This document shows positions 1-51,647 of a stretch of 51,647 bases of DNA, one piece after another. Each line of letters opens with the position of its first letter. Within the stretch, counting starts at the first letter, position 1. The notes beneath the pieces are model-generated. The model did no database searches. It was not told the origin of the DNA and was given only the letters and a program-made list of their open reading frames with translations. A program made the translations under genes and the position numbers. Origin of the DNA: Bacteroidota bacterium (GTDB lineage Bacteria > Bacteroidota > Ignavibacteria > Ignavibacteriales > Ignavibacteriaceae); NCBI GenBank assembly GCA_021813585.1, contig JAKAJV010000089.1, positions 1-51,647 on the forward strand. Reading direction: 5' to 3'.

Positions 1-651
1 GATATTGTATTTTCTCATAGCGGAAAATCTATGGAAGCATCAAACGAAATCTTTTTTAATTCAAAGAGCCTCCAGATAGATGTAAGAGAGAATTTAGGAT
101 ACATAAAAGAAAATTTTGATCTGATAATCTCAATTCATTGCCAGCAGATTTTTCCCAAAGAGCTTATTCAATCGGTAAGGTGTATTAATGTGCATCCAGG
201 ATATAATCCATCGACGAGAGGCTGGTACACACACGTTTTTGCCATTATTTATGGTTTGCCGGCCGGTGCAACACTGCATGAAATGGATGAACTGATCGAC
301 CACGGGCCAATCATAGCGCGTAAATTAGTTGAGAAAGATATATCCGATACTTCATTTACGCTTTATAATAAAATATTAAAGGCAGAGGTAGATTTATTCG
401 CAGAAAACTTTGATTCGATTATGGATGGTTCTTATCAACCACAGAAAATAACTGAAGAAGGAAATCTTTTTACAAAAGCCGATTATAAAAAGCTATTGGA
501 GTTTGATCTTAACCAGGAAGGAAGGTTTATAGATTTTTATAACAGACTGAGAGCGCTTTCGCATAATGATTACCGTAATGCTTACTTTTATTCACCTACC
601 TCCGGTAAAAAGGTTTTCATTTCACTGATGACAGAGGTTGAAGATGAATGA
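1..651 (+). CDS. Sugar N-formyltransferase, 5'-truncated (dTDP-4-amino-sugar formyltransferase type)
   Basis: The reading frame is open from base 1, so the gene begins upstream of the window; an internal ATG at 31 is probably not the start. The visible part contains the formyltransferase core: the segment CINVHPGYNPSTRGW supplies the Asn and His of the usual Asn-His-Asp catalytic set, and MDELIDHGPI supplies the Asp. Family members such as VioF and WbtJ-type enzymes transfer a formyl group from N10-formyl-tetrahydrofolate to the amino group of a nucleotide-linked dideoxy-amino sugar in the cytoplasm. The C-terminal ~80 residues resemble the accessory region of these enzymes. The stop overlaps the next gene by 8 bases, implying translational coupling with the giant glycosyltransferase. 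The precise sugar substrate cannot be read from sequence. The formyl-sugar assignment is firm; a methionyl-tRNA formyltransferase is unlikely because of the HPGYNPSTRGW context and the genetic neighbourhood. Confidence 0.82.
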   Translation, partial: DIVFSHSGKSMEASNEIFFNSKSLQIDVRENLGYIKENFDLIISIHCQQIFPKELIQSVRCINVHPGYNPSTRGWYTHVFAIIYGLPAGATLHEMDELIDHGPIIARKLVEKDISDTSFTLYNKILKAEVDLFAENFDSIMDGSYQPQKITEEGNLFTKADYKKLLEFDLNQEGRFIDFYNRLRALSHNDYRNAYFYSPTSGKKVFISLMTEVEDE

Positions 652-3600
652 TATTATAGTCTCTGCATGCATAATTACTTATAATCAAGAGAAATATATT
701 GAGCAGTGTCTTCAAGGCGCCGTTGAACAGAAAGTAAATTTCTCTTATGAAATTATTATTGGTGACGACTACTCAACGGACAGGACAGGTGAAATTATTC
801 AGAGATATTCTGCGCAATATCCGGGCTTAATAAAATATTTTAGAAGAGAAAAGAACTTGGGGATGAATAAAAACTGGATTGAAACCATTAAGAACTGTTC
901 CGGTAGATATATAGCTATCTGCGAAGGCGACGATTACTGGACCGATCCTAATAAATTGCAAAAGCAAGTTGATTTTTTAGATTCCCATTCCAAATTTTCG
1001 CTAAGCTTTCATAATGCCCTCATAGTTTATGAAAACGGTAATAATCAAACCATACCTTTTTGCGATCCGGACCAGAAAGCTACATCTGCACTTCCGGATA
1101 TTATAAAAAAAAACTTCATCCCAACTGCTTCCATTCTATTTCGTAAAGCGAATGTAGAAAGCATTCCGGGCTGGTTCGATAAAATAAAAATGGCAGATTG
1201 GGCACTACACATTTTAAATGCCCGGCACGGAAAGCTTGGATATTTAAATGAGATAATGAGTGTTTATAGAATACATGATAACGGTATCTGGACCTCATTG
1301 TCGGAAGAAGACAATATTAATGCTAAGATAGAATTCTTTCAAAAGATTAATGATTATCTCAATTACAAATACGATGAGCATATTTCAATTAATCTAAGAA
1401 GCTTGCGTGAACGTCTGGCGAGGATTATTAAGAATGAACCAGGTCTTTCCAATATTACCGAATACGGGGAGTTCTTGAATCCAGAGATGTCTATCGAAAA
1501 TATGGATAAATACCTGGTACGCTATAGTATTTTGAATGCTATTAAAAATATTTTACCCGAGCTTAAAGGAGTACTGCTTGATGTAGGCTGCGGCGAAATG
1601 CCTTATAAAAAACTCTTGACTTCCTTTCCAAGTAATGTGGAAAAGTATATCGGGATGGACATTGAAAATCCGCTTTATCAGCAAAATATTAAGCCGGATT
1701 TATTTTGGGAAGGCAATAATATTCCTTTGGAAGATAACAGTGTTGATTGTGTGATTGCAACAGAATTTTTTGAGCACGTTCCGTATCCAGAGATAATTAT
1801 GGAAGAGATAAGCAGAGTTTTAAAGCCGGAAGGAGTTTTATTTTTAACAGTTCCCTTTATCTGGTCGCTGCATACAATTCCGAACGATGAATACAGGTAT
1901 ACTCCATTTGCCCTCGAACGGATGTTAAAAAAAACGGGCTTTACAAATATTAATCTCAAACCTTTAGGCGGATGGAATGCAAGCTTGGCTCAAACAATCG
2001 GTTTATGGGCACGCAGAAAACCGATGAACGATGAGGAAAGAAAAAAGATTTCAGAAAGCCTTTTTCCCTTCTATAAAAACTTGATTGAGACAGATCAAAT
2101 TCCTGATCAATTTACCGAAGGACAATTGATAACCGGATTATCCGGCACTGCGGTGAAAATAAAAAACGAGAGTGACGACGCAGATAAATACGTCAATTCG
2201 TTTAAGAAAGAAAATACCCTTGCAATCTTTACTCCAAATTTTGGAACTTTATCCGAAACATTTATAAAAAAACACATCGACTATTTGCTTCCAGGGAAAA
2301 CTGTTGTCGTTACAGGAAATATTTATGATAGAAATTGGGCAAACGTTCCGGTACTTCAAATTCCATACTCCGAGGGTCCCTCAAAATATTCTCCGGAAAT
2401 AGAAGATAAGGTCGAATCGTTTTTAATGCAGCACAAAGTTACTCACATTTTAGTTGAATATGGCTGTTACGGAACAGATATAATTGAATTAAATAGTAAG
2501 AAGTTGAATCTGCCGATCTTCGTACATTTTCATGGTGGCGATGCTGCAGCCATGTTAAGAAGAAAAGAAATGGTTGAACTTTATAGATGGATGGTAAGCA
2601 AAGTAAACGGTGTAATCGCAGTTGCAAAGCCAATGGCGAAAAGGCTTGCCGGCATAGGAATTCCGGGGGAAAAAATTGTTATTAATCATTATGGAATTGA
2701 TATACCGGAACATGTAGTAGCGCAGCCCGAAAAATCTCCGTGCCGTTTTGTTTTTGTAGGAAGGCTTACTCCTAAAAAGGCTCCTGATATAACTTTAAAA
2801 GCATTTTCCAAAGCGCGTAGCATTGTTAAGAATATTCATTTGGATATTGTTGGCGATCATTTTTTGCCAAATCAATCTACTTCAATGAAAGCGCAGCTTG
2901 AAGATTATACTGCGAAAAATAATTTGCTGGACGCTGTTACGTTCCATGGTGCCCAGTCAAACAAAAATGTAAAGGAAATACTTGTCCAGTCGTCGGCTTA
3001 TGTTCAGCATTCTGTTACTGTACCTGAAACCGGAGATGCCGAAGGACTTCCTAATTCAATTCTTGAAGCTTCAGCATACGGACTTCCAGTAATATCAACT
3101 TTTCATGAAGGTATCCCAGAGGAGGTGGAGAATTCTAAAACCGGTTTTCTTGTGAATGAATTTGATATTGATGCTATGGCAGAGTATATGATAAAACTCG
3201 CTAACAATCCAGAATTAAGAAAAACAATGGGATTAGAGGGAAGGAAAAAAATTGAGAACGAATTTTCCATAGAGAAATCAATCGTTGGGCTTAGAAAGAT
3301 AATTTTTACATCGCAGGAAAGCAGCAGAATGGTACAAAAGGTAAGCGAGATAAGGAATTTTATCTCGAAAGGAAATCTGGAAGAAGCAAAAGAATTATGC
3401 TATGAGTTGTTAAGTGAAGATACAGAATTTGCCGAAGCTTATTTCCTGCTTGGAGAATTAAATTATGCTTCATGCAATTACGAACAGGCTTCGCGAAATT
3501 ATCTTTCAGCATTTCAAATTTCCGGGCAAAGGATTGATGCGGCAGTGAAGATTGTTCTCTCAAATCTTAGGTTAAATCGCATGCATGACGCAATTAGATT

Positions 3601-6600
3601 TTTAAAGCAGGTAATAATTGAAAATCCTTATGATAAAAATTTGCTGCTGCTTTCCAAGGAATTGAAAGTTGAATTGCAGTGGGAAGATCTTAAAAATATT
3701 TCTTCGATAAAATTATATGCCGGTGATATCCCCGAAAAAGAAGAATATAAAAATCTTATCGGGCTTTCAATAGAAAAGAAAGATTACAGACACATATTTC
3801 ATGATGTTACCCATCCCTTCCCTTTACCGGATAATTCGGTAGACAGCTTTCAAGCTGAGGATGTATTTGAACACATTGCCTACGAAATGCTTCCGGCAGT
3901 GCTCGATGAAATTTACAGAGTGCTGAAACCAGGCGCTACTTTTAGATTATCTATTCCGGATTACGGCTGCGACGTATTAATTGAACGGAGTATAAAAGAC
4001 GAAAGCGGAAAAATAATTTTTGATCCTGCCGGCGGAGGCACGATTGAAAATCCCGGGCATGTATGGTTTCCCGATATTTCAAATGTAAAGGCTCTTCTGG
4101 ATAAAACCGCGTTTGCCGGAAGCGGCAAAATAAATTTTCTTCATCATTATAATACTGACGGCACTTTTGTTCTTAAAGATATTGATTACTCAAAGGGATT
4201 TGTAATGAGGAATCCCGATAACGATGGAAGGGTGCAAAATCCGAGACGACCAATGTCTCTTATAGTCGACCTTGTTAAACCTTTAAACGCAAATTCAAAT
4301 TCCGCCGGTGCCAATTCTCCCGAACTTTATTTTACAAATGAAAATTTAGATGCTGCTTTTCCAAGGCTTTCCTTTGTTATGATCGTCTTAAACGGAAAGC
4401 CATTTATTGAATATACCCTGAATGCAATATACAGCTTTGCGCAGGAAATAATAATTGTGGAAGGCGCGGTTGAAAAATGCTTGTTTGCTGCAAACCCGGA
4501 TGGTTCTTCAAAAGACGGTACCGTTGAACTCATTAAAAGCTTTCCCGACCCGGATAGAAAAATTCGTTTAGTGCAAGGCATATGGCTTGAAAAAATGGAT
4601 ATGCAGAACAAAGCGCTTGAGCTTGTGTCAGGTGATTATGTTTGGCTTGTCGACTCCGACGAAGTTTACAAACGGAAGGACATTGAAGCAATAATAAAAA
4701 TGCTGAAGGATGATACTTCGATAACGCAGATAAACTTTATCCCGGATAATTTCTGGAAGGGTTTCGATTATATTTTTGTCTCTCCGTACTTCTTCGAAAA
4801 AGAAGCTCATTACAGAAGAGTATTTAAGTTTGTTATGGGTGCAAAGTTTACAAGCCACCGTCCGCCAACATTATTTCTTCCGGGCATTAATAAAACGACT
4901 GAAGAACTCCATACCATCGATGGAAACACAACACGCGGAATGGGGATATATCCTTATCATTACAGTTATGTTCTTGAAGAGCAGGTGCGGCAGAAAATAG
5001 AACTATACAACCGCTACGGCTGGGGTAAGTCATGGAATATAGATTTGAACTTGTGGTTCAACGAATGCTACTTAAAATGGCTGCCGGAAAATAGAACAGA
5101 AATAGAATCTAAGTATCCTGTCTGGACAGGCGGCGGAAATTCGCATACAAAATTATTTGAAGGCGAACACCCGGAAGTGATGAAAGATTTTGTTGAGTCC
5201 ACTAGAAAACGAAAGATTAAAATTGCAGGCGAAGATGAGAAGGGAAAAGATTTAACCGAAGTAAATTCCCATTCCGCTTTTTCAGAAAGTATTTATAAAA
5301 TATTTGCCAGAACCAAGCCTAAAAAAATTATTGAAACCGGTACTTATCTCGGTAAAGGAACTACAAGGATTATAGCCGGCGCTCTAAGGGATTTGAAAAT
5401 AGATAACAGCCGGTTCTTTTCGATCGAGGTAAATGAAAGCAATTACCGCGAGTCGGTCAGGAACATTAAAAACGCCGGGTTAAGCAATTATGTTTCCATA
5501 TTGCACGGTCTTTCACTGCCGCGAAATATTTTGCCGTCGATGGAAGAGATAGAACAAAGAACGGTTAAGCAAATTGAGTTCGATGGAATATATGTGGATC
5601 ATAAAGAGAGCGAAAGAGCAAAATTATATTACAACGAAACGAATTTTAGCGGCACCGAAGACGACCTCCTGGGAAAATGCCTTATTACTTTTAATTACGA
5701 ACCAGATTTCATTTTACTTGACAGCGGCGGGCACATCGGAAACATTGAATTCAATTATCTAATCGAGAGGCTTAGGAAAGAATGTATAATTGCTCTCGAC
5801 GATATAAATCATATCAAGCACAGAAGCAGCTTTCTGCAAATGAAAAGCGATGCACGCTTCGAGATGATTATCTCTTCGGATGAAAAGTTCGGCTTCTGCA
5901 TTGCGAAATTCACTCCGACAGTAAGACATGCAATCAATACAGACCTTTTAAACTCAGTACAGCCTAATAAGATTTTGTTTGTCAGGACAGATTCGATAGG
6001 CGATAATGTAATTGCATCATCGGTGCTAAAGGAATTAAAAAATAAATTTCCCAATTCAGAGGTAACAGTAGTCTGCCAAAATCATATTGCCGGGCTTTAC
6101 GAAAATTGCCCTTATATAAAAAACATAATCGGCATAGAGAAGAAGAAGTTCGTCGAGAGTGAAGATTACAGAAATCAAATTATAAATAAAGTTCGAGAGT
6201 ATAAATTCGATTTAGCCGTTAACAGTGTATTCTCCAGTTCGATGGCGGATGATATGCTGGCTTTAACTTCGGGAGCTAAGATAACGGTTAGGATTGACGG
6301 AGATGCGACAAACAGCGAGTGGGAATCAATAAATAAAATTAGGGAGCTGTACACTTACGTTGTTAAAACAGGAGCCGGATGGCGGAGTGAATTAAAAAGA
6401 TATTCGGATTTTTTAACAGGGGCGGGAATTCACTTCGATGAATTAAATCCTGAAGTATGGCTTGCTGCTGAAGATGAAATGTTTGCGGGAAAAATATTTT
6501 TAGATAATAATATCGATCCGCAAAAAACTATAGTGCTGTTTGCAGGTGCAAAGGACGGGTGCAGGCATTCTTATAACTACGGCAAGGCGCTTAGCAGCTT

Positions 6601-9600
6601 TTGCCGGAAAAACCAATATAATGTTTTAGCAGTCGGCAGTGAAAAAGATTTTGAGGTTAATCAAAAGAACTTAGATGATATCCGGATTGAAAAAAAGATA
6701 AACCTATCTGGAAAAACTACTATTCGTCAAACGGCAGCGATCATAAAAAAATGCAAGCTGGCTGCAGGTGCCGAAACCGGAAATGCGCATATTGCATGTG
6801 CAGTTGGAACTCCCAATTTGATCTTATTAGGCGGCGGGCACTTCGGCAGATTTATGCCCTATTCAAATCTCACTTCTTTAGTATGCCATCCCCTGGACTG
6901 TTACGGCTGCAATTGGAACTGTACTCTGTCTTCATATAAATGTGTAGAGGATGTTTCAGTTGATCTAATCGAATTTGCACTTGAACAGACTTTAGCAAAG
7001 AAGGCGGATAAGACAAGAATATTTATCAAAGATACTGATCTGCCTAATAAAGAAATCATCGATAAATATTTGGAACAAAGGAATTATGAGGTAATTGAAT
7101 TTAAACCGAACGGAAATACAATTAAAAATTTATCCCGTATAAATACATCTTCCAATTCCCAGGAAAGCCAGAGTAATAAAGATAAATTTGATTTTAGCTG
7201 TTTAACTTACTCTCTTAAGTCGCATTTCAATTACTTTAAATCGAAGAGATACGATATTGAATTATTTGGGGAAGAAGTTGATCCGCTTAATTGCGATTTA
7301 AAAGCGTATCAGGATTTGCTTGTGTTTACTTACATCAAAGAAAATGTTCCCAAAGGAAGCAGACTCCTTGATATCGGCGGCGGCACTTCCAGAATTTTAA
7401 ATCATTTTGCAGATGAATACGAATGCTGGAACATAGATAAATTTGAAGGGCTCGGGAACGGACCGCAGAATATTCCTTTAGCTCCTTATAAAATTGTACA
7501 AGACTATATCGGAAATTTTAATCCCGGATTGCCTGAAAATTATTTTGACTTCGTATTCAGCATCTCAACTCTAGAACATGCGGGCGAAGAAGCGGAGTGG
7601 TACAAAAAAATATGCGCAGATATCGACAGGGTGTCTAAAAATAATGCCGTCAATCTTCATTGCTTCGATGTAGTTCTTGAAAAGCCCGGCGTGTCTGGGA
7701 AATATAATTGGTCATGCAGTTTACTGCCCTTCATGTTTAACAGATACGGGTCACAGCAAAAATTCCACGGGCTAGATGGAATTATAAATGACCCCGACCT
7801 GTTTTTCTTATCTCAAAAGTATTATGAAAACGCCTGGCAGAAAACAACCAGGGAAGAGTACTTCAAATTCGGGGTTCCGGTTTCTTACAATATTTTCTGG
7901 CAGACAAAGAGGAAGCCTGCAGCACCTGAAATTATTATTAAAAATAACTTTGAAAAAATATCGATCGTTACACCTTCCTTTAACCAGGCGGAATTTTTAG
8001 AAGAGACAATCGATTCTGTTTTAAGCCAAAAATATCCCGGACTCGAATATGTAATTATGGACGGCGGCAGCAGCGACGGTTCCGTAGATATAATTAAAAA
8101 GTTTGAAAAATATTTAACATACTGGCAAAGTAAAAAAGATAAGGGACAGTACAATGCAATTAACGAGGGCTTCCTGCATACCTCCGGCGAAATAATGGGA
8201 TGGATTAATTCCGATGACAAGCTGCACCCTGAATCCCTGTTTAAGATCAATGAAGCATTCAAACAAAATCCACAGGCTCGCTGGATAACCGGCAGACCGA
8301 CAGCGTGGAATAAAGACGGTTCTTTGAATATGATCTCGCCAAACCTGCCGGATTGGACGAGAGAAAAAATTCTGAACAAAGATTATAAGGATTCTTTCAT
8401 CCAGCAGGAAAGTACATTCTGGAAAAGATCATTGTGGAAAGATGCCGGAGGATATATCTCAACTGAGTCTCAGCTTGTAGGTGATTTTGAATTGTGGCTT
8501 AGGTTTTTCAGGTATGAAGAGTTATATACTGTTGATGAAATTCTGGGAGGATACAGGTATCAGCCCAATCAGAAAACGGCTTCTTCGTTAAATAAATATA
8601 TTATGGAAGCTGATTCGCTGGCTGACTCTGAATTGAAGCTAATGAAGGAAGGCAAGTTTACAAGGAATCAGCCTTTCCCCGGAGTTATTAAAATTAAGCC
8701 GGCATCAAGCCTTAAGCAGAGCGCCTACAATTCTGCTCAGCCTGGGGCGGATGATTTTATTATGGCAACGAGTCTTAATCCAAACGGCGGAAGCAATCAG
8801 CAAAAAGCCTATGAAAGCTGGCTGGAATCGGGCTTCAGAGTAGTATCATTTAATTGTGAAGAAGAAATTAGTCTGCTAAAACAAATTTATCCGGACGTAA
8901 TATTCTTCCCGGTTGAAAGGACTGCCTATGAAAGAGCAGGCAAGCATCTAGTTTACCTTGACGATATTCTTAATGGATTAAAAAAATTCCACAATAATTA
9001 TTTCGGATTAATTAATTCCGATATTATTCTTGACAGCTCTAAAATAAACAATGAGGCTTTTAAGAATAAATTAAAAGATTCTTTACAAGAAGGCTTGGTT
9101 TACTCAAACAGAATTGATATCGATCCGGATAATAATTATGAGGAAGAGTATAAGAAAGGATTTGACTTATACTTCTTCAGCAAAAAACAATTGGAGTTAT
9201 TTAATGGATTAAACTTTGCCATCGGCTTGCCGTGGTGGGACTATTACTTCATTCTGCAAGCAGTTTTTAATTCATTATCCATATTTAAAATAAATGAAAA
9301 GATCGCCTATCATTACAAGCATTCTTCATTCTACAGCGAGGAGATATGGTATGAGCTTGGAGAAACAATACTGGAATATGTTAATAGCCAAATCGTGTCT
9401 GCAGGAATAAGCGGAATCATAGACAATGATAAGAATGATCCTCTGATTAAAAAAGCCGCCGTGTATACGATCAGTGATGTTTCACTTAAAATTATCAAGA
9501 GCCGTTCAAAATTCTTCCAGCCGGTTTCGGATTCACCTGGTGAAGAATTAAATAACGATTACACCGGCACTCCCTTGCCGCCGGATAGAGGGATTAAAGT

Positions 9601-12600
9601 TTCGGCAATCGTTTCAACTTATAACTCGGAAAGGTTTATCCGCGGCTGCCTCGATGATTTGCTCAATCAATCTTTATATGAAAAAGGGCAGCTTGAAATT
9701 GTCGTTGTCAACTCCGGCTCGCAGCAGAATGAAGAAGAGATAGTAAAGGAATACCAAAGCAGGTTTAAAAATATTCAGTACATCAAGACTGAAAGAGAAA
9801 CTGTCTATCAAGCCTGGAACAGGGGAATAAAAATTTCTTCCGGCAAATGCATAACAAATGCAAACACAGACGACAGGCATAGAAAAGATGCGCTGGAAAT
9901 TTTAGCGGGAGAACTGGATGCAAATGAAAACATCGGTTTGGTCTATGCCGACCAGTACGTTACGAAAAAAGAAAATCAGACTTTTGAAAACAATGAAGCC
10001 GCCGGATATTTTGAATGGCTTGAATTTGACCGCATTCAGTTAATACATTGTGCATGTATCGGACCCCAGCCGGTGTGGAGAAAATCCCTGCATGAAAGAT
10101 TCGGGTACTTTGACGAATCGCTTAAGGTAGCTGGTGACTATGAATGGTGGCTGAGGATTTCTGAATATGTTCAACTAAAACATATACCTGAAAAGCTGGG
10201 ACTTTATTTATTATCCAGCAGCAGTATTGAACATAAACATGAAAACGAAACGAAAACAGAAACTGATAAGCTTAGGCTTCATTACGCTCGAAAAGCAAAC
10301 TTAAATGCACTGGATTATGAAAAATACAAATCAACATTTTTAACTCTTAATGATGAACGCCCGCCTGTCGTTTCGGTTATTATCCCGACATTCAACCGAC
10401 CGGATAAATTGAAAGAAGCAATTGCCAGCGTTCGCAAGCAGGATTATGATGCCTATGAAATTATTGTTGTTAATGACGCCGGCGAAGATGTGTCCGGCGT
10501 AATTAATTCTTTTAATGACAAGCGAATAAAATTAATTAATCATTCAGCCAACAAGGGACTGGCTGCTGCCAGAAATACCGGACTTAAAAATGCACACGGA
10601 AAATATATTGCTTACCTGGATGATGATGATGTTTATTATCCTGAGCATTTAAGAACTCTATTATCTTTTTTGGAACAGGGCAATTATAAAATCGCTTACA
10701 CTGATTCATACAGGGCAACTCAGGAACTTCAAAACGGAGAATACGTCACCGTAAAAAAGGATGTGCCGTTCTCGAATGATTTTTCAAAAGAAAAATTACT
10801 AAGGCTGAACATTGCGCCCGTTCAATGCTTTATGCACGAAAAGGCCTGCGTGAAAGATACAGGATTTTTCGATGAATCATTAAAGGCGCACGAAGATTGG
10901 GATTTCTGGATAAGGCTTTCGGGGAAATACGATTTTTATCATATCAAAAAAATTACCTCGGAGTTTAGGCAGAGAACCGATAACAGCAACATGACGAGCC
11001 TGCAAAGCCGGGACTTCTATAATTCATACAGAGATATAATTGCAAAGCATTATTTACGCAGCAAAAGCAGTCCGGAGCTTTTATCCGAACAAGTAAATAA
11101 TCTCGGCATCATAAAACAAAGGGCAGTTCAAGCAGGTCAAATGCAGAGATCCGGCGGGCTGATTGAAGTATCTATTATCATTCCGGTTTATAATAAAATT
11201 GAGTTTACTCAACAGTGTTTGTTAACGCTTTATAAAAACACCTCAGCCGAAATAAATTTTGAGGTTATTGTTGTCGACAATGCCTCTAATGATGGAACAG
11301 GACAATATCTGGAATTCGCGAAAAATGTTTTTACTAATTTGTCCTTTATAACTAACCGGGAGAACATCGGATTCGCAAAAGCAAATAATCTAGGCGTTAA
11401 GAATGCAAAGGGAGAATTTGTTCTTTTTCTTAATAATGATACCGAGCCATTGCGCGGATGGCTTGAGAATCTTTTAACGGTAATTAAGAGCGATAAGAAA
11501 GTTGCTGCGGCGGGAAGCAAATTACTATTTCCCGATGGAAGCCTTCAACATGCTGGTGTTATAATAATAGAAGACAAACAGCTTCCCGATCCGCTTGTAG
11601 CGCGTCATATATACTGGAAAGCGCCGGCTGATATTCCGGAAGCAAATCGCTTAATGACTTATCACGCCTTAACCGCGGCATGCCTTATGGTTAGGAAGGA
11701 CGTCTTTAACGAAGTAAAAGAATTTGATGAAGAATATTGGAACGGCTATGAAGATGTTGATTTGTGCTTTAAGCTTGGTGAAGCAGGGTATAAAATGGTT
11801 TATCAGCCTGCAAGCGTTGTAATTCATCATGAATCCCAGAGCGGACCGGAACGCTTTGCAAAAGTCTCTCATAATATAGACCGGCTCCATAAAAAGTGGC
11901 TCAGCAAAATTAAACCTGACTTTATTCTGGAAAAAAATGGGGAAGGCATTCAGACGGACGCCGGCTTTATAAGGGACTACATTACGTCGAAGACGGCAGA
12001 CCGGAATAAAACTTCAGATAAAAATAATACAAACTTGTTTGACGCTTCGATCATCGTCTTAACGTATAATGGATTGGAATATACCAGGCAGTTCCTTGAA
12101 TCAATTAAGAAAAATACAAAAGTAAAATACGAATTAATTTTAGTTGATAACTGCAGCAGCGATGGAACCGTTGAGTTCCTTAAAAAATTTGTTAAGGATA
12201 AACCAGGCACTAAATTAATCCTTAATGAAAAAAATCTGGGCTTCCCGAAGGGTGTTAATCAAGGATTAAAAATTGCTTCAGGGAAATACATCGTTATTGC
12301 CAATAACGACATTGTTGTAACCAAAGGCTGGCTCGAAAGAATGATTGCTGCTGCTGAGCAAGAAGAAAAGATTGGATTAGTTGGACCTATTAGCAATGCT
12401 GTAAGCGGGATGCAGATTGACAAGGATGCTGTATATCCGGATATAGAAAAAATGCATGAATACGCCGGGAGAGCTGCGAAGAAAAATAAAGGGCAGATAT
12501 TACAGTTCCCCCGTGTGGCTTTTCTTTGCACTCTGATTAAGAGAGAAGTAATTGAAAAAATCGGAGGACTTGACGAGCGGTTCTCACCCGGCAACTACGA

Positions 12601-14770
12601 AGATGATGACTTTTGTCTAAGAGCCCAGCTTGCCGGATTCAAGACAGTTATCGCCAAGGATGTCTTTATACACCACTACGGCTCAAAAAGCTTTACGGCG
12701 GACGGAGTAGACAAGTACAAGGAAAGATTGGAGATAAATCAAAAAATATTTGTCGATAAATGGGGTGCAACACCCGAAGAGATTTGGTTAAAAGGAAAAA
12801 AAATAAAAGAAAGGAATATTATGTATGCCTTGAACAAGAACGAATTTACGGAAAATCTGGAGAGGGCACTCTCCCTTGTAGAGGAAAAAGATTATAGCGC
12901 TGCTCTCCGTCATTTAAACAACTCTATAAGCAACTACCCGGAATATGATCACGGAGCTCAGGATGTGGAGCTCGCTTACCTATTGAACCTTGCCGGGAAT
13001 GTATCGCTGATTGCAGGCGATGTAAGCGGAGCGCAGAAATATTTTGAGAAAGCTTTGAACGAAGACAGCACTTCGTCATACGCATGCAGCGGATTGGGTG
13101 ACGTGCTGTTTAACGAAAGAAATTACCGCGGCGCAAAAACCATGTACGAGTGGAGTCTTAAGAACAAAGTTAACAACGAAGCGGCGGCAACGGGATTGAT
13201 AAAAGTGAACAAGCTGCTTAACCTGCCGGCGGCAGACAACTCGCTTCTGAATGCAAGCGTTAGCGGAGTAAGCGAAGCAGTTTTTGAAGAGGTTAAACCC
13301 GATCCTAACGAGCTTATCAGCGAGGCGTTCGATTTGTTCGGCGAAAAACAGTTCACTAGAGCGCTGGAAAAACTTAACCAGGCAGAACGGCTTTTTAACG
13401 GCCAGCTCAGTCATCCTACCGATAAAGGCTTTGCTTCATCCTTCCATAATATGAGAGGATTTAATTATTTGGGATTGAACGACCTTGAGAATGCGAAATC
13501 ATGTTTTGAAAAAGCATTGAATCTTGATCCGAACTCTTCGCAGGCATGCGCCGGTTTGGGCGAAACACTCTTCCTGGAAGGGCATGATGAAGCCGCAAAG
13601 GCAATGTTTGAATGGGCAGTAAAAAATAATTCCGAAAACATGTTTGCGGTTGGGGGATTAAGAAAAGTGAACAGACTTCTTAATTATCCTGAAAATCATT
13701 CCTCGCTGAATGAAAACGGCACGGAGGAAATCAGCATGAAGATAGCACACAGAGATGATTTCGGAACGCTGTTTAATAAGTTGGGACTAAAAGGAAGGGG
13801 CGCGGAAATAGGCGTGCAGACGGGGGTATATTCGCAGACTCTTCGCCAAAGCTGGGAAGGGAGGGAGCTGTATTTAATCGACCGGTGGAGATTTGATCCG
13901 GGCTATAAAGATATTGCAAATATCCCGGATGAAGAGCAGAAAGAAAATTATATGATCGTTGTGGAGAAATTTATTGACGACGACAGCGTGCAGATAATAC
14001 GGAAAGATTCGCTGGAAGCGGCAAGGCAGTTCCCCGACGAATTCTTCGATTGGCTCTACCTGGATGCCGACCATTCATTAGAAGGATGCGCGAATGATCT
14101 TAGAGCATGGTATCCTAAGCTGAAAACGGGAGGAATATTTGCCGGGCATGATTATATTGACGGGGAATTCATCGGCGGAGTGTTCGGTGTTAAAAGCGCT
14201 GTCGACGGATTTATCTCAGGTCTAAACACCGGTCTTTATCTTACCGAAGAGACTCCGTTGAGAAGCTGGTACTTTGTTAAGCCGGCGGATAAAGTAAACC
14301 TGCCTTCCGGCATAGTTAATGAAGACAAACAGGTAAACAGTGCGGAACAGGAAAAGCTGCAGTCGGTTTTGAACGAATTGCTTGAGGCTTCTTTCGAGTT
14401 GTTCGGGATGAAGTGCTACAGCGATGCGCTGGAAACATTAAACAAATCGGAAGGACTGTTTTATTCACAGCAGAGAGAGGAGCTAATCTCTTCGTTCGAG
14501 AACATAAAGGGTTTTAATTACTTGGGGCTGAATGATAAGGAAAGTGCCCGGCAGTGCTTTGAGAAAGCGTTGAACTTGAATCCCGCTTCATCCCAGGCCT
14601 GCGCGGGGCTAGGCGAAGTGCTTTATCTTAGCGGCAAGGACGAAGATTCGAAGACCATGTACGAGTACGCAGTAAAAAACAATCCCGGTAACAAGTTCGC
14701 CGCAGCCGGATTGGCAAAAGTGAATAAGCTTTTGAAACTCCCTGAAAATCATAATTCATTGATGCACTGA
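644..14770 (+). CDS. Giant multimodular glycosyltransferase/methyltransferase/TPR protein (4708 aa)
   Basis: The start is ATG at 644, chosen over an upstream in-frame TTG at 638 because AGAGG lies at the right distance. Approximate modules by residue: GT2 (6-265, with IIGDDYSTD and EGDDYW); SAM methyltransferase (305-470, LLDVGCGE); GT4-like (524-886, ending in the E-x7-E-type segment EGLPNSILEASAYGLP); TPR-like (895-995); methyltransferase (1021-1213); GT2 (1242-1519, VDSDE); class I methyltransferase (1562-1763, IIETGTYLGKG); GT9 heptosyltransferase-like (1776-2116); methyltransferase (2239-2419, LLDIGGG); GT2 (2438-2683); unassigned domain (2703-2920); four GT2 (from 2984, 3242, 3508 and 3800); TPR; methyltransferase (4364-4549, GAEIGVQTG); TPR to the end. 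No signal peptide or membrane segment is evident, so it is probably a cytoplasmic enzyme. It probably builds and methylates a glycan, most likely on flagellin given the downstream fliC. Domain families are clear; linkages, order of action and acceptor are unknown. No internal stop or frameshift interrupts the 14-kb frame. Confidence 0.85.
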   Translation: MNDIIVSACIITYNQEKYIEQCLQGAVEQKVNFSYEIIIGDDYSTDRTGEIIQRYSAQYPGLIKYFRREKNLGMNKNWIETIKNCSGRYIAICEGDDYWTDPNKLQKQVDFLDSHSKFSLSFHNALIVYENGNNQTIPFCDPDQKATSALPDIIKKNFIPTASILFRKANVESIPGWFDKIKMADWALHILNARHGKLGYLNEIMSVYRIHDNGIWTSLSEEDNINAKIEFFQKINDYLNYKYDEHISINLRSLRERLARIIKNEPGLSNITEYGEFLNPEMSIENMDKYLVRYSILNAIKNILPELKGVLLDVGCGEMPYKKLLTSFPSNVEKYIGMDIENPLYQQNIKPDLFWEGNNIPLEDNSVDCVIATEFFEHVPYPEIIMEEISRVLKPEGVLFLTVPFIWSLHTIPNDEYRYTPFALERMLKKTGFTNINLKPLGGWNASLAQTIGLWARRKPMNDEERKKISESLFPFYKNLIETDQIPDQFTEGQLITGLSGTAVKIKNESDDADKYVNSFKKENTLAIFTPNFGTLSETFIKKHIDYLLPGKTVVVTGNIYDRNWANVPVLQIPYSEGPSKYSPEIEDKVESFLMQHKVTHILVEYGCYGTDIIELNSKKLNLPIFVHFHGGDAAAMLRRKEMVELYRWMVSKVNGVIAVAKPMAKRLAGIGIPGEKIVINHYGIDIPEHVVAQPEKSPCRFVFVGRLTPKKAPDITLKAFSKARSIVKNIHLDIVGDHFLPNQSTSMKAQLEDYTAKNNLLDAVTFHGAQSNKNVKEILVQSSAYVQHSVTVPETGDAEGLPNSILEASAYGLPVISTFHEGIPEEVENSKTGFLVNEFDIDAMAEYMIKLANNPELRKTMGLEGRKKIENEFSIEKSIVGLRKIIFTSQESSRMVQKVSEIRNFISKGNLEEAKELCYELLSEDTEFAEAYFLLGELNYASCNYEQASRNYLSAFQISGQRIDAAVKIVLSNLRLNRMHDAIRFLKQVIIENPYDKNLLLLSKELKVELQWEDLKNISSIKLYAGDIPEKEEYKNLIGLSIEKKDYRHIFHDVTHPFPLPDNSVDSFQAEDVFEHIAYEMLPAVLDEIYRVLKPGATFRLSIPDYGCDVLIERSIKDESGKIIFDPAGGGTIENPGHVWFPDISNVKALLDKTAFAGSGKINFLHHYNTDGTFVLKDIDYSKGFVMRNPDNDGRVQNPRRPMSLIVDLVKPLNANSNSAGANSPELYFTNENLDAAFPRLSFVMIVLNGKPFIEYTLNAIYSFAQEIIIVEGAVEKCLFAANPDGSSKDGTVELIKSFPDPDRKIRLVQGIWLEKMDMQNKALELVSGDYVWLVDSDEVYKRKDIEAIIKMLKDDTSITQINFIPDNFWKGFDYIFVSPYFFEKEAHYRRVFKFVMGAKFTSHRPPTLFLPGINKTTEELHTIDGNTTRGMGIYPYHYSYVLEEQVRQKIELYNRYGWGKSWNIDLNLWFNECYLKWLPENRTEIESKYPVWTGGGNSHTKLFEGEHPEVMKDFVESTRKRKIKIAGEDEKGKDLTEVNSHSAFSESIYKIFARTKPKKIIETGTYLGKGTTRIIAGALRDLKIDNSRFFSIEVNESNYRESVRNIKNAGLSNYVSILHGLSLPRNILPSMEEIEQRTVKQIEFDGIYVDHKESERAKLYYNETNFSGTEDDLLGKCLITFNYEPDFILLDSGGHIGNIEFNYLIERLRKECIIALDDINHIKHRSSFLQMKSDARFEMIISSDEKFGFCIAKFTPTVRHAINTDLLNSVQPNKILFVRTDSIGDNVIASSVLKELKNKFPNSEVTVVCQNHIAGLYENCPYIKNIIGIEKKKFVESEDYRNQIINKVREYKFDLAVNSVFSSSMADDMLALTSGAKITVRIDGDATNSEWESINKIRELYTYVVKTGAGWRSELKRYSDFLTGAGIHFDELNPEVWLAAEDEMFAGKIFLDNNIDPQKTIVLFAGAKDGCRHSYNYGKALSSFCRKNQYNVLAVGSEKDFEVNQKNLDDIRIEKKINLSGKTTIRQTAAIIKKCKLAAGAETGNAHIACAVGTPNLILLGGGHFGRFMPYSNLTSLVCHPLDCYGCNWNCTLSSYKCVEDVSVDLIEFALEQTLAKKADKTRIFIKDTDLPNKEIIDKYLEQRNYEVIEFKPNGNTIKNLSRINTSSNSQESQSNKDKFDFSCLTYSLKSHFNYFKSKRYDIELFGEEVDPLNCDLKAYQDLLVFTYIKENVPKGSRLLDIGGGTSRILNHFADEYECWNIDKFEGLGNGPQNIPLAPYKIVQDYIGNFNPGLPENYFDFVFSISTLEHAGEEAEWYKKICADIDRVSKNNAVNLHCFDVVLEKPGVSGKYNWSCSLLPFMFNRYGSQQKFHGLDGIINDPDLFFLSQKYYENAWQKTTREEYFKFGVPVSYNIFWQTKRKPAAPEIIIKNNFEKISIVTPSFNQAEFLEETIDSVLSQKYPGLEYVIMDGGSSDGSVDIIKKFEKYLTYWQSKKDKGQYNAINEGFLHTSGEIMGWINSDDKLHPESLFKINEAFKQNPQARWITGRPTAWNKDGSLNMISPNLPDWTREKILNKDYKDSFIQQESTFWKRSLWKDAGGYISTESQLVGDFELWLRFFRYEELYTVDEILGGYRYQPNQKTASSLNKYIMEADSLADSELKLMKEGKFTRNQPFPGVIKIKPASSLKQSAYNSAQPGADDFIMATSLNPNGGSNQQKAYESWLESGFRVVSFNCEEEISLLKQIYPDVIFFPVERTAYERAGKHLVYLDDILNGLKKFHNNYFGLINSDIILDSSKINNEAFKNKLKDSLQEGLVYSNRIDIDPDNNYEEEYKKGFDLYFFSKKQLELFNGLNFAIGLPWWDYYFILQAVFNSLSIFKINEKIAYHYKHSSFYSEEIWYELGETILEYVNSQIVSAGISGIIDNDKNDPLIKKAAVYTISDVSLKIIKSRSKFFQPVSDSPGEELNNDYTGTPLPPDRGIKVSAIVSTYNSERFIRGCLDDLLNQSLYEKGQLEIVVVNSGSQQNEEEIVKEYQSRFKNIQYIKTERETVYQAWNRGIKISSGKCITNANTDDRHRKDALEILAGELDANENIGLVYADQYVTKKENQTFENNEAAGYFEWLEFDRIQLIHCACIGPQPVWRKSLHERFGYFDESLKVAGDYEWWLRISEYVQLKHIPEKLGLYLLSSSSIEHKHENETKTETDKLRLHYARKANLNALDYEKYKSTFLTLNDERPPVVSVIIPTFNRPDKLKEAIASVRKQDYDAYEIIVVNDAGEDVSGVINSFNDKRIKLINHSANKGLAAARNTGLKNAHGKYIAYLDDDDVYYPEHLRTLLSFLEQGNYKIAYTDSYRATQELQNGEYVTVKKDVPFSNDFSKEKLLRLNIAPVQCFMHEKACVKDTGFFDESLKAHEDWDFWIRLSGKYDFYHIKKITSEFRQRTDNSNMTSLQSRDFYNSYRDIIAKHYLRSKSSPELLSEQVNNLGIIKQRAVQAGQMQRSGGLIEVSIIIPVYNKIEFTQQCLLTLYKNTSAEINFEVIVVDNASNDGTGQYLEFAKNVFTNLSFITNRENIGFAKANNLGVKNAKGEFVLFLNNDTEPLRGWLENLLTVIKSDKKVAAAGSKLLFPDGSLQHAGVIIIEDKQLPDPLVARHIYWKAPADIPEANRLMTYHALTAACLMVRKDVFNEVKEFDEEYWNGYEDVDLCFKLGEAGYKMVYQPASVVIHHESQSGPERFAKVSHNIDRLHKKWLSKIKPDFILEKNGEGIQTDAGFIRDYITSKTADRNKTSDKNNTNLFDASIIVLTYNGLEYTRQFLESIKKNTKVKYELILVDNCSSDGTVEFLKKFVKDKPGTKLILNEKNLGFPKGVNQGLKIASGKYIVIANNDIVVTKGWLERMIAAAEQEEKIGLVGPISNAVSGMQIDKDAVYPDIEKMHEYAGRAAKKNKGQILQFPRVAFLCTLIKREVIEKIGGLDERFSPGNYEDDDFCLRAQLAGFKTVIAKDVFIHHYGSKSFTADGVDKYKERLEINQKIFVDKWGATPEEIWLKGKKIKERNIMYALNKNEFTENLERALSLVEEKDYSAALRHLNNSISNYPEYDHGAQDVELAYLLNLAGNVSLIAGDVSGAQKYFEKALNEDSTSSYACSGLGDVLFNERNYRGAKTMYEWSLKNKVNNEAAATGLIKVNKLLNLPAADNSLLNASVSGVSEAVFEEVKPDPNELISEAFDLFGEKQFTRALEKLNQAERLFNGQLSHPTDKGFASSFHNMRGFNYLGLNDLENAKSCFEKALNLDPNSSQACAGLGETLFLEGHDEAAKAMFEWAVKNNSENMFAVGGLRKVNRLLNYPENHSSLNENGTEEISMKIAHRDDFGTLFNKLGLKGRGAEIGVQTGVYSQTLRQSWEGRELYLIDRWRFDPGYKDIANIPDEEQKENYMIVVEKFIDDDSVQIIRKDSLEAARQFPDEFFDWLYLDADHSLEGCANDLRAWYPKLKTGGIFAGHDYIDGEFIGGVFGVKSAVDGFISGLNTGLYLTEETPLRSWYFVKPADKVNLPSGIVNEDKQVNSAEQEKLQSVLNELLEASFELFGMKCYSDALETLNKSEGLFYSQQREELISSFENIKGFNYLGLNDKESARQCFEKALNLNPASSQACAGLGEVLYLSGKDEDSKTMYEYAVKNNPGNKFAAAGLAKVNKLLKLPENHNSLMH

Positions 14771-14774
14771 GTAA

Positions 14775-16283
14775 ATGAAACATCTGCCGAAAATATCTTT
14801 AAGCATGATCGTTAAGAACGAGGCAGAACACCTGCGCGAATGCCTGGAATCGGTAACGGGGATTACGGACGAAATTATTATTGTCGATACGGGTTCTTCC
14901 GATTCGACTGTAAGCATTGCCGAAGAGTTCGGCGCATCCGTTTACTTCTTCGATTGGACGGACGATTTTTCGGCTGCGAGGAATTATGCTCTTAGCAAAT
15001 CTTCCGGCAATTGGATTTTATACCTTGATGCGGACGAGAGGCTTTCTAGAGGATCGGTAGAAGAGCTTAAACGAATTACTTTGGGCAACAGGCTAACCGG
15101 CTGCAGATGCATTGTAAACAGCGTGGACGATATTAACGGAAGGCCGAAGTATAACCGCTATACCCGTCTGTTCAGCAGCCACCCCGGTATTAAATTTACC
15201 GGCCGGGTGCACGAGCAGATAGACGAATCCCTTATAGAGAACGGGTACTCATTAGTCGACGCTGATGTCGAGATAATCCATGTAGGCTACAACATTCCGG
15301 CCAAGGAGCTGAAGAAGAAAGCTGAGAGGAATTTAGCTATTCTGAAAGAAGAGTACTTTAAGAATGCATCCGTGTACAATGCTTATCAACTGGCGAATAC
15401 ATACTCTATACTTGATGATGATGAGAATGCCCGTGTGTATTATCTGGAGGCGGTAAGCAGCGAAGGACTTAATAGCGAGTATAAGGCACACGCGTATCTT
15501 AATCTTGCCGGCTATGAATTTAAAAAGCACAGCCTGGACGCAGCGCTCGGGTATCTGCAGCAAGGCTTGCAGAACGATGAATTGAATCCCGTGCTGAACT
15601 TGCTTGCCGCGGATGTATATTTCAGGCTGAATAGGAAGGAAGACTCGTTCCTAGGCTGCATATTTGCATACATGGCGAATGAGAAAATAAGAAAAGAGAA
15701 AACGGTATCGGCTCTTACGATAGGGATAAAGCCGGAGGCGGCGCTTTGCAAAGGAATTTATTACTCTCTGCTTGCATCGGACAAAGCCCGGCTGAATTAT
15801 TTTACTGCCGAGCTTCGAAAGCATAACAGGGATCTTACTCTGCTGGTTAAGAAACTAAATGGAAATGAAGCTCTCAGCGCCGAAGGAATTAAGAAAATTT
15901 CAGGAATGATGTCGGAGGACAATCTCGATGCGATACTTCTGCTGCTAGAGAATTACACGGACAAGAAAACAGCGCTGGAAATACTGCTCGGCGCTGTAAA
16001 CAAGTTCAGCTTGAACGCAAAGTACATGAATACTCTCGGTCTTATGTATTATGAGAACGGCATGAATGCCGAAGCAGTCCGGATATTCGAAGGATGTTTA
16101 AGTCTTAAAGAGAAAGACCCTGCCTCGGTGTTTTATCTTATCTCCGTACTGATAAGAGAGAACAAGCCAGAGAAGGTGCCTGAAGTGCTGCTTTTCGCGG
16201 AGAAGGAATTCGGACATATACCTGAATTCAATGCTAAGCTTGAAATTCTAAAAGAGAAACTGGGTATGATGTTTAAAGGATGA
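14775..16283 (+). CDS. GT2 glycosyltransferase with C-terminal TPR repeats
   Basis: It begins four bases after the giant gene's stop, so it is almost certainly co-transcribed. Residues 1-230 are a GT-A fold of the GT2 type seen in TPR-GT2 proteins related to SunS and WaaE. SMIVKNEAEHLRECLESV forms the nucleotide-binding start, VDTGSSDST follows at about residue 37, and the metal-binding LDADE lies near residues 84-88. The characteristic GRVHEQI segment near residue 145 is present. The remainder (about 190-500) is helical with TPR-like repeats, for example a late copy reading NTLGLMYYENGMNAEAVRIF. Such enzymes transfer a sugar from a nucleotide donor; some glycosylate peptide side chains, which would suit a flagellin-priming role, but this is inference. 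A run of 7-bp tandem repeats starts two bases after the stop. Confidence 0.85.
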   Translation: MKHLPKISLSMIVKNEAEHLRECLESVTGITDEIIIVDTGSSDSTVSIAEEFGASVYFFDWTDDFSAARNYALSKSSGNWILYLDADERLSRGSVEELKRITLGNRLTGCRCIVNSVDDINGRPKYNRYTRLFSSHPGIKFTGRVHEQIDESLIENGYSLVDADVEIIHVGYNIPAKELKKKAERNLAILKEEYFKNASVYNAYQLANTYSILDDDENARVYYLEAVSSEGLNSEYKAHAYLNLAGYEFKKHSLDAALGYLQQGLQNDELNPVLNLLAADVYFRLNRKEDSFLGCIFAYMANEKIRKEKTVSALTIGIKPEAALCKGIYYSLLASDKARLNYFTAELRKHNRDLTLLVKKLNGNEALSAEGIKKISGMMSEDNLDAILLLLENYTDKKTALEILLGAVNKFSLNAKYMNTLGLMYYENGMNAEAVRIFEGCLSLKEKDPASVFYLISVLIRENKPEKVPEVLLFAEKEFGHIPEFNAKLEILKEKLGMMFKG

Positions 16284-16285
16284 TT

Positions 16286-16362
16286 GGGAGACGGAAGATG
16301 GAAAACGGAAGACGGGAAACGGGAGACGGAAGACGGAAGACGGAAGATGGAAGACGGAAGAT
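16286..16362 (+). repeat. Heptanucleotide tandem repeat, 11 copies of GGRARAY
   Basis: Eleven contiguous 7-base units (GGGAGAC, GGAAGAT, GGAAAAC, GGAAGAC, GGGAAAC and variants) fill most of the gap between two co-directional glycosyltransferase genes. The unit differs only by purine/purine or pyrimidine/pyrimidine changes. A shorter array of the same family lies at 46499-46533. Because the unit is 7 bases it shifts frame with each copy, and it sits outside both coding sequences. The strand is strongly purine-rich. Confidence 0.95.
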
Positions 16363-16398
16363 GAAAATTTTGTACAGTAAGAAATAAATGGAAGAGAT

Positions 16399-19300
16399 AT
16401 GACGGTAAGCTATCAGGAAGCAGTCAAACATTTTAAGAAAAAGGATTATCAATCCGCAGAGAATATATTGGTGAATCTAAAAGAGCGGGAGCGGGACAAC
16501 GCCGATGTAATTTACTTTCTTGCCGTTGTCAAATCTAAGACGGGCGACCTCGGCGGGGCGGAGCCTCTATTCAGGCAGGTAATTCAGCTTGTACCCGATC
16601 ATACCGAGGCGCATTATAATCTTGCCCTGTGCCTTCAGAACCGGAATATGAACGAGGAAGCTTTGCACTATTACCGGAAGGCTGTTGAGCTTAATCCGTT
16701 TCTTTCGGAAGCCTTCAACAATATTGCACTAATCTACAAAGGTATGGGAAGATTCGATGAAGCCGAGGCTGCGTTTAAGAAAGCAATAAAAGCTAAGCCG
16801 GGCAACACTAGCGCGATGAGCAACCTCTCAAATCTTTCCCTGGATAAGGGACATTCTACAGAGTACGGTAGAGCGCACGAGCTGTTTATGAAAAAAGATT
16901 TTGCCGGTGCGAGGGACATCCTTACAGACTTGCTTGCCAAAAACCCCGGCAGCCTGCAGATTCTTAACTCACTCGGTGTAATAAATTACAACCTGGGCGA
17001 GTTCGAAACAGCGGCAGGTTATTATAAAAAGATACTTTCAATAAATGAAAACAATGCGGAAGCTGAATACAGTCTGGGTGTTTGTCATCAGGGGCTGGAT
17101 AACAACGACCAGGCGCTTATCCATTACAAGAGAGCGGTAGAATTAAATCCCGAATATGTCGATGCTTTTAACAACATGGGTCTGCTTTATGCCGCCTTGA
17201 AAAATTACGATGAGGCCGAGCGTTACTACAGACTGGCGCTGAAGTATAACCCGGAATATTTTAACGCTATAATTAACCTTGGCAGCATACGGTTGTACGC
17301 GGACGATTTTAAAGGGGCGTCGGAACTATTTAATACTGCTCTGGCAATAGCAAGCGGAGAGAAGGACAACGCCGCCGGAATATCGGTAGCATACAGCAAT
17401 ATAGGCTTTATGCATTTAAGGCGTAAGAATATAGACGAAGCGATAAAATATTTTGATATAAGCATTGAATTAAATCCCGGCAGCGTGCTGGCGCATTACA
17501 ACAAAGCCGAAGCGCTTCTAGTCTCCGGAAGGTATGAGGAAGGCTGGAAAGAATACGAATGGAGAACCGGGAGAAAAGACTTTGGCAAGAGGAAGTTTAA
17601 AGAGCCCTTTAAGCCGGAATATGATTTGAACGGAAAGAGAGTGCTTGTATACGCGGAACAGGGATTGGGCGACGCGCTGCAGTTTGTGCGCTACCTGCCG
17701 ATGCTGAAAGCGAAAGGATGCTTTGTAATATTCGAGTGCGGTAAGGAGATGCACGCGCTTCTTAAAGGCTTCAAAGGCGCGGATCAAATTATTGAGCGTA
17801 ACCCCGTTGAGTCACCGGACATCGAATACGATTATGAAGTGCCTCTGCTGAGCCTTCCGCAGTACTTTAACACTACGGTTGAAAATGTTCCCGCAGTAGT
17901 ACCGTATCTTAAGGCCGACGGGGGATTGAAGAAATTATGGGCCGACGTAATTAGCGACGAAGAGAAGGTAAAGATAGGAATAGTCTGGGCGGGCAGCCCA
18001 ATACACACAAACGACAAGCACCGTTCCGTAAGGCTGCAGCAGTTTATGAATTTGCTATCTACGGAAGGAACTCATTTCTACAGTCTGCAGAAGGGCTTCC
18101 CCGTAATACAGGCGAACGATTACAGGCTTTTGCTTACCGTGTTAGACGAGCAGATAAAATCTTTTTCGGACACAGCCGCGATAATCGAAAACCTCGATCT
18201 GGTTATAACGGTCGATACATCGGTAGCACATCTTGCAGGTGCGCTGGGCAAGGAAGCCTGGGTGCTTATCCCTTACATGCCCGACTGGAGATGGCTGCTG
18301 GAAGGGGAAAGATCAATCTGGTATCCTACGATAAAATTATACAGGCAGCCCGCGGTAGGCGATTGGCATTCGGTATTCCACCGGTTAAAGAAAGACCTTA
18401 CGGCATACGTAAAAGCGAAGAGACCTGCTGCTGCCGGAATGCCGGAGATTACCGGCCTTAGCCAAGGACTGAATACTTCCCAGATTAAACATACTTCATG
18501 CAGTAACGATTTATACCTCGCCCTTACTTCCGGCGAAAACTTCGGGTGGGGAGTGTGCAGTAAATATCTTAAGAAAGAACTGGCGCTTAAAACACGAATA
18601 GTAAATGTGGAAGAGCATCAGGAATTATATAATAAAGGACGGGTAAACGGCACCGTATTTCATGCTTTGAACAACAACGACTTCAGCAGCCTGCATCCCG
18701 TGCGGGGATTGAAGAACATCGGCTATACGTTCTTTGAATACGAGTTGAGCGATACAGCCGTAAAGAACGCAGTGAATTACAACTTTGTTCTGGGCGGTTC
18801 TTCTTGGAACGAATATAAGCTGAAAGAAAGAGGAGTAAAGAATACAGGAGTCCTGATTCAGGGCGTGGATTCCGAACTGTTTTACCCGGGTGACAGAAAT
18901 AAGAGCAGCGATCTGTTTATAATTTTTTCAGGTGGAAAATTCGAGCTGCGCAAAGGGCAGGACCTGGTGCTGGCTGCGGTTAAAATACTCCAGCAGAAGC
19001 TTCCCGATGTGGTGCTTATAAACGCGTGGTACAATATGTGGCCCGGCACTATGCATTCGATGAGCGCTTCGAAGCATATTAAATACGAGTATAAGGGCGA
19101 TACCTGGGCGGGCTTTATGGTTAACCTTTGCAAGATAAACGGCATAAACGGAGAAAAAATATTTACGCTTCCGCTAATACCCAACGACAAACTAAGAGAT
19201 CTTTATCTCAGCTCCGATATCGGATTGTTTCCCAACAGATGCGAAGGCGGGACAAATCTAGTTCTGATGGAATACATGGCTTGCGGCAAGCCGGTTATTG

Positions 19301-19563
19301 CTTCTTACAACAGCGGCCACAAGGACATACTGACAAATGAAAATTCTCTTCCCCTCATCAACATGCGTGAGTTCAAACTTTATGATAACGATAAGCATTT
19401 AGTTGCCGACTGGGAAGAGCCGGATATAGACGAGATAGTTGCCAAGCTTGAGTACGCTTATTTCAACAGGGATGAAGTTAAGAAGGTTGGCAAGAATGCG
19501 GGAGAATTTATGAGATGTTACACATGGAAGGACACTGCAGAGTCGCTTCTTAAATTTGTTTAA
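16399..19563 (+). CDS. TPR - GT9-like - GT4 glycosyltransferase fusion (1054 aa)
   Basis: A GGAAGAGAT ribosome site precedes the ATG. Residues 1-400 are about ten TPR units with the usual A-x-Y-x-A-x8-P spacing, such as LNPEYVDAFNNMGLLYAALK. A GT-B module related to the heptosyltransferase family (GT9) follows from about 415 (VYAEQGLGDALQFVRYLP) to 671, including VITVDTSVAHLAGALGK, the usual nucleotide-sugar-binding C-terminal segment. The last third (about 703-1054) is a GT4-type domain containing FSGGKFELRKGQDLVLAAV and the donor-binding segment NRCEGGTNLVLMEYMACGKP. TPR-GT9 fusions are common beside flagellin and surface-glycan genes; adding a GT4 domain gives two possible transfer steps in one polypeptide. 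It is the fourth gene in the + strand run; the 115-base gap to the previous gene holds only the heptamer array. Acceptor and donor sugars are not determinable. Confidence 0.85.
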   Translation: MTVSYQEAVKHFKKKDYQSAENILVNLKERERDNADVIYFLAVVKSKTGDLGGAEPLFRQVIQLVPDHTEAHYNLALCLQNRNMNEEALHYYRKAVELNPFLSEAFNNIALIYKGMGRFDEAEAAFKKAIKAKPGNTSAMSNLSNLSLDKGHSTEYGRAHELFMKKDFAGARDILTDLLAKNPGSLQILNSLGVINYNLGEFETAAGYYKKILSINENNAEAEYSLGVCHQGLDNNDQALIHYKRAVELNPEYVDAFNNMGLLYAALKNYDEAERYYRLALKYNPEYFNAIINLGSIRLYADDFKGASELFNTALAIASGEKDNAAGISVAYSNIGFMHLRRKNIDEAIKYFDISIELNPGSVLAHYNKAEALLVSGRYEEGWKEYEWRTGRKDFGKRKFKEPFKPEYDLNGKRVLVYAEQGLGDALQFVRYLPMLKAKGCFVIFECGKEMHALLKGFKGADQIIERNPVESPDIEYDYEVPLLSLPQYFNTTVENVPAVVPYLKADGGLKKLWADVISDEEKVKIGIVWAGSPIHTNDKHRSVRLQQFMNLLSTEGTHFYSLQKGFPVIQANDYRLLLTVLDEQIKSFSDTAAIIENLDLVITVDTSVAHLAGALGKEAWVLIPYMPDWRWLLEGERSIWYPTIKLYRQPAVGDWHSVFHRLKKDLTAYVKAKRPAAAGMPEITGLSQGLNTSQIKHTSCSNDLYLALTSGENFGWGVCSKYLKKELALKTRIVNVEEHQELYNKGRVNGTVFHALNNNDFSSLHPVRGLKNIGYTFFEYELSDTAVKNAVNYNFVLGGSSWNEYKLKERGVKNTGVLIQGVDSELFYPGDRNKSSDLFIIFSGGKFELRKGQDLVLAAVKILQQKLPDVVLINAWYNMWPGTMHSMSASKHIKYEYKGDTWAGFMVNLCKINGINGEKIFTLPLIPNDKLRDLYLSSDIGLFPNRCEGGTNLVLMEYMACGKPVIASYNSGHKDILTNENSLPLINMREFKLYDNDKHLVADWEEPDIDEIVAKLEYAYFNRDEVKKVGKNAGEFMRCYTWKDTAESLLKFV

Positions 19564-19989
19564 AGCAGGCCGGGCTAAAAAGATTTAAATTTAATTTTTT
19601 AGAATCATAGTTTAATTTCCAGCTTCTGTATCTAAATATCATCCTGGCTAATAATGGCCATTCAGTCGAATAAAAAGTCCGAATTTACCACTAAATCTTA
19701 TTTACAAATCTGGTATAAAAATAGAATCAATGATATGAACTTCGGGGCAAGCCCTGAACCCTGTTCCGCCGCAAGCGGCGGGGAATTATACCCAACCTTC
19801 TCGTCCGCCGAATCCCGAAAGCTTACGGGAGAAGGCGGATTAGAAAATTAGTTCAAAGTATGCGCTGCAACTAAAAAGAAGGGCGCACCGTTTGAAAATA
19901 TTAATTGCCGAAAAGGAACCGGCATAGACGGTAATTAATCTTTTTGGTCTTCAAAAAAGTTGAAGTTGAAAATTAACAGAGGTAAATGA
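19564..19989. other. Intergenic region with palindromes, no gene seen
   Basis: This 426-base gap separates two glycosyltransferase operon segments. A weak A/T-rich inverted repeat (CTAAAAA with TTTTTTAG, about 19575-19602) may terminate the upstream transcript. Two GC-rich palindromes occur at 19766-19839. A 65-codon open frame across this stretch (19654-19851) has no recognisable product and is made partly of the palindromes, so it is not called. No clear promoter was recognised for the downstream gene. Confidence 0.6.
19766..19839. repeat. Paired GC-rich hairpins (REP-like palindromic unit)
   Basis: The first hairpin is CCGCCG-CAAG-CGGCGG (19766-19781). The second is a nested stem with outer arms TCCGCC (19804-19809) and GGCGGA (19834-19839) and inner arms TCCCG and CGGGA around an AAGCTT-containing loop. 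Both stand out against the AT-rich surroundings. The arrangement resembles dispersed intergenic palindromes (REP-type), but copy number elsewhere in the genome cannot be seen. Confidence 0.6.
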
Positions 19990-22716
19990 ATGAAAAACAA
20001 TCCGCTCATCTGGCTGTCGTATGTATCGTTTCCAATTACTACTGCGGTGTACTTTGAGAAAGCATTGAGAAAAAAATACAAAGTTATAACCTGCGGCCCT
20101 AACCTGCCTGAGAATGCAATAAAGCTTTGGCAGCTGGAGGATATTAAAGAGCCTTTTAAAAACCACGATGTACCGACAAATTTTGGTGTGCTGGATTTTA
20201 GGCAGATGCTGCATGCAGTGCCGGGCAATGCCAGGCCCGACTTCTTTTTATGGATTGAATCGGCAGCGGGGTATTTTCCTCTGGACATAAGCGGAAACGG
20301 TTTTCCGACGGCCTGCTATTTAATCGATACTCATTTAAGCCTGGAAAATCATATTAAGTGGGCGCGGAATTTTGATTTTACTTTTATAGCACAGAGAGAA
20401 TATATACTGGATTTTAAAAAGGCCGGGATAGAAAATGTTTTCTGGCTGCCTCTCGGTGCCGATCCGGAAGTGCACTCCAAAAGAAATACAGGCAAGCTTT
20501 ACGATGTCGGCTTCGTCGGCTCGGTAAACACCGATCTTCACCAGAGAAGAGCCGGCCTGTTAAATAAAATTGATGCCTTTGTAAAAGTGAACTATAAAAG
20601 GTGCTGGCTGGACGAGATGGCGGAATTCTTTTCGGCTTCGAAAATTGTTTTTAATAATGCGATACGCAACGATTTGAATATGAGACTTTTCGAGGCTATG
20701 TCCATAGGCTCGTTCTTATTAACGGATACGGCGAAGAACAGCGGCCAGGAAGAAATGTTTAAAGACGGTGAAGACCTGGGCATATACACGGATGACAATA
20801 TTGTTGAGAAGGTAAAATATTATTTGTCCCATAACGGTGAGCGCGAGAAAATTGCCGCGCACGGCAGGGAGATAATTCATAATGCACATACTTATTTCCA
20901 TCGTGCGGAAGAAATTCTTAAGGTATGTTCCGGTGAAAGGAAGGACACGCCCTCTGCCGGTGAATGGCGCAGTAGATCGCTTGGAAAAACCGTAGTGCAG
21001 GTGAAAAGGGATTTAACAGCAAGCCGGAACGGCTCCTTTGAGAGAAGCTTTGTAATACCCGTCCTCGATATGTCGCCTGCGAGTCCTTACAATATTGTTA
21101 AGCTGCTGGAAGATTTAAAGGATATACCGGGGGAAGTTATAATTATTTTTAATTCTCTCGAGATGTTGGAAAGATTAAAGGATAACCCGAGGATTAATAA
21201 TTACGCAGCAATGAAGAAGAACGTCGGTGTATCCAGGGCATGGAACATCGGCCTTAACATGTCGCAGTCTCCTGTTACGTTTATTTTAAATTCCGATCTG
21301 CATCTCGGTAAAGAGACCGTAGAAAACATGGAGAAGTATCTTTTGGGGCTTCCGGATGCCGCAATGGTCGGGCCGCAGGGCTCATTCTTCAATTTCGAAA
21401 ATGCAAAGGATATGGCGTACTTTGAGAAAGGTTCTTTTAGCAGGCCGATAGAGGTAGATGCAGTTTCCGGGTTTTTATTTGCCGTAAAGACTGAGCTTTT
21501 TAACAGCGGCGTGGTAAAATTCGACAACCAGTACACACCGTGTTATTTTGAGGAATGGGATATGGGACTTCAGATAAGGCAGCAGAACATGAAGTCGTAC
21601 GCAGTTCCCGTAAACGGATTCGAGCACGAGTGGAGCGGCTCTATACGCGCGCTTAGGAAGATAAGTTATCTTGACAAAGAAGAGACCTCCGGTGAAATTC
21701 TTGAAAGGAACAGGAAGCTGTTCTGGAATAAATGGAAAGGAATCTCTTTACTTGAGGAAGAAGATTCGGTGCTGCTTAAGAGCGGTATGTACGAAGTGTT
21801 AAGCTCGCTTACGGAGGAACTTGCAGGCGAAAACCGGATTGACGAAGCAGAAAAGCTTTTGCGGATATTACTGGCTAATTATCCCGACGATAAGCCGGCG
21901 CTGGCTAGGCTGGGAGAATTATTGTATAAGGCGGGTAAAAACGAAAGGGCCCTAGAGGTACTGGAGAGGCTGCAGGCAGTTGATCCGGATTTTAAAATTG
22001 GAAAAAGAAACTTGCCGCCGGGTTCTTACCAAACCCCGGGTGCATACACAACAGGTTTAATGAAGAAAAAAGAAGAAGATTACTACGGTAATTCCCGGCC
22101 GGATATACAACAGATAGTGAGTCCCGGCGTTCACAGAATTCTTGATGTAGGCTGCGGCGCCGGTGTAATGGCATCCGAATTAAAAGAAAAATTAAATGCC
22201 GAAGTCTGGGGGATCGAAATAAATAAAGATGCGGCTGCATTAGCCGAGGTAAAGATAGATGAGGTAATATACGGAAAAGTTGAGAAAGCAATTGATAAGC
22301 TGCCCGGCGGATATTTCGACACAATAATTTTTGCCGATGTGCTCGAGCATCTGGTCGATCCCTACAGTGTGCTTGAAAAGATTAAAGGAAAGCTTTCTAC
22401 CGTAGGGGAGATAATTGCTAGCATTCCGAACGTGAGGCACTGGACGGTAATCAAACAGCTTTTGGAAGGGAGATGGGATTACCGGGATTTCGGAATAATG
22501 GACAGCACGCACCTTAGGTTCTTTACGCGCTCTTCGATATTTGATATGTTCGACAAGGCTGGTTTTAAGATAAAGGAAATTCTTTATGTGGTTGCCGAGG
22601 CAGGCGGACCCACTCCTACGATGATTTCCGCTATGAGAGAATCCAATTTGAACGTTGAAACGCTTGAGGGAGAGTCCAAGCATTTCCAGTATATTGTTAA
22701 AGCTTCGGTAAAGTAA
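19990..22716 (+). CDS. CgeB-like glycosyltransferase - GT2 - TPR - methyltransferase fusion (908 aa)
   Basis: The start ATG follows AGAGG. Residues 1-310 match the CgeB/DUF3880 class of GT-B glycosyltransferases: FWLPLGADPEVH, YDVGFVGS, and the donor-site region NMRLFEAMSIGSFLLTD. A degenerate GT2-type domain follows (about 345-560), with FILNSDLHLG in the place of the DxD motif and FEEWDMGLQIRQQ. A short TPR-like stretch (575-670) leads to a class I SAM methyltransferase (690-908) with ILDVGCGAGVMASEL at about 717, DTIIFADVLEHL, and a typical post-motif segment DSTHLRFFTRSSIFDMF. The protein therefore pairs sugar transfer with methylation, like the giant protein upstream. It is followed after eight bases by another methyltransferase gene. 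Function is inferred from domains; the GT2 part may be structural rather than catalytic. Confidence 0.82.
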   Translation: MKNNPLIWLSYVSFPITTAVYFEKALRKKYKVITCGPNLPENAIKLWQLEDIKEPFKNHDVPTNFGVLDFRQMLHAVPGNARPDFFLWIESAAGYFPLDISGNGFPTACYLIDTHLSLENHIKWARNFDFTFIAQREYILDFKKAGIENVFWLPLGADPEVHSKRNTGKLYDVGFVGSVNTDLHQRRAGLLNKIDAFVKVNYKRCWLDEMAEFFSASKIVFNNAIRNDLNMRLFEAMSIGSFLLTDTAKNSGQEEMFKDGEDLGIYTDDNIVEKVKYYLSHNGEREKIAAHGREIIHNAHTYFHRAEEILKVCSGERKDTPSAGEWRSRSLGKTVVQVKRDLTASRNGSFERSFVIPVLDMSPASPYNIVKLLEDLKDIPGEVIIIFNSLEMLERLKDNPRINNYAAMKKNVGVSRAWNIGLNMSQSPVTFILNSDLHLGKETVENMEKYLLGLPDAAMVGPQGSFFNFENAKDMAYFEKGSFSRPIEVDAVSGFLFAVKTELFNSGVVKFDNQYTPCYFEEWDMGLQIRQQNMKSYAVPVNGFEHEWSGSIRALRKISYLDKEETSGEILERNRKLFWNKWKGISLLEEEDSVLLKSGMYEVLSSLTEELAGENRIDEAEKLLRILLANYPDDKPALARLGELLYKAGKNERALEVLERLQAVDPDFKIGKRNLPPGSYQTPGAYTTGLMKKKEEDYYGNSRPDIQQIVSPGVHRILDVGCGAGVMASELKEKLNAEVWGIEINKDAAALAEVKIDEVIYGKVEKAIDKLPGGYFDTIIFADVLEHLVDPYSVLEKIKGKLSTVGEIIASIPNVRHWTVIKQLLEGRWDYRDFGIMDSTHLRFFTRSSIFDMFDKAGFKIKEILYVVAEAGGPTPTMISAMRESNLNVETLEGESKHFQYIVKASVK

Positions 22717-22724
22717 GGATATCT

Positions 22725-23822
22725 ATGCAGAAACCGATTAGTACTGTATTCGGCAAGGAAGAAGAATTATCCAGCGACGCGGAAAAATTTTACAAAGAAT
22801 ACTGGACGCCAGGCAACGAAGTTACCGAACGTACAAAAGCCAAGAACGGGATTATCTTATCAAGTTATTTCCCGTGCGGAATATCGGGCAAAAGGATATT
22901 GGAGATTGGTGTCGGCGGCGAAGGCGGAGTAATTTTAGACTTAAAGAATAATAATCACGTTGAAGGGATTGATATTTCCGATTCCGCAATTTTAAATTGC
23001 AGAAATATAGGACTGGAGATAAAAAAGGCAAACCTAGATAAAGAAAGGCTGCCGTTCGAAGACAGCTTCTTCGATATTGTTTTTGCGCTTGAGATATTCG
23101 AGCACTTTTCAAATCCCCAGCATGCATTGGAAGAGGTTAAGAGAGTGCTGAAGAGCGGGGGGATGTTTGCAGTAAGTATTCCGACTCCGTTTACGTATCA
23201 TTGGCCCAGGCTGTTTTATCCGCCTTTGTTCGAATTCAAAAATTTCCACGAGTTCTTAATGATAAACGATTTTGAGGCGGAGTTCAAACAGATAAAATTA
23301 TTTCAGAACCTTCAGGGTAAGGCAAATATCGGCGACAAAGAAAGAATGCTGAGCTGGTTCTGGGAATGCAGGAAGATAGCTGATAGAGATGCAAGTGCAT
23401 ATTTTAGAGCCGGGCAATATTTCTGGGAACAGAGAAACGAATCCGGATTAAGACTTAAGGTTGTTGAAGCAGTTGAAATGTTCCGCAAGAGTTTTAAAAT
23501 CGATAGGAATAATATCAAGACTAAGCTGCAATATTTAAAAGGACTTCTTTACAGGCACCTCCTTGGAGAGTCCGATGAGTTTAATGAACTAATGGAATCT
23601 TTAAATAAAGATTTGAATATGCCTTCATTCCAAAATAATCCCGAATATCTTTATGAACTGTTGTTGTTCGATCTGGAAACGAAGAGCATGGCTCAGCCGG
23701 GATTTGATAAGACATTCGTAGATACCGTAATTAATATTTTGATGAGCCTTAAGGGCGGAAAGAGTTTTATCGATATGTATGAAAGGGAAAAATTTAGCGC
23801 CGGCGTAAAAGATTCTATTTAG
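22725..23822 (+). CDS. SAM-dependent methyltransferase with helical C-terminal extension
   Basis: AAGGAT precedes the ATG, eight bases after the previous stop. Residues 50-180 form a class I methyltransferase: ILEIGVGGEGG (SAM-binding glycine motif, about 57), VEGIDISDSAI (acidic residue contacting the SAM ribose), LPFEDSFFDIVFALEIFEHF and RVLKSGGMFAVSIP. The family (Methyltransf_11-like) methylates small molecules or sugars. Residues 200-365 are predicted helical and not recognised. It is the last gene before flagellin, with about 130 bases holding the flagellin promoter and leader. Methylation of a flagellin-linked sugar is the simplest contextual guess. Confidence 0.82.
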   Translation: MQKPISTVFGKEEELSSDAEKFYKEYWTPGNEVTERTKAKNGIILSSYFPCGISGKRILEIGVGGEGGVILDLKNNNHVEGIDISDSAILNCRNIGLEIKKANLDKERLPFEDSFFDIVFALEIFEHFSNPQHALEEVKRVLKSGGMFAVSIPTPFTYHWPRLFYPPLFEFKNFHEFLMINDFEAEFKQIKLFQNLQGKANIGDKERMLSWFWECRKIADRDASAYFRAGQYFWEQRNESGLRLKVVEAVEMFRKSFKIDRNNIKTKLQYLKGLLYRHLLGESDEFNELMESLNKDLNMPSFQNNPEYLYELLLFDLETKSMAQPGFDKTFVDTVINILMSLKGGKSFIDMYEREKFSAGVKDSI

Positions 23823-23834
23823 AGCAGCGAAGGC

Positions 23835-23861
23835 TAAACAAATAAAAACACCTGCCGATAA
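23835..23861 (+). promoter_or_regulatory. Sigma-28 (FliA) promoter of flagellin
   Basis: TAAA at 23835-23838, a 15-base spacer, and GCCGATAA at 23854-23861 match the sigma-28 consensus exactly in both boxes and spacing. The expected transcription start is near 23868-23871, giving a leader of roughly 80 bases before the flagellin ATG. It fits the FlgM-like anti-sigma-28 gene encoded 3.5 kb downstream. Confidence 0.92.
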
Positions 23862-23898
23862 TAAACTTGAGAATGGAAAGTTCTCGGAAAAAAAATAA

Positions 23899-23945
23899 AC
23901 GGACACGGATGTCCGTGCAACAATCAAATAAAATAAACACGGAGG
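23899..23945 (+). promoter_or_regulatory. Candidate CsrA-binding flagellin leader: GGA-loop hairpin plus GGA in the Shine-Dalgarno
   Basis: A 7-bp stem ACGGACA (23899-23905) / TGTCCGT (23910-23916) closes on the tetraloop CGGA. The sequence through the loop, ACACGGATGT, closely matches the CsrA consensus ACARGGATGT, whose GGA is normally shown in a hairpin loop. A second GGA (23941-23943) lies in the Shine-Dalgarno sequence GGAGG, 34 bases downstream. Two sites, with one blocking the ribosome site, is the arrangement known for Bacillus hag. No csrA or fliW gene is in the window, so the regulator is inferred. Confidence 0.65.
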
Positions 23946-23951
23946 TTTATT

Positions 23952-24836
23952 ATGGGTTTCTCAATTAACACCAACATCGATGCACTACGTGCATACAATG
24001 CGTTAGCGATGGTTAACGCCAATACAGCAAAAGCTCAGTTAAGGCTGGCTACCGGCTTAAGAATTAATTCAGTAGCCGACGATACATCCGGTTACGCGGT
24101 TGGAAAATCGCTGGATCAGAAAGTACAACTTATGCAGGTTGCTCAATCCAACGTCGGTTCGGCACAGGACATGCTTGCAACCGCAGAGTCTTCTTTAAGC
24201 AACGTTAAAGACCTGATTACATCAATCAGAGCGAAGATAGCCAACTCTACAAACCCGGCTACGGACAATACAAAGATAGCCGGTGATATTAAAGCTCTGG
24301 CTAGTGAAATTGCAAACATTTTCACCACAACCAAGTATAACAACACACAGTTGTTAACCTCGCTTAGCTCTTCAAACTTTGCATTCCAGACCGGTGCCGA
24401 TTCTACTGATAAATTAACGATTGATTATTTTGAAACATCTACGGGCACATTAACCGGAAGCGCTACTCTTTCTACTTCTGCATTTACGGTTAACAGCATA
24501 GGTACTGCCGGTTATACAGCTCTAACCCAGATGGCATCTGTTGGAACAACAGCAGCTGCAATAGGAAGCTTATCGGCTTATCTGGATACTTTCGAATCAA
24601 CAATCGATAACTCGTTGGCGGCTGTAGGTAACTACGATCAGAGACTGAGCATAAAGAGCAGCTTCTTAACCGCGGCTATTTCGAACTCACAGTCTTCGGT
24701 ATCAAGGTTGTTCGACGCAAATGTAGCCACCGAACAGTTGAACGCGACAAAAGGTCAGATTCAACAGCAAGTAGCAACATCAATGTTGTCGCAATTGAAC
24801 TCTGCTCCGCAGAACCTTCTTCGTCTTTTCCAATAA
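23952..24836 (+). CDS. fliC: Flagellin
   Basis: The 294-aa protein is the filament subunit. The N-terminal D0/D1 region (MGFSINTNIDALRAYNAL, LATGLRINSVADDTSGYAV) and the C-terminal region (NATKGQIQQQVATSMLSQ, ending LLRLFQ) are typical of exported flagellins. The middle, about residues 130-215, is short, Ser/Thr-rich and lacks the large D2/D3 domains of enteric flagellins (~490 aa). Ser/Thr in this exposed part are plausible O-glycosylation sites, matching the glycosyltransferase island directly upstream. The ribosome site GGAGG is seven bases from the ATG. Transcription is from a sigma-28 promoter, and a strong hairpin follows the stop. Assembly needs FliS and FliD, encoded next. Confidence 0.97.
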   Translation: MGFSINTNIDALRAYNALAMVNANTAKAQLRLATGLRINSVADDTSGYAVGKSLDQKVQLMQVAQSNVGSAQDMLATAESSLSNVKDLITSIRAKIANSTNPATDNTKIAGDIKALASEIANIFTTTKYNNTQLLTSLSSSNFAFQTGADSTDKLTIDYFETSTGTLTGSATLSTSAFTVNSIGTAGYTALTQMASVGTTAAAIGSLSAYLDTFESTIDNSLAAVGNYDQRLSIKSSFLTAAISNSQSSVSRLFDANVATEQLNATKGQIQQQVATSMLSQLNSAPQNLLRLFQ

Positions 24837-24848
24837 TCAGCAATAATT

Positions 24849-24889
24849 AGAAAGTCCCTCTTCAGCCTAAAAACCGAAGAGGGATTTCT
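24849..24889 (+). terminator. Hairpin terminator after flagellin
   Basis: Left arm AGAAAGTCCCTCTTC (one bulged G) pairs with right arm GAAGAGGGATTTCT across a 12-base loop. It begins 12 bases after the flagellin stop. The T-rich tail is weak (TCTAAATT), so it may also act as an mRNA-stabilising 3' hairpin with partial read-through into fliS. Confidence 0.75.
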
Positions 24890-24917
24890 AAATTAAAAAT
24901 GAATAACAGGAACAAAC

Positions 24918-25262
24918 ATGTATAACGCAGCTACTTTAACTAAACATAACCCGAACCGCGCAAACCATTATATAGTTAAAGAAATAATGGAGGCAACCCC
25001 CCAGCAGCTTTTAATTAAAATTTATGATTTCGCAATACTGAACTGTCAAAGAAAAAACCTGGCTAAAACAAACCAGGCTCTCCAGGAACTGATTAACTCG
25101 TTAAAATGGGAAGGAGAGGAAGTAGCAAATATATCTTCAGGCTTGTATAGGCTTTACCAATACTGCCAGGAAGAAATGCGGAAGAAGAATTATGAAATAG
25201 TATATAGGATTTTAACCGAATTAAGAGAAACTTGGTTATCGGCTTTTAACATGCAAAGGTGA
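24918..25262 (+). CDS. fliS: Flagellin chaperone FliS
   Basis: The 114-aa all-helical protein has the family hallmarks: an N-terminal YNAATL/Y-containing segment, EIMEATPQQLLIKIYDFAI, and a central LQELINSL helix. Length is slightly below the usual 120-135 aa. FliS caps the C-terminal D0 helix of unassembled flagellin in the cytoplasm and hands it to the export gate. It lies between flagellin and fliD, a position seen in many flagellated bacteria, and its stop is four bases from the fliD start. A modest AGGA precedes the ATG. Confidence 0.93.
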   Translation: MYNAATLTKHNPNRANHYIVKEIMEATPQQLLIKIYDFAILNCQRKNLAKTNQALQELINSLKWEGEEVANISSGLYRLYQYCQEEMRKKNYEIVYRILTELRETWLSAFNMQR

Positions 25263-25266
25263 AAGT

Positions 25267-27063
25267 ATGTCCGGAACAATTTTAACGACGTCGGGTATAG
25301 ATTCTTTAGTTAGTGCTTTCCAGGCGCAGCAGAGCAATCTGTTTATCGCGCCGCTGCTAACAGCTCAAACAAAATACCAAAATCTATCTTCAGCCTATTC
25401 GACAATTATCTCCAAAGTTAATACCCTGGTAACGGGGCTATCGGGGTTCACGGCTACGGACAACACGTCGGTATTTGCCGCAATAGCAGCCAATTCGTCC
25501 AATACCAATTTCGTTTCCGCAACGGCAACCAACTCGGCTTCGGTCGGCAATTATGCTATCCGGGTAGAACAATTAGCCAAAAGCGATATTGCTGTATCCC
25601 AAAGCCTTGCTTCATCTACGGCGAATGCAATTACGGGAACGCATACATTCCAGATAGTAACAGGCAGCCCTACCGGCGACTTAACCAGCAACGTGAGCGT
25701 TACATTCGGGACAGGTGAGACGAACCAGACGGTTATGCAAAAAATTGCCGATGCGGTAAATTCAAACCTGGCAGTAGTTACTTCTCAATCGTTAGCCCCT
25801 GCAAGCACGTACGCAGGTGCAGCAAGTACGCTTTCATTCAACGTAGGAGGAACGGTTACTACAGTAAGCGTTAATGCCGGAGGCTCCAACAGCGAAACAT
25901 ACGACCAGTTGTTGAATGATCTGGTGCAAAATATTAATGCAAATGTCTCGGGAGTTACCGCTCAGAAGATTACCGATCCCAACAATCCCGCAAATGAGAT
26001 GCTTCAAATTACGGTTAACGACCCGACTAAAAGTCTTTCTATTTCCGATTCGAGCGGAACCCTTGCTGCTGATTTAGGAATAACAACTTCAAATTTAATT
26101 GGCGCATCCGGAGTTGTAACTGCTTCTTCGTTTTCGCCTTCAACGGGCAACTCGCAGTTCTCGCTTACATCCAAAAACACCGGGCTGGATTATATTATAA
26201 AAAATATTTCGGATACCGGCAGCGGCACTGCTTTAAGCTCTATAAATTTTAATCTTGGTACCACAAGAACAACTTTTAATCAGACTACCAATACTGCAGG
26301 TTTTGTTTATTCCGATACTACGCTGGCAAACAACCAGCTAAATGCCAAGTTGAATTTTAACGGGCTGGAAATTCAAAGAGATTCCAATACAATTTCCGAC
26401 CTGGCAAACGGAGTAACCTTCACATTAAATTCGGTAATGCAGACTTCAGACCCTACTGCCAACGTATCGATAAGCAGCGACGTCTCTTCCATGACGTCCC
26501 AGATAAATTCTTTTATAACTAAGTTTAATGATTTATATACGTACCTAAAGACCAACTCGGCAGTATCCAGCACAAACGGGCGCGGTTTACTATCAGGAGA
26601 CACCAATTCTTCTTCTATATTGAACTTAATGTCTCAAACTTCTATTTCTCCGGTTTCCGGTCTTCCGGCAAATGTTTTAAATCTGCTTTCATCAATAGGA
26701 ATATCTTTTGATTCCACCAATGGCTTAAGCGTAACGGATAGTACTCAGCTTTCGCAGAGCTTGACTAATAATCTTTCGCAGGTTGAACAGTTGTTTAATT
26801 CAACCAACGGAATAGCAAATACTCTTTATAATTCGTTAAATCCATACATCGGAGCTACGGGTTACCTTACTTCGGAACAATCATCATTTGACAGCAACGT
26901 ACAAAACTACAGCGATAGAATTACTACGCAGCAAACTAATATAAGCACTGCGGCCGACAACCTGCGCACGCAGTATGAGAAGCTGCAGGCCCAGCTTGTG
27001 GATTTGACAAATACTGCCCAGACTTATTTCGGCGTAAGTCTGACTGATTATTTTAACTCTTGA
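25267..27063 (+). CDS. fliD: Flagellar filament cap protein FliD (HAP2)
   Basis: The 598-aa protein has the conserved N-terminal FliD signature (TTSGIDSLVSAFQAQQ, then LTAQTKYQNLSSAYSTI) and a C-terminal coiled-coil region (about 500-590) containing YSDRITTQQTNISTAADNLR and the final LQAQLVDLTNTAQTYF. The Ser/Thr/Asn-rich middle corresponds to the exposed domains. FliD forms the cap at the filament tip and is needed for flagellin polymerisation. Length is at the upper end for the family (commonly 450-650). It follows fliS closely and is followed by a small chaperone-position gene. Confidence 0.93.
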   Translation: MSGTILTTSGIDSLVSAFQAQQSNLFIAPLLTAQTKYQNLSSAYSTIISKVNTLVTGLSGFTATDNTSVFAAIAANSSNTNFVSATATNSASVGNYAIRVEQLAKSDIAVSQSLASSTANAITGTHTFQIVTGSPTGDLTSNVSVTFGTGETNQTVMQKIADAVNSNLAVVTSQSLAPASTYAGAASTLSFNVGGTVTTVSVNAGGSNSETYDQLLNDLVQNINANVSGVTAQKITDPNNPANEMLQITVNDPTKSLSISDSSGTLAADLGITTSNLIGASGVVTASSFSPSTGNSQFSLTSKNTGLDYIIKNISDTGSGTALSSINFNLGTTRTTFNQTTNTAGFVYSDTTLANNQLNAKLNFNGLEIQRDSNTISDLANGVTFTLNSVMQTSDPTANVSISSDVSSMTSQINSFITKFNDLYTYLKTNSAVSSTNGRGLLSGDTNSSSILNLMSQTSISPVSGLPANVLNLLSSIGISFDSTNGLSVTDSTQLSQSLTNNLSQVEQLFNSTNGIANTLYNSLNPYIGATGYLTSEQSSFDSNVQNYSDRITTQQTNISTAADNLRTQYEKLQAQLVDLTNTAQTYFGVSLTDYFNS

Positions 27064-27068
27064 TTTAT

Positions 27069-27392
27069 ATGAAAAGTAAGATTGAAAGAATTAAATTCCT
27101 CCTTAACGAGGCATATAGAAGCCTGAACAGTATAACTGAATCAAACTTTGATGAAACGCTTAGGAATGTAAAAGCCATGTTGGATGAATCACGAAAGCAC
27201 AGGGCATTTTTACTGGCCGGCTATTCTAAAGCAGAGTTGAAGGTTTTTGAGCCTGATTTGACTAAATTAACTAAACAAATTAAGGATTGTTTCGATAATA
27301 ATATCAAGAATAAAAAACTGGAAGTTGATAAGGTTCTTAGACAGATAAAATATACGCAAAACAAGAAAAAATTAGTTAATTATATAAGGTAA
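27069..27392 (+). CDS. Small helical protein in FliT position (putative FliD chaperone)
   Basis: The ATG at 27069 gives 107 aa; an in-frame TTG at 27060 would overlap the fliD stop. Neither has a strong ribosome site, so translational coupling to fliD is likely. The protein is highly charged and predicted almost wholly helical, without signal peptide or membrane segment. Its place directly after fliD, its size and its helical make-up suit a FliT-type export chaperone, but no diagnostic motif is visible. Alternatives include a FlgN-like chaperone or an unrelated small flagellar protein. Confidence 0.55.
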   Translation: MKSKIERIKFLLNEAYRSLNSITESNFDETLRNVKAMLDESRKHRAFLLAGYSKAELKVFEPDLTKLTKQIKDCFDNNIKNKKLEVDKVLRQIKYTQNKKKLVNYIR

Positions 27393-27395
27393 GAT

Positions 27396-27656
27396 ATGCA
27401 AATTAAACCGGTAAACAACAGTTCGTTTTATACCCGCGAAGTTCCGGGCAAGAGCACCGACCCCAAGGAACAGGGGGAAAACAAGATAAAGGATAAATTG
27501 GAACTATCCGAAGAAGCCAAGAACATTCAAAAAAGCCAGGGTGAGAATTCCAATATGGAAAAAATTAAAGAAAGAATTAAAAGCAATTTTTATAATTCGC
27601 CGGATGTAATTAGTAAAGTAGCAGATAATATCTTAAAGGAAATAAAGACAAAATAA
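27396..27656 (+). CDS. flgM: FlgM-like anti-sigma-28 factor
   Basis: The 86-aa protein has the layout of FlgM: a disordered polar N-terminal half (KSTDPKEQGENKIKDKLELS), the DKLELSEEAKNI segment common in FlgM proteins, and a C-terminal helical region (EKIKERIKSNFYNSPDVISK, VADNILKEI) corresponding to the sigma-binding helices. FlgM holds FliA inactive until it is exported through the completed hook-basal body. The perfect sigma-28 promoter upstream of flagellin supports this. It is the last gene of the fliS-fliD cluster. Identity rests on weak but consistent similarity. Confidence 0.7.
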   Translation: MQIKPVNNSSFYTREVPGKSTDPKEQGENKIKDKLELSEEAKNIQKSQGENSNMEKIKERIKSNFYNSPDVISKVADNILKEIKTK

Positions 27657-27679
27657 TCAAGAAAAAAATATTGCAATTA

Positions 27680-27715
27680 AATTAACAAACTTTTATAAAA
27701 ATCAGTTTGCTAATT
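27680..27715 (+). terminator. AT-rich hairpin between flgM and the kinase-regulator operon
   Basis: AATTAACAAACT (27680-27691) is complementary, with one mismatch, to AGTTTGCTAATT (27704-27715) across a 12-base loop. It sits 23 bases after the flgM-like stop and could terminate the flagellar operon, though no clean T-tract follows. Confidence 0.4.
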
Positions 27716-27785
27716 ACCTTCTAAATATTTATTATAGCCCACCATAATAGTAATTATTTCATATAATGAAGTACTTAAACCTAAA

Positions 27786-28532
27786 ATGCCCAATTTAGAA
27801 GGTAATATTCCAGACGACATTCAAGATAACAAATTACAAATTCTCGGTAAGCTTACCGCAAGCCTCATACATGAAATTCGAAATCCTCTCTCGGCAATCA
27901 AATTGAATTTAGATTATATGAAAATGATTGAGGCGGAAATGCCGGCCGAAGCCGTAGAATCCGTCGATGTGTGTATCGACGCATTGGGAAGGATTCAATA
28001 CCTGATTGACAATGTTCTTACGTTTACAAGGAGAAAAATAGACGGTAACAAGTACTGTTCTATAAACGAAATATCCAGGAGCGCGTACGACTTAATGTAC
28101 TCAACCGCTCAGCGAAAGAACATCCGGCTGTCTATGAAACTTGATGAGAGCCTTCCGAACGGGTATCTGGATAAGAGCAAGCTGCTTCAAGTGTTTTTGA
28201 ATTTGATTACGAACGCAATTGAATCCTTTGAGACTGCCGGCGAGATAAAGATAAAAACATATAAAATGGATTCCGATTTTATTGTTTGGGAGATTGCCGA
28301 TAACGGTACGGGCATTTGCGAGGAAGATAAAAATAAAATCTTCCAGGATTTTTATACAAGCAAAGAAAAAGGGACCGGGTTGGGATTGAGCGTTTGCAAA
28401 ATGCTTCTGCAGGAATACCAGGCGGACCTGGATTTTGAAAGCCAAGTGGGCGTTGGTACAAAATTCTTTATTAAGTTTAATCCAAACCTAATGCAAAAAA
28501 ATGTTGAAGTTCAAAATATTAATCATAGATGA
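27786..28532 (+). CDS. Soluble NtrB/FleS-type histidine kinase
   Basis: The 248-aa protein contains only a kinase core: HisKA with SLIHEIRNPLSAIKLNLDYM (phospho-acceptor His29) and an ATPase domain with the N box LNLITNAIE, G1 DNGTGI and G2 KGTGLGLSVCKMLL. It has no signal peptide, membrane segment or PAS domain, so it senses a cytoplasmic cue or a partner protein. The EIRNPL H-box is that of NtrB-like kinases. It overlaps the downstream sigma-54 activator by 32 bases. In Vibrio, Pseudomonas and Campylobacter the corresponding pair (FlrBC, FleSR, FlgSR) relays flagellar assembly state to sigma-54 promoters; the location next to late flagellar genes argues for the same role here, though this is inference. 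Confidence 0.85.
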   Translation: MPNLEGNIPDDIQDNKLQILGKLTASLIHEIRNPLSAIKLNLDYMKMIEAEMPAEAVESVDVCIDALGRIQYLIDNVLTFTRRKIDGNKYCSINEISRSAYDLMYSTAQRKNIRLSMKLDESLPNGYLDKSKLLQVFLNLITNAIESFETAGEIKIKTYKMDSDFIVWEIADNGTGICEEDKNKIFQDFYTSKEKGTGLGLSVCKMLLQEYQADLDFESQVGVGTKFFIKFNPNLMQKNVEVQNINHR

Positions 28533-29895
28533 CGATAATCTAGTTTGTATCTCATTAAAAAAGCTTCTTGTTAAACTGGGTTATGAAGTTGAGATATGCC
28601 TAGATGCCGGGGAGGCGTTTAATAAAATAGAGGAGTTTGAGCCGGACGCCATACTTCTGGATATATATCTTACCACTCATAACGGACTCGAGCTGCTTAA
28701 GCAGTTTCAAAAAAAATATTTCCATATTCCCGTAATAATGATTACCGGCTACTCGGACGTTAAGATGGCCGTTACCGCAATCAAGTCCGGCGCGTACGAT
28801 TTTTTGTTAAAGCCGATAGATATTGAGCAGCTGCAGCTTGTAATTAAAAAGGCTCTCGATAATTTAATCCTTAAGAACGAAGTGGAGAAGCTGCAGCAGA
28901 TTGTAAAGGAGGATGAGCTTTCGAAAGAATTTTTCGGCAGGAGCGCAAAGATAAAAAGGCTGCTGGCCTCGGTTGAAAAGCTTGCCGGAAGCGCCGATAC
29001 GACCATATTGCTGGAGGGTGAAAGCGGTACCGGCAAAGAAGTATTTGCAAGGTACATTCATCAGCACAGCCCGAGGAAAGATTCGGCATTTATCCAGATA
29101 AATTGCTCTGCAATCCCAAAGGAGCTAGCCGAAAGCGAATTGTTCGGGCACGAGAAGGGCGCTTTTACCGGAGCCATGCAGAAAACCAAGCTCGGCAAAT
29201 TCGAGCTGGCAAACGGCGGTACCATCCTGCTGGATGAGATCGGCGAATTATCGCTAGACCTGCAGGTAAAGCTTTTACGGGTATTGCAGGAGAAAAAATT
29301 CTACCGCCTGGGCGGAGAAAAAGAGGTTTCGGTTGATGTGCGGGTGCTTGCCGCTACCAACAGGAACCTGGAGGAAGAAGTAAAAAAAGGAAATTTCAGA
29401 GAGGATCTTTTCTACCGTTTAAATGTTGCCAATATCGATATCCCTCCTTTAAGGGAACGCAAAGAAGATATTCCGATTCTAGCATATTCGTTTTTAAAAG
29501 AGTTCTCCGTAAAATTTAACAAGCATATAAAAGGAATAGATCAGGATGCTCTTCAGCTGCTGGTTTCCTATCCGTGGAAAGGAAACATAAGGGAGCTCCG
29601 CAACGTGATGGAAAGAGCGGTTATACTTCTGGACGGCGATGAATTGAAAGAGAATCACTTCAGCTTTCTTGTTGAATCTGCAGGGGAAAATTTAATTGAG
29701 GACGAAAAGTTTGTGTTGAAGATACCCGCCAACGGAATTAAAATTGATATTGTGCTTCGAACGCTAATCCAAAAGACTTTGAAAATAACAAACGGGAACC
29801 AGGTAAAAGCTGCTAAGGTACTGGGCTTATCCAGGTCCAAGCTAAGATACAGAATGGAACAACTGGGAATTGAAGTAACAAAAAATATTAAATAA
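28501..29895 (+). CDS. NtrC-family sigma-54 response regulator (FleR/FlrC-like)
   Basis: The 464-aa protein has three standard domains. The receiver (1-120) has acidic residues IIDDD and phospho-acceptor Asp54 (ILLDIYL). The AAA+ sigma-54 interaction domain (about 145-385) has Walker A GESGTGKE (173-180), the sigma-54-contacting loop GAFTGA (220-225), Walker [10 protein letters not shown] and LFYRLNV. A C-terminal Fis-type helix-turn-helix (about 420-464) has [20 protein letters not shown]. It would remodel sigma-54 RNA polymerase at promoters of middle flagellar genes once phosphorylated by the overlapping kinase. I found no convincing sigma-54 promoter inside the window, so its targets are probably elsewhere. 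Length and all catalytic motifs are intact. Confidence 0.92.
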
Positions 29896-29967
29896 GTTTA
29901 AGTTCAAGTGTAAGTTTAAGACAATTTCTTGAACTTGAACTTAAACTTGAACTTAAACTTAAACTTT
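29894..29967. repeat. Inverted hexamer-repeat array between convergent genes (probable bidirectional terminator)
   Basis: The left half repeats AAGTTY units (29894-29920); the right half repeats TTRAAC units (29927-29967) and is its reverse complement. The best alignment pairs about 24 of 27 bases. Being palindromic, it would form a long AT-rich hairpin in transcripts from either side, and it lies exactly between the convergent regulator gene (+) and kinase gene (-). Confidence 0.85.
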
Positions 29968-30004
29968 CATCCCCAAACCTTCTGGATGTTCTTAGGCAGA
30001 AAGT

Positions 30005-31504
30005 TTAAGATATAGAACTCTTATTAAATGTAACATTAAATGTGCTGCCCTTCCACTTCCGGCTAACCACACTTATATCTGCATTGTTTATCTCGATGTA
30101 TTTTTTTACAAGCGCCAGGCCCAAGCCTGTGCCTTCAAAATTTCTATTCCTTCCGAAATCTTCTTGAGAGAAAGCGTCGAATATGTTAGGAAGGTATTCC
30201 GGAGAAATGCCTATCCCGGTATCGCTAACGCTGACGGAAATTTTATTGTTTATTTCGTTTAATTCTACCTGGATGCCGCCGGTGTTTGTATACTTTATTG
30301 CGTTGTCTATCAGGTTTACAAATACCTGTCCCAAGGAATATTGATCACCTTTAATCAAAGTATTCTTTGCATGGTTCTCATAAACGAAAGACAGGTTTTT
30401 AATTTTTGCGCGGGAATAAAATTCGAATGTCAGGTCTTCCAGTAAGTCTTTATCAAGATCGAATACCTGGAAGTTGGTCTCAAAATTTCCGGTCTGTATT
30501 CTGGAAAGGTTTAGAATTAATTCTATCGTTCTTATCAGCCTTTGAGAGCTGCTGTTTATTACGCTGAATGCCAACTCCATTCCCCGCGGCAGTTTGTCTT
30601 CGAATTCTTCTTTTAGAATGGATGTATATGTAAGAATGTTGTTCAGCGGGGTGCGGATCTCGTGGGACATCTGATCTAAAAATTCAGACTTAAGTCTGTC
30701 GGATCTTTCCGCCTCTTCTTTGGCAATAATCAGCTGTTCCTCCTGCAACTTCCTATTAGTTATATCGCGGACAAAGCCTTCGAAAAGTACTGTTTGACCG
30801 TTGGGGTCTTTTATTGTATGAACGCTTAACTGGACCCAGATAGCTTCGCCGTCTTTCTTTTTCCACCGCACTTCAATATCTGCCGTCGAGCCCGAGTTCT
30901 CGTATTGCCTTATCAAGTTATTACGCTCTTCTTTATCCGCATAAACATCGCGTAGGTTTATTGTCAGCGCTTCCTTAATTGAGCTGCAGCCGAGTAATTT
31001 TGCAAAGGCCAGGTTAGCGGTTAAAATTCGGCCTTCGTAATTGGATGTATAAATACCGGTCGGCGCAAACTCGAAAATATTCTTATACTTTTGCTCGGAA
31101 ATCCTTACCGCTTCTTCAGCCTTTTTCTGAAATTGAAATTTGTACATTGCCATTTCAATAGTATTCTTTAGCTCCTTTTCGTCGAAAGGCTTAACTATAA
31201 AACCGAACGGATCGCTGATGCTTGCGCGGCGCAGAGTCGTTTCATCGTTGAATGCAGTTAAATAGACGACGGGTATATTCGAGGTTTTATTTATGATCGA
31301 TGCGGCTTCAATACCGTCCAAGTCTCCGCTTAGCTTAATATCCATTAATATCAAATCCGGCTTCTGTTTTTCTGCCAGTTCAACTGCGGCTTCGCCGGAT
31401 TTTACGGGGCCTAATATTTTGTGGTGAAGATGCTGCAGTATTGTTTTTATGTGCAACGCAACAATGTTCTCATCTTCAACAATAAGAATAGTATAGTTAT
31501 TCAT
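30005..31504 (-). CDS. Receiver-PAS-histidine kinase hybrid (499 aa)
   Basis: An N-terminal receiver (1-125) has Asp55 (LILMDIKL), Thr in YLTAFND and Lys in VKPFDEKEL. A PAS domain (about 140-255) ends with the typical PAC boundary FVRDITNRK. HisKA has QMSHEIRTPLNNIL (His281), followed by the N box FVNLIDNAIKY, G1 DTGIGI and G2 GTGLGLALVKKY. No membrane segment is seen, so it is cytoplasmic. A receiver placed before the sensor lets another kinase or phosphotransfer protein gate this one. It is the last gene of a minus-strand kinase run and converges on the sigma-54 regulator. Substrate and signal are unknown. Confidence 0.88.
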   Translation of the reverse strand: MNNYTILIVEDENIVALHIKTILQHLHHKILGPVKSGEAAVELAEKQKPDLILMDIKLSGDLDGIEAASIINKTSNIPVVYLTAFNDETTLRRASISDPFGFIVKPFDEKELKNTIEMAMYKFQFQKKAEEAVRISEQKYKNIFEFAPTGIYTSNYEGRILTANLAFAKLLGCSSIKEALTINLRDVYADKEERNNLIRQYENSGSTADIEVRWKKKDGEAIWVQLSVHTIKDPNGQTVLFEGFVRDITNRKLQEEQLIIAKEEAERSDRLKSEFLDQMSHEIRTPLNNILTYTSILKEEFEDKLPRGMELAFSVINSSSQRLIRTIELILNLSRIQTGNFETNFQVFDLDKDLLEDLTFEFYSRAKIKNLSFVYENHAKNTLIKGDQYSLGQVFVNLIDNAIKYTNTGGIQVELNEINNKISVSVSDTGIGISPEYLPNIFDAFSQEDFGRNRNFEGTGLGLALVKKYIEINNADISVVSRKWKGSTFNVTFNKSSIS

Positions 31505-31718
31505 TGAAGAAAAAGCGCAATTTAATAAGAAAGAATATTCCGAAATTTATCGCTCGAAAAATTAACAAAACATTATTAAAAAAAATAATCGAGAATAAAA
31601 TTAAGCACGCCGGCAAGGATGCAGAGGATGAATTTTCCGTTGTTCGTTCGGAACTCTTTCCGCCTGGCTGCTTACACTAATTTAACGAAGAGATTTTTAT
31701 TTAATGCCGATGTGCAGC

Positions 31719-34475
31719 CTATTCACTAATGTGCTGAAGCGTGATAGTGAATGCAGTGCCTTCGCCCGGCTTGCTTTTAACGCGGATTTTTCCTCCCTGC
31801 ATTTCTATCAGTTCCTTGCAGATTATCAGGCCCAGCCCCGTGCCGCTTTCTCTTTCGGTTCCAAGCGTAGAGTGCTGCGTGTCTATTCTGAATAATTTGG
31901 CCAGATCGTCTTCGGAAATTCCCACGCCGGTATCCGAAACGGTAAGCTCTATAAAGCCCTGGCTGTTAACATCTGAAGAGATAGTAATTCTTCCGCCGGG
32001 CTTTGTAAATTTTATAGCGTTGGAGATTAGATTTTGAATCGTCGAATTGAAAATATTTATATCGGACTTAGCGTAAGTTCCTTGTTGTGTTTCGTTGATT
32101 ATCTGGATGTCTTTGTTTGCAGCATTCCGCTGTAAAAGATTAATATTATAAAGAACCTCGTCGTACAGATCGATTTTTGTTAGGCTCAATTCTATCTTGC
32201 CTCGCTGAATCCTGGACCACTGCAGTAGATTCTCAATCAAGCTGTAAAGGTTCTTTGCGGAATTATTAATATTGCTCAGAAATAATTTAAACTCGTCCTG
32301 CGTCAGCTTATCGTATTCGTCAACCATTACGCTAGAAAGCCCGAGCAGGCCCTGGAACGGGCTTCTCAGGTCGTGGGATATTATTGAAAAGAACTTATCC
32401 TTGCTCGCATTCAGTTCTTCGAGCTCCTTGGAATATTTTTTAATCGCTTCTTCGGCCTCCTTACGCTCAGTAATATCGAAAGCCAGGCCTATCAGACCGA
32501 ATACCTTTCCGCCCTCATCCTTTAGCGGTACTTTCCGGGTTCCTATAGTTACATACTTATTGTCAATAAAAATTTGCTCTTCTCTAACGTACAGCATTTC
32601 GCCTGAGCTTATAACCATTTGGTCGTCCAGGTCGTACTTATCCGCAATTTCTTTGGGCAAAAAGTCGTAGTCGGTTTTCCCGGTAATCTGGTCTTTTGTA
32701 CAGCCCATTGCATCGCAGAAGCGCTGGTTGGCTATAATATAGTGCTTCTTTGCATCTTTAAAAAACGCGAATGCAGGCAAGCTGTCCAGAAGCGTAATAA
32801 CCTCGCTTTGTCTTTTCCGAAGTTCATCTTCCACCATTTTGCGCTCTGAAATATCGCGTATTACTATTTGTATCGAGTTTTCGTTCTGGAAGACAATCGG
32901 GCTGGTAGTTATTTCCACATCAATCTGGGAGCCGTCCAGCCGCAGAAATTTTTGTTCGCGTAAAAAGGCGCCCCGGCCGCTTCTCTTTTCGCTGGTTTTT
33001 ACCTTAGTCCTGGATATATCAATATAATCGGGAAGCATTAGTTCGGTAATCGATTTGTTTATCAGATCGTCAGGATTTTTAGCGCCGAACAAATTTAAGC
33101 ATGCGTCATTGGCAAAAACAATATTGCCTTTTGTGTGCACAATTATTGCGTCGGGCGAAAGCTCTACCAACTGCCGGTAACGCTTCTCGCTCTCCAGCAA
33201 GGCGTTTTCAATTTTCTTCCTTTCGGTTATTTCTCTTGCTATGCAATAAAAGCCGGCGGGCTTTTCATTCTCGATAATTAGGGATGAATTCTGCCCGTAC
33301 CATTTTACTTTACCCAGCTTATCGTAGAAAGGATATTCTATGTAAGCAGAACTTAACCTGGCTTTGTACTGCTTTATATAAAAATCGCCTATCCTTTTCC
33401 GGTGTTCCGGCAGTATAAGCTCCATGCAGTTCTTCCCGATAATTTCTTTAATAGCGTAACCGGTATTTACAAGCCCTGCTTTGTTAACGTACGTAAAATT
33501 TCCGTTTATATCTGTGGTAAAGATTATATCAACTGCATTCTCAACAACCTGCCTGTATCTTTTTTCGGATTCGCTTAAAGCTTCCCTCATGTTTCTATTC
33601 TTTATTTGAAGCTCGATGTTGTTGAGTGAAAAAGCTATATCGGTTGTTATGCTTTTTAACAGCGACTTTTCTTCCTTGCCTATGCTTCGGTTACCAGTTA
33701 TTAAGGTAAGCAATCCGAATGTCCTCCCAACGGATTCTATCCTAATGTTCAGGGCTTTCCTTCCCTTTACTAAAAACGGAAGGCTGTGGGAATCTTCCTT
33801 AATTTCGGCTACTTCGTATATTCCGTTGCCGGCCAAAGATTTTAATATCCATGAGGGGAAATCCTTATTCGCAAGGTTAATCAACGCATCTTTATATTTA
33901 TTATCCAGGCCGTCTTCCGCCACGGTAACAATATCTTCGGAATCATCCAGTAAAAATATTCCTGCGCCGTTAAATCCGGTTTCGGCAAAGCATTTGCAAA
34001 TCCCTTTAATCAGAATATCGGAATTATTTTCCCTGATAATTAACTGATTTATTTTACGGGCGATTTTCATCAAATTGTTTAGATGGAATTTTAGCTTATC
34101 CACCTTGTGCTTATACAGCGCCATTTCGATGGATGCATACAGCTCACGTTCGTTAAACGGCTTAAGCAGGTAGCCGAACGGCTCCGACTGTTTTGCGTTG
34201 TTCAGCAGGCTTTCATTAAGATAAGCGGTAAGAAAAATTATCGGTATGTCAAATTGAATTCTTATTTTATCGGCCGCTTCGGTTCCGGTCATTTCGCTGC
34301 TCAGCACAATATCCATTAACACCAGGTCGATATTGCCCTCGTTTACTTTGGCTATTGCATCTTCACCGGTTGTTACAATACCTGCAACTTCGTAGTTAAA
34401 GTACTCCAATGCCGAGCTTATTAGTCGTGCAACGCTCAGTTCGTCTTCAACAATCAGAATTCTTTCTCTTTTCAT
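31719..34475 (-). CDS. Receiver-GAF-multi-PAS histidine kinase (918 aa)
   Basis: AAAGGG precedes the start. Domains in order: receiver (1-125, Asp55 in LVLMDIVL, SEPFGYLLKPF); a GAF-like region (about 140-295, with FNGAGIFLLDDSEDIVTVAE); three PAS domains (about 310-430, 435-550 and 565-680), each closing with a REITERK/RDISERK/FDITERK type linker; HisKA with SIISHDLRSPFQGL (His701); and an ATPase domain with LISNAIKFT, DTGVGI and GTGLGLIICKEL. It is cytoplasmic and belongs with its neighbour at 30005 to a class with the receiver placed first. The PAS domains may bind small ligands or cofactors; no specific ligand residue was identified. It is separated by about 210 bases from the next minus-strand gene. 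Confidence 0.87.
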   Translation of the reverse strand: MKRERILIVEDELSVARLISSALEYFNYEVAGIVTTGEDAIAKVNEGNIDLVLMDIVLSSEMTGTEAADKIRIQFDIPIIFLTAYLNESLLNNAKQSEPFGYLLKPFNERELYASIEMALYKHKVDKLKFHLNNLMKIARKINQLIIRENNSDILIKGICKCFAETGFNGAGIFLLDDSEDIVTVAEDGLDNKYKDALINLANKDFPSWILKSLAGNGIYEVAEIKEDSHSLPFLVKGRKALNIRIESVGRTFGLLTLITGNRSIGKEEKSLLKSITTDIAFSLNNIELQIKNRNMREALSESEKRYRQVVENAVDIIFTTDINGNFTYVNKAGLVNTGYAIKEIIGKNCMELILPEHRKRIGDFYIKQYKARLSSAYIEYPFYDKLGKVKWYGQNSSLIIENEKPAGFYCIAREITERKKIENALLESEKRYRQLVELSPDAIIVHTKGNIVFANDACLNLFGAKNPDDLINKSITELMLPDYIDISRTKVKTSEKRSGRGAFLREQKFLRLDGSQIDVEITTSPIVFQNENSIQIVIRDISERKMVEDELRKRQSEVITLLDSLPAFAFFKDAKKHYIIANQRFCDAMGCTKDQITGKTDYDFLPKEIADKYDLDDQMVISSGEMLYVREEQIFIDNKYVTIGTRKVPLKDEGGKVFGLIGLAFDITERKEAEEAIKKYSKELEELNASKDKFFSIISHDLRSPFQGLLGLSSVMVDEYDKLTQDEFKLFLSNINNSAKNLYSLIENLLQWSRIQRGKIELSLTKIDLYDEVLYNINLLQRNAANKDIQIINETQQGTYAKSDINIFNSTIQNLISNAIKFTKPGGRITISSDVNSQGFIELTVSDTGVGISEDDLAKLFRIDTQHSTLGTERESGTGLGLIICKELIEMQGGKIRVKSKPGEGTAFTITLQHISE

Positions 34476-34621
34476 AATCCCTTTGAAACCTTTCCCCAGT
34501 TGAATTCCATCATTGCTCTTTGATAATATTTTTAATTAAGCCGGGCAATTTATTTTTAACTATTCTATTCCATAATTATAATCGAAGAATATTGGAAATT
34601 ATTTATAACTATTCAAAAAAA

Positions 34622-35989
34622 TTATTTTTTACATACCGGTAAAGTAAAATTAAAGGCGCTTCCTTCGCCCAATTTGCTTTCTACCCAAATTCTTCCGCCG
34701 TGCTTTTCAACCAGTTCCTTACACAGAATTAAGCCGATTCCCGTGCCTTTTTCGTTTGCGGTGCCCGGAGAGGAACGCTTTCCGCCGATTACGAACAGCT
34801 TGCTTATTTCCTCTTCTTCAATTCCTATTCCGGTATCGCTTATGCTTATCTCGGCGGCATTGCCTTCGCATTTTTCAGAAACAACAACTCTGCCGCCCTC
34901 ATGTGTAAATTTAATGGCATTCGTAATTAAATTCCTGATGATTGAATTTACCATATATTCATCGGCGTATATTATAGAATTTTTCTTAACCTGGTTTACA
35001 ATTTCAATTCTTTTCTTATCTGCATTCCCCTTAAGCAAGGTGATAATGCCGCTAGCTATTACATACAGATCGCACTCCACTGGTTCAAAATCAATTTTTC
35101 CTGTTTGTATCCTAGACCATTCGAGAAGTTCGTCTACAAGGTTAAGCAGCTGCTTTGCAGAGCTGTAAACGTTAGCGCTGAATAATTGAATCTCTTCTTT
35201 GCTGAATTCATCGATCTCGTTCTTAAGCAGGTCGGTAAGGCCGAGCAGCGAGTTGAACGGACTTCGAAGATCATGGGAAATAATGGAGAAAAATTTATCC
35301 TTGCTTTCGTTAAGCTGTCTTAGTTGTTTTTCGGATTCCATCAGCTTCGAATTCAGTTCCTGCAGCTTTGCAGCATTGCCGGAAATAACATCCCTGCTTT
35401 TATGCAATTCCTCAATATAATTTTGAATTTCCGATTCGGTTTTCTTCCGCTCGCTTATATCGCTCGATACACCTATTAGGGCAACCGGATTGTTCAGCTC
35501 ATCTTTTACGGAGGAGGTGGAAAGCTGTATCGGAAATTCGCTGCCGTCCTTCCTCCGGTTTACTAGCTCGCCGCTCCAGCCGCCGTTTAGCGTACGGATA
35601 TAAACATCTTCAAACTGCTCTTCGGGCAAGCCTGCAGGCCTGAGAAATTGCAGGTTCTTACCCATTACTTCTGCTTCGGAGTATCCGTATATCTTTTCAA
35701 AGGATTTGTTTACAAAAAGAACCTTGTTCCGTGTATCGGTTATTACTATGCTCTCTTTTATGCTTCTTAATGCCTCAGCCAGCATCCTTATCTCTTTGTT
35801 CGCTGTGCGATGCGCAATTAGGTCTCTTCTTATTATCACCATAGAAACGATAACAACAATGAAGGATAATCCGCTAGCAAGCAAGGTTATCAAAGGTACT
35901 TCTTCATAGGAAATTATGCCTACAACAAGAATAAAAAGTGCGGCAAATGAAAATAAAAAAATTATTTTTCTTTCGAAAGGTAACCTCAT
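34622..35989 (-). CDS. Membrane PAS histidine kinase (455 aa)
   Basis: The N-terminus has two closely spaced hydrophobic helices (about residues 9-27 and 32-51) separated by a very short loop, so nothing sizeable faces the periplasm. A PAS domain follows (about 65-180, ending GVSSDISERK), then a coiled coil (185-230), HisKA with SIISHDLRSPFNSL (His239), and an ATPase domain with IRNLITNAIKF, DTGIGI and GTGIGLILCKEL. The H-box closely matches that of the 918-aa kinase downstream, suggesting common ancestry. No clear ribosome site precedes the ATG. The gene heads the minus-strand run and is divergent from cheW. Confidence 0.87.
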   Translation of the reverse strand: MRLPFERKIIFLFSFAALFILVVGIISYEEVPLITLLASGLSFIVVIVSMVIIRRDLIAHRTANKEIRMLAEALRSIKESIVITDTRNKVLFVNKSFEKIYGYSEAEVMGKNLQFLRPAGLPEEQFEDVYIRTLNGGWSGELVNRRKDGSEFPIQLSTSSVKDELNNPVALIGVSSDISERKKTESEIQNYIEELHKSRDVISGNAAKLQELNSKLMESEKQLRQLNESKDKFFSIISHDLRSPFNSLLGLTDLLKNEIDEFSKEEIQLFSANVYSSAKQLLNLVDELLEWSRIQTGKIDFEPVECDLYVIASGIITLLKGNADKKRIEIVNQVKKNSIIYADEYMVNSIIRNLITNAIKFTHEGGRVVVSEKCEGNAAEISISDTGIGIEEEEISKLFVIGGKRSSPGTANEKGTGIGLILCKELVEKHGGRIWVESKLGEGSAFNFTLPVCKK

Positions 35990-36424
35990 TTATATTTTCT
36001 CTTTTGTTAGTTACTGGAAAATCTATAATTAAACTTATCACTCAACTTACTTTAATAAAAATTTTCCGGCAGAATTTTTAAAATTTTTCGGCTGTAAGCG
36101 GTCTAAACTTTACAACTGTCTGCTTGTATATCCAGCTAAAGCTGCAATAATAGTACCACAAGGTTTATAAATTTCAAGCCTTAAAAAGAACAATTTTCAA
36201 ATAATTTTCCAACCGGAAATTAGCCGGCCTTAAAATGATACAATGTTTAAGGCTAATGTTAGCCATGTTGATAATTATGGTACCTTTACAAATTATTCAA
36301 ACTGCGCGCAGCAGTTAGTAAAGAATACAGTATATCTAAATAATTTTTTTATTTATACGATAATTACGATAGGGGTTAGATAAAAATAGATACACGGTCA
36401 AATTTTATTATTTAGGAGTAAAGA
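35990..36424. other. Divergent intergenic region between kinase and cheW
   Basis: These 435 AT-rich bases hold no convincing gene. A hairpin GCCTTAAA (36227-36234) / TTTAAGGC (36246-36253) is followed at once by GGCTAA-TG-TTAGCC (36251-36264); sharing bases, the two are mutually exclusive. The sigma-28-like promoter of cheW lies near the right end. No minus-strand promoter was recognised. Confidence 0.6.
36337..36363 (+). promoter_or_regulatory. Sigma-28-like promoter upstream of cheW
   Basis: TAAA (36337-36340), a 15-base spacer, then TACGATAA (36356-36363) matches the -10 consensus GCCGATAA at six of eight positions with the exact spacing found at flagellin. The predicted start near 36370 leaves a leader of about 55 bases. 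Sigma-28 control of chemotaxis genes is common, which supports the call, but two -10 mismatches leave doubt. Confidence 0.55.
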
Positions 36425-36910
36425 ATGCCCAGCATAGAAGATCAGAAAAAAGAATCTTCCGAATTACTGCAGCTAGTTAGCTTTATGATCGATAAGGAAG
36501 AATTTGGCGTAAACATTTTGTACGTTCAGGAAATTAACAGAATGTTTCAGATAACCAAAGTTCCGAACGCACCGTACTTTGTAGATGGAGTTGTAAATCT
36601 TAGAGGTCGCGTTATACCGGTAATTGATTTAAGAACAAAGCTAGGAATTGAAAGGAAAGAGCACGATAAAAATACAAGGATTGTAGTTGTAGAAGTGGCC
36701 GGTAAAACAGTTGGGTTTATAGTAGACGCAGTGAAAGAGGTTTTAAGAATACCTACCAGCATTACCGAAGCGCCGCCGGAAATTGTAACCGGAATAAATT
36801 CCGAGTTTATTATGGCCGTTGCAAAACTTGAAGACAGGCTTATTACTTTAATTGATCTGGAGAAAATTTTATCGGGGAATGAAAAGCAAAAATTAAAAGA
36901 AGTAGCATGA
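36425..36910 (+). CDS. cheW: Chemotaxis coupling protein CheW (copy 1)
   Basis: The 161-aa protein spans the whole CheW domain: LQLVSFMIDKEEFGVNILYV, QEINRM, VPNAPYFVDGVVNLRGRVIP VIDLR and LITLIDLEKIL. CheW bridges chemoreceptors and the kinase CheA at the cytoplasmic face of receptor arrays. TTAGGAG gives a good ribosome site. It is 31 bases upstream of a chemoreceptor gene and closely resembles the second CheW at 46628. No cheA, cheY, cheR or cheB occurs in the window. Confidence 0.95.
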   Translation: MPSIEDQKKESSELLQLVSFMIDKEEFGVNILYVQEINRMFQITKVPNAPYFVDGVVNLRGRVIPVIDLRTKLGIERKEHDKNTRIVVVEVAGKTVGFIVDAVKEVLRIPTSITEAPPEIVTGINSEFIMAVAKLEDRLITLIDLEKILSGNEKQKLKEVA

Positions 36911-36941
36911 TTTAATTTATTTTTAGGTAAGGAGAAGCTTA

Positions 36942-39089
36942 ATGGTTAGTTGGTTTAATAATATCAAGGTAAAGAGGAAACTTTTATTAATTTTTTCGCT
37001 GCTCATTATTTTATCCGCAGCAATAGGATACGTAGGCATATTGAATTTAGACAGAATCTCTGCCGCGGATACGGAACTGTATAACAAGGTTACGGTGCCT
37101 ATCGCGCGGCTTGATGCGGTCTTAACAAACTTCCAGCAGGTAAAATCGTTATTGAGGGATATGCTGTTAAACCGCAATCCTTCGGCGGTTGCTGATAAGA
37201 TAAATCAGCGCAAGGCTGCCTCGGATATTATATCGGGCGCTTCGGCTGATTTTGAAAAGACGATCACCTCGGATGAAGATAAGGGATTATTTTCAGAATT
37301 TCAAAACAACAGGCAGATTCTGCTGGACAGAATAACAAAATTTGAAAGTATGGTACAATCCGGCGACAGTATAAATTCTCTGCCCTATCTTAACGGAGAC
37401 GTTGAAACTGCGATAAATAAAGAAGGCTCAGTCATCCGGGAAATGATGAACAACAAAATTAAAGAGGGGGAACAAATTGCAGCGTACAATTCATCGCTTG
37501 CCGGTAAATCCGCCGGATTTATGCTGACAGTAATAGCGGCAGGACTATTAGCCGCTTTAATTTTTTCATTCATGTTGTATAAGGCGATAGTCAATCCGCT
37601 AGAAAGTGCAGTAGATTTAATTAAGGAAATGGGAAACGGCCACTTGAAGAAAAGATTGAAATTGCAAAGGGCAGACGAGTTCGGCGCAATGGCTTCTGCA
37701 ATGGACAGCTTTGCAGACCATCTCCAGTTCAACATAGTCGGGAATATGAAAAAGATATCGGAGGGTGATTTTGAATTTAATATCTCCGCTAAAGATGAGA
37801 AAGATGAAATAACTCCCGCACTGAACGGTATAGCCTCTTCGCTTAGGGAATTAAAAAAGGAAACCGACCTGATGACCGAAGCCTTTTCCGAAGGGAAAAC
37901 CGATTACCGTGGAGACGCAGGCAAATTTAAAGGCGGATACAAGGAAATAGTTGAGGAGTTTAATAATACTGTTGGCCATATTATTTCGGTTGTAAGAGAC
38001 GGCTACGAAATAATGAAGAGACTGACCGAAGGTGATTTGACGGCAAGGATGGAAAAGGAATACAAGGGAAATTATAACTGGTATAAGACCTATATAAATA
38101 ATCTCGGAGAATCGTTATTAAAGTTAGTCTCAGAAATATCGGACGCAATAGCAGCAGCTTCAAGCGCATCCGGCGAAATCTCATCCAGCACCGAAGAAAT
38201 GTCTGCCGGCGCCCAGGAACAGAGCCAGCAGACAACCGAAGTTGCAGGCGCTGTGGAAGAAATGACGAAGACGATTTTGGAGACATCGAGGAACGCCGGT
38301 CTTGCAACCGAGTCATCCAAGAAATACGGCAGCATTGCAAGGGAAGGCGGAAGGGTTGTTAACGAAACTATTAGCGGAATGAATAAGATAGCCGATGTTG
38401 TTAAGCGCTCGGCGGGAACCGTGCAGCAGCTGGGAAACAGCAGTGAGCAGATTGGCGAGATTATACAAGTTATTGACGACATAGCCGACCAGACCAACTT
38501 ACTGGCACTAAATGCGGCTATTGAGGCGGCACGCGCTGGCGAGCAGGGGCGCGGCTTTGCAGTTGTTGCCGACGAGGTAAGGAAGCTTGCCGAAAGAACT
38601 ACAAAAGCCACCAAGGAAATTGCAACGATGATAAAGCAGATTCAAAAGGATACCGAGGGTGCAGTTGTCTCTATGGAAGAAGGTACGAAGGAAGTTGAAA
38701 AAGGCAGACAGCTTGCAGACAAAGCGGGTGTAAGCCTTAAGCAAATTATAGACGGCGCCGAGAATGTTGTGGATATTATTACACAGGTAGCTGCGGCTAG
38801 CGAAGAACAGTCCAAGGCCTCCGAAGAAATAAGCAAGAACATAGAAGCGATAAGCAGCGTAACGCAGCAAAGCGCGGCCGGCATAGAGCAAATTGCCAAA
38901 GCTGCCGAGGATCTTAACAAGCTTACAAACAATCTAGACCAACTGATCGCACAGTTCGAGATAAACGGCAAAAGGCAAGCAGTGGGTAAAGAAGCAGTAA
39001 GCAATGCTTTACACTCCCAGCCCCGCAAAGCGGAAAAGGGAAAATCATACGCCAGGCGAAGCGGGCATTTGACTGCGGATAATACGTAA
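36942..39089 (+). CDS. Methyl-accepting chemotaxis protein (copy 1, 715 aa)
   Basis: A membrane helix near residues 11-30 and a second near 187-210 enclose a helical four-helix-bundle type ligand domain. HAMP follows (about 210-265), then what look like two more HAMP-like units (to about 400, each with a GD(F/L)-type turn such as EGDFEFNIS and EGDLTARME). The signalling domain runs to about 680 with the conserved hairpin tip [20 protein letters not shown]. No CheR/CheB-tethering pentapeptide ends the protein; instead it finishes with a basic tail containing [11 protein letters not shown]. The ligand is unknown. The receptor transmits to CheA through CheW, encoded next to it. Confidence 0.94.
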
Positions 39090-39134
39090 TGCATTATTTT
39101 AATTTTAATGTGCGATGCAAGAGCATCTCAAAAA

Positions 39135-39312
39135 CAGCCTCACAAATTACTAACTCATGTTATGCAGGAATACATTTTGATGTCCTCATTGTCATTCCCA
39201 CGAAAGTGGGAATCCATTTTTTATCATATTTTCGCATCTTGGATACCCGCTTTCGCGGGTATGACACTCAAGCTTTATAATTTTGCGTAACATGAGTTAC
39301 TAAGTGAGGCTG
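39135..39312. mobile_element. MITE-like element: terminal inverted repeats enclosing two REP-type hairpins
   Basis: The ends are inverted copies. The left end has CAGCCTCAC plus TAACTCATGTTATGC, and the right end reads as the reverse complement of CAGCCTCAC plus TAACTCATGTTACGC with a slightly different spacer. Inside are two hairpins, ATTCCCACGAAAGTGGGAAT (about 39193-39212) and ATACCCGCTTTCGCGGGTAT (about 39243-39262), themselves inverted copies of each other. There is no transposase frame, so it would be non-autonomous. No obvious target-site duplication was identified. Confidence 0.7.
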
Positions 39313-39320
39313 AATTTTAT

Positions 39321-39450
39321 TGGCCCCTCCTAAATCCTCCCTACCTGCCGCACCTGTCTACCGATAGGTAGAGGCAAGCCCTAAAGGCAGGACTTTAAAA
39401 ACTCCGACCGAGTATTTTTCTCTTCCCCTTTGGGGTAGATGGAGGGGGCA
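39321..39450. repeat. Palindrome-rich intergenic repeat unit
   Basis: It is bounded by TGGCCCCTCC and the near-complement GGAGGGGGCA. Inside are CCTGCC ... GGCAGG arms around the hairpin TCTACC-GATA-GGTAGA, and CCCC-TTT-GGGG near the right end. It follows the MITE-like element after eight bases. It resembles intergenic repeats of Bacteroidota-type genomes by eye only. Confidence 0.5.
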
Positions 39451-39709
39451 TTTATTTTACCGATTGAAAAAAATTATGTTGGCATTAGCCGGATAAATGA
39501 ATAAATTGCTTTAAGAAAAGAATTAATTAAATTCTTTTATTGGTGTTCTGTTAATTACAATTAAAGTTTTTAACAAAAAGAATAAATCATCTTCAAATAA
39601 TTCAGGGAAAAATATCTTCATAAGCAACAGGGAGAAAAAATAATGTAACAAATAGATTATCCTTTTCGTCATTTAATTTGTTTGGCGCCTTTCAAAACAA
39701 ATAACCTTC

Positions 39710-39766
39710 TTTAATAATTACTAAAAGCGGTAATTATTAAAAGCAGCCGGAATTTTATTTCCGGCA
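39710..39766 (+). promoter_or_regulatory. Two strong hairpins upstream of the beta-barrel gene
   Basis: TTTAATAATTACT (39710-39722) pairs with GGTAATTATTAAA (39729-39741) over a 6-base loop with one G-U pair. GCCGGAA (39746-39752) pairs with TTCCGGC (39759-39765). They lie about 95-150 bases before the start at 39859. They may terminate read-through or form a structured leader; the sequence does not match a riboswitch class that I recognise. Confidence 0.45.
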
Positions 39767-39858
39767 ATTCACACCGGTTGTTAATTATTAATGTACGCAT
39801 AGCCGGGGGACTCTAAAGTGTTCAGTTAATAATGTTCAATAATACAAAGGGAAAAAAA

Positions 39859-41235
39859 ATGAAACGATATAACTTCTTGCTAGTAATCTTTACATCAATT
39901 CTTACAATTAATATTTACGCTCAAAATTATGGATTGGATAATGCCGATCCGTCGGTGTTTACAAAGTACCGGGTGCCCGATACAGATTTAAGATCGCTGT
40001 GGTTTAATACCAGCTTAAATTTAAATACAAACAAACAAAACTATCTTTCCGATTACGCTAGATCGAGCCAGTACAATTCCAGCTTCACATATAACTTAAA
40101 TCCTTATTATTATTTATTACAGGAATCAGACAGCCGCTATTTAAACTTTAATGCAAACATCAATAGCTTATACAACTACTATTATACGGAAGATCAATCG
40201 TCGTTTAATCAGTATGTAAACAACGCTAAACGAAACGGATATTCTGCATATATAACTCTAAGCTTTACCGACAATAATTATAAAGACAAAGGCAACGCAT
40301 TCTACTCAATTGCGTCAACAGTCCAGGTAAATATGTCTGACCAAAAAAGCAGTCAAAATGATAACGGGAAGAGCACATCAACATACAGCAGTAACAAAAC
40401 ACAGAGCTACGACTTTTCTTTCGGAATAGGCATAGGCAAGATGAGGAACGTTACGCCGGTGGTTTCTGCAATACGGTTCCAGGAAAGGCTTAAACAGGTT
40501 AACCTGTTAAATACCGATCTAAGCGATAAGACAATTGAAGACCTTGCCCAGCAGTTTTCCAGGCAGAATTATTACGCACGGGTGCATGTAAGGCCGGATA
40601 AATATTTTTGGCAGGGAATTGAAAATATACTTACGAACGACGGAGTTTCAATGAGCGGATTAAATATGTATGCCGATGCATACCTAAGGGAAACTACAAA
40701 TGAGATTAGATTCCTAAGGCAGGAAGGATTTATGACGGGCATAAACATTCAATTTAATTACCAGAAAAATTATGCGGCTTCTGGTAATTATTACCTTTTC
40801 CCGGAACAATTTTTTACAATGGGGAATGTCTATCTAACTTATAGTCACCAGTTGAATTTAAATTCGCAGGTAAATTTTGATGTTTCCGTAAGCGGAGGAC
40901 CAAACGTTTTGGCAAAGCCGGGCATATGGCAGAAGTATCTATTGACAGCTGATGCAGGCTACAATTATGAACTAACCGACAGGCTTGTTGCTTCACTTAA
41001 AGATGGTTTTAGCTGGAATTATCAAAAAGGAGATAATTTTTACAGATATTTGGAAAACGATATGAACTTAAGCTTTAATTATTTTATTGAGGACGATATT
41101 TCTTTAAACGCGACTTACCAATGGTCTTATCTTGATGCAAGAACCATTTTTATGAGTAATATAGACAACCATAGTACTAACTCAGTAAGTGTAGGGTTAA
41201 CGTATTATATAGACAGGGGAATGCTGATTAGATAA
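39859..41235 (+). CDS. Secreted, probable outer-membrane beta-barrel protein of unknown function (458 aa)
   Basis: I chose the ATG at 39859 over an in-frame ATG at 39832, because AAAGGG lies just before it and it starts a classical signal peptide (MKRYNFLLVIFTSILTINI, cleavage probably after YAQ). The mature protein is rich in Tyr, Asn, Ser and alternating aromatic/polar stretches (such as SSFTYNLNPYYYLL and VSVGLTYYIDRGML), the look of transmembrane beta-strands, and it ends in a strand-like segment. I recognise no named family. It is flanked by chemotaxis and sensor genes but separated from both by long gaps, so it is probably transcribed alone. Function is unknown; a porin-like or surface-anchoring role is only a possibility. 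Confidence 0.75.
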   Translation: MKRYNFLLVIFTSILTINIYAQNYGLDNADPSVFTKYRVPDTDLRSLWFNTSLNLNTNKQNYLSDYARSSQYNSSFTYNLNPYYYLLQESDSRYLNFNANINSLYNYYYTEDQSSFNQYVNNAKRNGYSAYITLSFTDNNYKDKGNAFYSIASTVQVNMSDQKSSQNDNGKSTSTYSSNKTQSYDFSFGIGIGKMRNVTPVVSAIRFQERLKQVNLLNTDLSDKTIEDLAQQFSRQNYYARVHVRPDKYFWQGIENILTNDGVSMSGLNMYADAYLRETTNEIRFLRQEGFMTGINIQFNYQKNYAASGNYYLFPEQFFTMGNVYLTYSHQLNLNSQVNFDVSVSGGPNVLAKPGIWQKYLLTADAGYNYELTDRLVASLKDGFSWNYQKGDNFYRYLENDMNLSFNYFIEDDISLNATYQWSYLDARTIFMSNIDNHSTNSVSVGLTYYIDRGMLIR

Positions 41236-41246
41236 AAAATTTTTTA

Positions 41247-41291
41247 CAGCCGGCGGTAAACAGCCAGATAAAATTTTTACACCGCCGGCTG
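41247..41291. terminator. GC-rich hairpin after the beta-barrel gene
   Basis: CAGCCGGCGGT (41247-41257) pairs perfectly with ACCGCCGGCTG (41281-41291) around a 23-base A/T-rich loop. It starts 11 bases after the stop codon. The T-tract lies on the left side rather than the right, so on the + strand it is not a classical intrinsic terminator. Confidence 0.55.
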
Positions 41292-41547
41292 CCTGCCAAA
41301 TAATAGAAGTACCGTAGATACGAAATAAAAAATAATTTTTGATAGATATGCCTGCAATAAATTAAGAAGGATTAGCTGATTTATTTTGTATGAAATATTT
41401 TATAAGTTGAATAGCAGTTAGTAATATTTTGGCCGAAAATAGATGGGTACTAGTACTATTTCAAGTTCAATATCTATTAATGAGCAGCAATGCTTTAAGG
41501 GGGAATGAAATCAATTAACTTCCAGATAAAAATATCATTAAAGTTTA

Positions 41548-41667
41548 ATGAAGAATAAGCTGATAAAAGAATACCTGCATAAAATTCAAAAGGCTAACAA
41601 GGAACTGCCGAAGAAAGAAGCTTTCAAAGATTTGCTTAACAGGCTTCCTATAAATTCATCTCGTTAA
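41548..41667 (+). CDS. Doubtful 39-codon ORF or gene remnant
   Basis: ATG at 41548 opens a short, strongly basic helical peptide (MKNKLIKEYLHKIQKANKEL and onward) ending at TAA 41665-41667. The composition looks more protein-like than the surrounding AT-rich DNA, with a plausible amphipathic pattern, but there is no convincing ribosome site. It could be a small gene or the start of a decayed larger one. No function can be given. Confidence 0.25.
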   Translation: MKNKLIKEYLHKIQKANKELPKKEAFKDLLNRLPINSSR

Positions 41668-41901
41668 AGTATTTACAAATAATAAAAAAATAGTTAACTT
41701 AAAACAGCTTAAAGCTTATAAAATATTTTTCAAAATAAAATTAGATAGGGCGAATCTTAAATAGGCAGTATTAAATAAGTCTGCCGAGTGTACTCTAAAA
41801 ATTCATCCGGGGAAAAAGTATTTAACGCAGCATTTCGAAATTAGGGTAAATCATAATCCTGAGATAGCTATTATTAAATCTTATAATAATTAATTATATA
41901 A

Positions 41902-44499
41902 ATGGGTATAATGAGGAAAAGAAATTTATTTTTTGGTGTGGTAATAGCGCTGTCCCTCGCCTTCTTTTATATACGGTATAACATTTTCGTTACATCGGAA
42001 GAAAAAATAATTGGTGAGTTCAATAAGTATCAACTATACATCGCCAAGGATGTAAGCAGCGATATAAGCGATTACTTTAACGATTTGTATTCCGCAGATT
42101 ATAAAATAGTTGGTATAGAAGGGAGTGCCAATCTAAGAAATAAAGAGACACTTAAAAGGATGTTAAAATATTTGTCCGACTATTATGTAGAATCGATAGC
42201 TCTTTATAATAGTAGCGGCATTTTAATAGCAACATCGGATTCGTCTTATTTTAAAGGCAGCTTAGATAACAGTATTACAAACAGCAGGCAGTTACCCGGG
42301 TATTTTGTATCGAGGAAAATTAATGATTATAAAGAAAGCGCGGCAACAAATTATTTTAATTTGATTGCACCTGCCGGCCGGTTAAACAAAAATGGGGTAG
42401 CACAACAAAGGCCTGCATACTGGATAGATTATAGAATTAACTCATTAAAATTCTTCCAATATCAAATAAGAAAAAACGGGCTGCTCAACTCATCTCAAAC
42501 AATATGGATAATCGACAATAATGGATATGTTATTTTCCAGCAGGATCACCCGGAAATGACGCATAAAAATTTTTACGATATGAACAATGAATGCCTAAAT
42601 TGTCATTCAAGCAATTCTTATTTAACCGAGATTAAGAATATTCCGGAAGGCTCGTTTAAGTACGACTTAAAAAATTCTAAAGGCAAGACAGCATCGTTTA
42701 CTACTTTAAATTTAGGCAGTTATAAATGGAAGATTGTTATATCAACAGAGAGCGGAGAGGTTTCGCATTTTATAATCTTTAACGGAATAAAAACCTTTTT
42801 ACTTTTTACAGTCTTTCTGACCATTTTAATACTTTTTTCTTTTTATATCGTTAAGCTTGATCATAAGCAGGCCAATTACGGTATAGAGCTGAAACATCTC
42901 AATGAAAAAAATAAGCTTCTGCAGAAAATTGCCCAGAACGAGGAACGATATAGACAGTTGGTTGAAAATTCGCCCGACGTAATAGGAATAATACAGGACG
43001 GGAAAATTGTTTTTATAAATAAAGCAGGGATTGAAATAATTAATGCGAAGTATGAATCCGAAATTTTAGGTAAAGACTATAATAGTTTTTTAACCCTGGC
43101 AGGATTAGCTGATTCTGCTGAAAAAATGAAGACGATCTTCAGCTATTCTTCTCCTCAAGTATATGAAGCCGTTATAAGATCAATCGATGGAGAACTAATT
43201 AGTGTAGAAGTAATTTCACTTAGTATTATGTATAAAGAAAAGCCTGCCGTTCAATTTATGGCTAAAAATATTACCGAACGCAAGCAAGCCGAAGAAAAAA
43301 TAAACTTGCTGGCACAGGCAATAAAAAGCACGGGAGAGGGCATAAGCATTACCGATCTTGACAACAATATTCTTTATGTGAATGATTCATTCCTCAGTAT
43401 GTTCGGGTATAGAGAGGAAGAGTTAATTGGCAGGCACATCTCAATTGTTCGATCTGAAAATAATCCAGAACCTTTTATTGAAGAGGTAAGAATATCAACT
43501 ATTAAACGCGGTTGGTCGGGTGAATTGATAAATAAGAAAAAAGACGGGACGGAATTCCCTATTTATCTGAATACATCATCGGTAATAGATGAACAGGGAA
43601 AACCTTATGCCCTGGTAGGGATAACGCGCGATATTACGGAACGGAAATTAGCTGAGGAAAAATTGATGGCTTACAGGGAAAACCTGGAGAACCTTGTTAA
43701 CGAAAGAACCAGAGAGCTTAACATTACAAACCTTAAACTGCAGCAGGAAATAAGAAAGCAGAAAGAATTTGAAATGATCCTCAAGGAATCCCTAGACAAA
43801 GAGAAGGAATTGAACGAGCTAAAGACCAGATTTATTTCTACTACATCGCACGAGTTCAGAACGCCGCTTACCTCAATTCTTTCTTCTGCGGAATTGATAC
43901 AGAGGTATGAAAGCAAATGGAGCCGGGAAAAAATAAATGAGCATCTGAACAGGATTAAATATTCGGTGGATTACCTAACAGGATTGCTTGACGACATTCT
44001 TACAATAAGCAGAACCGAGACCGGAAAGATAAAGTACGAACCGCAGACAACCGACCTGTATCTGCTCTGTGAAGAGAGTATTCAACATGCGAAAGTTCAT
44101 TCAAGCATGATGCATAAATTTATTTTCAACTACGGATTAAAAGACAGGCTCTTTAACCTGGATTCCAAGCTTATCAAATACATACTTATAAATCTGCTTT
44201 CAAACGCATTTAAATATTCTCCCGGAGGCGGAATGGTAGAACTGGGAGTTTCGGAAGAGGACTCCCGGCTTATTTTTAAGATACGCGATGAAGGCATCGG
44301 CATTCCGGAAGCCGATATGAAATATTTATTTGAGCCTTTCCACCGCGGCGCCAATGTTAATAATATACCCGGTACAGGGCTGGGGTTGTCAATAGTTAAA
44401 AAGGCGGTAGAGTTTCATTTGGGAAAAATAAATTGCGAGACAACCGAGAATGGGGGAACAAATTTTATAATAGCAATTCCATCGGGCAGGAAAAAATGA
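41902..44499 (+). CDS. Membrane histidine kinase with periplasmic c-type haem motif and two PAS domains (865 aa)
   Basis: An N-terminal membrane helix (about 8-26) and a second (about 296-320) enclose a ~270-residue periplasmic domain. That domain contains CLNCH at residues 231-235, a CXXCH motif that would bind haem covalently after export. Two PAS domains follow (about 348-460 and 470-585), then a coiled coil, HisKA with TTSHEFRTPLTSIL (His650), and an ATPase domain with LINLLSNAFKYS, DEGIGIP and GTGLGLSIVKKA. The kinase would report redox state, or a gas binding the haem iron, to its response regulator. The LytTR regulator overlaps its stop by four bases (ATGA) and is the obvious partner. 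Kinase identity is firm; haem attachment is inferred from one motif. Confidence 0.88.
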   Translation: MGIMRKRNLFFGVVIALSLAFFYIRYNIFVTSEEKIIGEFNKYQLYIAKDVSSDISDYFNDLYSADYKIVGIEGSANLRNKETLKRMLKYLSDYYVESIALYNSSGILIATSDSSYFKGSLDNSITNSRQLPGYFVSRKINDYKESAATNYFNLIAPAGRLNKNGVAQQRPAYWIDYRINSLKFFQYQIRKNGLLNSSQTIWIIDNNGYVIFQQDHPEMTHKNFYDMNNECLNCHSSNSYLTEIKNIPEGSFKYDLKNSKGKTASFTTLNLGSYKWKIVISTESGEVSHFIIFNGIKTFLLFTVFLTILILFSFYIVKLDHKQANYGIELKHLNEKNKLLQKIAQNEERYRQLVENSPDVIGIIQDGKIVFINKAGIEIINAKYESEILGKDYNSFLTLAGLADSAEKMKTIFSYSSPQVYEAVIRSIDGELISVEVISLSIMYKEKPAVQFMAKNITERKQAEEKINLLAQAIKSTGEGISITDLDNNILYVNDSFLSMFGYREEELIGRHISIVRSENNPEPFIEEVRISTIKRGWSGELINKKKDGTEFPIYLNTSSVIDEQGKPYALVGITRDITERKLAEEKLMAYRENLENLVNERTRELNITNLKLQQEIRKQKEFEMILKESLDKEKELNELKTRFISTTSHEFRTPLTSILSSAELIQRYESKWSREKINEHLNRIKYSVDYLTGLLDDILTISRTETGKIKYEPQTTDLYLLCEESIQHAKVHSSMMHKFIFNYGLKDRLFNLDSKLIKYILINLLSNAFKYSPGGGMVELGVSEEDSRLIFKIRDEGIGIPEADMKYLFEPFHRGANVNNIPGTGLGLSIVKKAVEFHLGKINCETTENGGTNFIIAIPSGRKK

Positions 44500-45257
44500 C
44501 AAAGAGCATACTGGTAATTGAAGATGATCTGAATATAATAGCCAATATAAAAGCGCTGCTGGAAGAAGAGGGGTATTTTGTGCTTACGGCATCTAACGGC
44601 GAAGAGGGGATAAAGTCGGCGAAAAATAATCTCCCCGATTTGATCATATGCGATATCCTGATGCCCCGCTGTTCAGGTTATGATGTGCTAAACGAGCTGT
44701 CGCTTTTGCCTTCAACAAGGTCTATCCCGTTTATATTTTTAACCGCAATGGCAGATAAGGATGATATAAGAAAAGGTATGCAGCTAGGAGTTGATGATTA
44801 CCTGCCGAAACCATTTAAGACAGATGACCTGCTTAAGTCAATTGAGACCCGCTTAAGACGCAAAGAAGTTTTTAAATCGGAGCCTGAGAAAAACATCGGA
44901 CAGCCGGAAGTAAAGGAATTTAATATTGACGATAAGATATTCATGAATGTAAACGGAATACCTCTTTTACTAAATATAAAGGAAATTGTTTTTATTAGTG
45001 CCGAAAACCAATATTCATCTGTTAGTACGGAAAGCGGAAAAAATTATTTGGTCAGAAAATCAGTTTCGCTGTGGGAAGAGCAGCTGCCACAAAGGAATTT
45101 CCTGCGGATTCACAGGGCAGTAATAGTTAATATGAATTATATTGAAAGGATAGAAAAGTGGTACAATTCAAGCTTATTAATTTACTTAAGGAATTTTGAA
45201 AAGCCTTTCACGGTAAGCAAAAGATACTCCGCAAAACTGAGAAAAAATATTTCCTAA
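44496..45257 (+). CDS. LytTR-family DNA-binding response regulator (253 aa)
   Basis: The ATG at 44496 overlaps the kinase stop (ATGA) and has a GGCAGG ribosome site; an upstream in-frame start would run into the kinase gene. The receiver (1-125) has Asp53 (LIICDILMP), FLTAMAD and LPKPF. A LytTR domain (about 148-250) has IVFISAENQYSSVST, FLRIHRAVIVNMNYI and the closing KRYSAKLRKNI. LytTR domains bind DNA as mostly beta structures and usually act with membrane kinases. It should be the output of the haem-motif kinase. Target promoters are unknown. Confidence 0.93.
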   Translation: MTKSILVIEDDLNIIANIKALLEEEGYFVLTASNGEEGIKSAKNNLPDLIICDILMPRCSGYDVLNELSLLPSTRSIPFIFLTAMADKDDIRKGMQLGVDDYLPKPFKTDDLLKSIETRLRRKEVFKSEPEKNIGQPEVKEFNIDDKIFMNVNGIPLLLNIKEIVFISAENQYSSVSTESGKNYLVRKSVSLWEEQLPQRNFLRIHRAVIVNMNYIERIEKWYNSSLLIYLRNFEKPFTVSKRYSAKLRKNIS

Positions 45258-45396
45258 GAAGTCAAAAGTTCTTTATTAGAAAATTCACTCCGTTAGTTTC
45301 CCGCTAACAACACAAAGAGCCCGCTAGCAACATTTTTATTAAGCCTGCCGGTTTAACGCCGAAAATATGAATTGAAAATAGAGAAGCTTTTATTTT

Positions 45397-46482
45397 ATGA
45401 AATCAATACTTGTAATTGAAGACGAAGAAATAGTAAGAAAAAATCTTGAGGACTTGCTTGAAAGCGAAGGATTTAAAGTACTAAGCGAATCGAACGGCGA
45501 AGACGCATACCATACGGCGGTAATGAAGGAGCCGGATATTATACTAAGCGATATAAATATGCCGGGGATGAACGGGATAGAACTGTTGAAAAAGCTCCAG
45601 AGGAATGAAGTTACATCTTTAATCCCATTCATTTTTATTACAGCGAAAAATGAAATACGGGACATCCGTGCAGGGATGACTTCCGGCGCAGATGATTACA
45701 TAACAAAGCCTTTTTGTATAGACGATGTTTTGAATGCAGTTAATTCTAGACTAAGGAAGAGAGAAAATTATTTATCCGTAGTTATTGAGTTTAGGAATGT
45801 GCTGATGAAAAAAGTGCCGCATGAATTAAGAACGCCGTTGGTAGGAATATTGGGCCTGTCCGGAATAATTGAAGAAAATTTAGAATCGCTTTCTAAAGAC
45901 GAACTGCTTGAAATGGTGGAGAAGATCAGAAAGTCCGGTAAAAGGCTTCACCGCAGAATAGAAAAGTTTTTAGTGTATGGAGAATTACTATCTCAAAATT
46001 ATTTAACCGCCGGAGGAAGAAACAATTTCGAACCGGCTTCCGGAAAGTTATCTGAGACTTTATTATTAAAGGCTAAAGAGTGGGAAAGGAACAACGACAT
46101 ATATATACGGTTTGAGAAGGGCATCCTGAAAATATCGAATGTTGAGTATGAAATTATTCTAAACGAGCTGGCGGAAAACTCGTTAAAGTTTTCGGAAAAA
46201 GGAACCGGAATAAGAATTACAGGCGCACCGGAAGATAATTATTACATAACCAGGGTAATTGACAATGGCTGCGGCCTTCCGAATACCGTAATGAGTGAGA
46301 TTGAATTATTTAAACAATTTAGCGAAGGATGTACGACAGAAGGATTAGGCTTCGGATTGGCCATTGTTAAGAGAATAATAAGCAACAACAACGGAGAATT
46401 TAATTTAGAGAGTGGTTCCGGCACCGGAACAAAGGTAGAATTTAAAATACCGCTGTCGGATAATCAAATTATAAAAACATAG
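45397..46482 (+). CDS. Receiver-histidine kinase hybrid (361 aa)
   Basis: The receiver (1-120) has Asp52 (IILSDINMPG), FITAKNE and TKPF. A short linker leads to HisKA with KVPHELRTPLVGIL (His142) and a reduced ATPase domain with LNELAENSLKFSEKG, DNGCGLP and EGLGFGLAIVKRI. No sensor or membrane part is present. The receiver resembles that of the LytTR regulator upstream, and a phosphorelay among the kinase at 41902, this hybrid and a downstream regulator is possible. A 139-base gap with the near-duplicate CCGCTAACAACA / CCGCTAGCAACA precedes it. TGCGGC-AG-GCCGCA (46483-46496) directly follows the stop. Confidence 0.87.
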   Translation: MKSILVIEDEEIVRKNLEDLLESEGFKVLSESNGEDAYHTAVMKEPDIILSDINMPGMNGIELLKKLQRNEVTSLIPFIFITAKNEIRDIRAGMTSGADDYITKPFCIDDVLNAVNSRLRKRENYLSVVIEFRNVLMKKVPHELRTPLVGILGLSGIIEENLESLSKDELLEMVEKIRKSGKRLHRRIEKFLVYGELLSQNYLTAGGRNNFEPASGKLSETLLLKAKEWERNNDIYIRFEKGILKISNVEYEIILNELAENSLKFSEKGTGIRITGAPEDNYYITRVIDNGCGLPNTVMSEIELFKQFSEGCTTEGLGFGLAIVKRIISNNNGEFNLESGSGTGTKVEFKIPLSDNQIIKT

Positions 46483-46498
46483 TGCGGCAGGCCGCAAT

Positions 46499-46533
46499 GG
46501 AAGATGGAAAACGGGAAACGGAAGACGGGAGAC
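46499..46533 (+). repeat. Heptanucleotide tandem repeat, 5 copies (same family as 16286-16362)
   Basis: Units GGAAGAT, GGAAAAC, GGGAAAC, GGAAGAC and GGGAGAC occur in direct succession. They follow a TGCGGC-AG-GCCGCA palindrome just after a stop codon and precede the second cheW. The consensus GGRARAY is identical to the array 30 kb upstream. Confidence 0.92.
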
Positions 46534-46627
46534 TAATTAAAAATATATTGACACAAAAAATCCCGAAGGGATCACAATGTGACAAAAATTTAACTAGCAA
46601 TATTATAGAAATAGGAGGCGAGCAAGT

Positions 46628-47113
46628 ATGGAATTGAAATCGCAAACAGAAATAAAATCAAGCGAACTGCTGCAGATAGTCAGCTTTAGAATAGCGAACG
46701 AAGAATACGGGATTAACATACAAAATGTTCAGGAGATTAACCGTATGGTTCAAATAACGCAGGTGCCTAATTCTCCCGACTTTGTAGAAGGAGTAGTTAA
46801 TCTGCGCGGCAATATAATTCCCATAATCGAGTTGAGGAAAAAGCTAGGGCTGCCGAGGAAGGAACACGATAAAAACACGCGGATAATAGTAGCCGGTGTT
46901 AAAGATACTACCGCAGGCTTTATAGCCGATGCAGTAAGCGAAGTGCTGCGCATCCCGCAGGAATTGCTTGAAGCTCCGCCTGAAATAACTGCGGGAGTTA
47001 ATTCAAGATACATAAAATCGGTAGTTAAGCTGGAAAATAAACTATTAATTCTCATCGACCTTGAAAAAATTCTTACAGGCAAAGAAGAATACGAATTAGC
47101 AGAAACAATTTAA
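46628..47113 (+). CDS. cheW: Chemotaxis coupling protein CheW (copy 2)
   Basis: The 161-aa protein is the same length as copy 1 and shares most core motifs: LLQIVSFRIANEEYGINIQN, QEINRMVQITQVPN, FVEGVVNLRGNIIPIIELR, RKEHDKNTRIIV and LILIDLEKILTG. A strong AGGAGG ribosome site precedes the ATG. It sits 18 bases upstream of a chemoreceptor gene, repeating the cheW-mcp arrangement of copy 1. The upstream region holds a heptamer array and ATCCC-GAA-GGGAT hairpin (46560-46572); no sigma-28 match was found here, unlike copy 1. Confidence 0.95.
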   Translation: MELKSQTEIKSSELLQIVSFRIANEEYGINIQNVQEINRMVQITQVPNSPDFVEGVVNLRGNIIPIIELRKKLGLPRKEHDKNTRIIVAGVKDTTAGFIADAVSEVLRIPQELLEAPPEITAGVNSRYIKSVVKLENKLLILIDLEKILTGKEEYELAETI

Positions 47114-47131
47114 AAATATACGGAGGATAAA

Positions 47132-49267
47132 ATGAAATGGTTCTACAATATTAAAATGGCGACTAAGTTAACAGGGGCATTTATTGTTGTTTCATTACTT
47201 ACGGCAGTAGTAGGTTATGAAGGTTTGACTAATATGAGAATGATTAACCAACTGCTTGAAACTTTATATAAAAATGAAACGCTGGGCATTGCATACATTA
47301 AGGAAGCAAATGTAGACCTTATTTATTACGGCAGGGCGCAGAATAATTTTCTGCTGTCTTCTACTCAGGAAGATAGGGATAAATATTTGAATAGGATGAG
47401 ACAGTATGAAGATTTGCTTATGCGGAATGTAGCCTTGTCAAGGCCTCTAATCCAATCGGAGAAGGGGAAGGAATTAATTGCAAGTTTTGAAAGAGAGTGG
47501 AACGACTACCATACAGTAGTTGATAAAGTTGTTTCACTTGCAAAAAGTGAAAATCTGGACGCGAAAAGACAATCCGTTCAGCTCTCCGAGACTACTGCGC
47601 GTGAGAAATCGGACCTAATAGATACGCTGTTCGCTCAACTAGTTAGACTAAAAGAAGAACGCGGGAAAGAATTCTATACTGAAAGCGCAAACTTATATGC
47701 TGATGCCCGTACATATTTATTATTCTTAATGATTGGCGCAGTAGGAATAGGTATAGGGTTTGGTATTTTCATATCGGGGGTTATTAGCAAGCAGATTAAA
47801 TTAGTAGGCAGCAGAGTAAAGCAGCTTCAAGGCTTCTGTATTACCAATCTGGCTAACGGCATAAATGCTTTATCCAACGGAGACCTTTCGTTAAAAGTTG
47901 AATACGGTACTCCTTTGTTAAACCTGGGGACAAAGGATGAGATTGGCGAACTGGCAGGCAGCGTAGATAATATAATTGAAGCGACGGCAAATACGGTGCA
48001 GGGCTTTGAAAAAACGCGTGAAAAGATAAGGGAGGTTATCTCGGAAACAAATAACCTAACCGAAGCTTACCAGCGCGGCAATTTGGATATAAGAGGAAAT
48101 ACTGAAAATTATACCGGCGCATATAAGCAGCTTATCAGCAGCATTAACAACAGCGTAGGTGAAATAATAAGACCAGTAAAAGAAAGCTCGAAGGTAATTG
48201 AGGAAATATCTGCCGGCGATTTAACTGCAAGGGTAACGGGCGATTTTAAAGGCGATCATCAGCTTATTAAAAATAGTATAAATAATTTAGGAAATGCACT
48301 CCAAAAAATAATCGGCGAAGTTACTGAAGCAGTGCAGGCAACAGCCAGCGCAGCCAACCAGATTTCATCCAGCACAGAAGAAATGGCTGCAGGCTCTACG
48401 GAACAAAGCCAGCAGGCTTCCGAAGTTGCCGGCGCAGTAGAAGAAATGACCAGGACAATTTTGGAAACTACTAAGAATGCAGGCGCTGCAAGAGAAGCAT
48501 CGGGTAATTACGGCAGCATAGCAAAGGAAGGCGGCAATGTAGTTAATGAGACTATTGCAGGAATGAATAAGATTACCGAAGTAGTACAAAAATCTGCCGG
48601 AACCGTAAAGCAGCTGGGCAAGAGCAGTGAAGAGATAGGCGAGATAATTCAGGTTATAGACGATATAGCAGACCAGACAAATCTGCTTGCGTTAAATGCG
48701 GCAATAGAAGCAGCGCGTGCCGGTGAACAGGGGCGCGGCTTTGCAGTGGTTGCCGACGAAGTACGGAAACTGGCTGAAAGGACTACTAAGGCTACCAAGG
48801 AAATTGCGGCTATGATAAAGCAGATACAGAAAGATACCGTAGAGGCTGTAGTATCGATGGATGAAGGAACAAGCGAAGTTGAGAAAGGCCGGCTGCTGGC
48901 AGATAAAGCAGGCGAATCTCTTAAGCAGATAATAACCGGTGCCGAAAACGTTGTAGATATAATAACCCAAGTTGCTGCCGCAAGCGAAGAACAATCTACT
49001 GCATCTGAGCAGATAAGCAAGAATATAGAGGCAATCAGCAGTGTAATAGAGCAAAGCTCTGCCGGCATACAGCAAATAGCCCGGGCGGCTGAGGATTTAG
49101 GGAGGCTTACGTTAAATCTGGAATCGCTTATTTCAAAATTTAAAATCTCCGGCGTATCGGATGCTGTTAATAACAATACCGCGCAGGGAGGATCGATTAG
49201 AAAGAGTCTTCCGCACAGCGGAATTGGAAAATCTTACGTTAAACAAAACAGACATCTTGTAAGCTAA
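47132..49267 (+). CDS. Methyl-accepting chemotaxis protein (copy 2, 711 aa)
   Basis: It has membrane helices near residues 10-30 and 190-213 with a four-helix-bundle type sensor domain between them ([20 protein letters not shown] marks a common 4HB start). HAMP-like segments follow to about 390, including [10 protein letters not shown] and [11 protein letters not shown]. The signalling hairpin tip [20 protein letters not shown] is identical to copy 1, and the flanking helices are nearly so. The sensor domain differs strongly from copy 1, so it probably detects another signal. The C-terminal tail ends [13 protein letters not shown], echoing copy 1. AAATATACGGAGG precedes the ATG. Confidence 0.94.
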
Positions 49268-49302
49268 CCTTACCTTAAAATACAATTCGAAAATCCCCGA
49301 TT

Positions 49303-49332
49303 ATGATGGCATCTTTTAAAAGATGTCATCAT
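49303..49332 (+). terminator. Long palindrome after mcp copy 2
   Basis: ATGATGGCATCTTTT pairs with AAAAGATGTCATCAT with one G-U pair, giving an almost uninterrupted 15-base palindrome. It lies 36 bases after the stop and is followed by TTATAATTTT, so it can act as a terminator in the cheW-mcp direction. Confidence 0.75.
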
Positions 49333-49565
49333 TTATAATTTTCCTCAAGTTGAGGTACTTACAATTCCAACTGTATCGGGACTCATATTATCCGATATGA
49401 ATAATTTTATAATTTTTATTTAAGTTGTTTGAGAATTTTTCCGTTAAAAGGTATATTAGTCGGTAAAATATTAGGGGCGGTACGCGGAATAGATTTTAAT
49501 AACTCACGTAATACGGCAAAACAATTACGCGTTATTTATTGCCTTAAATACTGGATAAAGCAGAT

Positions 49566-51647
49566 ATGGTAAAGAAGACAAATAAATTATTACACGATAG
49601 CTACTATAAGCTGTTAAGGCATGCTAACGACATTATATTTATAACTGACAAAAACGGCGATATTAAATTCATAAATCAAAAGGCGATTCAAACCTACGGC
49701 TATACCGAAGAAGAGATATTAAATCTTAACATTAAAGATTTCAGAGCGGACTCACAAAGGATTACTTTAGAGAATATTAAGGATAGGGTTTCTGAAACCG
49801 GCGGGTATATGGTGGAAACTTTCCATAAGAAAAAAGACGGCTCGGTCTTTCCCGTAGAAATAAGCGTCCAGATTATCGAAATAGACGACGGAAAATTTAT
49901 TCAGGGGTTTGTACGCGACATAACCGAAAGGAAAGAATCTGAAAAGAAGATAACCCAGCTGAACCGCGTCTATGCAGTCTTAAGCAACATCAATCAGATG
50001 ATAGTTAGAATAAAAGACAAATCAATACTTTTTAGCGAGACTTGCGAGATTGCAGTAAGAGACGGCGGGTTTAAAATGGCATGGATAGGGATTGTAGACC
50101 CTTTGACCCGCATTATTAATGTAGTGTCTAACGCGGGCCATACAAACGATTACCTGGATAATCTGAAAATAGATTTGAATAACCCGGAATCTTTAACAGG
50201 ACTCGCGGGCAAGTGCATTAGTCTGGGAGCTTACCAGGTTTGCAACGACGTTGAGAAAGAGCCTTTAACGGTACGAAACGTTGAGGCCGCATTAAAGAAT
50301 AATTTCCTATCAATAGCATCATTCCCGCTGAAGATTAAAGAAGAAGTTTTCGGAGTAATTAATCTTTATTCCGATCTGATAAATTTTTTTACGCAGGATG
50401 AAATTAAACTGCTGGAAGAAATGGCAGGCGACATTTCTTATGCTGTAGAGTTTTTAAATAACGAATCGCTAAAAAGCATTACCGAAAAGGCGCTGAGGGA
50501 AAGCTACGAGAGATACAAAGAACTTTTCGAAAATAATCCCAGTCCGATGTGGATTTATAACACCGATAACTTAAGAATTATCGATGTGAATAAAACCGCT
50601 ATTTACCATTACGGGTATTCAAGGAATGAATTCCTTTCAATGACTCTGAAAGATTTACGCCCTGCGGAAGATATTCCTACTCTTGTTAGAATACTATCCG
50701 AGAATGAAAACGAGATTAGGCATACAAACGTAGTCCGGCATAAGAAGAAAGACGGTTCGATATTTTATGTTGAAATTAAATCCAATGTGCTGCCGTTTAA
50801 CGAACAAAATAATTACCGGATTGTACTTGCAAATGACATAACGGAAAGACTGAAGGCCGAGGAGGCGCTAAAAGATAGCGAAGAACGCATGAGGGTTATA
50901 ATTGAAGGCACTCCGCATTTATTCTTTTATGTTCAGGATGCCGGTGCCAGCATTAAGTACATCTCGCCTTCCGTTGAAAAGATTACAGGCTATAAAACTG
51001 AACAATGGCTGGGAAATAGAAGCTGGTTTATAACCGGCAATGAAATTAATAAGATTGCTGTGGAAGCTACTCATGCTCATCTGCGCGGCGACTTTCGGAT
51101 AAATCCGGTTGCTCTGGAAGTTCGTCATGCCGAAGGACATCCGATATTATTGGAAGCATATGAAAACCCGGTTATTAAGGATGGTAAAGTAGTAGGACTG
51201 CAGGGAGTTGCCCACGACATTACGGAAAAAAGCAAGGCTGTACATGCTTTAAGGGAAAGCGAGGAAAGGTTCCGCTTACTTTATGAAAATTTTATTGTCG
51301 GTCTATATAGAACAACTCCGGATGGTAAAATAATATTGGCTAATTCCGCAATGGTTAAAATGCTGGGTTACATTTCGTTCGATGAGCTTTCCTCTAGAAA
51401 TTTGGAAGTAGACGGTTATGAGCCTTCCTACAGGCGCTCGTCATTTATTGAAGCAATCGAGCGAGACGGGAAGGTTGTGGACTTTGAATCGGCCTGGAAA
51501 AAAAACGACGGCACTGTAATATTTGTTAGGGAGACCGCACAGGCAATTCGCGATGCCGGAGGAAAGACTTTATATTACGACGGCATGGTTGAGGATATTA
51601 CTGAATTTGTCAGGGCATCCGAGGAAATTAATAAATTAAGCCGGGCA
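49566..51647 (+). CDS. Multi-PAS/GAF sensor protein, probably a histidine kinase, 3'-truncated
   Basis: ATG at 49566 opens a frame that runs off the window (694 codons, no stop). Visible domains are PAS (about 15-125, ending GFVRDITERKESEKK), a GAF domain (about 140-300), and three more PAS domains (about 317-430, ending LANDITERLKAEE; 440-560, ending VAHDITEKSKA; and 569-690, ending MVEDITEF). There is no signal peptide or membrane helix, so it is cytoplasmic. The frame is continuous and typical PAC linkers recur, so it is intact as far as visible. The output domain lies beyond the window; by analogy with neighbours it is most likely HisKA-ATPase, but a diguanylate cyclase is possible. No clear ribosome site precedes the start. 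Confidence 0.85.
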   Translation, partial: MVKKTNKLLHDSYYKLLRHANDIIFITDKNGDIKFINQKAIQTYGYTEEEILNLNIKDFRADSQRITLENIKDRVSETGGYMVETFHKKKDGSVFPVEISVQIIEIDDGKFIQGFVRDITERKESEKKITQLNRVYAVLSNINQMIVRIKDKSILFSETCEIAVRDGGFKMAWIGIVDPLTRIINVVSNAGHTNDYLDNLKIDLNNPESLTGLAGKCISLGAYQVCNDVEKEPLTVRNVEAALKNNFLSIASFPLKIKEEVFGVINLYSDLINFFTQDEIKLLEEMAGDISYAVEFLNNESLKSITEKALRESYERYKELFENNPSPMWIYNTDNLRIIDVNKTAIYHYGYSRNEFLSMTLKDLRPAEDIPTLVRILSENENEIRHTNVVRHKKKDGSIFYVEIKSNVLPFNEQNNYRIVLANDITERLKAEEALKDSEERMRVIIEGTPHLFFYVQDAGASIKYISPSVEKITGYKTEQWLGNRSWFITGNEINKIAVEATHAHLRGDFRINPVALEVRHAEGHPILLEAYENPVIKDGKVVGLQGVAHDITEKSKAVHALRESEERFRLLYENFIVGLYRTTPDGKIILANSAMVKMLGYISFDELSSRNLEVDGYEPSYRRSSFIEAIERDGKVVDFESAWKKNDGTVIFVRETAQAIRDAGGKTLYYDGMVEDITEFVRASEEINKLSRA

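Follow-up and report, generated by a model that had tools for sequence, protein, structure and literature searches.

A giant multi-glycosyltransferase and methyltransferase protein encoded in a putative flagellin glycosylation island of an Ignavibacteriaceae bacterium

Is a bacterial reading frame that strings together about fifteen glycan-modifying modules a real gene, what would its product act on, and could the order of its modules matter? These questions are raised by a contig of 51,647 nucleotides from a Bacteroidota bacterium (family Ignavibacteriaceae; GenBank assembly GCA_021813585.1, contig JAKAJV010000089.1), which was analysed over its whole length and is called the window here. A frame on its forward strand (638/644-14770) runs uninterrupted from the ATG at 644 to the stop codon at 14770 and encodes 4,708 amino acids, as a first-pass annotation of the sequence had claimed. 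Based on the list of open reading frames, the translation and Pfam matches, the product of 644-14770 (forward strand) is a giant multi-glycosyltransferase/methyltransferase protein, referred to below as the giant. An assembly or base-calling artefact that joined several genes has to be considered, as the genome is in 142 contigs and this contig begins inside a formyltransferase gene. We counted a junction between modules as supported when one alignment with at least 30% identity covered at least 80 aa on each side within one frame of another genome. Overall, 15 of the 17 junctions were supported in this way, some by a single genome (two junctions by genome G004, three by the Planctomycetota locus L015), with the limit that the aligned partner may be a paralogue for junctions between two GT2 modules. 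The two junctions unspanned in other genomes both flank the orphan module 11 (see below). Against an artefact stand these 15 recurrent junctions, upstream frames of 3,071 to 3,935 aa in four other islands, a 2,337-aa frame in a one-contig genome (G078) and the fact that the sole other open reading frame of at least 150 aa within 644-14770 is one of 164 aa on the opposite strand. We therefore consider an artefact extremely improbable.

Pfam searches with the full-length protein and with 17 successive segments of it gave a domain order that starts with GT2, MT11, GT4, TPR, MT11-like, GT2, MT24, GT9 and MT11 and continues with GT2, an orphan stretch, four GT2 domains, TPR, MT24 and TPR. PF00535 (GT2) was found seven times, in the pieces starting at aa 1, 1240, 2410, 2940, 3240, 3530 and 3790, the GT4 (group 1) domain at aa 699-868 and the GT9 domain at about aa 1981-2089, while Methyltransf_11 was found at three places (at one of them with the second half of the profile only), Methyltransf_24 at two and TPR at three. 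The seven GT2, one GT4, one GT9 and five methyltransferase-type modules with TPRs proposed from the sequence were thus recovered by Pfam. With all coordinates on the forward strand, the chain begins with a GT2 of GT-A type (module 1, 644-1483; PF00535, 3.6e-26; motifs DDYSTD, EGDD and ADW read in the sequence), a class I methyltransferase with the motif LLDVGCGE (module 2, 1484-2173; PF08241, 3.1e-15), a GT4-type GT-B with an EX7E motif (EGLPNSILE, aa 800; module 3, 2186-3328; PF00534, 7.4e-33), a TPR segment (module 4, 3329-3727; PF14559, 1.2e-7) and a methyltransferase-like module (module 5, 3728-4351; second half of PF08241, 9.6e-8). These are followed by a long-form GT2 with the motif DSDE (module 6, 4355-5263; PF00535, 1.4e-11), a Methyltransf_24 module with ETGTYLGKG (module 7, 5276-5848; PF13578, 4.4e-6), a GT9-like GT-B with ETGNAH (module 8, 5891-7093; PF01075, 3.2e-12, 46.7 bits against a cut-off of 22) and a Methyltransf_11 module with LLDIGGG (module 9, 7226-7903; PF08241, 6.6e-5), whose sole match at E 1e-5 among the loci compared is in L015 (47%). 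Another GT2 (module 10, 7946-8623; PF00535, 6.2e-25) precedes the orphan domain (module 11, 8627-9463), after which four GT2 modules stand in a row (module 12, 9581-10303, 1.1e-24; module 13, 10355-11113, 1.3e-36; module 14, 11156-11983, 1.7e-19 on a piece that lacked its first strand; module 15, 12026-12808, 7.9e-31; all PF00535). The C-terminal end consists of a TPR array (module 16, 12821-13738; PF07719, 4.5e-20), a Methyltransf_24 module with EIGVQTG (module 17, 13751-14308; PF13578, 4.4e-15) and a second TPR array (module 18, 14309-14767; PF07719, 8.9e-11) that is 56% identical to module 16 over 147 aa. No obvious transmembrane segment was found in the giant, the highest Kyte-Doolittle mean over 19 residues being 1.29.

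The stretch that the first reading had left unassigned (module 11, aa 2662-2940) has no match in Pfam, and neither have three of its homologues; sequence searches against the PDB returned noise only. An AlphaFold model from the single sequence was unusable (pLDDT 34), while an AF2 model from a five-row alignment, which included homologues from a Planctomycetota MAG and from viral (IMG/VR) contigs (two of them, L136 and L137, identical), reached a pLDDT of 75.8 and a pTM of 0.77. Foldseek matched this model to K4CP (2z86, E 1.9e-8) and VIA to the CHSY3-CHPF complex (9q8z_B, Z 14.8, rmsd 3.1, 178 aligned residues), with WrtF and SpsA at a Z of about 14. The predicted fold of module 11 is therefore GT-A, and the giant has ten glycosyltransferase-type modules rather than the nine or so first counted, next to five of methyltransferase type. 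Nucleotidyltransferases also appear lower down in the lists of fold matches, and because some of them share the fold, the fold alone is no proof of sugar transfer by module 11. The residues conserved in its family (NxD, PWWDY and HxxH) would fit a GT-A active site. The module is rare (it was found in two of 296 genomes from the phylum, one being that of the window) and points to a glycosyltransferase-like family missing from Pfam. Its three viral relatives were found by the alignment search and none of them by the single-sequence search. The family is thus also present in viral contigs (L135-L137); in L135 the orphan GT-A domain forms the C-terminal portion of a protein of 581 aa whose neighbour genes look glycosyltransferase-like by eye.

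A giant of this kind could consist mostly of degenerate relics with few active modules, and two features would agree with that: module 5 has no SAM loop, and the GT9 motif of module 8 is the least conserved (E in 67%, T in 75%, G in 67% and H in 100% of 12 relatives). However, all seven GT2 modules (1, 6, 10 and 12-15) match PF00535 above the curated cut-off and have a DxD-like motif read in the sequence, and the DxD-type residues are 92-100% conserved among the relatives of the six GT2 modules that were scored (module 1 was outside this set). The Methyltransf_24 motifs are also largely conserved in relatives; in module 6 a second catalytic motif was not recognised. Conservation was scored for 10 of 14 modules, the other four (GT2a, GT4, MT11a and MT11b) having a single homologue each, and within this set the motif residues were largely retained instead of being absent from most modules. 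In seven of 13 comparisons between a module and its relative dN/dS was 0.059-0.112, a sign of purifying selection, the other six being saturated at synonymous sites. Degeneration of most modules is quite improbable in the light of these data. Module 5 (aa 1029-1236) is a case of its own. The first-pass annotation had listed five methyltransferase motifs, one of them weaker; five modules of this type are present, but the weaker one has no glycine-rich SAM motif, and none was found in its homologues in G004 and G033 either. Module 5 is probably no working methyltransferase, yet it is 83% identical to its G004 counterpart with a dN/dS of 0.083, so it has probably retained a non-catalytic or altered role.

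The genes around the giant point to its probable substrate. On the forward strand the order is formyltransferase, giant, GmaR/SunS-like GT2-TPR, TPR-GT, GT-MT, MT, flagellin and FliD. The first gene (1-651), whose 5' end is lost at the contig boundary, encodes a sugar N-formyltransferase of the dTDP-4-amino-4,6-dideoxyglucose type (NCBIfam NF005755, 259 bits against a cut-off of 238; PF00551, PF18216), and a single sugar-nucleotide gene is visible in the window because the contig starts at base 1. The giant's first 8 bp overlap the end of the formyltransferase gene, and its stop is followed after 4 bp by another gene. This gene (14775-16283, forward strand) encodes a GmaR/SunS-like GT2 with a C-terminal TPR, which we propose as the priming enzyme and used as a marker of the island; its product matches GmaR in the PDB (22ao, 3e-31, residues 5-193 only) and SunS (7msp, 2.6e-21), with a score of 98 bits against the SunS family profile of NCBIfam that lies below the cut-off of 350. 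GmaR is a flagellin O-GlcNAc transferase, which combines flagellin glycosylation activity with binding of MogR. The GT2 domains of Listeria GmaR and Bacillus SunS correspond to this neighbour and not to the giant. Further downstream, again on the forward strand, are a TPR superhelix with a group-1 GT-B (16399-19563; PF00515, 3.9e-55; PF00534, 9.9e-13), whose TPR part resembles OGT and SPINDLY, a 908-aa fusion of GT-B (PF13524), GT2, TPR and methyltransferase identified with Pfam (19990-22716) and a stand-alone methyltransferase (22725-23822; PF08241, 1.2e-16). An exact sigma-28-type site, TAAA-N15-GCCGATAA, was found by pattern search at 23835-23861 (forward strand) and ends 90 bp ahead of the flagellin start; TAAA-N15-GCCGATAA is what we take to be the sigma-28-type consensus. 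Sites with at most two mismatches number 25 in the window against 10.2 expected, and none of 100 shuffles reached 25. The proposed acceptor is the flagellin at 23952-24836 (forward strand; PF00669, PF00700), in which 29 of the central 77 residues are Ser or Thr, followed by the filament cap FliD at 25267-27063 (forward strand; PF07195, 5.8e-38). Glycosyltransferase genes thus lie close to flagellin and FliD, and we treat the region as a flagellin glycosylation island. Beside the flagellar genes, a dense cluster of genes at 27786-51647 encodes sensor kinases, a sigma-54 response regulator, a LytTR regulator, CheW and two chemoreceptors, and a 467-aa open reading frame at 39832-41235 has no Pfam match.

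A search for homologues and their neighbouring genes yielded related islands in many other genomes. Among 147 genomes of the order with a completeness of at least 80%, 88 gave a match to the GmaR-like marker at E 1e-30. From the 97 listed places of the marker, 89 were fetched, the omitted ones being the window itself, six tandem second copies and one weak match. Flagellin or FliD lay within the fetched stretch in 66 of these 89 islands (on the marker's strand in 64), and in the other 23 some stretches run off the contig or have a TPR-GT gene next. Upstream of the marker and on its strand, 42 islands have a frame that reaches 1,500 aa, 24 one that reaches 2,000 aa and four one that reaches 3,000 aa; these counts are lower bounds given the ends of contigs and stretches, and the largest same-strand frame was taken whatever its domains, so that a 1,985-aa frame (L086) was counted by size and has no glycosyltransferase by local profiles. 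The largest of these frames has 3,935 aa, which makes the giant of the window the largest among the islands fetched. Frames that reach 1,500 aa number 45 with the window's included; by local profiles, 39 of them have at least three glycosyltransferase modules and nine of these 39 also a methyltransferase, counts that are lower bounds because giants such as that of L056 and the 2,290-aa frame of L053 stay mostly unassigned by these profiles. The 3,301-aa giant of L017 (Ignavibacteria bacterium) aligned in the same way as that of G068, a genome of the same family. Some islands, L092 and L105 among them, have the GmaR-like gene and flagellin but lack a large upstream frame; in these two the giant is replaced by frames of 608-624 aa. 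Across the phylum, the order included, the marker gene alone was counted in 64 of 392 genomes.

The Planctomycetota MAG (L015) encodes a 2,620-aa giant that is related to the window's over most of aa 1240-2663, with 70% identity to module 6 across phyla. Positions 883-21933 of this locus comprise the giant, a gene of its own for the orphan GT-A module and a GT2 gene, flanked by a flagellin-family gene (with a Flagellin_N match only) and FliD; the orphan GT-A gene shares a 4-bp overlap with the stop of the giant. L015 has a GC content of 53%, whereas that of the window and of five other loci compared ranges from 31 to 40%. An alternative explanation is that the giant builds a cell-surface polysaccharide (O-antigen or capsule) and is found close to flagellin by coincidence; its GT2 modules gave high scores with the NCBIfam profiles of polysaccharide glycosyltransferases (TuaG, EpsD and WcaA), all under cut-off. 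However, its frequent neighbours are flagellin, FliD and the GmaR-like enzyme, also in the MAG from another phylum, and no flippase, polymerase or undecaprenyl-phosphate sugar transferase was found among the window's open reading frames scanned (the upstream region is missing). This polysaccharide role appears quite unlikely to us. For the methylated glycan proposed at first, a flagellin-directed role is supported by location (in the window, in 66 of 89 loci and in L015) and by conserved active-site motifs.

A second part of that proposal, an assembly line on one scaffold, fared less uniformly. Relatives differ in their module sets block by block (see below), which agrees with it, but the single frame is not kept throughout. 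The 2,337-aa frame of G078 is collinear (72-79%) with a pair of frames in G077 (1,141 and 1,192 aa) that overlap by 4 bp, G077 and G078 being one-contig genomes of one genus, and in G004 such modules are spread over several adjacent frames. Therefore, one covalent scaffold is not a necessity for all members of the group, and the modules appear to act as a set for which a single chain is not obligatory. The giant might also be cut by proteases into ordinary separate enzymes, in which case the fusion would have no mechanistic meaning. One collinear unit occurs in a split (1,141 + 1,192 aa) and a fused (2,337 aa) form, which suggests that the parts can also function separately, although we consider such processing unlikely.

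Different blocks of the giant match different relatives that are about equally distant from the window genome, as judged from rpoC identities of 92.7-93.3% (415-858 aa compared) for G001, G004, G007, G008 and G012. At E 1e-50 and among 146 genomes, aa 281-1236 has a full match in G004 only (78%), with module 5 alone in G033; at E 1e-40, module 6 matches only G007 (82%), G033 (67%) and G050 (56%); and at E 1e-120, aa 3238-4055 matches G001 (75%), G133 (66%) and G048 (52%), and partly G040, G042, G085 and G086. Over 18 windows of 250 aa, seven different genomes gave the best match. Abrupt changes were also seen between other giants: within one frame, identity between those of G139 and G134 is mostly 82-98% and then 24-58% from near aa 1100, and between those of G109 and G039 mostly 70-98% and then 24-54% from near aa 1500. 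Two results speak against a property peculiar to the giants. Those of L054, L119 and L044 showed no partner switching, and TPR-GT genes can switch as well: among 14 TPR-GT genes used as an imperfect control (four windows each; one row, L087, was left out as it is not a TPR-GT gene), eight kept one best partner and six switched among two to four. Local alignments that end in linkers were rejected as evidence, linkers aligning poorly anyway. Recent transfer as the whole cause of the mosaic was likewise rejected: synonymous divergence (pS) is 0.60-0.70 in seven modules and 0.76-0.91 in the other six, compared to 0.70-0.77 in rpoC, from which the G008 row (pN 0.50) was dropped as apparently in the wrong frame, this pair being otherwise 93% identical over 415 aa. 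Because synonymous sites are nearly saturated, old exchange is indistinguishable from differential loss in the blocks of the window's giant, and either may have occurred.

Taken together, the giant is likely a soluble multifunctional enzyme of the cytosol, which lengthens and methylates an O-glycan that its GmaR-like neighbour would have started on flagellin. By homology, the GmaR/SunS-like GT2-TPR enzyme would add the first sugar to Ser or Thr of flagellin before export. Judging from their domains, the giant and its neighbours (TPR-GT, GT-GT-MT and MT) would then lengthen the chain from this sugar by as many as about ten residues, some of which they would methylate, and at least one residue may perhaps be 4-formamido-4,6-dideoxyglucose because the formyltransferase gene adjoins the giant. 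TPR segments may hold the modules, flagellin or the priming enzyme together, and the glycoflagellin would then be exported. A stronger version, in which a polypeptide of about 0.5 MDa would specify, through the order of its modules, the sequence of the methylated flagellin oligosaccharide and diversification would proceed by swapping, inserting or deleting entire glycosyltransferase or methyltransferase modules, is a tentative idea that we find rather doubtful at present. Modular PKS/NRPS systems are assembly lines with a carrier domain that holds the growing chain. Shared with the window's giant is a giant modular protein with module turnover between genomes, and no carrier domain of PKS/NRPS type is among the Pfam matches of the 17 pieces.

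Fused glycosyltransferase-methyltransferase precedents are known on a smaller scale, and the giant is an extreme version of them. In Clostridioides difficile, the type B flagellin glycosyltransferase GT2 (CDR20291_0242), encoded beside flagellin, combines GT2 and methyltransferase domains in a single chain; it elongates a GlcNAc that another glycosyltransferase has attached, and addition and methylation of rhamnose have been proposed for it (PMC5207246). As described there it is a small fusion, whereas the window's giant has ten and five modules of the two types. Enterobacterial islands beside flagellin encode SPINDLY-family GT41 proteins, most of them with methyltransferase domains too, together with formyl- and methyltransferases, and unlike for the window no giant multi-glycosyltransferase frame is described in the accessible parts of that paper (PMC4875605). 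The chlorovirus PBCV-1 protein A064R is a GT-GT-MT fusion of 638 aa whose domains act from N to C terminus in vitro (PMC9614988), and both it and A111/114R (GT-GT-GT) extend a protein-linked glycan (PMC9614988, PMC7826918); they have three modules each and serve the N-glycan of the viral capsid, the likeness to the giant being one of architecture. The corresponding excerpts on islands of Aeromonas (PMC7874193) and Geobacillus (PMC5109656) mention no fused enzyme of the giant's size. Among the literature matches listed, mostly non-subscription papers represented by titles and the beginnings of abstracts, there was none on flagellin glycosylation in Ignavibacteria and none on a flagellin glycosyltransferase this large.

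The window's frame, with about fifteen modules (ten of glycosyltransferase and five of methyltransferase type), thus belongs to recurrent giants that show module turnover among relatives and that therefore constitute a natural experiment in glycan diversification. A comparison of flagellin glycans between relatives that differ in one segment could assign modules to sugars; one such pair is formed by the genomes of L082 and L103, whose giants share mostly 82-98% identity over the first 950 aa and about 24-58% over aa 1100-1850. Non-templated glycan synthesis is usually said to lack a gene-readable code. If module order maps to sugar order, such giants would provide one, and the structure of a flagellar glycan could be read from the gene in bacteria of this order and in a planctomycete.
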